From: Punctularia strigosozonata HHB-11173 SS5
Taxonomy: Eukaryota > Basidiomycota > Agaricomycetes > Corticiales > Punctulariaceae
Direction of reading: 5' to 3'
Assembly: GCF_000264995.1 (NCBI RefSeq)
Contig: NW_006767445.1
Coordinates: forward strand, 857,163 to 921,162
DNA: 64,000 nucleotides
Positions 1 to 64,000 of the stretch are shown piece by piece (the first letter of the stretch is position 1; each line of letters starts with the position of its first letter). The notes beneath the pieces are model-generated. The model had not been told where the DNA came from. It ran no database searches and was given only the letters and a program-made list of their open reading frames with translations. Position numbers and translations under genes: made by a program.

Positions 1-37
1 ACTGAATATATGGCCTGAAAGGTAACCCTTCTCATCC

Positions 38-121
38 GCCGGGATAGCTCAGCTGGGAGAGCAACAGACTGAAGAAAATCTTGCCTTCTGGAGGTCCCGT
101 GTTCAATCCACGGTCCTGGCA
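38..121 (+). tRNA. tRNA-Phe (GAA) with short intron
   Basis: The acceptor stem 38-44 (GCCGGGA) pairs with 114-120 (TCCTGGC) with one G-T pair. The D arm, the CTGAAG anticodon loop with GAA, and a T arm (CCGTG-TTCAATC-CACGG) follow in order. About 11 nt lie between position 37 and the 3' half of the anticodon stem, the canonical place for a nuclear tRNA intron. A run of seven T (122-128) directly downstream fits a Pol III terminator. The intron boundary is inferred from the fold. Confidence 0.93.
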
Positions 122-128
122 TTTTTTT
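122..128 (+). terminator. Pol III T-run terminator of tRNA-Phe
   Basis: Seven consecutive T directly after the tRNA 3' end, as expected for RNA polymerase III termination. Confidence 0.7.
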
Positions 129-1324
129 GCATTCTGTTCACTTGGCATTCGAGGTAAGGGCACAATCTCGGTCAAACAACCTAAACCGAAGTGGCCGCTG
201 ACATAGCGCAAATGTTTCAATCATATGGACTGCGGAAGTAGTACGGGCAGGCCAACAATCACTTATTCGATATTCAACCCTTCGAAAGCCCGCTTCACAC
301 ACGAGTAACATCACGAGTCACTATATAGCTACGGACGCCTGTATGAGACCCACAATCGGGAACGGAACAAGAGGGATTGACGATCGGGTCAGGGGATGCC
401 AGCGGCGCCGCGATAACGGATGAGGAACAGCTGTATATCAAGCTGACGACGAGGGCAGCAGTATGACGCGTGCCCTTACATTGCAGTAATAGCGAAGATA
501 ATAGTGAATCCAATGACCATGATTGCTTGTGATGACTGAGTGCTGTTTGGTACTTCGAAGTGCGTCTGGTTGATTTTTAGCGGCAGACACGAGATGCGAT
601 CTCCGCACTGGACCTAAAGCATTCTAAGAAAAGCGCTACTAGTAACGCTGAGCGTCCATATGAGACTCGAGGAGCGTGTAGCACCCGGATATATGATGGG
701 CGAAACCAATAATACACGCAATCGGGTTGTGGCGCCCCAGCTAGCCGATTGTTCGCTCGCCGACGTCGTACTGTAGGCTACGGCGCCGCAGTTGTACTCG
801 CTTAACTGCATAATTCTAAGATCCCCCCATAGCTGCGATGGAATTGCAATGATATTGCCGCATCCTTGCGTTCGTCCACAAGCAGCCATGGTTGCTCTAA
901 CACGGACCCCGAGGTTATGAATAGAGACAATACAGCTGGTAGTAAGTGTATTTACCACGTATGTGAGCTCTCCCATGCAACTGGTGCAGCGATCTGGCAC
1001 GGTCGCTGCAGACGCGGCAGTAGTCAGTGTCCGACCTCTAGCTATGAGTATATGTATTGACCTCATGCATATATGGATATGAGGCTTTGAATGTATTCGA
1101 CGGTGGTGCGTGGATGGATAAAGCTCTCCGTGAGACGATGAGATTCAGTGTTGCAGCGGTTGCGAGCGCGCCCAAGTAGCGGACTGACGCCGGCAAACAA
1201 GGGGATGATATCGAATATCATGCTGAAATCAATCTAGCTCAAAGGTCAGGGGACTTTTGCACTGGAATGAATGCTCGAGCCTTGGCTCGATCATGAGAGA
1301 CCTCAAGGTTGCCACTGACAGACT
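129..1324. other. Intergenic, no gene recognised
   Basis: Short open frames occur on both strands but none shows a domain, consistent splice sites or a recognisable sequence. I see no repeat or RNA gene here. Confidence 0.5.
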
Positions 1325-3451
1325 TTGACCGAAAGGCACACCGGCGAATGGACGCGCTCGTGTGATACTCACGTGCACTGCACCGCGTCTGGCGCTTCCT
1401 TGTTCTTTCTTTCGCGCCGTCAACCACAGTTGAACCACTTCCAGCACTACTTACACAAATTACACGATATAATAAGATGGGGTAAATCACATATTATCCA
1501 CACCATACCACTGCTCACATATGTGAATTCCCAAAGCCGAAAACTCACCAGGGAGCTTCGTGCTCTCGGAATCAGTGGCGCAGGGGACGATTTGCCAACT
1601 ACAGGTCCGAATCGCGGTGATAGAAGACGACCGAAACCAAGCCCAATAGCTACCACTCCAGCACCAAAACGAGGCGACAACCGTTTAGCGAAAAAAAGTT
1701 CACGGCGACAAGCGCCTGTTCGCAAGGCCAAGGTAACTTCTCAGCAAAGGCTTGCACAGGAAAATATCGCTCAAGAGGACCGGCAGCGTCAAGCGGAACC
1801 CGAAAGCGGGAACTCTTGCTCTTCAGGAAGAGCGCTCGGGCAGATACCAGCAATGCGAGACTCTCATAACAATGTGAATGCGACGCCACAGCGACATAAC
1901 CGACAGCCCGGATTCGCAGCAGACATGTGTGCGATCTGTCTTGACCGCGTCTCTGCGCGGACTATCGACGTATGTCATATCCTTACGCGCGACGGACACG
2001 ATTTTGTGAGCACGACACCTTCCCCTCATGAAGCCTTCTCATTACGTCGCGACTAGGACATTTCAGAGCTCGAATCTGTGTGGCGCTTGCCTCCCGGTGG
2101 CTTTGACGAACGATCTGAATGGAATTCTATGCACCGTATGCCGTCATCACTATCTAAATAAAAACGAGGAATAACGAAATCTATAGTTTGTGCAGACTGG
2201 CGAACAGATTTCAAGGCTGACAGCTGGTGCATTCTCCCGGACCTGGATCTCCTTGGCCCGGTCCTCAAGGATGCTCGAAGAGGAGAGCATAGGCTGTCAT
2301 ACGATGGCTGGATCAAGGCGAGTAGTGAACCTCGTACCGCATACTTCGAATCATTGATCGCACACGGCTCTCAGAAATTAGAAGCGCTGCGTCAAAGCGG
2401 TCAAGAATTGGAGTATCTATTCGTTCCTTTGCTATATCTCTTAGAACCCGCATACACCATGAGGCGCCACAACGGTGAAGTAAAAGACAACCGCTTGCAG
2501 TACAACTTTATCCATCTTCCCTGGAGTAACGTAACACTCAAGGTATCCGTGCATCCGTTCCTTGCGATCGCTCAGTTCGTGAAGTCCTGGAACACGTTCA
2601 ATGACGAGCAGAAAGAAAGCATGCAATCTCTTTTTGATGACAACCAGAAAGACGCGGTCATGCTTTCCCTTCGGGTCTGGGAGGCCTGGCGCCGGTGCCC
2701 GCTTGACGACGATGAAGAACTCGAGATACCCGACGACGACGCCGACGACGACCAAGAGGCAGGCGACTTCTCTGAACCGGTTATTCATGAGCAACCACGC
2801 CCGGACGAAAAATCGACAAAGCGCCCTCGAGAGGATTCCGGCTCTGACATCCAGGAAAGAGCGGGCAGCGCGAATCCAAATAAGCGACGTCGGCTGAACG
2901 CGGGTGCTGAGGAGCCCGATGAGAATGAACCGCCAACCGTCGGACCTGTTCTCGTCGCCAAACCGTCAGGACGTGGCAGGCAAGTGCTCCGTGGCCGGTC
3001 CATATTGGCAGATTCCGTCGATCATAATATTTGCCCAAACGCGTCACCGAGACGCTCTGGCGCCGGTGGCGATTCAACGCATCCGCAAAACGCCCCCGAT
3101 ATGGGCCATGCCAATGCTGAGAACAGCGAAGCGGTTGACAAGGCTGAGGACGGCGGCAAGGACGGCGTCGTTCAGGCCGAATACGACAAAGAGAGCGACG
3201 ACGAGGAGGCCAACCCGCTCCCAGATTATGCGCCTTCCGAACGCATCAGTATCGAAGAATGGGCGATACAAGTCTCGAACAGCTTGACGTACTCGGACTT
3301 GCCAACAAAAACCGAGCCCGAGGTGGACAAGGTCCTAGCCGCATATAGGAGGGAGAAGGCTCGCCCTCCACCCTCTGAACCACACTGGACCGAATGGGAG
3401 GCAGACACAGCGTACATGTACGAACGTGCTCTTCGTTGGATGTATTGTTGA
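1325..3451 (+). CDS. HNH-nuclease-like fungal protein (PF13391-type), nuclear-type acidic tail
   Basis: Three exons join in frame (1325-2005, 2057-2135, 2187-3451; introns of 51 nt each, GTGAGC..CTAG and GTATGC..ATAG), giving 674 residues. The core resembles fungal HNH_2 proteins: CAICLDR, the first-histidine segment DVCHILTRDGHDF, then LESVWRLPPGGF and WNSMHLCADWRTDF-KADSWCILPD. After it comes the family-like segment LEYLFVPLLYLLEPAYTMRRH. In related proteins the last motif usually reads ADWHxxFD; here the histidine is arginine, so nuclease activity is doubtful. The N-terminal about 200 residues are basic and disordered. The C-terminal half is acidic and low-complexity with a KRPRED/KRRRL stretch that could be a nuclear localisation signal. 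The start is uncertain: an earlier intron or a later ATG is possible. Function unknown beyond the fold. Confidence 0.7.
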
Positions 3452-6400
3452 CGACTCAAAGGCTCGCATGCTGTTGATGTCTTTAATTGCCTGTGTTTCT
3501 CTGGATTCTGTTTCCGTATTGTACCCTTTAGTTTGGATTGAAGGAAATATTCGGTATTTGGATGTTATGCTTGCGCCAACGAACAGGCGCTAGTTTTAAG
3601 GCTGCGCTCCACTAGCACAACGACTGGAGAAGACGCACTGAGTGCGTGAGTGCGCTCACGGGACAAGTTTGTGAAACTGCGCCTCATGGCGCGAAAGTAC
3701 CGCTCCTTCCGGATGCATAACATATAGACAGTACTTGAAGATGTTTTATCAATCCCCATCTGGGGCGATCATGTTCATTCATGCGCACGCATGCGATAAA
3801 ATACAGCGATCGCGGTCATGAGTCCGGTGCTAGTAATCCATTACCATGAGCGATACCGATGCCGATGCCGTCTTCCCAACTACCTACGCATGAACTCTCT
3901 CGCCGACGAGACGGAAAATCACCGCACCGGTACCATCCTCGTTCATGATCCCTCGGAAGCTGTGCGCCATCGCATCGGTCAACGATCGCTGGAGGCACGG
4001 CGCTTCGGGAACACCTTCCCCCGTTTTGTATCGTTGAATAACCCTCAATGTCGAGCGGGCAAGACCCTGACCTTCAAGACAGGGAACCATGATCCGGACC
4101 GGGAACTGGCGTTATTAACGCGCAAAACCCGTGGGGGGTCAAAAGGTTGATCCTCTGCATGGGAGAAAGGGAGATCGGCGGAACACCTGGGGTCAGGCTC
4201 GTCTCGAGCCGCGTTCAGGGGCACAATTGGGGCAGAGAACGCGGCCAGAGACTCGTGTCTCCACATGCCGCCCTCGGCGGGGGGTCGCTCTCGACGGCGC
4301 AGGTTCGAGAAGGCCGATGAACGTGCCTGCAATATCCCCTCCTGACCCCAAGGCAAGTCCGCGAGGATCCCAGGCAACGTCAATCAGGGAGTCGGATCTC
4401 CAAAGCCAAGGATATAACTACCTCCGCGCGCCCGCACCCCGAGGCGCAGCGAGCTTCTCGAGCAGCACCGCAAGGGTTGCGATTGGGGTTTGGCCATGCC
4501 GCGTCGACTGAATGAGCATGAACGTACCGGACGATTGGCCACCATCGGGGGCCTATCTATTCCTGCTGGTGTTATAGCGATATTGGGGACGGCAGAGTAC
4601 ACGCTATGGCCCTGAAGCAAAGGATCGACACACCTTTCGGAGAATATCGCCGCATTGCCATCGCACGGGTTGCGCAGAGGACGCATCGGAGTATCTCGTG
4701 CAAGAGACATAGTCGCCGTCGATTGTACAGATCCCGTGTGGGCTGTTGGAGATGCGAGAACAGACATCGCTCCGGATAAGAGGAACGACGAGCGAAATCG
4801 CGCGTAACGGTCGGGAAAATATGCGAACTGTGCTCGATGCAGCAGGAGCTGGAAATAGGACCGCGAGCTCTTTGGCGGAGGGCGCGCTCGACGATCAAGG
4901 GCCCTCGGGATCCGAGGTAAATCTCTGAGTGTCAAGGAAAACCCCAAGCCCACAGAGATAAGCCATTATCGCAAGCAGAGCGCGCTCGGGTCTCGCAACG
5001 TCGAAGAGCCATTTACTTCACAGCCTTGCGCCTTCGACTTCGCGTATCCCGAGTCCCGGATTAAAAGGAGCCAAGTACACGGTGTCGAACGTGGATCAAC
5101 GGCGACCACAGAGAAGCAACGTCCACCGAAGCCTGGAGGCGGGCCGCACCGAAAACGCCGGGTTGGGGCACCTGTATCAAGAAGGTAGATAAGAGATACG
5201 AGCGCGCGATAAGCCTGAAGCTTCTGAGATCCCGCTGTCGGGCCACGAAGCGCGGCTTTCGCCACCACCGTCCCCCGTCCTGCGGCTATCTTTTCGGCGC
5301 GCAGGTGCTGCGTGTCCGCGTTTCGATGTATAAAAAAACAACGCGTGATTCAGGAGCTCCGCGAAACGTTGTCGAGGGCACGGAGATATCGAGCGAGTTG
5401 TCCGATCTGAGCCCGCAAGGAGACCGCTGAGCCAGTACGTTGTTCCGGGATCGTCCGTGGTGCGGGGCGTGGCCTTCTCGTGGGGCGCGTATCCACGACA
5501 GGGCGTGGTTCGGGCGTAGGTTCGGCTTGGGGCGCGCATGAAGTCGGAGGCAGTTCTCGATAAAGCAGGTCGTTCGCCGCCTGTGTAGCAGATGCAGGGC
5601 CAACGCCGACACACAGGACCACAAAAAGCAACTCGGTCGCCGCAATGCTGAAGCAGCAGATTGCCGGCCGGCTTCCGGCGCGCCACCAAGCCCCAAAGCG
5701 GCCGCGCCCGCCGGGTGGCGGATCTCCAAAGACCACATTTCTTCCACTGAATCATACTTCGACAGCAAGAATGACTGTGAGAGCGCGAGAGGAAGACGAG
5801 AGGCTGGCGGTGGTGAGCGCGGCTGGTAACCTACTGGCCCTCCCACGGCCGGCGTGCGGCGCTGCTTCCGAGGATAGTTCCGACCGTGACCCTGAGCGGC
5901 GCACCCGTATGTTGACAAACGTGGCCTAACGCTGTCGATGCCCGCCGGATCAGAAGTCTGCCACCAAGAAACTCGCAAGGGAACTCAGAGAAACATGCGG
6001 TTCGCGGAGCAGCACCGTTCAACGTCCCCGTCGACTTTTAGTCACCTGGCAATGCTGGCTGAAATAACATATCACTGTGCTTTGGCCTGCAGATCCCATC
6101 TCATCGCGATAGCGTTGAATAGCCTACAACCTCGCGCTGGCTTCCCGAAGGACCGGGAGACCCGAGCGTGCGGCGGCAAGCTAGCGGTGGCCAATAAGCG
6201 CGCGTCGGAAGCCAGGGTAGCAAGGGGGAAGGGGGGCTGACTGTTGCTTCAAGCAAGCGTGTCTCGAGGTCACCCGGCGATCCCGATTTCCGCGAATCGC
6301 GACAGGAGGCAAAGTGAGTGAGCGCGCCGTGGTCCGGGGCGGTGGGGAAACACAAGGTGGGAGACCATCACCCCGAGGCTTAATCGAACAGGGGCTTCTC

Positions 6401-7949
6401 TCCGCATTCTTCGAGCGTATACGCAAGGAATTTTGCATCCCCGTCGAGATGCCGACCTCAGTCAGGTCCCAGATGAAACCGCTGGGGGCCGAGCGTAGGA
6501 CACACAGATCCGGAGGTTGTAAGCGCAGCCCGACTAGGTCAAGGTGTGAGCCGTGCCCAGAATTGCGTGCGTGCTCGTCGTTCGGTACATGAGAGAGATA
6601 GAGTGGTAGTGCCCTCGGAGCGGTACGGGGATGGGTCGATGTTGCATCGAGAGATGGCCAGCGGCAACCCTCAGAAGGCGACGAAATCGTACGTAATATT
6701 CCGCGCCCCTGCCTGCAAGCCGGTCGATCGAACGGGGGGGCGTGCATCATCGCGACGCAGCATAGAAAGCCTCCGATAAACATTAGACTTTGGCAGGGTT
6801 TCTGATAGGCAAAGCAGTAAGTACATAATACAATACGTACCGCGAAGTCGGCCGTCGGTCACTGTCACAGTTTCGGCGACGCGCAGGGCCAACCTTTGCT
6901 TTGGAGGGACATACTGTTCTCGTCATCCGCACCCTCGTCCACACCATCCTCCACTCACGGCGAGGGCTGGTCGCTGCTTTCAGACTGTCGATTTCTCCTC
7001 GTACGTTCGCCCGCGGCATCGGGGCAGGTCGAGAGCGTATGTAAAGATTGGACGAACGATGACGAGCATACAAGCCCTCCGCGCTGAGCCTGTTCGCGCG
7101 CGGAGCGAAGTAAGAAAGAAGCACCGCACCCGCACCGTCGGAACAGGAAGCTGGAGAGGAAATCCTGGCTTGTTTTTTCTCGAGGGGGGACCTCGCCGTT
7201 CCTAATCCGAAAGGTTGAATGTCGGTGCTGTTGAACCGTGCAGGCCGCTGTGGATACGGGGTGCATAGGGCGCGTGAACCCGCTGTCGTCGAATGAACTG
7301 AGAGGTCTTCCGGTTCTTGTCGCTGCTGGTCGATCCGCCGCCCCCTCGAGCGTAGAACATGGCAGTGCGACGTCCTTTGGATGGCAGTGCGGGTCGCGCA
7401 GATCAGATCAGCACGAGTGAGACTAGCGTGTTGTCGGATCCACACGAACGAACGCAACGTCGAAGTTTCGGTCTCATCACGATTCGCGACGACGTCATCA
7501 TTACTTATCACTGAACAAGCACTGAACAAGCGGCGAGGTGGTTCCAAAAATAGCGAAGCGGCGGGTTCGCGTCGATACATTGCGACCTTTCTCGACATGA
7601 GGAAACAAAGACTCCCCCCCCTCGTTCAGTCCTGTGTTCTTCTCGGTCTTGGGGGGTGTGACTACAGCGAGAGACCGGGTCGGTTCGTGGGTCGTCCAGA
7701 CGTTATAGTACCTCTAGAGAACGAAACATTTTATCGCGACCCTGCCGCTCCCCAAAAACCGCAACGGACCGCAATCAGTCAGGTGCAGATCATCTAGAGG
7801 GACGCTGATGGTGATCGAGCTCGGCACCGACACCCCCAACGCTCACCCGCAAAAGAGAGCCCAGGCCCGACCGCCCCGTAAAGTACATACATACGACGCG
7901 AAATTGCCAAAAGCCGGGCCGCACGAGAGGGCGCGATCGCCGCGTCATG

Positions 7950-8056
7950 ATTGGGTGTTGTTGTTGGCTGAAAGACGTCACGTGCGGCGCACACCATTGG
8001 CTCGAGCGCTGCGATTGGACGGGCCCAAGCCCCCGGGGGGATGGGGCCGTGATTGG
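7950..8056. promoter_or_regulatory. Cluster of four CCAAT boxes
   Basis: ATTGG (CCAAT on the minus strand) occurs at 7950-7954, 7996-8000, 8014-8018 and 8052-8056, all in one orientation within 107 bp. CCAAT boxes bind the Hap2/3/5 complex in fungi. No coding gene is evident on either side within 800 bp, so the target is unclear. Confidence 0.4.
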
Positions 8057-8339
8057 CTCTCATCCAGGGCGAGAATGGAATAGGTTTGCAGTGGTGATTA
8101 TCGTTGAAAGGGAGGGGGACAACAGATGATGTGAAGGCGTAAGAAACAAAAAAATAAACATGGATGAAACGGACACGCGGGAATCTTATTTCGTTCCGGA
8201 TGACGGAATTTGATGCGTTTTTTTTGGGGCGATGAGCTCGAGGGGAATGCAAGAGTATAGTCTATTGTGGTAGCGGAGTGTGTCTATACATGGGGAGATG
8301 CGTGTTGCTGCGCTAGCCGATTGCGTATTTGCGTGGGTG

Positions 8340-8580
8340 CGAGAGAGGGAAAGAGAGAGTGGGCACCTGCCCTAGTTATGCTAGCGAAGTGTGGTGACTA
8401 GCTATCGTTCGGTACCGAGACGCGAGAGAGAGAGAGGACGGAAGGGGACTCGGTGGGCGAGAGCGAGGGGGAGCAAGAATGATTTGCGAGGACGGGGAGG
8501 GAGAGGATAAGCGATACAGATTTGCGCGATGGGAAGCGGGAGAGAGGATAAGATGAGAGAGAGAGAGAGAGAAAACCGGT
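8340..8580. repeat. Purine-rich (GA)n tracts
   Basis: Repeated GAGAGA blocks on the plus strand, the longest near 8554-8572, in an almost pure purine context. Read on the minus strand these are CT tracts downstream of the small gene ending at 8849. Confidence 0.75.
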
Positions 8581-8848
8581 CGTCTAGTGTGCGGAGTGCG
8601 GTAGCGAGTAGTAGTTAATGTGCGAAGGACGAAAAAGGTAAGTGTAACCCAGAAGGCGGCGACGGTAGGAATGCGTAGGGCCAGGATTATGAATATAATA
8701 TATCGTAGCGGTGCTGGCGATGTTCCCCGTAATGTTGTTGCGATCGTGCGATGGCGCGACGCGCGCGGTGTGCCTGATAAACCCGGAAGAAGAGAGAAAG
8801 CGATCGATGGGGGGCGGGAGGAGTCCCCTAGGGGCCGACCGCGGTGAG

Positions 8849-9247
8849 TCAGACCGAAAACTTTTTCTGACTCCGTGCTGGCGGAGGTGCAGCGGCCTGT
8901 AGCAAGGACGCGGTGTAAGCAGAGGCGAAGAAAGAAGATAGTGCGAGGCCGGCGGCGGACGTACGGGGTAGGCAGCGCTGCTGGTGGAGTTGGGCCCGCG
9001 AGAGGCGTTGCTCTGGAGAGCTTTTTGTAGCTGGCGACGAAAGGCAGTTAGATTGCATTGCAAGAGTCTGGAGGAAGTGAAGAGGGCGAACCTTTGCCGC
9101 GCTGGCAGCCGTTTGCTGGACCGTCATGGTCATGCTGGGGTGGAGCCGAACGCCGTCCATGCTCGTCGCCTGGGGAAGCGAAGAGAGGGAGCACTTGACG
9201 GAGGGCAGGGCCATGAGCTTGTCGCGGTTGCTGGCCATCGTGGTCAT
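8849..9247 (-). CDS. Small spliced protein of unknown function (89 aa)
   Basis: Three exons on the minus strand (9247-9092, 9030-8965, 8896-8849) join in frame to 89 residues. Intron 1 (9031-9091) has a textbook CTAAC branch site before CGCCAG. Intron 2 (8897-8964) has a GTACGT donor and CTACAG acceptor. The protein begins MTTMASNRDKLMALPSVKCS, is rich in Ser/Ala/Thr and Met, has no membrane segment or signal peptide and ends RSQKKFSV. A TATAAA on the minus strand (9488-9483) lies about 235 bp upstream in a pyrimidine-rich stretch. I do not recognise the family. Two consistent introns that restore one frame support a real gene; the start could also be the ATG at 9238. Confidence 0.6.
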   Translation of the reverse strand: MTTMASNRDKLMALPSVKCSLSSLPQATSMDGVRLHPSMTMTVQQTAASAAKVRPLHFLQTLAMQSNCLSSPATKSSPEQRLSRAQLHQQRCLPRTSAAGLALSSFFASAYTASLLQAAAPPPARSQKKFSV

Positions 9248-9482
9248 AGTCACGGGTACGAAGGGGACCGGTGGACTGGAGTGGCGGAGGGGAGGCGGGC
9301 GGGCGGGTGTGTCCCGAGGTAGGGCGGGAGGACAGCAGCGGGAGGCGGGGAGGAGGCGAGCGTTTATGGCGGGGGCCCAGAGGCGGAGAGGGAAGAACGA
9401 GGGAGTGGCGGTTGGGACTGACGCGCCGAGGGGAGCGGTGGGTGAGGAAAATCGGCGTTGCTGCCGTGCGGGGCGGGCAGGC

Positions 9483-9488
9483 TTTATA
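9483..9488 (-). promoter_or_regulatory. TATA box candidate for the 89-aa gene
   Basis: TATAAA on the minus strand, about 235 bp before the proposed ATG at 9247. Position and pyrimidine-rich surroundings fit a fungal core promoter; this is inference only. Confidence 0.35.
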
Positions 9489-12400
9489 CGCGCGCGGGCC
9501 CGTGGACGCAGAGCGATCTTGGCCTCGCGCTTCGGTCGTCATGCCTTTTTTCCCTGCCACCCGTCCGGCCGTGGTCCCCCCGCTTCCTCGTCCGCGCAAC
9601 GCGTGGGCATCTAGATCGCGCGCGCCAGTATGTAATAGATAAGCCGGCCTTCCCGACTTATCGCGCTCCCAGCTTCGAACCGAGGAAGCCCACACGCGCT
9701 CGAACCCGAACCCAGGCCTCGTTCCGTGTCGCCTCTCCCAGCTCTGCTTCTCGCGTCATACGCCTGCGCCCAGCTGGGATCCAAACGCTAAATGGAACAT
9801 CGTATGTGTGGGACGCTGTCCGCCCAACGTATAGCCCGGCCACTCGGCCTCCCAAACTCGCCTTTCTGCCACCGCCCGGTCCCGGCGTCTAAACCAGGTC
9901 CTCCTCCTCCCACCCGCTGATCCAGGCTGATCCTCGAGCGGGAACACGCAAAAGGGAAGCGGGGGCCACAAACTCGCGATCAGCGCAACGAATATACACC
10001 GCAAACCGCCAACGTCCGAACCTGGAAGCGATCCCATCTCCCCCCGTCCGCATCTGGCAAACGATCGCGGAACAGGGACGGGCCAACCGCGACCCGTGAA
10101 TCCTTTTTTCTCGAACGCTTCGGAAATCTGAGTCTTCTCTGCCATTATCAGCCTTCGGACCGCCCCTCCCCAAACGCGCCCGCACGCTCGGAAAGAAAAG
10201 AAAAAACGCGACATTGCTCCGAGACAGGGCGAGGGATCGCGAGGCTCGAGCAGCGTGCCGCAGCGCGCGCTTTGCCTGCAGGACGGCCCCGTCCAAATAT
10301 AAACTGCATAGCAGAAACCGAGAAGAACACCCCAGTCATACCCGAAAGCAATGAATAATATTACGAACCCCGATCCCGCGATCCCAGCTTGTTCCCCTCC
10401 CTATACCCGCGGCAAACTATGGAACGGACGCTTTTTTTTTGCTACATGTACTGCTCCCCCCCTCCCTCCCCCCCTGGCCCGATTATTCGGTCTCGTTGAT
10501 TGCCCGGAAGGTTACAAATAGCAACGAAACCGCACGTCTCCCCATCCTCCGTTCTCGTGATCCAAAACTCTAAACGCATCGAGGACGTTTTCTGCGCACC
10601 CGCCCCGCGACCCGGGCCACCGGCTGATCCGGGACCGAGAGAGAGCTCCCTTCAGGCTCCTCCTCCCTCGTCCACCCTGCTGCAGACGCGGTTCTTGGGG
10701 GGGGGAGGTGGAGATGGCATGGGTATCGCGGTCTATTGACTCCGCATCAGCAGAGAACAGAGAGAAAGGGCGCGAACAACGCATATTGGCACACCGTGGC
10801 ATGTGGGAGACAACGTCCCATCCGCCCCGTCGCCAACCCAGCGCAGGGCAATCGCAAACACGGCAGGAGATCCGCCTCGTGCATCCCCCCCCGCGCCCAA
10901 TGCCGAAACAGCTCTGACTCTGACTCCCACTGGGACGTCCCCGTGCGTATCTAACGGGCGTGCGGCATATGGAACGCCCTATTGCCACATCATCTCTATG
11001 ATCTCTATGATCCGGCCTCGAGCTCGGGAGATGACTACTTACATACGGGTGGGCGACTCAAAAGCGGTACGCAGTGCGAATCGTCCACCTTCTCACTGGC
11101 CTATCGGCGCGCGCGCCCTGTCTCTTTCTCTGTGGGCCCCGGGGACTTAGGCCCAACTCTCCCACACCTACAATGCATCGCTCACGCCGACGGGGGCGGG
11201 GCCCAAAGGCGCGCAGGAAAAAAAAGGAAAAGACGCAATCGCCAGAGGGGTTCGCAATCTCTCCCAACTTCCCTGTGGCACTGCCGGCGGGAAAAAATCT
11301 GCGGTAAATCTCCCGCGCTGGGTTTTTTTCCCACTCATGGGTCTCGACAAGCTGATCTGCCCCTCTTCCTCCCCGTCAGCTCGCTCGCTTTTTCGTCGCT
11401 TGCTGCGGTGAACGAGGCGATCCCGGATCGAACCAGCCGAGGGTACATATGTCGACATCGGAACCAAGCTGAGGTCGGCCTTCCTGCCTGCCCTGCCCCC
11501 CCTTTCCCCAATATTGCGTCGATCACATGGTCGTCGTTCGGTGCAGCATATCCGACGATGGCGACGTTGCTGACAGTGAGAGAACCGGTATCGGTGATTG
11601 CAGGAGAATAAGGTTTGTCGAAAGATTGCCCAGATGCGTATCGTTTACGCAATATGGGAAGAACCAACCTCCCCCCCCCTTGGGAAGCGTACGTACAGAC
11701 ATCGTCACTCCTCTCTATCTCGCGCGCGCACACGCTGGCTTCGTGTGCAAAACGCCATCGAACCCCGTTCATATCACCGTCGGTATCATCTTGTCTCGCT
11801 GTAACTGATGCTGGAAATGATATGCCGGCGTCGAAAACGAGGCAGATCCAGCGAGCGAGCGAGAGAGAGAGAGAAGAAAAAAAAAAAAAAAGTTTTCTGT
11901 GGCGTTTCATCAAGATGCTCATATGCAGCGGCGGCGAACACCCGAACGGGGTGTTAAAAACGCAGCTGTCAGTCTCACTTCTGTGGGTCGCTTAAGATCG
12001 TCCTTTTTTTTCATCATCCGCGCCATCGCGCAGGGGCCATGCCATGCATTTCGCCATGATGAAGAAACATACACCGCACGATCTTGCGCTGGGGTCCGTC
12101 CCGATTCTGCTTCCGCCGTAAAGTAAGCTCGACGGATCGCACACACCCCCGCCCTGGCACGTCCACGACGTTCGTCGGCTATCACCCAATCACAGAAAAC
12201 GTGTTCCACGCTCAAAACGCGATCCCGGGAACGGAAATATTCCCTGCCCCCCGGCGCGAGCTTCGGGCTCAGGAGCTCAGGCCACGTTTCCATGCCTACG
12301 CCGGCCCGTGCCTCTCGGAAGAGGAAAGAGGAGACCGGGGCTAGGGATCGTCGCTGCGTCACCACGACAGGGCCATTTGTCCCGAGTGCCTGCAGCTGGT

Positions 12401-12650
12401 GGGTGTGCTGCGGACGTGCCAACGTCGGGCGAGCGGGAACTTTCCGGATCGGTGCACCGTGCACGGGTCATGGATGGATCGTGGCCGCAGAGCCCCCCCC
12501 ATCTCCGACTCCGAGGGATGCGCGCGCAGCTCAGTCCAAGACAACCAAGACAACCAAGCACAAAGTGACGATGAGAAGCGGCAGCGACGGAAACGCCCAA
12601 ACTCGGTCCGGTCATGGGGGTGTCTACATGCATTTCGATTCTGTTAGGTT
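9489..12650. other. Intergenic, no gene recognised
   Basis: GC-rich sequence with homopolymer runs (for example poly-T near 10430 and poly-A near 11877-11891). Overlapping open frames (10982-11611 plus, 11335-11922 minus, 12277-12819 minus) show no domain and no convincing exon joins. Confidence 0.45.
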
Positions 12651-15600
12651 TTACTCGACGGCCTGCACGCCCGTGTACACGGAAAGCCGGCCGCAGGCCT
12701 CCTTCCACTCGATCGTGCCCTCCACGAGCTCGATCACGACCTTGACCACCTCGTCGATGTCGCCGATCAGCTGAGTCGTCGTGTCTCGTTCCCTGCAACA
12801 CGAGCCCAAAAACCAACAAACGCGATCAGCACCCACGTCAGGACAACGTAACGAACACCCCCTCTCTTCGCCTTCTCGCCCGGACCCAGACTCGCTAACG
12901 GAAGTAAAGAAGGGGGAGGGGGGGTCGAGGCGCACACGCAATGCAACGCAAGAACGCGAACGCAAAAGAAAACCGGATTTGGATTGAAAACGAATGAATG
13001 GAAAGATGCTCTCACCTGAGCGTCATGGTGCGATTCTGGACCGCTAAACGGGGGGAAAAGGACCCATGATGTCAGCAACGCGATCGTCCTGCCCCTCTTC
13101 CCGCTTCGAACGAGGAAACGAGAAGCGGGGAAGGAGAGGTAAACACGCACATGCGAAGTCGAGGGTGACGCCGAACGGCGTCCCGAGCTCGTCGTTCCTC
13201 GCATAGCGCTTTCCTATGGACGTATTCGAGTCGTCCACGCGCGAGAACACGCCAGCGGCGCGGAGCTTCGAATCTGCCCGAGTTCCGGGTCGTTTCATTC
13301 ATTCGTTCGCGCGAGCGAGCGACGAGGGGGGCCACACAAACGGTTCGGAAAATCGAAATCGGTTTCGGTGGCGAAGGGCCGGATCGGTGACGTGCGTAAA
13401 GTTGGGGGGGTGAGCGAAACTGAATGTGGACGGGGGGGGGGGTCATGTGGCCATCACTCACGGACTTCCCGCACGAGCGGGACAAACTCCTCTTTCGCGC
13501 TCAGAGGCACGATCAACACTTTCGTGGGCGCGACGAGCGCGGGGAGCGAGAGAACCTGGGGTAAAACGCAATCAAAATGCGGTCTGCGTCAGCGCGGGAC
13601 GGCGACGGGAACGACCCCCAGGCCCAGAACACGCGGGCTCGGTTGCGTCAGCTGACGAAACACATACCCCGCGTTCGACATCTTGCTCCCTGGACCAGAA
13701 GCTATGTTCGAGCAACGTATATAGGATGCGGCCGAGACCGAACGAGGGCTCGATGACGTTGGGAATGAATTCGCGCACTGTGTGCGTTCCCAGCGCGTAT
13801 TGATGAATAGGTGCCCGCGCCGAGAAGTGTGGGGTAAAAGAAGTATGGGGTAGTGACCGCGTCAGGGCACATAGGTGAGAACGACGCATACGCATGCGGC
13901 GAGCAAACCACGCACCGTGTTGCTTGATGGTCTTGCGCTCGATGGTCAGGAAGCCCGGCGTGAGCTTTAGTTGACGGCCGTCCTCTGCCGTAATAGTGGC
14001 AGTTCTGCACATGGACATGATCGGGTGAGCCGCCCGTGACGTGCCAGAGCATCTCCGGCCGGTTCGACTCACCCCTGTGCGAGCTCGCCCTTGAGCTTGA
14101 TCAGCTGCTCCTCGCTCATGTCTCCGACGATCTTCTGGATGACGGCCGAGTCCTTGCCAAACGTCTTGCCTAGGTTCTTCTTGTTGAATTCGACGACCTC
14201 CGCCTCCCGCGAGATCGGCGTGCTGAGCGCCTGGCGGACGACGAGCGGCGCGCCCGTCTTCTTCGCGTGCACGGAGAGATCGTACGCGGCGCGGTCCGCA
14301 CAGCCGACGCACTCCGTCCAGCCCGTCGAGTTGTGGATCTCCGCGTCCCAGCAGTCCGTCGCGTAGTGCGCCATCTCGTTCGCCATGTGCTGCCTAAACC
14401 TCAATCGCTGCGGGTCGATGCCGATCTTGACGAGGAAGAGGTAGATGCGCGCGAGGAAGTAGCCCAGCGTCTCGTTCGCGACGACGCCCCTGTCGACCGC
14501 CTCGCCGATCGTGATCTGCGCGGGCTCGGACGAGCCCGCGACCTGCACGTGCCGGTCCAGGAGGGCGAGCGTGATGTCGCGCACTTCTTTGAAGCGCGGG
14601 TGGGACTTGTCCTCGGGGTCGACGTAGTGCTCGATCTCGGCCATCGTGAACTCGCGCACGCGGAGCAGGCCCGCGCGGGGCGAGATCTCGTTTCGGAACG
14701 AGCGCCCGATGCAGGCGGACGCGAACGGCACTCGGCCGTAGTTGAACTCGAGCAGACGGGAGAAGTTGAGGAAGTGGCCCTGCGCCGTCTCCGGGCGGAG
14801 GAAGCTGGGTTAGGTGAGTGACGTGCGGGGCGGGAGAAAACGATGACGATAGGGTAAGGGTAGGGTGATAGGGATGTTGGACGCACCCCGGATGTTGACC
14901 GGTGGGCCCGATGCTGCTCCCGAACATGAGATTGAATTGCTGAGGTTCGCCGATCTCGTTGTCCGTGTCTGGATTCCGGATCGCGTACTTGCGAATAAGT
15001 TCGCCGAGCTCCGGTCCAGAGTAGTTGTCCAGCTACATATGGGCATGAGCATGGTCGACGGCTCAGATGACCTATGACAGCGTGGATTGACGCACCTGTG
15101 CGAGTACGAACTCGTATTCCTTCACGAGCTCATCCGCAAGCTTGACGGGTGCCGCCTTCGCCGCCTTCTTTTTCTTCTTCTTGTCCTTCTCGCTCTCTAC
15201 GGCCGGCTCAGCAACTGCACCGCGGGCCTCCTTATCCCCAACCAGGCGGGCCTCGATGACGTTCTTCACCAGGTGGTCCGCGCGCAGAACCTCGCCGGTC
15301 TTGAGATCTTTAACCATCCAGTCGGCGAATCGCGCGACGTGGCCAGAGGTTTCGAAGACGGGGGCGGGGGTCATGATGGTGGTGTCGAGCTCGAGCATGT
15401 TCTCCTCGATGATGAAGTGCCGCCGCCATTCGGCGATGATGTTCGCCTGCAGGGCCGATCCCGGTGGGCCGTAGTCGTACAGACCGGCGACACCTATTCG
15501 ACGTCAGGATCGATCCACACATAAGCTCTGAGAGTCACGTACCGCCGTAGATCTCGAATGCAGGCGCATAGAAGAATCGGCGCGCGAGGGTCGCCTCGAG

Positions 15601-15780
15601 GCGGGCCTTGTCGAACGGATGCACGGTCTTCTTCACCTCGGACATCGGGGGCGGGCGTGGTTCGGCGTCGCGTTGGACGAATGCGCGTGTGGCAAAGCGC
15701 TTTTGTACAGATAAAAGGCGAAGTCGAGAGTTGCGATGATAATGTACAGGCGCGCGCAAGAATCCAAGCACGGATCGCAT
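12651..15780 (-). CDS. GRS1: Glycyl-tRNA synthetase, dual start (mitochondrial and cytosolic)
   Basis: Charges tRNA-Gly with glycine. Ten exons join in frame to 654 residues from the inner ATG at 15645. Class II motifs are plain: motif 2 ([17 protein letters not shown]), the [17 protein letters not shown] and [15 protein letters not shown] segments of eukaryotic GlyRS, and the anticodon-binding part ([18 protein letters not shown]). Exons: 15645-15543, 15493-15096, 15032-14887, 14804-14073, 14004-13916, 13777-13668, 13555-13462, 13273-13151, 13043-13016, 12792-12651. An in-frame ATG at 15780 adds 45 residues rich in Arg, His, Leu and Ser with few acidic residues, a good mitochondrial presequence. 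One gene thus probably serves cytosol and mitochondria by leaky scanning, as is known for fungal GRS1. A lysine-rich insert lies near residues 110-120. Confidence 0.96.
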
Positions 15781-15795
15781 CCAAATCGATGCCAC

Positions 15796-17446
15796 CGTCG
15801 AGTCAAGTCGCGATTAACCTCGGACTATCCCCGACTCAACCACGATCGCGACCCCAACACCTGATAGATCCGAGGCCGCTGCCACGTAGTTTGCGCTGGT
15901 ATATTATCCTCAGTATCCTCAGCAACCCGACAAGTCACAGACAGCAAATTTGTTGCGAGCCGGGAAAATGCGACCGACGACGAGCGCCCGTACAGCCGCC
16001 GCGCTCGCCGCGTGCGTGCCGCCCTGAGAGTCCGGCGCAAGGCTCTGGCCGCGACGTGGACGACTCGTGGACAGCGATGGTCTCTAGATCGCTCTCGCTC
16101 GGACTCTTTCGTTCCTTGCGGACCACACTATGCTTTCGAACCTTACCGCCTCTCAGGCCGATAGCCCTGGCGTTGCGCGTACCTATACGAATCGACCACG
16201 ATGCTAGACGCCGCCGCACCGGCGATATCTCGATCAAGTCCAACTCTGGAGGGACTCAGACATCGCCGTTCATATACCTAAATGCACTACTATAGTACAT
16301 GCTTTACTTACGTGACTGCACCTCGCGTCGAACAAGCTACCCAAACCATCGCACACTCAATGGACAAAACCCGCTTTTTCTCGGCGTTTGGCGTCGTGGC
16401 CTCGCCATTCGGGCCGGACAGTGCCCAGCGTCCCAGCCATCGGCGGAAGAAGAGTTCCGAGAGGGCCATCTGACCTCAACCTGAGACCGCTCAACTAATC
16501 CAGGGGTCAACGTTTCGCTCAGACTCTCGTTCACGACGTACACACATCTTATCACCGCGCTTCCTCGCAGAGATTCTGGAGCTGATTCGCCGCTGTTCGT
16601 GGTGCGTCAGTGGGACGGTGAGGATGTCGTTATTCTATGTGCCCAGCTCGTTCTGGATCTCGAAAGCCCTCGATCTGTTGCGGTCATAGTCTCGTGAGTG
16701 ATCACGACGTTCCGATGAGGGAAAGTATGGTTCGTGACACTATCAAGACTCTGGTGCCCTCTTATCGCTCACGCTTACCCAGAACGATGCGTAGAGCCGC
16801 ACATGTCATGCCGGGAATAAGAACGGGAGGCCCTTCCCGGTTTGCCCCACAGGTTTTTGTTTGCCCCACCGTCCTAACGAAGGTATCGACCCGGTCCCAG
16901 CATGCCATCGACCAAGGGCTCTACATGAAGAACCCTAACCTCGTGCGAAAACACAACCAGAACAATCAGTTTCTGGGTAGGTAGGTAGGTAGGTAGGTAG
17001 GTAGGTAGATACATACATACATCAACGGGAACGGCCTATAAGCAGGAACGACCCTGCACTCGGTGTATCCTGTAATGTCCTCGGCTCGATGGTCCCTAGT
17101 AGGTGGACACACTCATTTTGAAGTCTGCGATTACCAGCGATACCGGCTGCATGACCTCGTCCCGTTGTTGTTGGCGCTGCGGTCCCTCATCTGCAGTGGA
17201 GCAGGCAAAAAAGGAGGTTGATGAAGGACGTAAGGCAGCCTCGGGCGAAGTGAGGTCTTTACAAACAAGCCTAACATTAGTCTGAATCAGGTCTTTACGT
17301 ACCACACATAAGCCTTCCCTATCGCATTGACAGCTCGATACCACTATCGCAACCCGTCGGTCGAGCCTGCCCCGAGAGGTTTGCGGTCGAAAACCGGAAG
17401 GTTGGATCCGAACAGGAACTATCTCGCTGGTGCATAATTGCATATG
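15796..17446. other. Intergenic: upstream flank of GRS1 and downstream flank of the CNH gene
   Basis: No supportable gene. It holds the probable GRS1 promoter and a tetranucleotide microsatellite near 16977. The open frame 15558-16295 on the plus strand overlaps the GRS1 5' exon in antisense and has no domain. Confidence 0.5.
16977..17022. repeat. (GTAG)8 microsatellite followed by (ATAC)3
   Basis: Eight perfect GTAG units at 16977-17008 run directly into ATAC units to 17022. Intergenic. Confidence 0.95.
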
Positions 17447-19070
17447 CTACGACAACTCTTTGAAACGAATTACGCGAACTTGGCCAGATTCTTCCGTAGC
17501 TCCGTAGACCGGATGCGCCTTCGATGGTTCAGACGATCCATTTGGTTCTTTGGTGCGAAGGTAAACTTGGCGGCGACCGTCGTACAGGCACCGCACGTAA
17601 CCATTGCGAAGGACGCGATCCAGACGACCCGTATCTGGGTAGCGCGCCTCCACGCCGCTGTTCTTGAAGAGGAGAAGTCGCGACCATATCAGTGCGAAAG
17701 CGTTGGCTGTTCCTTCCCATTCTATGACCTTTCCTAGCGGGTCTCCTCGAGGGTCCACTTGCACCCCGCAGTCTATGCGGGTTGAGTCAGTTTTCTGGGC
17801 GCAACCGTTATAAGTGGTCAATCCTGTGCTCACCGTCGTAGCACAGCAGAAAACTTCCATTATACGGGATCATCACCAGCGGCATGCTCTCACTCAATCG
17901 CTGTATGGCGTGCGGAAAGGCTCCCGAAGCGCCATCCTCCTCATCCTCCTCCACCCCTTGTGGGATTCGAACGCTCTCGTGCCTCACGAGTCGGCAACTG
18001 TATATCTCATCCTGCAGAGACCACATGCAAGTATGCTCACTCAGCCAGGTCCATAACGGAGAAGCCCTTGTCTTCGACTACGGCGATCTTTTTGCGGAGA
18101 AAAATGACGTCGCGGGCGTTGCAGTCCATGATAAAGTGCTGCTCCGAATTTTCACTGAGGCGCAAATATTGGGGCCGCATGGTGCGTGCGCACCTGCTTT
18201 ACTTTGAACCAAGCGGGACCTCGTTGAAGAAACCGTGACTTCTGATCGTTGAGGATGGCATCTTCCACGACTTCCAACGTCGTGAATCGGCTTGTTTTCT
18301 GCGAACACGCTTGTCGTCACCTCCAGCACGTCGAATCGGGCATCAAAAGCGGTGACTTACACCATCTTTGCTCTTCCTTCCGTATATGATGAGGATTTCA
18401 TAACCCTCGGGTTGACCCACTGAAAAGTAGTCGATATCGTGCTCGCCGCTGGGTATCTGCCAGTTCGGCTCCGGATGCGACGCTTCCTCTTTCCATGCGA
18501 TCAAATCGCGGATCCTGCACGCATGCAACACCTGGAGTAGAGATCGTACTCAGGGACCATTGTACGGATCTTAGGAAGGCCAACGACTATACTCTGTTCG
18601 CCATCATGACAAGAAGTCCGACTTGTTCGATTACTGCTCCCTGCGTGACCAGGGTGAAGCTGCCAACCTTGGCCCATGCTGGCAAAGAGGCATCAACGTG
18701 CGTAGCTCTTATTAATTCGAACGAGGACTGTCGGTCCGTCACGTACATGCTGCTAAACCGGGGTAACCGATCCACAGTCCGTTGTCGCAGCCCAACGCCG
18801 TCAGGGTTCGGCCCTCAACGGGCGCTCCTGTGAGCACGTTTAAACACCAGATACACATGGAGAGAGAACATCAGTAAACCGACCCAGATGTAGAAGCCAA
18901 TGCAAAGTGCCGATCGCCTTGGTGGAGATGTCAAAGGCGAGATTCACCCCCTCGAGTTCCAGCTTGACCGCCTCGGGCTTCTTGTCCTCGGAGGGTTGAG
19001 CAGAACAAGCAGAAGCGCTCTGGCCGCTTGTTTGCTGGGACGAGACAGCCACGGAAGTGAGTTGAGTCAT
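17447..19070 (-). CDS. Stand-alone CNH (citron homology) domain protein, RhoGEF-type
   Basis: Eight exons join in frame to 405 residues: 19070-18884, 18827-18747, 18678-18593, 18531-18361, 18298-18194, 18138-18041, 17997-17834, 17772-17447. From residue about 65 the protein follows the CNH domain of fungal Rho1 GEFs (Rom2/Tus1 type) end to end: DNGLWIGYPG, VTQGAVIEQVGLLVMM, DYFSVGQ, FLRKKIAVVEDKGFSVMDL, FLLCYDDCGVQVDPRGDPLG, VIEWEGTANAFAL, LLFKNSGVEARYPDTGRL, GYVRCLYDGRR. CNH domains are beta-propeller modules that bind GTPases and partners. No DH or PH domain precedes it; the N-terminus is about 60 hydrophilic residues. The donor of intron 1 (GTCGGT) is weak, and exon 7 could begin at 17982 instead, so the 5' part is less certain. 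It may be a split-off GEF fragment kept as its own gene. Confidence 0.75.
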
Positions 19071-20217
19071 GGGTCAAAGGAATGTGTGCGTACAGCAATG
19101 CATCGGCGGTATATATGCATATGCGAGGTATCGTGATTTCGGGCCGATTTACTCGGAGATCAGCCGCCCGCTGTTTGGGGAGCGCCATCACTGTGCGCGC
19201 AGGTGAGTTCTCAGCCTGTTGAGAAGCAGTGCTGGATGCGTGCAGCCCAACCCGGGAGAGGAGACGGCGTGAAAGAACCGCGAATACGAGAGTTGGGTCA
19301 AGACGATCAAGACTGGCATCTAGATGGATACAAGGTGAAGAAATATCCGGTGCTAAGCTGTATGTGCCGACTGATATTCGATGACATCGGACAGCGAACA
19401 GTTGGGCGCATCACGAAGGAATAGGGACAGAGATTACTCGATTAACCTGGTCAGACCACGGCCTGCGTGAGGCGGTTCCAGAAGGTTATTAGTGTGGTGA
19501 TGGATCATCGTTGAATCGATGCAGGTCAACTGAACAAGCCAATGCTCTTGACGGTTCGCCGAGTCGAGCACAAGTCAGCGTGAGGAACAGAGACTCCAAT
19601 ACAGATCTCGGGAGCGGTAGACACGCAATAAGCAGAGAAAATGACGCGGCCAAAAGATTGATCATTCATAGCACTGTTGACCTCAGACATTGGGGGCGTG
19701 CTTCGCCTGCGCGACTGGTGCCAGTGAGCGCAGAGGATAGGGACGGTCCGCCACAATACAAACATACACATACAAATACATGCAATGTTGGCGACGTCAT
19801 TGATATTTTTGCGATAACTGGTGTACTAACCGAGTATTATGTGTCGACGACCTCGACAAGCGACTTTGGATTCTGGTCGATTTCAATGGCGTTGCGCTCA
19901 CTACTGCGAGATGCTGGCTATTTTCAGCATTTCAGGCTCGCTGATTGAATACTCTCATGTTGGAGTGCGTGCGTACTCAGGTGACGAAGACCGGACCTCC
20001 TATACATATAGCCCAGCGCTTGCTCAGCCCTTTATCTCAGCCCCGTTTGACCCACGTCGACTAAAAAATCCGATAAACAGTCCTCATGTCGACGAAATCC
20101 ATTGGATCTTGTCCGACCACCCGGCCGTCACCGAGTGCAGGTAACGGCCGGTTCAGCAGACTGACACTGGTCTCCCTTGGTCTTATCAGCGCCATCGGGG
20201 CTTTGTTCTTGCTCAAC
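19071..20217. other. Intergenic between CNH gene and Old Yellow Enzyme
   Basis: Divergent promoter region. An ATG at 20086 lies in frame with the enzyme and would add 44 residues including a hydrophobic stretch (LTLVSLGLISAIGALFLL); I prefer the start at 20218 but a membrane-anchored form cannot be excluded. Confidence 0.4.
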
Positions 20218-21618
<1,401 letters not shown>

Positions 21619-21897
21619 GAGTAAAAGGACGCGATGTCCTTGCGATGTCTATCCTCTTATGTTATCATCATCCAGGAGCATTCACGTCGACACTTCGCTG
21701 GGAGAACGCCGAGATGACCATCTGCAATGCGTACGGAAAGGATCATGTCGCCGTATCGACGATTTTCGTGCATAGGCAAGTTACAGTTCCGAATTATGAC
21801 CCAGGCATCGAGGACAGCTGCTGTAACTGCAACGATAGCACCGTCGGCACCCAGCACTGCAAGGTTGGTAACGCTGTTTATTGGAAAATGCTCTATG

Positions 21898-23468
21898 TTA
21901 CAAATCGTGCTGCATAGCGGCCGATCCACGGAGGCTGCTGATCTGGCGCGCGTAAAACGCTTCCCAGGCGTACTGCTTCACGAGCCGAATGCCCTGGAGC
22001 ACATAAGCGTAGAGGGACGGACGGCTTCAGCGTCCCGAGAAGATCTTAGAGACGCCCGGGAGGGGTACCTCACTCGTAAGCCGTACGCGACTGTCGGTGA
22101 TCTGCACCCCTTGCCGGCGCATCCGGAACATGACGCGGACGAGGAGAAGCTGTACCGGAAAGGCGAGCAGAAGGACTGCGAGTCCTACCAGCGCCGAGTA
22201 CCCCAACTGACCGAAGACACACGAAAAAAGAATTATATATATATATATAAACGTCAGTTCGCACGGGTTCATCCGCGAAGTCGAGGTAGGGGAGAGGACG
22301 CGGATGCGTACGTTGTTGATGAGCAGCGCGACGCCGATCACGATCTGGATCCGCCCGAACCAGAGGTTGTGCACCATGGCGGAGGCACGGTCGATCCGTG
22401 ACGAATCGGTGGAGATCATCGTCGTGATCTGGCCAACGGAGTGGTCCTGACAGGCGAAGCGACTTGCGGAAGACGGTGCCGATGACCTGGTTTGAAAGCG
22501 ATCAGGGTGAGTCCATGCATATATGCGCGCGAGAGGATTGAGAAAAGGAGAAAGGAAAGACGGGTACGTACCCCGGTTCGGACGGATTAACCGGTCGTTA
22601 TCGTTGTCAATTGATAGTGGTTCATCATGTAGCCCGTTCGCGATGTCAGCTCGCCGGACGACGCCTCCTGCATCACAAACAGCGCGAACGCGAGCTCTAT
22701 GCTGTAACCGACACCGTGCGGCTTGAAGGCGTCAGCCCGCTCAGCTTCGGAGAGCTCGGCGTACGTGTACGAGAGCGAGAGCCAGGAGAGGAGGTGCTTG
22801 TTGAGAAGAGGCGTCGTCGTGTTCAGCGTGTCTGTGTAGTAGTCCATCGTGATTATCATTCAATCACCGTGTCGAGGGGAGATCTCGTACCCGCGCAGAG
22901 CTTCATGCATCCGCTGGCCCACCAGTGCCAGAAGAACGTGTTCAATAGGGCCTTGAGCAGACTCCCGTCGTACCGCTTCTCTCCCTTCCTATTGACGGGG
23001 GTAGTGCCGGCCTCCCTTCGCCAAAAGCGAGAGATGGTGCGAAGCGGTTGATCTTGCTTGAGCTTCGAGGCGGACGCGTCTTTAGCTAGGGGCGATTTCG
23101 TCGTTGGTCTTCTTTTCGTCATCTTCGGCCTCGGGTGCCATGGAGCCCTGCTGCTCGCCCACCCCGCGCTCGTCCATGTCTTTAAGAAAAGCGGGCCGCT
23201 GTTCGGGCGCATCGCGCGTAAAAGTTGCGCTCGACGCGGTCGGCGTGATTCTGCGGGAGTCTTCGTCTTCTCGCCAGCATATACGCGGTGGGTACGGGGG
23301 GGGGGGGGCGCACCGTCGTTTTAGAGAGGACGCGAGAAGCCGACAGCGAGGAAGGGCCCGAGCCGCGCGAAGACGAGCTTGGAGAGGAGCGAGGCGCGCT
23401 CTCCGGGCACGACCTTATCCTCGCCGAACGCGGGCGGTGCAGGAGGTGGGTGCCAGGGGTTGTACATC
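21898..23468 (-). pseudogene. Truncated, broken copy of the Yor1-like ABC transporter
   Basis: From ATG 23468 the sequence mirrors the 5' part of the complete transporter at 24777-30853: MYNPWHPPPAPPAFGED against MHNPWHPKPAEPAFGEG, then the KALLNTFFW.WWA segment, LNTTTPLLNK.LLSWLS, ITTMISTDSSRIDRASA, LLVRVMFRMRRQGVQIT and GIRLVKQYAWEAFYARQI. The match ends near 21935, inside transmembrane domain 1, and the frame then stops at 21898-21900. There is a stop right after exon 1 (FSRPL then TAA) and a one-base deletion in exon 2 relative to the intact copy, so no full product is possible. Both nucleotide-binding domains are missing. Head-to-head with the intact copy, 1.3 kb between starts. An (AT)n run near 22234-22249 lies in one of its introns. 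Confidence 0.85.
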
Positions 23469-24776
23469 GCGACCCGCCGAGCTCACCGCCTGTCCAGCTA
23501 ATATCGAGTGGGGGGCGCGCTCAGAGGTTCAGATACGAGTCCATGTCGACCCTGCTGGAGATATCTGTGCGCCACCAGTCTGCAGGCGCACGCGGACGCG
23601 CACGTTGCGATCGGTTCCAAAGATAGATCCCGAGTTGTGGGGCGGGGAGGGTACCTGAGCCTCGGGAGAGGGGGACGGTGGCGGGGGCCGAGGCGGCGTC
23701 CGACAGAAGGTGCCGTGGGTCGTTCGGACGCCGTTGGTGGGCAAAGCGGGTCCCGAGCCGGGCGTCATATTTGACATACTATCTTTACCGGTATGGGAGG
23801 CAGATGACTCGCGCCAGGAGATTGTGCAAGACCTGGAGAGGACGCAGCAGGACCAAGAGGGGTGGGTAATCTGATAAGATGGGATCTGGAGATGCTCGGG
23901 CGCCGAATAACACACCGCCTTGCCTGCCTCGTTAGATTGTTGGGAGACGCATCTTTTCTTCTTGAATTGAACTGAGCCAGCGTCTCGACGTCCTCGCCGA
24001 TTTTCACCAGCTCGCAAGTCCCACTAGTGACTAGCCACCACTACGATTGTCAGGCTGATCTGTAGGCATTTTGTGGGTAATTATCGGTGCCGGACTGGGC
24101 CCATCAAGGCAGGATAATCAAGCATCATGCAGCATAAGCTGAGATCAACGCGAGAGAACGCGACGGTTGGAGGAGGTCGGAGAGATATTTTGAACTCCCA
24201 CGCCACACTTCTGGCTACGCAAAGACGCGCTTTCCCCGAGCCTGGGCACTTTCCCCGTGCTTCGCGGGCGCACGCAGCCACTGCGCAGCCCTGATCTGAC
24301 CCTGATCTGGGCGTAATCCGAGCGCTCTGATTGGCGGATCAGCTGCCGGTCTCGGGACGGGACCCTGCCGCGCGATGCGTCATGCTGCCTCCGTTCTAAA
24401 TATGGCATTCGACCGCGAGTCGTCGAGCGACACGCGCTCCTACGCTTATATCTGGCTTGAGCTCGGATACTTATCACGACCTGGCTCCATTCTCTGCTTG
24501 ACGAACACGGGCTGAGTCTCGAGGAAACGGAGGAAAGCAGACGGGCGACTCAGCGATCCGGACTCTACGTCTCGTATCTGCCGCGGACTGCGTACGGTAA
24601 GCTCTCTGTGAACGGAAAGGAAAAAGGAAGACCCATCCAGCAACTCCGAGTCCTAGACGCGCGTACGGGCAATAGCATTATTATTGTGGGCTCATCAGCC
24701 GTTTATCCGGCCTCCCTAATTCCTCTTGTCAAAAGCGCTACAGCGTGCTTCCAACCCCCCTCGCTGCCATCGACGA
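23469..24776. other. Divergent region between the two ABC transporter copies
   Basis: About 1.3 kb separating the two start codons. A proline-rich open frame on the minus strand (23529-24017) might be a former N-terminal exon of the broken copy. I see no obvious conserved box shared by the two upstream flanks. Confidence 0.4.
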
Positions 24777-30853
<6,077 letters not shown>

Positions 30854-31784
30854 GAAAACACTGTTTAGACTTAGTGCTGCTCTATCTTACGATTCGACAC
30901 GTTCACAACGCGGACGGAATTGCTGACTGTGATATCGATACGGCGGAATATACCTCAAAACGTTTATCCACACCGAGGACGTATGATATTATACACTGAG
31001 TAGATAACCGTCGTCAACGTATGTGACACATGGGGTCGAGAAGGAGGAGAAGGGCCGAAACAGTGGCGTCGCGTCATCGTCAGTCAGGTCCAATGCGATA
31101 CTCTCAATGCAATGCAGACAGTCCCACTTATCAATGCCGTGGAGACGGTCCTTCGATGGTTCTGTGCATAGCAGCACGGCAGCGCAAGATTTTGTGCGTT
31201 GTTAACTTGGCCAAGCGATGTCATCACATTCGATCCTTGCTTCGCGCGAAACATGGTAGCATGCCCCGGACATCCGGCAAGTCGTCGCATTAGGTGGTCA
31301 TGCGGGCTTGAAAGTTTCATCATATCGTTCAACTCATTGAGCATTCAAAGACTCGCAACATTCAGGGTGCGGAAGAGCGGGTGGGTTTCCGGTTGGCATT
31401 CTTAACGTGAAAGTCGTGGAGGTTTCGGAGTCATGGTGTCCGCCAGGCAGCGAGCATGAGAATTGTCAATCTCGTCATAGTCGCTCAGGCTAAGGTAGGA
31501 TCGGATGCCATAGAAGGGGGCAATTCAACTCGGGGATGTCCTCTCTTGTGCGACACTTGTGTTGGATTGACGCGCGTTGGCGGTGCTAGTAGGCGGTGCT
31601 AGCACTCGATTGAATTTACGGCTGCAGGTAAAACTGGTAACTTATGAATCATTCTTTTGCACGCCCCAGTACGTCATGCTTGCCAAGGGAGAGAGCTTCA
31701 TAGAACACCGATCTGAAGGTTGCTCACGCCACCCGGTGCACCTAATTATGGTTATATTCAAAATAACTATACTTACTGATTACC
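30854..31784. other. Intergenic, no gene recognised
   Basis: Flank between the ABC transporter and tRNA-Gln. Only short overlapping frames; nothing recognised. Confidence 0.5.
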
Positions 31785-31872
31785 GGCCATATAGTGTAGT
31801 GGTTTATCACTCGGGATTTTGACGCTTCGCCATTGATTTCCCGTAACCCAGGTTCGAACCCTGGTATGGCCT
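31785..31872 (+). tRNA. tRNA-Gln (UUG) with 15-17 nt intron
   Basis: The acceptor stem GGCCATA (31785-31791) pairs with TATGGCC (31865-31871). The D arm is AGTGTAGTGG-type, the anticodon stem is CGGGA/TCCCG, and the loop carries TTG; the T arm is CAGG-TTCGAAC-CCTG. Extra bases after the anticodon form the intron at the usual 37/38 site. The body matches eukaryotic tRNA-Gln, not Glu. Confidence 0.93.
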
Positions 31873-32047
31873 GAACTCGGCAGGGCCAAGTGTTGTTCGC
31901 ACCCTGCGCAACGGCTGATTTTTTCACTGTGCCCCGTTGCGTGCCCCATTGCATTTCCGAAGAGTCTATGCACGAACATCACGACATGGAAGGTGGTACA
32001 CTGATTTTGCTTGATTGCAGCCCTTTCACCGCGTTTCCGTCCACCCT

Positions 32048-33157
<1,110 letters not shown>

Positions 33158-33526
33158 CTCGTCTTTGTATGTACGGTGAGGTTGTGGTGGTCGGAGTATA
33201 CAGCAAGTTGCAAGCGCAACCGGTTCGACGCTAATCTACCCGACCTGCTCTCAATCAGCGGCGGCGAGATCGCTCGAATTATCGGCGAATTACGCGCACG
33301 TGCCCGCTCTCCATCCCGCCCGGCGATCGCCGAGAGTTCGCGCGCAGGGCGCCGTCGCCGTCGTTGCCGGCGAGCGACGAGTCCCGCCCTGCCGAGCGAT
33401 GTCGATTCCAACTTCAAGGAGCCTCGTCCACGCCCCCGACGCCGACGAACGCCCAGCTACCCCTCGACCACCGACCTAATAGACAACTCAGGACGGGCTT
33501 GCGACCACCTAGACATCAGAACATAA
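33158..33526. promoter_or_regulatory. Divergent promoter, TPI1 and Apd1/Aim32-like gene
   Basis: 369 bp between two start codons facing away from each other; no other gene fits inside. I do not see a clear TATA box. Confidence 0.5.
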
Positions 33527-34471
33527 ATGCGACCCGGGACGGCGCAGTTCAGCAAATTCGGCGACGCCGTCGCGCGCTTCGCGTCGAGCTCCGCGCGCAT
33601 GTCGTCCCTGGCGGGCACCGCGTCGCACCACAACGGCTATGTCTTCCTTCACAGCAGGGTACCGCCATCGAACCGGTCGTTCCCGGCCCGACCGACGTCG
33701 CCGCTACAGCGCGCGCTGACGTTGCAGCTCTTCCCCGTCGGTGTAACCGTGAACTGGGCGTGGTCCGACGGGGAGCACGGAGGACCGTGGCGCGTGCATC
33801 GCTCAAGGACGACCGTGTTAGACGGCGCGAAGGAGCCGGAGGAGGGATACTTCGCCACGGCGTTCAGCGCGCGGAACGGGGTGCTGGAGTTGCCCGAGGT
33901 GACGTTGAAGAACGTGAAATGGGTTGCGCAGGCGCTTCGAGAGCATGTTACGTCGCCAACGCCGACGGGAAAAGACACGCGGGACCCCAGAATCTACCTG
34001 TACGTCTGCACGCACGGGACGCGGGACTGTAGATGCGGCGACATGGGCGTCGCTGTCCTCCGCGGTTTGCGGGAAGAGATCTCGAAACGCGGTGTCGCTG
34101 ACCGGGTGTCCGTGGCGGAGGTGGCGCATGTTGGCGGTCACAAGTGCGTTGCCACTCTCGTCCTCACCCCACAGACCCTTGTTCTGACGACCACGATCCG
34201 TAGGTACGCGGCGAATGTCCTCGTGTACCCACGAGGTGACTGGTCAGTACAGTGTCGATCATCAATTTGACTTGGTATTGATGGCCTCATCAGGCTTGCG
34301 GACGTGTCTGTGGAAGACGTCCCCGGGATCCTGAACCGCATCCTTGATAGCCCTCCACACGCGTCGCCGGACGACCCGCCATTATGTCCCCAACATTGGC
34401 GTGGGCGGATGGGGCTTGCTAAGGAGGCCCAGCTCGCGCTGTATGCTCGATATCTCCAGTCATCTAATTGA
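33527..34471 (+). CDS. Sucraseferredoxin-like (Apd1/Aim32) thioredoxin-like Fe-S protein
   Basis: Three exons (33527-34143, 34204-34242, 34294-34471) join to 277 residues. The thioredoxin-like ferredoxin fold is marked by CTHGTRDCRCGDMG and HVGGHKYAANVLVYPRGDW. In Apd1 the C-x-C pair and the H-x3-H pair bind a [2Fe-2S] cluster; both are visible here (DCRCGD and HVGGH). The first 25 residues (MRPGTAQFSKFGDAVARFAS...) are basic and Ser/Ala-rich, like a mitochondrial presequence, which would place it nearer Aim32 than cytosolic Apd1; that is inference. Intron 1 (60 nt) is a multiple of three without a stop, so retention would stay in frame but break up the H-x3-H region. Exon 2 is only 39 nt. 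Confidence 0.9.
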
Positions 34472-34689
34472 CGCCGTGATCCTCGATCAAAGCGCATTGT
34501 CGAGAGTAGAGGAGAGGATTTCATCTTATGGATCCGAAACGCATGGACACAGCATAAACATCAAATAATAGCAATGTCGTCGCAATACAATAACGATACA
34601 ATCCAAACGACAGTTGTGTGTAGTAAAACGAGCGCGCAAGGTTTGCAAGAATCGCAAACAGAACTTCGACCATCGCACACCGTCCCATA

Positions 34690-36678
34690 TCAATCGTGGC
34701 TGCTCATCACCGATTTCTCCACTAGGATCGATATCTTGTCAATCTCGCCCTGCGACCGATATCCCTCCGTCAACGAATCCATACGACGCCGAAGCACGTT
34801 CGAGAAGGGTCTCTTCTTACCTGGGACTGCCTCGCCTGGCTCTCGCTCGCGAACTCGAGCTTGGACAGCCCGCGCTCGACGTCCAGGGCCGACGATGGAC
34901 GCAGCATGTCAAAACGCCGGCTCGTGCGTGAGGCCGCGACGTGGCTGACACCGGTTCCGGAGGTATGCTGGCTCGTGGGCAGGTGCGAGAGGTGGATGGA
35001 GACCATGCCGTTACCGCTACCGCGTTCGCGGATGTATTCTCGGGCGTTCAAGCTGCACGCCAGGACATATCAGGTTCGGTCTGAAGCAAGGGATAAAGGG
35101 AAACGCAGGGAACGAGGCAGACCTGTAGAGGTACGAATTGAGGTACAGCTTGGAGAGCAGGAGGTAGGCCGCGATGAAGACGAAGTTGGTCGGCATTACG
35201 GCGTACTGCAGACGCAGAAAGTGAGATAATAGAGCAGAGCGTAGACGGAAGAGTGCTTCTCACGCAGATTAAACCGAAGCAAGCATCGAGGCTATGGATT
35301 GATCCGATTGGAGTATGAATACGGTATCCGGCAGTTGAACTACCTTACGCACGCTGTGAGCAGCCCTGCCACACTCTCGTTAATACCTGATGAAGTTGTA
35401 GATTAGTTGTTGAGCAATCACCTGTGTTGATAGTATACAGCATGAGCACGTTGACTAGCGAGTCCATCCTAGTGGCATAAAGGCAAGCTGAGAAGTCATG
35501 AAGAGCTGCAGGATGGAATGGAATGCGCACTTTGCGAACCCAGTCCTTATATGGGTACATGACATATAATCAGCCAGGTGGCACAGAATAAGGAGAGGTG
35601 GGGTGCGTACCTTGAGTTCCAGAGATACCATGCCAGAGTGATGGCAACCACCAAGTCTGAGGTGACACCGGCGCCGAAATTGAGGTACAGAAGGTTCTGT
35701 GCGCATTTCCAACTGAGGACTTGGGTACGACATTTGATTGGATTCATCCTTACTGCGATCTTGGATAGCCCGAGGAAAGACTGGACGCCGAATCTGAGTG
35801 AAGGGTAAGGATATGTCGCAATCGGTACGTAGCTGCAGACGTACGCCTTGACGGTGATGACTATCCATGAACATGTATAATGAATCCACGAGAGGAAGCC
35901 GTGGTGGTTGACTCACTGATACCACAAACTACCGACAACGGCATAAGCTCGATACAACAGCTACACCAAAGTAGACTCACTCAAATCAATGAGCGAGACA
36001 GCGACCTAGCGGAATGTGAGCGCAGACCGACGAGAGACATAGGTTGCGCTCACGATAACGCCAGTAATGATATAGTTGCCTTTACTCAGCCTCCACACCC
36101 TCCTCGCAAACATCGATCGGACGATGAAATCACTGATAGACTGTGCGCCAGTCAATTTGTTGTCTTGCTGGCTTCAAGGCAGTGATATGGCTTACCGTCA
36201 CGGAAACATGTAGCTTGCGAGGTATATTCAGTGGATACGGGATGAGACTGCCTCATAGTTAAGCTCACCAGGATACTCCTAGCGAACGGGGATGTGTGAG
36301 GCAATCAAGAGAGGTGCATAACATCTTACCACACGGGCACCGCCAACGCCGAAAAGTTGGCGTAGTTGGTCACTAAATACCAGTACAAAACGTGCGACGT
36401 TAAGCACATGTCGAACGTGTCCAAGCCCCACAGCCCAGCGATCTGGTACCAACGGCAAGTGAATATCACGTTCAGATACGGGACGAGAACTTAGTGGAAT
36501 GACTGACGAAGAGCTTGAACGATCTCCGCTCTTCCGGGTGGTTTTGTAGGAATATGAAGGTCTGCGCGCAAGTGATACCGTACAAAGCCGCTGCGCAGAG
36601 TCCGCCCACAAGGAGAGCTCCGAGAGTGTTGTCCAAATGCATCGTTGGCAGAACCATACCGGGAGCCAACTCTGACAT
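34690..36678 (-). CDS. DUF6534 multi-pass membrane protein with many micro-exons
   Basis: Mushroom-expanded family of putative seven-helix membrane proteins; function unknown. Seventeen exons join in frame to 355 residues: 36678-36508, 36442-36330, 36278-36269, 36213-36196, 36140-36054, 36005-35981, 35947-35933, 35860-35845, 35793-35754, 35696-35611, 35545-35531, 35468-35422, 35365-35344, 35291-35264, 35205-35123, 35052-34821, 34749-34690. Family landmarks appear in order: LDNTLGALLVGGLCAAALYG, YWYLVTNYANFSALAVPVW, SDFIVRSMFARRVWRLS, ITVKAF, LYLNFGAGVTSDLVVAITL, RTGFAKMDSLVNVLMLYTIN, AVMPTNFVFIAAYLLLSKLY, and the cytosolic LNAREYIRERG tail. Five exons are only 10-18 nt. The last exon boundary and exon 7 are the least certain joins. 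Confidence 0.82.
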
Positions 36679-37407
36679 GACTGAGACGGCGACGAGAGGG
36701 AGGTGGTAGTAAGTAGTAGCACCCCAGAAGGACTGCAAGAAAAGGCTCCGTCTGCGCTGCAGGCCCTATGGGGCGTAATTCATACAAGACTCCAAGAATA
36801 CCGCGTTTGTGGGAGGGATTTGCCTCGGGGAATCCATATGACGCCGGGCTGGGCCGTCTTAGGATAGAGCCGGGGATTCGAAGGGCTTCAAGAAGGGCGG
36901 ATATGAGACGTATTGTGCTGCCTGTGAGAAAGCGCCGCGAGCCAGGTTCTCCTGCGCTCACATGGCCAGCATAGATGTCCCGAATCTGACTCTTCGACTG
37001 TGTAGCGAAGCCGAGACATGCATGGATATTTTCCGTGAAGGTCGAGCTCTCCATAGAAAGGAAGTCCAGCGGGTGAAAACGTTCTGGTAACGATTGTTTC
37101 ATAGGACGCGCCGAGAACAACGCAAAACGTGGATGCACCTGGATACGCAAGTAGATTGTGAGACTTTCCTCATGCTCTCGAACTCGAACAAGGTGGGCGT
37201 TTGGGAAGGTGAAGAAGCCAATCGAGGGAAAATTCCAGTGAAATGACCCGCTATCACAGCCACAGGAGGATGTCATGATTCGGCCGGCGGCCTCTTTCGG
37301 CTCACGAGCATGCTAAAGTAATCGCGCTAACAGACCACAGGGGCGAGATAGATAACAACGCACACCTATATCTTGACCTGCTGCTACGTCTACTGGGTCC
37401 ACGCAAC
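36679..37407. other. Intergenic between DUF6534 gene and isochorismatase-like gene
   Basis: Divergent promoter region of about 730 bp. A long minus-strand frame (37276-36491) runs into the DUF6534 first exon in the wrong frame and has no family features, so I do not call it. Confidence 0.45.
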
Positions 37408-38118
37408 ATGAAGGTCACATCGAACACGGACCCCATCTTCATCGGTACCGTCGTCCTCCTCGTTGTCGACATCCAAGGCGGCAGTGTCTCCAAGCCCGAC
37501 AATCCGCGCGAGCTGCCGCACATGCCCGGAAAAGAAGAGCGCGCGGAGCGCACAAAGTCCCTCCTCGCGCGCTGTCGCGAAGCCGGCGTTTCGTGCGTCT
37601 TCGTGCAGGAGGTGCACAAGCCGTCGCTGGTCGATATCGGCCGCGAGCTCGACGGCACGGAGGACCCGCACTGCATCGAGGGCTGGCCCGAGACGGAACT
37701 CGCGGATTGGCTTCAACCGCGCGCGGATGAGTACGTGATCCGGAAAAGGCGATATTCGTGCTTCTTTGGGACGGAGTTGGATATCGTTCTGCGCGGTTAT
37801 AAGGCGGACACGGTCCTTCTCGTGGTGCGTTCGTAAATTCGGTTTATGGCCTCGTTCATCTTTCATTATAAGAACCCCTCGGACTCACGCGGTTCATTTT
37901 AGGGCGGCCTTACGGACGTCTGCATCCACTACACGGCGGTTGACGCCCATCAAAGGGATTATTACTTCCGCACGATCACCGACTGTGTGGCTGGATCAAC
38001 CAAACGGGCCCATGATAACGCGTTGGAGGCCATGAAATACATGCAGCGTGATGCACTGGTGACATGCGAAGCGGTCCTTCAGTGGCTTGATCGGAAAAGA
38101 ACTGTGGTACAGGCCTAG
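37408..38118 (+). CDS. Isochorismatase-family cysteine hydrolase
   Basis: Two exons (37408-37824, 37903-38118; 78-nt intron) give 210 residues. The Asp-Lys-Cys triad of the family is in place: Asp21 in LLVVDIQ, Lys113 in IRKRRYSCF, Cys146 in GGLTDVCIHYTAVDA. Family members hydrolyse isochorismate, nicotinamide or other amides; the substrate cannot be told from sequence. No signal peptide, so probably cytosolic. Confidence 0.92.
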
Positions 38119-38508
38119 CCCGTGTTAAGTTACGTCGCTTTGTGGTAGATGAAACGTTTCCTCGTGCCAATCCACAGTATAATCCGAGCTAGATTCGTCC
38201 AGTATAAGATGGTGCGTTGGCAAAAGTTACTGAACAGGGCGAGTCTTTGACATCGCGTATATCAGCCGACGTTTATCTGCTAGATGCGACTTCTAGAGAA
38301 CGGTCATAGGTTGTTGCTACTATTGCAACGGGACGAAGCGTATGCTACAGGTGACGGCGTGCTGACTGCGTCGGACAAGGGATGGGTTTTGTACAACAGT
38401 TCACGATCGCCCTTGCGAACCGACTGTGCTGACTTGGCCAGACACATACCCAACTTCGTCCTTCAGGTCATCAAGCGCGGCCGTACGACCTGGATGATGC
38501 AACCTAAA
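38119..38508. other. Intergenic, convergent 3' flanks
   Basis: About 390 bp between two converging genes; nothing recognised. Confidence 0.5.
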
Positions 38509-38933
38509 TCAGCAATCACGTCCGGTCAAGCGCAGCGACGACAACGCACTAATCCCGGCTTCCGTGGCTCGCTTTGCGGTATCGGAGACTGGATACTGGT
38601 CCTGGCTGTGCGCGTCTCGGCCAATGCCCTGCCTGGACTCGTTTGCTTGGGAGGAAGGGTCGAAGGATGCGCCTAAAAAGGACCATTCACGAATCATTAC
38701 ATCAGCGGATGCCCGCGGACGAGCCCCGAAAGGCTATAAAGCTCACCTTCCTCGGGAGCGCGCTCTCTCATCTCATTTGACCAGTTACGTGCTTTGTCTC
38801 CAATAGAGCTCACATCAATCGGCGCCTCCTGCAGAGCACCAGATGCGCCGGTCGTCGTCTCGGAAGTGTCGTCACCGTAAGAGGGCAACTGCCTGCCCGC
38901 GTAGCCCATGTTCCCCTCGTTTGCTTGCGACAT
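38509..38933 (-). CDS. Small hydrophilic protein of unknown function (116 aa)
   Basis: Two exons (38933-38747, 38672-38509) join in frame across a 74-nt GTGAGC..TTTTAG intron. The protein starts MSQANEGNMGYAGRQLPSYG, is rich in Ser, Glu, Asp, Gln and Gly, with no membrane segment. The second exon carries DPSSQANESRQGIGRDAHS and YPVSDTAKRATEAG. Such low-hydrophobicity composition resembles stress-induced, disordered fungal proteins, but I do not recognise a named family. A further intron near 38545 could change the last about 17 residues. Confidence 0.6.
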
Positions 38934-39176
38934 GGCTTAGGATTGCAGACGACTTGAGTCAGAAATTTTGAGCGATGGTACGGTGATGGTGAAAGTTGAA
39001 GCCCGAAGGGGTGCGTAGCCAAAAGTGCTTAACACATGACGTCATGGCATGCTCCAAGACGGAGGTCCAGCTGCAGTGGGGGTTCACTTGTGGAGTTTCC
39101 GACGAAAAGAGACTAGCACGATATCATACAACAAGCGCTGACCCTAAAGACAGGGAAGAGAACATGCGGAGGAGAT

Positions 39177-42100
39177 TTATTGCAGACAAACGGCCTTCTT
39201 CAGGATCGCCCTGATCCCCCGCTTGCCCTTGGTCATCTTCGTTTTGCCATCCCCATCCGTGGAGATACCGCCGAGCGTCGACGTGTCCCAATTCGACTTC
39301 TCCTTGACTTTTTCGTCGGCCGACTCCGCCGACGCACTCGTGAAGCTCGCGGGCGCAAGCGTGGGAGCGATCGCCACCACGGCGTACTCTGCTAAAGACA
39401 AGCCTGCCGAGTCGTTCGTGGCGAGATTAGGGATCTGCAACGCGTGGCGTCAATACCTTCCCAAGCATCCGAGAATGCATAGCACGCACCTCTTGTATGG
39501 GGTTGACGACGTCCGACCCGCCAATGCTCTGCACGGGTGCCCATACGCCCACTTTGTTGTTCACGAGGATCGTCCAGGCGGCTTGCTGAAGCGACGTATC
39601 GTTCAATCGTTCGCCGGCATAAGCTTGGAGCTTCATATACCACTATAAACAGTCCTGAGCATGCTAAGCGCAAGCAATCGAGTATCATGCATACCTGGGT
39701 GAAACCCCCACTGTTGAAGTTCTGGCCGTACTTGGCGATCTTGCTGTGCCGCTCAGTCAGAAGGAGACCACCGGTACGTGAGCACAATCGCTTACTCTGC
39801 AGCAGATGCGTTGTAGTAGCGACAAAAGTCAACCCAGACGGCGTCGAACTTGGGCACTTGGTCGCCGATGAGGTCCATCAGCTCAATGAGCATTTCTCCG
39901 CCCCTACCTCCATTGGTCGGTATGCATGACAAGTCAGAACAAAAGTGGGAATGCTAACCCGAATACCATCGACAAGTGGTACCTGGGTCACATTGCGTTA
40001 CTCTCGATCTACCGCTAAGACTCCGGAGAATACACTCACGTTGCGGTGAGCGAGCCACCGAGCGGGGTGAGATGAGCAGTGGCAGGGTCCCACCCGACAG
40101 CAGCCGTGTATCCTTGGAATAGTCCGTATTGAAAGCCTGCAATATCATTCTGTTGACTGGATGGTCAGTTCCGTACTGAACCGTCAAACGAGCGCACTCG
40201 CCATCCCAGTCTTCATCCGGTCCAGCCACTTGGCGTCGTTCGTGCGCTCCCACTTGACGAACCAATTCCCGCACAGCGCCGTCCAGTCCGGGCCTATGCG
40301 CAGCCGCCCGGGCGTCGTGAACGGGAAGCCGGTGTCGACCTTGCGCAGAGGTTCCCAGGTGACGACGGTCTGATCGGCCTGGAGCGAGAAGTCCATGAGG
40401 TCGCCGATGAGCTCGTCTGTCGTGAGATAGTAAAACGGGCGCTTGAGCGTCGAGGCGGACATGCGCGTCTCCTTGGCACCGTCGCCCCATTGCGTGACAT
40501 GGTGACGAGAACCTGGGTTGAAGGGAACATCAGAGAGGTGAACGGAAGAGGATAGGTGACAATCACCTAGACCAGCGAAGGGGCCGATGTGGTGGAAGTC
40601 GACCTCGGAGAGGTGGCGCGTCATTGCGTGCGCGAGCTTGAAGACGTCTGCGCGGCCGGTACGGAGGAAAGACATCCATAGCCACAGATCGGTGCCCAGC
40701 TCCGCATTGTCCCAAGCCTACGTCCAGACATATCGATTATCTGTTCTTCAACGCGCCTCGGGAAAATGCAACGTACATAGCCCCCGACATCGTACCTCCA
40801 CACGTGTCGCGTCTGATCATACGTGTGCATGACGTCGCCGTAATTCCAGAAGCCGTACCACTGCCTCTGCTCGACTTCTTGGACGTAAAAGTCCAAGAGA
40901 GCTGACTTGCGCGCTTCGACGGCGGCGAGGGTGGCATTAGACGTGTCAGGCACATTCCAGCGTCCACCGAAGAGATGCATCGAGGCGTAGAACTCAGGCG
41001 ATGCTACGAGCTGGGTGGTTGCGACCTGTGCATTTCACAGCCTCATGAGTCTAGCGTTCGATGGACAAGCTAGAAGAGCTGACGTTGTCCTTGCCGAGGG
41101 TCGCCACACTGTCCCTGCTGGGAACTGCTGGTAGGATTTGCAGCGTCACTTCGTACGAACGTCCAACGCCCGTCGGGTTAGGGTCTGGATCGCCCACATC
41201 CTCTGTGGTCCGCATTTATCAGCCAAGCATCAAAAGGTTCGGCTACGAGCATCCCACCGTACGTCAGGTCCAGGCCATGAGCAACGGTGTCGTAGCTCCT
41301 CATGTCCATAGCCGGCGCCTTCGGCGAGTACGCCCACAGCGTAACTGTCGCATCGTCCGTGTTCCCAGTCCCCCCGTTATTCTGCGAGTCACCGCCCGCG
41401 CTGCGAACGTCGATGCTCCTGGGAGCGCCCTGCCAGAAGTCCTTGAAGGCGAAGAGCACGCCGCCCGCCGACGCGCCACCAAGGAACCCGACGCCCGACG
41501 CACGCGTGCCGGACGCGGCGGCGGAGTTGCCCGTGGGCGACGAGAGGAACGTCACTTTCCGGCCTGCGTTCGTCCTGGGATATCGCGGCTTTCCGTCAGC
41601 ATGCGTGCTCGGAGACGACCTTCTGGAGGTGGGAGGAAAGACCTGCCTCTTGGAAATCTCGAAGTGTTCGCTGCTCAGTTGATCCAAGCTGAAGTCGGCC
41701 CATACCGGGAGCATACCGACCTCGTTCTGCACTGTCGCGGGCCACGTCGACGAGTCGGGTACAGGCTGACCATTGAACTGCGGTGCGAGCACGGCGGCGG
41801 TGGCGTCGACGCGCAGGCCGGAGAGGACGCGGACAGGCTCGGCGAAGAGCCCTCCGGTGGCGGTGGAAAAGAGAACGTGGCGCGAGTAGAGCGGGTCGGA
41901 GAGCGGCACGGCGAATTGGAGGCCCTGAATGCGAAGGAAGGTGATGAGAGATGCTAAACGAGGCGGAAGAAGAAGCGAAAAGTACGGACTATGCCTTTGA
42001 TGAAGTCTGCGTTCTGGTCGCCGTCGTAAATGAAGAAATGGACGAGGCGCACGGCGGTGGATCCTGCGGTAACGTAGAAGCGGGAAATGAAGGGAAGGAA

Positions 42101-43067
42101 TGCTTTGTGTCCTCCTCCAGAGTACTTTCCGGTGATCTAAAGCAGGGAATCGTCAGACTGAACATCGAAAATCGCAGTTCCTTGTGAAGCTGACCTTGAT
42201 TACAGCTCGCACAGGCCCGTCTTGTTCCACCGTCACAGCTTCGATATTCCCGGTTAATGCTTGAACAGACGGTTTCGACCCCGCAAGTTCGGGCTCATCT
42301 GGCGCACTCTGGACATGAGCGACGAGCGTCCCCGAGTGGGCTTTTTGAGACGAGGAGAGGGCGAGTGTTTGTATCAGGGTGGAGCCGTGTTTGTTGAAGG
42401 TAGCTAGGAAAGAGAACAGCACCGGTCAGTGGACAAGCCTATCGGCAGTGATATGCTCGGCACACCTGTGAATGATCCAGCGGTAACTGTGATAGTCGAG
42501 CCAGTCTGCTTGACGCTGACAGGGTCAGCTGGCTCCGTGGGTGTTCCCGGCGCAACGTGAACGGAGTCCGTCAGCCCAGAGTCGGCTGCAAGCGCATGTC
42601 CGGTCCACTTCAGCGACCCGTCGGGCCAGTATGCGAGCGGCCAGCTCTGCAGCGGTATCCCTCCCGAAGAGGTCGTCGCTGCTAACGCGGTCGTGCGGTC
42701 AATCTCGCCCTGCGACCACGGGAGGCCAAACGCCGTCCCAGCGGGCGTACTGGATGGAGCAGATCCATCGAGCCAGTGAAGGTCGACGCCTTCGTCTGCG
42801 CGACGCGTGGGTCCCGCGCAACTGTGGCGGAGCATGTGGTGTCTTGAACTTGGCTGATCGGACTCCGAGAGGGTCGAATGTGGACGCATATATTCGACGC
42901 GCTCCTCTTATGTGTCGAGCGGAAGTGGGATGCTTCTCAGTCTCGGCTTCAAAACGCGAATGCATGGGAGTGGCCCCTCGATAAGTCTGCCATCGAAGGC
43001 GCGTACCCGCGTGCTGTACTCTGAGCAGAGTAAGAGCGGGAAGCGTGATCAGCCGCCGTGATGGCAT
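39177..43067 (-). CDS. PL26-type exo-rhamnogalacturonan lyase (PcRGLX/YetA-like)
   Basis: Predicted secreted pectin-degrading enzyme that removes disaccharides from the rhamnogalacturonan I backbone (known for Penicillium PcRGLX). About sixteen exons. Exon 1 (43067-43007) encodes a signal-like peptide (MPSRRLITLPALTLLRVQHA); after a 212-nt intron the mature part starts DEGVDLHWLDGSAP. Then GLPWSQGEI, PLQSWPLAYWPDGSLKWTGHA, HKAFLPFISRFYVTAGS, LVHFFIYDGDQNADFIKG, FKDFWQGAPRSIDVR, YDTVAHGL, FGGRWNVPD, QRQWYGFWNYGDVMHTYD, AWDNAELGTDLWLWMSFLRTG, SRHHVTQWGDGAKETRMS, RPFYYLTTDELIGDLMD and LCGNWFVKWERTNDAKWLDR follow in family order to a stop at 39177. One intron (40150-40201) begins GCGAGT, a GC-AG intron. 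A 54-nt intron near 41620 is less sure. The long first intron could hide a small exon. Confidence 0.85.
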
Positions 43068-43146
43068 AGGTCAGACGGGGCGGTGGTGGTATTACACACA
43101 TGTAGGCGGGCCGCGGGCGCGTCGGCGCGTCTTCTTCGGTGCTCGG

Positions 43147-43755
43147 TCAGGTGTGCGCCAAGAAGAAGAGAAGACCGTTGCGCGATTGATATATTCTGCA
43201 GAGTCTGTATAGGGCTCGAAGCGGCTTTGGTATCAGCAGTGAGGTGGAACGAGCGCCATCCACGTCCAAGGTCGCGTCAGATAGATGGTGAGCGCTTCCG
43301 TGCAATAGCTCGCGGTGCGGGATAACGTCGGGGCCGCGCGGCCCGACTAGATGTAACATTTGAGGCAGGCCAGGTGGCTCGACGTCGGGCGTAAGTTCTT
43401 CATCGAAGCTCATGAGCAAAACCGTTGGCCAGTACATCTATGTATTGTCTCCAGGCCAGCCAAGGATCGAGGTTGAGAGCAAACGGTGGTGTCACCTTCA
43501 TGCCGTCACCGCGCTCGTCACCAAGCGTGACGCGGGCCGAAACATTCCTTGCTTCCCTCCATGACCATCGCGGTAGCACTCAATGATAAGGCTTTCACAT
43601 CCCAAATCACCGACTCGTTCTGCTCACCAAGAGCGACGGGGACGCCCATGAGAATATTCGGCTGATCCACATCGCGAAAACTCTTGTTCTTTTTGCGCGC
43701 ACCCGACCAGTTGACGCTGGCCTCGAAGGTCGCTCCGACTGGAGCACAAACTGCA
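43147..43755 (-). pseudogene. Unrecognised coding-like remnant with one intron
   Basis: On the minus strand from about 43755 an open stretch (ATFEASVNWSGARKKNKSF, DQPNILMGVPVAL) can be spliced at a GTGAGC donor (near 43610) to a downstream part (ARNVSARVTLGDERGDGMKV, PPFALNLDPWLAWRQYIDVL). A further frame (43437-43147) reads SFDEELTPDVEPPGLPQM. The composition looks like protein, but I know no family. Its upstream end collides with the start of the Atg27-like gene on the other strand, so it is probably a truncated remnant. It fills the divergent space between the PL26 and Atg27-like genes. Confidence 0.35.
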
Positions 43756-45122
43756 ATGCATCACCAGTGGCTCTGGCTTGTTATATCTGTAGCGTCTTTA
43801 GGACGAGCTACGCCCCTGGAACCCGCCCGGGGACACAACTCGGGGCCGCCCAAGCCGGACTGCAGCTTCGTGCTGAATTATTGGGCGTTCGACCGTACGC
43901 ACTCACAGAATATCACTCTTCGGTTCCCCCTTTGACGCATCTTCTGCAGTATGCCCCCTTCTAGACCCCAAAGTCAAGCCATTCGTGCTCCAATGGGACG
44001 AAGAGACACCACCCACAGTCACGACCACCAATTACCGCATCTCCATCTCTAAACCTCTGATGAAGGACCCAACGCTCCCCGCGCACGAGCAATGCCCAGA
44101 GGGGACGTGGATATGCAAAACTGGTGAGTCCTGTTATCCCCGATGGACGCATATATGCACCCATATGCCGACGGACGTTCGAGTTTTCAGTGACGAACCG
44201 GCGGCCAGACCACCGTTCGGAGCCACCACGGATCGTTCAGATCATACCTGTCGCGGGCACGCTCGCGCTGCACCCAGACCACGACCATGATGACGTAGGA
44301 AACGCGAAGCATTTCACCAGTCTGAACGTAACGGTATCGAAGCACGCCTCTGGCTCGGAAGACGCTGAACGTGGTACGCCCGCCCGCCTTGTCAAGCTCT
44401 CCGAGCCATATCTAATCGAAGCGTCAGGCACGCTCGCGATGACGTTTCATGGCGGGCTGTACGTTACCCGTCCTCAGCGCGCGCGCTTCTCCCTGATCTG
44501 CGACCCCTCCGCGGAGGGCATCATTCCTAACTTCCTCTCCGTCACCGAGAAAGTAGGGGACGTAACAACGCACGATTTCAGCTGGAAAACGAAGCACGCC
44601 TGTGGGAAGCGCCTCGAGAGCGCCACGAGCACCCTGAACGCACCCCCGTCGCCGACACAGGCGGAAGGAGATGAGGAGAAAGCGGGAGAAGGCGAAGAGC
44701 GGCCGATATACGATCCCGATCCGCAGGCACAACCTCCCCATCTCCCCCTGGGGAACTGGATACCGACCGCGGCCAGCGTACTTTTCTGCATGGCGTTTGC
44801 GGCGTACGCGTCCTCACGTATTCCTCTGGGAGCCAAGATGCGCATACGGAACGCGCTTGGGACATTCGCGGTACCGAGCCTGTCCTCCTCGGTCGTGCGA
44901 GGGCAGAGATGGATAGCTGCTCGGCCGTGGACACGAAATCTAAGGTGGAACGAAGACGATACCGTCTATCTGATTCTCGACGACGAGCTTGAGGACGAGG
45001 AACCGGATGTCGTCGTCTGGGGGGAAGAAGGCGATGGCGGGGAGGAGATCCCGTTAACGCCGAGCCCAAGAAAAGCTGGCTTTGGCGAGGTAGGTTATGG
45101 GGCCACGAGACCTTGGAGATGA
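43756..45122 (+). CDS. Atg27-like MRH-domain membrane protein
   Basis: Three exons (43756-43894, 43950-44123, 44191-45122; introns 55 and 67 nt) give 414 residues. Layout: signal peptide (MHHQWLWLVISVASLGRATP), a mannose-6-phosphate-receptor-like lumenal domain with spaced cysteines (PDCSFVLNYWAFDLCPLL, HEQCPEGTWICKT, FSLICDPSAEG, KHACG), one transmembrane helix (WIPTAASVLFCMAFAAYASS) and a cytosolic tail ending in an acidic region and GYGATRPW. Atg27 family proteins cycle through Golgi and endosomes and help deliver Atg9 membranes. The tail here is longer than in yeast and the match is weaker in the tail; another MRH sorting receptor is an alternative. Confidence 0.82.
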
Positions 45123-45381
45123 GGAGTAAACTGTCTGGGCAGAGGTAGTGCGTCTCAATTCATTTGTTTCCACCTGCGATGAAGTTCGAGCCAGTTATGC
45201 CTCGTTTGTTACCCGGTTTGCTTCCGCTGGTGTGCAACAACCCTTCGCCGATTGGCCCAGAGCGATACCACCACATGACGTCATCCTGTCCGAAAGCTAC
45301 ATCTTTGTTGCCTCTCCGCCTTCTTGCTGATAACATGGTGGACTCGAAGCTAGGGCTTGAGTACTTAAGCACCCATAGGAG

Positions 45382-46328
45382 ATGTTCGCTCATCGCTTGA
45401 CTCGTTCAGTTCCCAGCTTTGCAAGGATCGCTGCGACCACCACTCGTTCGATTCGAAGTGTCCATTCAACCCAGAAACTAGTGTTACCGACACGGAAGGC
45501 GATGAAGAATCTTACGGCCGCCATCAAGGAGGACCATGACGAAATGTATGAATACCACGCCCTCTATCAGAAGGCCAGGGAGAGCGGGAACGTCGACGCA
45601 CAGGAGCGGTGAGTGCCTCTCGTAAATCCTCGCGTCGCTGTGTTTAACGCAAATCATGTCGTACAGATGGGCGCGTCAACTGATCTGGGAAATCGCTCGA
45701 CACGCGGTGGGCGAGGAGATCATCGTCTATCCGCTCATGGAGGCCAAACTCGGCCAGAAGGGCATCGAGCTCGCGGACCATGACAGGAGAGAGCACCAGG
45801 TCGTGAAGATCTTGCTCAGCAAGCTTGAGGGCTTGACCCCAGGTAGGTAAACCGCACGTGTCGTTCCACCCGTAGACATCACATTTCTGGCGCAAAGGTT
45901 CCGAGGAGTACGACTAGACCGTGACCCGAGTCATGGAGCACCTGAAGCCTCACAACGATGACGAGGTGGGTGGCTAGCGATGTCAATCCCTTCTGAATCA
46001 GTTCGTCAAGACGTGATGCCTAGGAGAAAACCGATTTGCCGATGCTCGAACCCGTGCTCGGCGAGGCCGCAAGTCAAGACGCAGCATCCCAATTCAGCCG
46101 CACGAAGAAGTTTGTGCCCACGCGCGCCCATCCATCGGCACCAAACAGGCCACCGTACGAGATACTCGTCGGATTTCTCGCCATGCCGGTAGGCCCTCTG
46201 CAATCTCTCGCCGGTTCCTGCTCTGACAATAGTCCTCGAATGGTCAGTTGGACAAGCTGCAGGATTTGTTTGCCAAGTTCCCGACGGAGGAAATGAAGTC
46301 GAATGCGAAGGAGGAGCTTGGAGGATAG
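45382..46328 (+). CDS. Mitochondrial hemerythrin-like protein with in-frame TAG
   Basis: Five exons (45382-45608, 45667-45842, 45898-45965, 46024-46188, 46248-46328) keep one frame over 239 codons. The first 30 residues (MFAHRLTRSVPSFARIAATT...) form a good mitochondrial presequence. The iron-binding helices are visible: IKEDHDEMYEYHALY, ARHAVGEEIIVYPLME, ADHDRREHQVVK, then VMEHLKPHNDDEEKTDLPML and the conserved VPTRAHPSAPNRPPYE tail. The frame is interrupted by a TAG at 45915-45917 (after GSEEYD), where relatives usually have Arg or another polar residue; everything after it is still well conserved. No alternative acceptor avoids the stop in phase. So this is either a very young null allele or read-through. 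Its 3' end lies 5 bp from the converging monooxygenase relic. Confidence 0.8.
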
Positions 46329-46333
46329 TGGCC

Positions 46334-47909
46334 TTAGGTTTCTGCGTGTATTGTGATCGTTTGCCTGGAGAGGAGCGAAGTGGGGGCAAGGCCTTTGGCG
46401 ACCAAGGCCAGTTTCCAGCCGAGGTTGACGGCATCTTGAACCCCCGAATTGAGACCCTGCATTGAAGCGTGGGTTGAGCGCATAGATCTAGCTTAGTGAG
46501 AGGCTGTCACGTACCTGGCCGCCAGTCGGAGGGTGAACGTGAGCGGCATCTGAAAATACAGCATTGTTGAGCACATACGTCGCCTAGAGCGTGCACGATC
46601 TGACCTCCGGCCACGAATACTCTTCCCTCGCTGAATCGGTCGACCATACGACTACTCGGTCTACACGTTCAACGGGGTGAGGGTTCGCGCTATCGAGCCA
46701 GTGCGGAAAGAATAACCTGTACTCCGAAATCCATTCGACCTTGGCCAGTTTGATGGCAGGGTCGGATATGATGTCGTGGGCGACTCGTAGGAACTCTTCA
46801 GGGTGCGCCGCAAGATACGTCGTATCGATGCCATCACCGACTATTGTGGCTTGCGCGAGATCTGGGGTGTCGAACTCCGTCGGTCGCACCATCAGACTGA
46901 TTGGCATCGCCATGAACAATTAAGCTCAGAAATCTGGGAAACATGCAGCTACACACCATCGTTCGCGGGGATGGCCGAACCAGTATTGGAATCGCGTTGC
47001 CTGAGAGGTGTGTATGAGCAAACGTTCTGCAGACTGTGACGAATGAAGAACCAACGTCTGTCCAGGGCTGCTGCATGCGCACGTCGGCAACGACCCACCG
47101 CCCCGCATGCTGGTCGCCATGGAACGATAGACCAAGGAGCTTGCGAACAGCGCCTATTCGACGATTGGTATCAATACGGCGCTCATATCAGATGATCGGA
47201 TACGGCTTGCCTCTGGCTCCGTCAGAACCTACGACCCAGTCGACGTCAGATTTTTCGACGACCTCCATCCCGTCCTCGCCGGTCTTGGCGAGGCTGACGG
47301 TGACCTTGTCGGGATGCTGCTCTAGCCCGCGCAGCGCCGTGTTCGTCTCGACGTGAACACCATGATCCTTCGCTAACCTATCCGCAAGGAGCGCGCACAA
47401 CCGCGACTGGCCGATCATGACTCCCTTCGCCTGAAAAAAATAGCACGACTGATCGGCCAACGTGCAGCCCGCGCCATGCTACGAGGACTCACCATAGGGC
47501 GAGATGGACTCGGCTCCATCTGCGTCCTGGGAGCGACCGCCTCCGGCACAGCCTGACCGAGCTTGTACATCCGCGCGGGAGCAAGGTCTTGCGCGATCTC
47601 CAGGACATCTTCCAGAACACCTGCGAAGGAGAGCAACTCCTGGGTCCTCACCTGCAAGTTCTGTAAGGGAACGTTCTCGAGGGAGCTTCATACCCGAAGT
47701 CCCGTGCCTGGATGCCGGATCCTCTTTGCCCTAGATGTGTGGTCTTGTCCTTCTCGATGATGCGGAATGGAACGCCGTTGCGAGCGAGAATCAAACCTGT
47801 GGGTCCAGCTCCGACCTGTAAGAGTTATTTGAGCGTGATACTTAAGTGGAACACGGATATATGCGTGCACAATGAGGATAGATGGAGACTGAGAACGTCG
47901 TTCGGCCAT
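46334..47909 (-). pseudogene. FAD-dependent monooxygenase (PHBH/phenol hydroxylase type), 3'-truncated
   Basis: Starts MAERRSQSPSILIVGAGPTGLI with the GxGxxG dinucleotide motif, then NGVPFRIIEKD, RTQELLSFAGVLEDV, AKGVMIGQSRLCALLADRLA, DWVVGSDGARG (the DG motif) and RVFVAGDAAHVHPPTGGQG (the GD motif), [19 protein letters not shown]. It stops at 46334-46336 shortly after LAPTSLLS, where family members have about 150-200 more residues. Splicing after GSGIQ and around 46920-47040 could not be made convincing, so the gene is probably dead. One intron (47154-47210) has a GCAAGC donor (GC-AG). A second, more decayed copy lies in the same orientation at 55309-56240. Confidence 0.7.
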
Positions 47910-48982
47910 ATTGCAAACCAAGTGGCGAGATAAGCTGAACTTTCGAGTAGCAGGAGATATACGGTAGATGGAACGTGTTGTGTACGGGTGAAGGATCCTG
48001 GGCTTTATATGCGTCCAGCAGCCAGCGATGCGTGGGGTCGACATCGTCGCCTAAGAGCTAGGCTCTCTCCGTCTTCCGTCCTGTCGTGACATTGGAGTGT
48101 ATCTGCAGCACGGCGAAGTGGGGTGGAACTTTTACCATGCACTGCATTTTTTGGCGGGGCTCCCCGCGGACATCTTTGACCACTGCGGAGAACTTTTACC
48201 ACCTGCAGATACACTCTATTCCAGGGGATCGACTATTCTTGAGTACGTTGTCCAGGCAGTGCTGTGCGTCAGCCTTCGGCACGGACGATGAACACGAAAC
48301 CGTTGGGATCGGTCGCGTCGTCGCGGCAGGAGGCAAGTTTACGCGTCTGCGTTCCGCGGCGAAGCGTCCGACGTTCGAGGCGGACGCGTCGTCGCGGCAG
48401 AAATAACCCACATTTTTCCGAACCTCCATATCCCACTGGACACACCTTGGTCGGATGTCACCAGAAGGAACGTTCCAATGGGAGAAAAATCCTCGACACC
48501 TGACGCGTCTACGCGAAGCCTACAAGTAAGCACCGCTCGACAGATCTAGCTTACACAAAAATCCTTCAACGCGACACATTAATAAATGGAAGCATGGCAT
48601 CCCCAAGTTCGATGTATCAAACTGTAGCGCAAGACTGAAGCGCATCAGGAATCGACGTTTAAATCACGAGAGTAACCACCCTCCAACTGCGTGTCGATTG
48701 CCAGCGACATGGTTGCACGAGCAGGCGATGTCATTGATCTGAATCTTACGATTCACTACCGACGGAAAGTGAAGTCCGCATGAGGTTTCCGTCCGTGCGT
48801 TTGATTCCGCCTGTGCTCCAGCAGGGAAATACATACGTGCGGCATCTGAGAAAGGGAGGCGACGTCAATGGCATATTCACGCAGACTTCATCGATCGAGT
48901 ACATGCCTCCAGCCATGAAGCCCTTCCTTCTTAAACCTTGTTGACCATCCTGTGACTTGTCCTGGCGGAGGACAAGCATCGT
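47910..48982. other. Intergenic, small direct repeat
   Basis: No gene recognised. A 16-nt direct repeat, CGCGTCGTCGCGGCAG, is at 48314-48329 and 48385-48400. Confidence 0.5.
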
Positions 48983-49348
48983 CTACACAAACCCCCGAAT
49001 TCCGGTGAGAGGGCACGCCGCGATAGGCTCTGCTGGCGCGATGAGGTTGCAACCATCCCTCGGAGCTCCGCCCTCGCTGGGGCGGTACGGGTGCATCTTC
49101 ATCAGGGGGCGGTACAACCTCTGGAGCCCCCGCAGGGCACCGATGGACGACTGTAACCTTGACTTCGGGCTGAAATAAATCTCATCAGTAGACTGCAAAG
49201 ACGCCGTGCGTGTTTTCAGAAACGAACCTGGACGCCCACGCCCCTCGGTCCCGGCCGACTCATTGCGCTTCTTCTCGATGATGCACATAGGCAGTCCGTC
49301 TTGCGAGAGCATAATAGCCGACAGCAGACCTACGGGCCCTCCTCTCAC
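48983..49348 (-). pseudogene. Relic of a second FAD monooxygenase N-terminus
   Basis: The minus strand reads GGPVGLLSAIMLSQDGLPMC and IIEKKRNESAGTEGRG, the FAD-binding start of a group A flavin monooxygenase, then after a disrupted stretch ALRGLQRLYRPLMKMHPYRP and a stop. The two halves are not in a single workable frame and the rest of the gene is absent. Confidence 0.6.
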
Positions 49349-51276
49349 CTTCGTGCAGATGTTACGGTTAGCGAAACGGGATCAAGGTTGACAATTGGGT
49401 GACGACACACAAGTGACATCGACGTTATTCTGTTTTATATCTCATCACATATTGTGCGGATAGCAGAGCATCGAGAGATGCGCGTAACTTACAGCAATCC
49501 GGTATCGGCATAACAGTCGGACCTACTGCCCGATCCTGCTTCGTGAAGGCGGAAGTAACGTTGAGCACCGTATCATAACACACCGACCGACGTCAATGGC
49601 AGCCCTGGTTCGCCATATGCTCCCCCATACCTCCCGCCTCCGCATTGCGGAATCAAAAGTGATATGTTGCGTAGTCGGTAGAGGTAAAGCCGCAGTCGCG
49701 GCATTAAGGATAGTTCTGTGCTGCCTGACAAACTTGAAGTGTGTCGGAAGAAGTGGCGGCTGTCGGCTCCTTCCCTCCTTCTCTTTGCCCTTGCCGTCGA
49801 CATCGACAGCGGCGCGAGGAACTTCGGTGGGTATGGCAAGCGGAGAAGGGGTGAGCTGGGGCAAAGTATGGATCAGGATTGCCATCGTGCACGCCCAAGT
49901 TGACAGCTTGCTCCCACATCGCTCGCGCTCAGACTGCGAGTCTCGCGCTGGTGGTATGGAAGACGTCTCGATGAGCTTCGACATCTCGGTCTGCTGCTGC
50001 ATGCGCATGCAACCAACGTTCTCGGGGCGACGCGAGCTCCTACCGACTGCGACGTTGCTCGGCCTCGGCAAGAGCCTGCTACGTCAGCCAGACAATCTGC
50101 TGGAGATCGTATTCGAGCTCGACGTCGTTCTTCTGCGAGGTCGGCGGGCTCTTGTCGTTGCCGCTGTTGACGCCGGAGATCATCCTGCGCAAGCTGGCGT
50201 TTGAAGACTTCGCTGCGGGCACATCTTGATTCTGAGGTTGATCCTCGGTGTGAAAGGCGACCTCGGAGCGTTCGCGGACGCCGGGTTGCTGCGATATCAT
50301 CACGTGCCCGTGGCGCAGTGCTCGGACTGAAGTCTGCTGCAGTGCTTTGCGCGTTCATGTTCATCTCATCTCAACACAACAAATCATAAATCGGCCAGCA
50401 TCCACCGCCTCCGTTGAATCTGTACTCGCGGGCCCGTGCATCAAGGCTCGACGCTCAGCAGTGACATCACCAAAGCGATGCTGAGGTGCCGGTGGACGTC
50501 CGACGCCCCCAGTCCTCATCTCCAATGTGTGCCCCTGCGCGCACGATCAGGCGAAGATCATAAATCAAGCAAGCAGTAGTCCTATACTGAAACGCTGCAT
50601 CGCGATCAAGGAGTGTTTGTATTGTGGCACCGACGGGTACTCCGGACGCCCGATAGGGTTGAATCACCGGGAAAATCATCTTTGGCTAACCTTACCCCTT
50701 TCTTCTATCTCGCGGGCGAAAGCTCTGTGAACGTGTTTGGAAAACCGACAGCATAGTTGTCTCTGATGGGTCACCCAACATAGACTCATGATCACATTCT
50801 CTTGTTGGCCGGCAGCGTGGTGTGGAAGGCGTACGAAATATCTGTTGAATTCGACGTTTCGGGTTAGTAATGACTCTGATCTGAAGTTCCGGAGAGCTCT
50901 CAGTTCCTTCAAGGCGGACAAGACGCGAGTTTAATTAGTGCGTCGGCTTCATGAAACATGGGACATCGACGCGCCAGTGTCTCTGCAGAGCTGCATCACA
51001 CCACACCGTCAGGCATGCTATGATGATTAGAGCTATTTCTACGAGCGCGAGGCTGTGATCCCCGCGCATCGCACCGGCAAATCATATACAAAGGAACAGT
51101 CCGGTCCGTCGCTTCAGCGAGCAAGGAGACCAACATGCAAGTCCAAGTCGAAGTCGAAGCGGATACGACAACCGGTATGTCCAGTCAACTTTCTCTGCCG
51201 TGGTGCCCGACTGGCGTTTATAATGGCTCATTCCCTTGACCCTTCGCAGAACCTATCACAGTGGGCCGAATAGTTC
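49349..51276. other. Intergenic with possible hypothetical-gene remnant
   Basis: The minus strand at 50303-50079 has a 74-codon hydrophilic frame (QPQNQDVPAAKSS, DVELEYDLQQIVWL) that ends at a TAG. The following frame (QALAEAEQRRSR) also hits TAG before continuing (ELASPRERW). I cannot decide between spliced gene and remnant. Upstream of 51277 lies the promoter of the TPR-CHAT gene. Confidence 0.3.
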
Positions 51277-54200
51277 ATGGTCAAGATGGTCGCCCCATTA
51301 ATGGTGGACAAAAGATCTGCGAATGCGCAAGTAAATCCGTTTTGCTGTGCTGCTTTGAATGTTATCCAACCGCACCTTGCAGCAGCTACGTCATCTGAGG
51401 CGAACGAATGCTACAACATAGCACTCCAACTCCATCAAAAATTCTGCCAGAACAGCGATCTCGACGCCGCAAAGCAGTGCATCGAGCACTATGAGGCCCT
51501 CCTATTGGAGTCACAGGGAACCACTTCCTTCGGCGCGACAATCCCAAATTCGAAACTGGACGTTTCGATCGACCCCCGCCCAAAGCTATATCACATACTC
51601 ATTCGGCTGGCTGATCTATATTTGGATCGCTATAGGCACAATTACGAGCAATGCGATCTGGAGCTTGCGGTAAAATATGGGCAAGAAGCCCTGTCTATGT
51701 GCCGCACAGCTGGGATACGTTGCCCTACAGTACTTGGGCTATTCGCCAACATCTTGAATAACAACGCAGAGGACGTTTCCCGGAAAGAAGATCGGATCGT
51801 TGCAGAGTCGCTCTGCAGAGAAGCCATCTCACTCTGCGCAACGGGAACCTACTTGGCAGCAACTATTCGCCTTAATCTGGCATGGACTCTGAGAAGGTTA
51901 TCCACAATTAACGGGCCTCATACTTTGATCAACGAAGCAGTCGACATCCAGCGACAGGCCTTGGTTGACCTGCCTCCGTCTCATTGTTACGATCAACATC
52001 GACACCTGCGATTCCTAGGTTTGTGTCTATTCTACCGACACCAAATTTTTGGAAGACCAGAAGATTTGGATGAATGCCTTGATGTTTCCGCGCACGCCGT
52101 GCACTTATGTCCAGAGATGCACATTGATCGGTGCAAGACAGTATATGGGATGCTCTGGTCGCTATATCTGAAGAGTTTCCGCTCTGGCGCTATCAATGAG
52201 CTCAACAAAGCGATTGAACTTGGACTGAACACTCTCAAAGAAGTTTCCGATGCTGGATTTGCCCACGTCGATCTCCTCAGTGTGGTAGCAGATCTGCTCG
52301 CCCTTCGCCATCAGCTGGCTCCATCCGATGGGCGCGACCTCGAAAGGTCAGTCACTCTGTACCGGGAAGTTTTGCGACTATTCCCTCCCAACCGAGCAGA
52401 CTATTGGCTGTACGTGGACTGCCTGGCGGTCGGATTGCGTCTGCAGTACCACTGGACCGGAGAGATAAGTCATCTCGAAGAATCTATTCAACTCGGGCGT
52501 TCCATCATCGGTTCAATGCCAACTACCCACCCTCAGCGATTTGTTCCCGCTCGCAATCTGGCGCATTCACTGATGCTCCGCTTCAACGAGACAAGGCGCA
52601 TCTCTGATCTCGATGAAGCCATCAAATGGGATCGTATGGCCCTGGCGAGCAGTGGGACCTCACATGTGTTATATCCGGAGATTTCTGCTCAAGCTGTCTC
52701 CCGTCTTTGCATGTTATTTGACGCTCGGGGCTCATTCGAGGCTTTGGAAGAAGCGATTACCCTCGGCAACACCGTCCTGGACACGATGGCTTCCGACAGT
52801 GTTCAACGCAGCGATGTTATCCTCGAGCTGTCAAAAGCTCTGTTACGCCGCGGGAGACATCAAGGGAACGTCGCGGACATCGACCGCTCCATTTCGGAGC
52901 TAGCACGTATCAAGGAAGTCATGCTTCAGCGAACAGACGGTCCTGAGCTTCTGAGCACCCTCGCCGACTGTCATATCGTCAGATTCCGCTTCAATCGCAG
53001 CTACAAAGACGCGAACGATGCCTTGGAGATTATCACTGGCTTATTGGATAAGCTGCCTCCTGGGCGTCCCGAGAGGTTTCGGTGCCTCGTAGGTGCCGCA
53101 GAACTCCACATGGAGCTAGGAACATCTTATCGGAGTATCCAAGCTGCACTCTCGCATTTAGCCCGTGCTCTATCCGACGAACACCGGGACGTTCGTTCTC
53201 GAATTGAAGGAGCACGACGCATACTTGATATCGCTGTGTCGCAATATCAGGATATCGTCCACTCTGAGGTCGCAGCACATCGCCAACTGCTGGATATCTT
53301 TGCTCTTGTGGTGGGGCATCTGCCCCGAGTGGCTTTCTTCGGTCTTCATCTTCATACCCGACTCCAGTCGTTGGCTATCGGCCAGAGCATCGCTCTCACC
53401 GGCGCATCTCACGCGCTCAACATCGGCTTACCTGACAAAGCATTGGAAATCCTTGAGCAGGGCCGTGCGGTCTTCTGGACCCATGCACTACGCTTGCGCT
53501 CTCCGTTCGATGCAGCGCCCAAGGAGATCGGAGATAGGTTGTCGATCCTTGCCCGACAGCTGGATAAAGTATACGATAAATCGTCTACGGGAGAGAACCT
53601 GGGCGTTGTCGAAGCGGAGATTGCTCGCAGAAGAGGTCTGATAGAAGAATTCAACGCCCTGCTCAACCAAGTCCGCAAACTACCTGGACTGAACAGATTT
53701 CTGCTGCACGACGAGTTTACGACGTTGAGAAAGGCCTCCGAGAGAGGTCCGGTCGTAGTGCTGGTATCCAGTGCGCTGGGGAGCCACGCTGTCCTTCTCA
53801 AGCAGGGGGGCGATTGTGTCAGCATTCCTATCGAGCATCTTCCTGACACTTGGCTCGCACATTCCGGCACGGAGTGGCGATCAATCATCGTGGAGGCGAG
53901 GGCGGAGATGCGCGACTGCAGAAAGATGGAAAAATCGAAAATCCCGAAGGCTCGAAGGACGGCTGCCGACGAAATCTTGCGCCAGTTATGGATTGAGGTG
54001 GTGAGACCAGTCCTGAATGCTCTAGGGCTCGAAGTATGAGATCACCCTTTACATGATCTTGTATAAGGCTCACCAGTTGCTTCTAGCCCTCCGAAGGTCG
54101 AAACCGTCCTCGCATATGGTGGTGCCCTACTGGAAACTTTGCTCACTTACCAATCCATGCAGCCGGTGCTGGCGGAGAGTGGTGCTCGGATTACGTCGTC

Positions 54201-55016
54201 TCCTCCTACATACCGACCATCGGGTCCCTTCTTGCTGCCAGAAACGCGTATTCTCCCATCCTCAAGGAGGACGTTCACGCGCTCGTCGCTGCAACGCCTC
54301 GGTCGAGCATGTCGCAGTGGAGCGACCTCATCAACACGCGCGAAGAAGCGAGAGCGATCCGTGCCGTCTTACCAAGCGGATCCACGATGGAGCTGTCTCC
54401 CGCAGACGACGCTTGCATTGAGGGCGGAAACGGGATCACGGCGAAGACGCTGCTAAAGCTGCTCCCACAGACGAATATCCTGCACCTCGCGTGCCATGGC
54501 CATCAAGATCTGGAGAATCCGTTGCAGAGCGGATTCATTCTGCGTGACGAGAAACTCACGATCGAACGACTCATGCCTGTACCCCTCCCTCGCGCGTTCA
54601 TGGCATTCTTGAGTGCTTGCGAAACAGCCAAAGGTGACTTCGTGAGTACCAATACCAGTCGAAATCATGATGCCATTGAACAACGTGCCCATGCAGAATC
54701 AGCCTGATCAGGTGGTCCATCTCGCCGCCGCCATGTTCTTCGCAGGATTCAAAAGCGTCATCGCTACGCTTTGGTTAGTCCCACTTTGCAGCTACTCATT
54801 TCTATGATACCGACTTACAACCGACTGTCAAGGTCCATGGCGGACGCGGACGGGCCGGAGATAGCTCGATCTGTATACAAGAAGATATTCAGCGGCAAAT
54901 TGGATCACATCGACCCCGATGACATCGCGTACGCCCTCGACGAGGCCGTCACGAAACTGCGAACCATCCAGCCTGAGCCGCTCCGATGGGCACCGTATAT
55001 ACACCTAGGGATTTGA
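51277..55016 (+). CDS. TPR-CHAT protein, predicted caspase-like protease
   Basis: Four exons (51277-54033, 54087-54641, 54697-54773, 54833-55016; introns 53-59 nt) give 1,190 residues. Residues about 20-650 are helical repeats of TPR type (CDLELAVKYGQEALS, SDLDEAIKWDRMALA, GLPDKALEILEQGRA). The C-terminal CHAT domain begins around residue 780 (GPVVVLVSSALGSHAVLL), continues IWWCPTGNFAHLPIHAAG, then ILHLACHGHQDLENPLQSG and AFMAFLSACETAKGD, and ends FAGFKSVIATLWSMADADG and RWAPYIHLGI. The catalytic His (in ACHGH) and Cys (in SACET) are present, so the peptidase fold looks active. In bacteria TPR-CHAT proteases act in defence and cell death; in mushrooms the family is large and not understood. 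Partner and substrate are unknown. Flanked on both sides by decayed monooxygenase copies. Confidence 0.93.
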
Positions 55017-55308
55017 GCGTGCGCCAATATATGTCATTGGTTCGAAATGTACAACGGAGGAGGCCGTGAGTACAGGCCTACAATGAGCGATACCGGTTGC
55101 TCTGGACTCCGTCCTTGGCACGTACTCCTCTCCGAAGACGAGGTTATCCACGACGGCCTCGCTCCATCGGATTCGCGGATCAATTTCTCACATGTATACC
55201 GTGCCGTCGTGTTTGAACATCTTCGTCTCTTCGAACCTCATCATGGTCCAGAAGCCGCCCGCGAGCTGCAGGACCTCGATGACGGGTAGGCACCCCTCGG
55301 TGCAGCTG

Positions 55309-56361
55309 GAGAGCAGCGAAATCGGGACAATGCGTTTTGCGACCAAGGCGAGGTGAATGGCGTCTTGAACTCCCGAGTCGAGGCCCTAAGATTATGGGCA
55401 TATTGGGCGGATCACTCTGACGTGGTTAAGATATGTCGCTGACGTGGTCTCCAATGGGAGGATGAACGTGAACAGCATCTGAGAAAATGGCATTGTTGAG
55501 AATATACAGTCACTCGAGCGTGCGCAATCTGACCTCCACGAACACCCTCCCCTCGCTGAGCGCTCGACTATACGACTGCTCGTTCTGCAGGTCGAGAAAA
55601 TGAGACATCATGCCATACAACCGGTATCGGATGACTGACATATACTCGCGCAATCCAATACACTTTCGCAAGCCGTCAGGGTCGGATGTGATCTTCAGGA
55701 CGCGCCGAGAGAGGCGTTGACCGACCGTCATAACCTGCACAAGATCTGGACAGGTTCGAATGCTGTCGGTCGCACTACCGCACTGATAGGCATCACGAGT
55801 AAGCTCAAAGATCTAGGAAACACTGGAGCCATGCACCAAGGTTCGCGGGCATGTCCGAACCAGTATTGGGATCGCGCTGCCCGGGAGGTGTGTATTACCA
55901 AACGGTTTGCAGGCTACGATGAATGAAGAACCAACGTCTATCCAGGGCTGCTGCGTGCGCAGATCGGCGACTCCCCACTGTCCTACATGCCGGTCGTCAT
56001 GGAACGACAGACTAAGGATGTTGCGGATGGTGCCTCTTGTTCGCATTTTACTCGAGATCCCCGCAGCGCCGCGTTCGTCTCGATGTGAACACCATAATCC
56101 TTTCGCTAATCTATCCGCAAGCATCGCGCGCAGCCGGGACTGGCCGATGATCCCCCCATTCGCGTGAGGAGTAGGGATGCCTATCAGCCAAAGTGTAGTA
56201 GTCGTGCCATGCTCCGAGAACTTACAAGAGGAAGGGATATGAAGCTTTCTTTGCACCGTACGAGTACAGCGGTCTTCTGATGATGGGCGGGGTCTGTTAC
56301 AAAATGCGATGTCACACCTGAGTTCAAGTATTAGCGCGTTTGTATTACGACCCTTGGCCAC
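55309..56361 (-). pseudogene. Decayed paralog of the FAD monooxygenase
   Basis: The DNA parallels 46380-47480: for example IGQSRLRAMLADRLAKG, LSLSFHDDRHVGQWGVADLR and TQQPWIDVGSSF on the minus strand match the copy at 47.0-47.4 kb, and the stretch at 55311-55385 matches 46378-46450. Frames are broken in several places and neither end of the gene is preserved. Same orientation as the 46.3-47.9 kb copy, so the two bracket the TPR-CHAT gene as direct repeats. Confidence 0.7.
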
Positions 56362-56493
56362 GGCGAGAGTGAATCCATCGTCTATCGTCTTCGCTGGCGC
56401 TGGTGGCGGGAGATGAGTTGGACGAGGGGCTGTGCAGCTTGACCGGGCGCGCTGCCGCCTGGTGCCGCTGCTGTGCAGTCAGCATTGGCACGA

Positions 56494-56683
56494 CCCACTG
56501 GGTACAGTGGGTGAAAAGCACCCTTTGACTTTGGCCGACATAAGTATTTACTAATACAGTGGGTGATTATATACAATAGACCATACCGTGAGTGATCCAA
56601 AGCAATCATCCACATGGCCTCAATCAACCACATACCGACCAGACTGTGGGTGAATGGTCGATATCCCCCATCACGTGGGTGGT
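56494..56683. promoter_or_regulatory. Palindrome and CAGTGGGTGA-like repeats upstream of iminopeptidase
   Basis: A perfect inverted repeat, ACCCACTG-GGTA-CAGTGGGT, is at 56494-56513. CAGTGGGTGA occurs at 56506-56515 and 56558-56567, with variants at 56586-56595, 56643-56653 and 56674-56683. All lie 190-380 bp before the ATG at 56870, as expected of clustered transcription-factor sites. Confidence 0.45.
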
Positions 56684-56869
56684 AGCAACCTATTCTGGGG
56701 CTCATAGTGCTTTTGGTGAAGAATCTACGAGCTGCTCAAGTAAGCGGCGCCGCGGTTGACTGCTTCATTGCGCTTGGTGACCGAATGTGCAAACCTTCAC
56801 ATGCGCCGGTGCTCTGGCATCTGCATAAAAGTCCCTGTCATTGAGCGAAATGGTGTTCACGCTGGCAAT

Positions 56870-57918
56870 ATGTCTTCACCGCTCGCCGTGGAGGGGCGGG
56901 TCGACTTCAAGCCCGCCGGAGCTGGCAAATATTGTCACACATGGTACAAAATATTTGGGGATCTCCCCGCACGCGTATATCGCCCCCTGATAGTTATCCA
57001 CGGCGGTCCAGGTTCGTCATCTTCGTTTTTTCACCGCGATAGATCATGACAGATGTTGACTCGCGAAACGCAAATCACAGGAGCCGTGCACCAATACCTC
57101 CTCCCAATCGCAGACCTATCCATCGCGCAATCCATGCCCGTCATCTTCTACGATCAAATCGGCACTGGAAACAGCACGCACCTATCCGAACTCGAGGGCA
57201 ACCCGTCCTTCTGGACCGAGTCGCTCTTCCTTGCCGAGCTGCAAAATCTCATCGACAAGCTCGGGATCCAGGACGATTATGCCATCCTGGGCCACTCGTG
57301 GGGCGGAATGCTCGGGGCACGACACGCGGCCGGCCGCCCACCGGGGCTGAAGCGGCTCGTCCTCGCCAACTGCACGACGAGCATGAATTCGTGGCAGCAG
57401 TCAGTCGCCGCGCTCCGCTCGGGCCTACCGCAAGAGGTCCAGGACACGCTACGGAAGCACGAAGAAGACGACACGATCGACTCTGCAGAGTATCGGACAG
57501 CTGTCGCTGAGTACCGCCGACGCCACGTATGCCGAATCGATCCCATGCCTGATGAGCTCGTCAACACGCTCGCGGAAATCAGAAAGGATCCTACGGTCTG
57601 CGTTACGATGCAAGCACCGTCCTCATCGTGTGAACATATGCTCATGCTGACGGAAGTATATAATCCAGGCGCGGAAAGGTACCGTTCCGCGTCACGGGCG
57701 TCTTGAAGGACTACTCCGTCGAGAAAGATATCGCCGGTATCACCGCCCCTACTCTTCTCATCAATGGACAATACGACGAAGCTCAAGATGACACGATCCA
57801 AGGATTTTTTGCGTCTATTCCCAGCGTGAGCTGGACGAAATTCGTCAATTCAAGTCATACACCTCACCTCGAGGAGCGCGAACGTTTTTTGCGTGTCATT
57901 GGTGCGTTCTTATCATAG
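56870..57918 (+). CDS. Proline iminopeptidase (alpha/beta hydrolase, S33)
   Basis: Removes N-terminal proline from peptides. Three exons (56870-57011, 57081-57618, 57669-57918) give 309 residues. The oxyanion HGGPG motif is split by intron 1 (VIHGGPG). Then IFYDQIGTGNST and the nucleophile elbow GHSWGGMLGARHA with the Ser; the acid is in INGQYDEAQD and the base in NSSHTPHLEE. Exon 2 to 3 joins at a GTCCTC donor, which is weak but restores the frame. An ATG at 56756 lies in frame upstream, but the conserved start fits 56870. No signal peptide; cytosolic. Confidence 0.92.
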
Positions 57919-59038
57919 CAGCTTGAACAAAGCATCGGTATGGGTGGAAAGTGCAGTGGTCGATGGTGCACCCTCATGGAGCAGGCCCTTACTTGCAATC
58001 GAGCAACGTGCCTTCAGCGTTGTATCGATCGGTCCCGTACAAGCACACGCGGTGTACTGCAGAAATGACAGAGATCGAGTATACTCGAATAGGAATGTTG
58101 ATGGCATACCGAAGCATCAAGGAACCAGAACATGTGAACCCAGAACATGTGAAAGGCGGTCGTCTAGTCGTCATTGTTCTCGCGGTTCAGGAGGCCTTCA
58201 TGGATTTCCTATGGGAACGTAAGCAGCCAACAACAGCGGGCGTTGCCCAACGTCTTTTTCAAAACGCTATTCCTGCTATTAGGTGACGGAAAGGTCGCGC
58301 AATCGCGCATTGTACGCCAAAACCAGCGAAGCGCGGGTGATGCCCTGCAATACGGGTGATTCATACGCGGAAAATAAACATGTGGAAGGCTGGTGCATCA
58401 CCATGTAATCAAAGGTCGTTTTTCCGCATCGGGCGTGACGATCCGGACATTCGAGCGAGGAAAAGACATTGTAGGCGAAAGCATGCCCAAAACGCGCTGC
58501 TGACGGGGCCTGACCGTGATGCGGGCGACGGGCAAGAAGGAGATAACACAGGCAGACCGCAATGCATATCAGATTGGAAGTTGCGAAGTAGAACCCGGTT
58601 TTGAGCATCGCGAAAGCAGATTTGGGGAAACGGCCAGCACGCGCCTTCATGTTCGCGAGAGAAGGGACAGAGAAACGGGGAAACCGCGGGGGCGCGCAAA
58701 TGCCAGAGCTTTAGGTGCATCAGCGTCAATGAACCCGGCGGAGACAAGCTCCAAGAGTGTATCCGAAGCTCCAAGAGTGTACTAAAAGTCCAGGCCAATC
58801 TAGCTTCAATGCCGTTTCAATGGAGAATTCATTGACTTTGGGTGTGGCCATCAATGGTAATGCGGCCTCGGTGCATTGCATGGCCTCGTGGGCCTTGCGT
58901 GGCCCCGTCGCGCAACGGCCTCCTCCTCGCGTAAAGCATCATGTCTTCCAACACCATCCGCAAACCCCGTTTTCATCCTCTGGGCTCGTTTGGAGCCGGT
59001 ATAAACACCGACGTCGACGGCGCCGCGTCTCGCCAGTA
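57919..59038. other. Intergenic, one low-confidence open frame
   Basis: A 123-codon minus-strand frame (58650-58279) with one hydrophobic segment (FYFATSNLICIAVCLCYLLL) could be a small membrane or secreted protein, but nothing else supports it. Otherwise nothing recognised. Confidence 0.3.
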
Positions 59039-60261
59039 ATGCCCGTTTTGCGCCCCATCTTCTCCGCCACACACTCCGCCAAGCTCGAAGCCCTCACCGC
59101 CCTAGACGAACGCAAGATGCGCCAGGAAGAAGAAGGACAAGTAGTGAGCAGCAGCGACGCGTCCCGGAACGCGTCGCCGTCGCGCGTGCGGACGAGGAGG
59201 CGGGCGAAGACGTTCCTCGCGCCGCCGTCGACCGCGACCGCGACCGCGCAGCCACCGGCAGGATCGGGCGGCGCGGCGGAGCAGGTGACCGACGCGCGCG
59301 CCCACGATGATGACCGCAGTCAGTGTCGACTCCCAGGATCGCGGTTGCCCTTCCCTCGTTGACTTCTGACCACGTTCGTTCACGCAGGCGGCGACATCGA
59401 GCCGGCGCAGAAAGAGCAACAGCAGCCGCCCCGTTCTACTCCCAAAACCAAGCTCAAAGCGCTCGCGAAACGGTTCGTCATGGCGCCGAGGACGCATTGG
59501 TGGATCTCGTTTTGGTTCATCGCGACGGTGCCCGTCATATTCTGGGACGCGGGATACTGCTTCATGAGGTGACCGTTCGCGGCCTCGCTCGTGTTCAGCT
59601 CATTTCTAACCAGCTGTCGTGCGCAGGCCGCGGTCCATGAAAGGCGGAGACCTGCACTGGATCTGGAAGCCGTACGAAATATACCAAGAAATCGACTACG
59701 TCTATGGCACGCGTGCTCTCGAGAATAACGACGGATTCACGAACGCTCAATGTGGGTGACGCGGCATCCCGAACATGCCCATGAGCGCTCTGTACTCATT
59801 GTTCCTCGTGGCCATCTAGCTCTCCTGAACGTCATCGAAACGCTCCTCAACATCCTTTACGTCTACCGCGCGCACGTATCTCTCGACCCCGCTGCCTCGC
59901 TCATCGGGTTCGCCGCCGCCACCATGACGTTGAGCAAAACGGTGCTGTACTGGGCACAGGTGCGAGCACTCCCGATGCGCCTCGGTGCGACGCGCCGTGA
60001 CTGGCTGACCACCCCGTGTCCCGCAGGAATACTACTGCGGCGGATGCTCGGTCGGCCACAACAATCTCGTTGATCTGGCGGTGTACTGGATCCTCCCCAA
60101 CGGGTACGTGCTGATCTTCGTCACGATCTCGTACTCTCGCCGAACCGTGACCTGCTAGGCTCTGGCTGCTCGTTCCGTCCCTGATTATCCGCGCCCTCTG
60201 GAAGGACCTCGCGTCGTCGCTCCGTGTCGCAGACAAGGTGACCTCCGGCAAGACGCAGTAG
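59039..60261 (+). CDS. EBP/EXPERA-like membrane protein
   Basis: Six exons (59039-59324, 59388-59568, 59627-59751, 59820-59959, 60027-60103, 60159-60261; introns 55-68 nt) give 303 residues. The N-terminal 120 residues are basic, Ala/Pro-rich and probably disordered. The rest has four to five membrane segments: WWISFWFIATVPVIFWDAGY, LLNVIETLLNILYVYRA, SLIGFAAATMTLSKTVLYWA, VDLAVYWILPNGLWLLVPSL. Between the first two lies WIWKPYEIYQEIDYVYG, a landmark of fungal emopamil-binding/EXPERA proteins. Relatives include sterol delta8-delta7 isomerase and ER proteins of unknown role; I cannot tell whether the isomerase site is conserved. Ends ADKVTSGKTQ. Confidence 0.82.
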
Positions 60262-61731
60262 ACGCCATGCCGCGCCGCGACCGAATCGACAGACAGCACG
60301 CTGCTGTCGCTGTGATGCATGTGCTGCTAAGTAAACTGGACCAGGTATCTTGACGATCTCCGTTGTTTGATATTTCTTCTTGTATATCAACATCCCATAG
60401 TTGAACGATGGTGCTCCGCTCATATGCTTGCTCTAGGCAGCCTTAGTCCCCCCGGCGCTGCAGACGTTCAAGGGGTGCCACCCCTGGATTCGGTCTTTGG
60501 TTCCTGTCGTCGGCCGCGCCGTGAGTAGCCATTCTTCCTACAAGCACGAAATGGTCAGCGTCCGAGACTTGAGACCATTAGAGGGCGTCAGGTATTTAGT
60601 AAAGAGACTTCGTTGGATGTGTTTGGGTGGGTTACATGTAAACGCTGAGATCCGGGGAGACGCGCGGAGCGTGATACCGCAACCGGCCCGGATCTGGAAC
60701 GCGAGATTCCTCTGAGTTTATGTATGACTGTTGAGCGCACGAAGACTCCCAGTCCTGTCTTCCCCTCATGTTTACCGTACCCCGGGACTAGTTGCCTCGG
60801 TAATCATCGTCGCGGCCGCCTCAGAGGCTGTTTACTCTAGATCTCTTCCGCCAACGACGCGAGACGCGTTTCCCCTCGTCTCTTGCTACTCCTCGCCGGC
60901 ACCGTTCCTTGCTCCGCATGTCCCGCGTACTTCGCTCGGCCCCCGAACCTCTGCCCTCGTCCCCAACTAGCCCCCCGCAACGACTGGCAGGTGATCGTCG
61001 TTCGAACTTCTTTCGATCAATATCGCCTGCAACGGCTTTCAACCGAGGACGCGACACCGCCGAGCGGTGGTTTGCGTTCCGCAGCCAAGCTAACGCCATT
61101 TCAGCCGGTCACGAGTCCGAATAACAAGGCGGTAGCACGGGCTTTTCGCTCCGATTCCGACGCTGTCGACTGCACGAGTGGCGTACGTGCAGCGCAGCAA
61201 CCGGCTGTTCCGCTACCGGGACCTCGTCGGCAATCTACCTACCTACCGAACCCTGACCTGGTCGATGGGTTCGTCTTTGGTCCCCCTCGCTCGGTTGTGC
61301 TGGCGGTGGTTGCGAAGGCCCACAAGAGAGCTGGGATGTCCTTGGATGTCCTTCGCAGGAGCACCCATCACAGACGGGTGGATACAGCCAGCCTGAATTT
61401 GGCATCCATCATCATGCGGCTTGTGCCCTCTTGCATTCCCGTCTGTGCCGCATGACCGAAAAGCAGACCTGATGGACGAGTATGGTGCTCGGTAAGGTTG
61501 GGAATGAATAAATGAATGACGCCTGGGGAAAGATCTATCGTCCGCACGTTTTCGATGAGGGACCCCATGGGGTCACGGCGCCAGCGCCCTTCTGCGAAGC
61601 CGTTCCTGATGCGCTCCGCTCTGCAGAATCGCCCTATTAAACCGGAGCCATGGGCGCTTCCTGATCCTTAGAGCGGTCGCATTCCACCCCCCTCTTTTAT
61701 CCCTCGCACCTTCTCCTCTCGCCCTACTACA
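60262..61731. other. Intergenic, no gene recognised
   Basis: About 1.5 kb between the EBP-like gene and the transporter. Open frames such as 60883-61455 (plus) show no domain. Its 3' part is the transporter promoter. Confidence 0.5.
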
Positions 61732-63659
61732 ATGCCTGGCGGTGGAGCCGTATCCTCAGGTGCCGGCGTTGGCGAGCACATCCAGACCAAGTCCAAGCTC
61801 GCCGGTGTCCTCATCGTACGTCGTTCGCTCTTGGCATCGATAATATGTTGCATGCCTCGTCTCTTCATACCTTGCATCAGGTCGCATTTGCCGCGTTTGG
61901 AGGCGTGCTCTATGGCTACGACACCGGCACCATCTCCGGCATCAAGGAGATGCACAACTGGCTCTGCACGTTCGGTACCGATCACGGCGACGGCACTTGC
62001 ACGATAGACTCCTCCCGGGAGTCGCTCGTCGTCTCCATCCTCTCCGCCGGCACCTTCTTCGGAGCCTTGCTCGGTGCCCCCATGGCCGACATCGTCGGGC
62101 GCAAGTGGGGCATCGTCTTCTCGTGCTTGGTCTTCTCCATCGGTGTCGCCATGCAGACCGCTGCGACTCAAATCGCGCTCTTCGTCGTCGGCCGCGTCTT
62201 CGCCGGCCTCGGCGTCGGCCTCATCTCGACCCTCGTGCCCATGTACCAGTCCGAGTGGTGAGCCGACTTCATTAACTCCCCTGTCTTCCGCTCCGCGCCC
62301 GAATGCTGACGTTTTCTTCTCTCCGGACCCCTCAGTGCCCCAAAGTGGATCCGCGGCGCCGTCGTGTCCGGCTACCAATGGGCCATCACGATCGGCCTCC
62401 TCCTCGCCGCCATCGTCAACAACGCCACCAAAGGCCGCCCGGACCACTCTTCCTACCGCATCCCGATCGCCATCCAGTTCGTCTTCGCCGCCGTCCTCTC
62501 CGCCGGCCTCGCCTTCCTCCCCGAGTCTCCGCGCTGGCTCGTCAAAAAGGGCCGCGACGCCGACGCCGCCGCCGCCCTCGGCCGCCTCACCTCCGTCCCC
62601 GCCTCCGACGCCGCCGTCCAACTCGAGATCGCCGACATCCGCGCCAACCTCGACGCGGAGACCGCGCTCGGCGAGTCGTCCTACCTCGATTGCTTCCGCG
62701 GCTCGGCCGGAAACAAGATCGGCCTCCGCACCTTCACCGGCATCGCCCTCCAGGCGCTCCAGCAGCTCACCGGCATCAACTTCATCTTCTACTACGGCAC
62801 CACGTTCTTCCAGAACTCGGGGATCAAGGACCCGTTCCTGATCAGCATCGCGACCAACGTCGTCAACGTCGGCATGACCGTGCCCGGGATGTGGGGCGTC
62901 GAGCGCTTCGGGCGACGCCGCCTGCTCCTCATCGGCGCGATCGGCATGTGCATCTGCGAATACCTCGTCGCCATCATCGGCGTCACCGTCTCCGTCAACG
63001 ACCACGCCGGCCAGCAAGCGCTCATCGCGCTCGTCTGCATCTACATCGTAAACGGCTATTTATTCCGCCTGCGCCGCTTTTTGTTTTTTTCGTTTCCGCT
63101 CACTTTTGGTTTTTTTTTTTTTTCTTGTCTAGGCCTTCTTCGCGTCTACATGGGGACCGATCGCCTGGGTCGTCATCGGCGAGATCTACCCGCTCAACAT
63201 CCGCGCCAAAGCCCTCTCCATGGCCGCCGCCTCGAACTGGCTCTGGAACTTCGGCATCGGCTACGCCACGCCCTACCTCGTCAACGACGAACCCGGTTCC
63301 GCCGGCCTAGGCTCCAAGGTGTTCTTCATCTGGGGATCGACCTGCCTGTGCTGCATCATCTTCACCTACTTCTGCATCCCCGAGGTAAATGAAACAGTTT
63401 TAAACCCGAGCTCCCCATTGCGCCTTTTACGAGGTTTCGAGTGATCTTTTTTTTCGCTGACGACTCGCCCGCTTTTTTTCTCCAGACCAAAGGCCTCTCT
63501 CTGGAGCAAGTCGATATCCTGTATCAGAACACTACTCCGCTCCGCTCCATCGCCTACCGCAAGCGGATCTTCGAGAACGACGTTCACGCGTCGGATCCTC
63601 ACGCGCTGGAGAAGATCCGCGACGAGCAGCACAACGAGCACGCCGACGAGAAGGTCTAA
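61732..63659 (+). CDS. MFS sugar transporter (hexose transporter type)
   Basis: Proton- or facilitated sugar uptake at the plasma membrane. Five exons (61732-61815, 61881-62257, 62336-63047, 63133-63384, 63486-63659) give 532 residues, the family length, with twelve membrane segments expected. Sugar-porter signatures: FGGVLYGYDTGTISGI in helix 1, GRKWGI in loop 2-3, GRVFAGLGVGLISTLVPMYQSEC in helix 4, LPESPRWLVKKGR, QQLTGINFIFYYG in helix 7, WGVERFGRRRLL, WVVIGEIYPLNIRAKA in helix 10, and PETKGLSLEQVD (split by intron 4) after helix 12. Exon 3 uses strongly C-ending codons, suggesting high expression. Intron 3 has a 14-nt poly-T before the acceptor. Confidence 0.96.
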
Positions 63660-64000
63660 TACAACCCATCGACGCGTTGGCGTGCTTGTTGGTCACGCGG
63701 GGGAAGAAACGTGGTGATGATAAGAGATAATAAGTAGCCATTGTGTTCCGCTTCTGTTTTGCAAGGAAAAAACGTAAAATCGGGGCAACGATTCCCAAAG
63801 ATAGGAACGCCGAGTTGTTGGCTCATGAGAACGGGCCGCAACTTGCGTTAGAACGTCGTCGAAGGTCGCTCGTCGTTCGTGGGTGTGGCATAAAATATTC
63901 AGAGCCCTTGTTCATTGTTGGAAAGCCAGAACGTGGTGGCCACTGGCGGCTGCGGCCAATGTTATCCCTTTTGTTCGGGCGTCGTGCTTCCATGTAAATC
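63660..64000. other. 3' flank of the sugar transporter
   Basis: Presumed 3' untranslated region and intergenic DNA; no gene recognised. Confidence 0.5.

Follow-up and report, generated by a model that had tools for sequence, protein, structure and literature searches.

What would a mushroom do with an intact protease of the TPR-CHAT kind, and what might such a protein recognise? The question is raised by a gene of Punctularia strigosozonata HHB-11173 SS5, which lies in a window of 64,000 nucleotides (contig NW_006767445.1, positions 857,163 to 921,162), the whole stretch of DNA analysed here. Sequence comparison gives a corrected gene model of six exons on the + strand, 51135-55016, encoding 1,195 amino acids:

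51135-51174, + strand: exon 1, with the start codon at 51135
51250-51330, + strand: exon 2; the copy L019 is without the intron 1 acceptor that precedes it
51383-54033, + strand: exon 3, protein residues 41-924; TPR superhelix, linker and first CHAT residues
54087-54641, + strand: exon 4, the CHAT core, containing the CHGH and SACET motifs
54697-54773, + strand: exon 5, CHAT
54833-55016, + strand: exon 6, the last part of CHAT and the stop codon

The ATG of exon 1 is present in all four aligned copies (L018, L019, L021 and L022), with an in-frame difference of 6 nt. The start and the splice sites of the window gene are conserved in the alignment with L018, L021 and L022. L019 (C9:90500-99500), besides the lost acceptor, carries some 20 extra residues, inserted in frame, inside TPR repeat 7. 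The 1,190-residue model of the first-pass annotation was not upheld, as its ATG at 51277 lies within exon 2 in another frame and intron 2 was read through. At L024 and L030 the frame of that model is open but lacks a Met; at L029 the frame changes within exon 2. The gene itself is an intact TPR-CHAT gene, as had been proposed, with the dyad in place and a Pfam match of PF12770 (CHAT) to residues 904-1194 that covers profile positions 2-288 of 289 (E=5.3e-36).

The CHGH motif starts at residue 1060 and contains His1061; SACET starts at 1100 and contains Cys1102. Both motifs align with those of Csx29 (E=8.5e-8) and Craspase TPR-CHAT (E=0.0019). From this alignment and from what is known of the family, we take His1061 and Cys1102 to be the catalytic pair. 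In a single-sequence search of the PDB the top match was the Craspase TPR-CHAT 7zoq (E=1.9e-4), and the sequence relatives found there were Craspase proteases. By its sequence the CHAT domain belongs with the caspase/separase-like Cys proteases; it looks intact and is predicted to be active. Exon 4 modelled alone reached a pLDDT of 43.

The N-terminal arm was predicted as a TPR superhelix (AlphaFold2, pLDDT 85.6, pTM 0.81), the structural matches of which are headed by TPR proteins. Searched against Pfam with E up to 1, the whole protein gave no matches other than CHAT, two TPR families and one ARM family, the last three weak. The TPR matches of the arm were below the cut-off, and no central nucleotide-binding domain (NACHT or NB-ARC) was found by the same search. 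The Pfam family TPR-S (TPR-Sensor family) gave a weak match in 3 of 22 TPR arms, with a best E of 1.6e-4.

The genome that was searched comprises 33.57 Mb in 32 contigs. It holds 80 CHAT profile matches at 78 distinct places, which bears out the view of an expanded family. Matches to NACHT numbered 23; the 18 of these above the cut-off are fewer than the CHAT places. DUF6533, a family typical of mushroom-forming basidiomycetes, had 38 matches. His and Cys are kept at 75 of the 76 places readable for both residues, and two places are without the His part. At L048 (C14:141121-141711) an Arg replaces the catalytic Cys, and this copy is likely inactive as judged from its sequence. The position of the genes on contigs was assessed for 80 places, made up of the 78 with CHAT and two copies cut by gaps. 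Less than 100 kb from a contig end lie 21 of these (10.7 expected, p=0.0015) and less than 50 kb from an end lie 5 (5.5 expected); the enrichment at contig ends is thus mixed. A neighbour within 50 kb was found for 31 of the 80, where 18.0 were expected and the simulated maximum was 34.

A Pfam scan of the window covered 40 ORFs besides the TPR-CHAT gene. The surroundings contain the following features:

38-121 and 31785-31872, + strand: two tRNA genes
14072-14809, - strand: class II tRNA synthetase (Pfam)
20077-20892, + strand: Oxidored_FMN (Pfam)
27242-28066 and 29690-30229, + strand: two ABC transporter pieces (Pfam)
33527-34267, + strand: Suc_Fer-like (Pfam)
41181-42152, - strand: PcRGLX-like (Pfam)
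44064-45119, + strand: ATG27 (Pfam, below the cut-off)
48983-49381, - strand: short ORF with a weak partial match to FAD_binding_3 (E=0.0034, below the cut-off), which looks like a remnant
57050-57703, + strand: alpha/beta hydrolase, a downstream neighbour
61665-63389, + strand: sugar transporter, a downstream neighbour

The gene is flanked by a 215-nt direct repeat, 80% identical, at 46944-47158 and 55824-56038, 8.9 kb apart, which may be an old duplication boundary. With the gene masked, no recurring neighbour gene was found beyond blocks common to L018 and L021, within limited flanks of 22 loci (L009-L030) and a portion of the window. Neighbour recurrences of the first pass were rejected, being mostly antisense or alternative-frame ORFs of the gene itself.

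The window gene is one of eight that form a young group, and these copies are scattered over four contigs, the window's among these. The other seven members, and the stretch shared with L021, are:

C14:862769: L021, young copy
C14:795891: L018, young copy with an assembly gap near its end
C14:735499: L022, young copy
C9:92438-96381: L019, young copy
C14:814049: L029, young copy cut by an assembly gap
C14:514307: L030, young copy cut by an assembly gap
C19:239054: L024, young copy cut by an assembly gap
50290-55169 of the window, + strand: stretch common to the window gene and L021, 91% to C14:862769-867659

This stretch of about 4.9 kb includes the gene, about 0.85 kb upstream and about 0.15 kb downstream. 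The other young copies share less than L021 does, except L018 (C14:793500-802500), which shares wider surroundings, window positions of about 46800-56500. This wider sharing is a segmental duplication in which the FAD-binding remnant is included. Another fragment of the gene end, at 78%, lies at C14:804693-805112, close to other C14 copies. An open frame of 3,364 amino acids and "partial" copies were rejected as assembly gaps read as N. A second CHAT match beside L018, the same sequence repeated across an N gap, was judged an assembly artefact.

Selection was compared between the paralogs of this one eight-gene subfamily in one genome. Among the young copies, the pooled dN/dS by region (Nei-Gojobori) is 0.47 in residues 1-40, 0.61 in 41-300, 0.99 in 301-460, 0.37 in 461-680, 0.20 in 681-900 and 0.28 in 901-1195. 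It is 0.05 or less in the 30-codon windows from 1051, 1061, 1101, 1111 and 1121, which cover both motifs. The tree-free omega is 0.27 in CHAT and 0.28 in 461-900. The CHAT domain is therefore constrained among the young copies, and with this omega the gene is not there by chance.

The arm behaves otherwise. In a custom codon model (M1a/M2a and M8a/M8), M2a was preferred over M1a in residues 41-460 with a 2dlnL of 154.4 (omega near 8 for 8.4% of the sites); M8 was preferred over M8a with 154.5. There was no such preference in 461-900 (1.04) or 901-1109 (2.40). Exchange of sequence between the young copies is frequent by a homoplasy test, and short segments were therefore refitted on their own trees. 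The 2dlnL was 62.7 for 181-320 and 54.1 for 321-460, and 43.7, 45.3 and 17.5 for 191-270, 271-350 and 351-430; segment 41-180 had no signal in this refit. With a star tree the value was 151.6, and with the three gap-cut copies left out, leaving five, it was 47.6. Null simulations without recombination (n=30) reached at most 5.11. Under a heavy-recombination null, in which tips were relabelled every 20 or 60 codons in 30 replicates, the highest value was 12.91 over the full stretch and 11.78 in a single 80-codon segment. As recombination inflates the site test, the nominal p values of the codon-model tests are too small; the observed values are well above the recombination null, except for 351-430, which is only somewhat above it. 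Residues 41-460 are under strong diversifying selection among the young copies. By naive empirical Bayes, 19 of the 20 sites with a posterior >0.9 in 41-460 fall in one part of the arm:

51850-52641, + strand: fast-evolving TPR stretch, residues 197-460, with the groove signal in repeats 4-8

Variable TPRs with a conserved dyad, the signature anticipated by the first-pass annotation for comparisons of strains, are thus seen between paralogs of one genome. Other recent subfamilies were rejected as replicates: even in their closest pairs the arms share only 69% and 60% identity, a divergence judged too great for dN/dS. The selection test therefore stands on this one subfamily.

The positions at which TPRs vary have been described in a study by Magliery and Regan. 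The available part of it places the most variable TPR positions (2, 5, 9, 12, 13, 33 and 34) on the concave face and the ligand contacts in HOP at positions 2, 5, 6, 9, 12 and 13 (PMC1261162). The TPR register of the present protein was fixed by the L7-A/G8 motif after the variable sites were known, and the helix ends of the model agree with it. Helix A holds 14 of the 19 sites with a posterior >0.9 in 197-460 (p=0.012), a modest enrichment by itself. In repeats 4-8 of the young copies, the mean number of different residues is 3.00 at positions 2/5/9/12/13 and 1.67 elsewhere in helix A (p=0.0003). Only 3 of 2,002 five-position sets are equally high, 2/5/9/12/13 included, and register shifts of 1 to 7 each lower the value, the next best being 2.72. 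Position 12 supplies much of the groove signal with a mean of 4.8, followed by 5 and 9 (2.8 each), 13 (2.4) and 2 (2.2); the non-groove positions 16 and 3 reach 2.6 and 2.4.

The tree-free omega at the 25 groove codons of repeats 4-8 is 2.40, with a wide bootstrap 95% interval of 1.15-5.60 and 0.85% of resamplings not exceeding 1. Other helix A positions have 1.20 (0.60-2.69), helix B has 0.85 and the rest of 197-400 has 0.87. In repeats 2, 3 and 9-12 the same positions show no excess (0.60, 0.22-2.44). In eight more distant paralogs the groove positions are also more variable on average (1.86 vs 1.30 bits), and in this divergent set the variability of position 0 equals that of position 12. 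The variable groove residues are of mixed chemical kinds. Variation thus concentrates on the published ligand face, TPR positions 2/5/9/12/13, in repeats 4-8.

A conserved cutting site combined with a fast-evolving groove is as expected of a sensor for something foreign or variable. On balance, it seems likely that the protein is a sensor protease: a variable ligand would bind in the TPR groove and so set CHAT proteolysis free, with cell death as the probable outcome. The N-terminal superhelix would be the reader, with the A helices of repeats 4-8 lining a groove that differs from copy to copy. Its ligand would vary between copies or over time, and may be a variable protein, either a product of a pathogen or virus or the allelic partner in self/non-self recognition, encountered once hyphae have fused. 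Binding would release the conserved CHAT Cys protease, which would in turn cut a downstream protein, and the cleavage would probably kill or wall off the cell. The role in death or in self/non-self recognition is a proposed one.

Diverse grooves could also serve ordinary regulated proteolysis, in which a substrate-adaptor protease picks endogenous peptides and the copies diverged to different substrates, much as the grooves of APPBP2 and KLC1 choose peptides and separase holds its substrate. Peptide-reading proteins rank high in the structural comparison of the arm, both lists include separase, and positive selection after duplication can mean new specificities. The 78 CHAT places, the eight young genes with differing groove residues and the frequent exchange are, however, more repertoire-like than housekeeping, and this account is considered unlikely. 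Less probable again is an artefact, in which gene conversion homogenises CHAT while the TPR part drifts under relaxed constraint and misleads the site tests. The homoplasy signal is strong, the null of the site test is raised by recombination, and between the window gene and L021 dS is 0.045 in CHAT but 0.267 in 681-900. Yet dS in 301-460 shows no increase (0.122; CHAT has 0.118 and 41-300 has 0.177), and the excess therefore sits in replacement changes. The observed 154 also compares with at most 12.9 under heavy recombination, the tree-free omega exceeds 1 at the groove and not in helix B or the rest of 197-400, and 168 of the 280 columns of 181-460 are invariant.

The groove could alternatively bind nucleic acid, as an antiviral TPR of the IFIT-like kind joined to a protease that senses viral RNA and not protein. 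Such matches are common to many TPR superhelices and the variable residues are chemically mixed, which makes this very improbable. The spread of young copies over four contigs, the window's included, would suit a selfish killer or drive element multiplied by duplication; no partner gene was seen in the shared stretch besides the protease and the dyad is conserved at nearly all readable places, and this is the faintest of the possibilities.

TPR-CHAT proteins are known in bacteria, fungi and corals. The available texts on Podospora anserina describe a two-gene cluster in which a TPR-bearing CHAT protease activates gasdermin (PMC12881547, PMC10197012). That protease and the present protein both carry TPR and CHAT, a caspase-like protease, in one chain; unlike that pair, the present genes make up a large family scattered through the genome, and their groove is hypervariable. 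The gasdermin profile PF04598 had 0 matches in the genome, a profile used without a fungal positive control. In Aspergillus fumigatus, one allele of the heterokaryon incompatibility locus hetB encodes a CHAT protein, according to the accessible part of the report (PMC11138114). Both are large fungal CHAT proteins, but hetB acts in incompatibility between idiomorphs, whereas the variation here is among paralogs only. For the HNWD NLRs of P. anserina (het-d, het-e and het-r), the portion of the source at hand reports diversifying selection at few contact-face repeat positions (PMC12222747). The two systems share few hypervariable contact-face residues on a conserved repeat scaffold, diversifying selection and recombination; the repeats are WD40 repeats of an NLR there and TPRs joined straight to a protease here. 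Diversifying selection at ligand-face repeat positions is found in the present family between paralogs and in repeats 4-8 only. The family joins the hypervariable repeat face of HNWD with the direct protease of TPR-CHAT. Craspase TPR-CHAT/Csx29 also combines TPR and CHAT, with aligned His/Cys motifs; as far as its available description goes, Craspase is bacterial and RNA-guided via gRAMP/Cas7-11. Corals have 276 and 304 TPR-CHAT genes spread by duplication (PMC12314368), a similarly large expansion but in animals, and the available part of that report does not state groove selection per site.

The role of fungal CHAT proteins is not blank, because the P. anserina TPR-CHAT/gasdermin pair and hetB have been published. 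The statement of the first-pass annotation that no role is assigned was too strong in this respect. For basidiomycetes, no paper with their CHAT proteins as its subject was found in literature of partial journal coverage. Within the same partial coverage, no publication was found that describes diversifying selection specific to the groove of fungal TPR-CHAT proteases. As a tentative and rather improbable extension, the CHAT family may be the main germline-diversified receptor repertoire of this mushroom, a direct sensor-to-protease system without an NLR switch, the groove-coded specificities of which would underlie basidiomycete immunity and somatic incompatibility. The accessible part of a 2021 review calls it "completely unknown" how somatic incompatibility works in basidiomycetes (PMC8229728). 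The genes and residues named here have the marks of recognition sites joined to an intact caspase-like protease, and with these specific genes and residues now in hand, the question of somatic incompatibility becomes testable.
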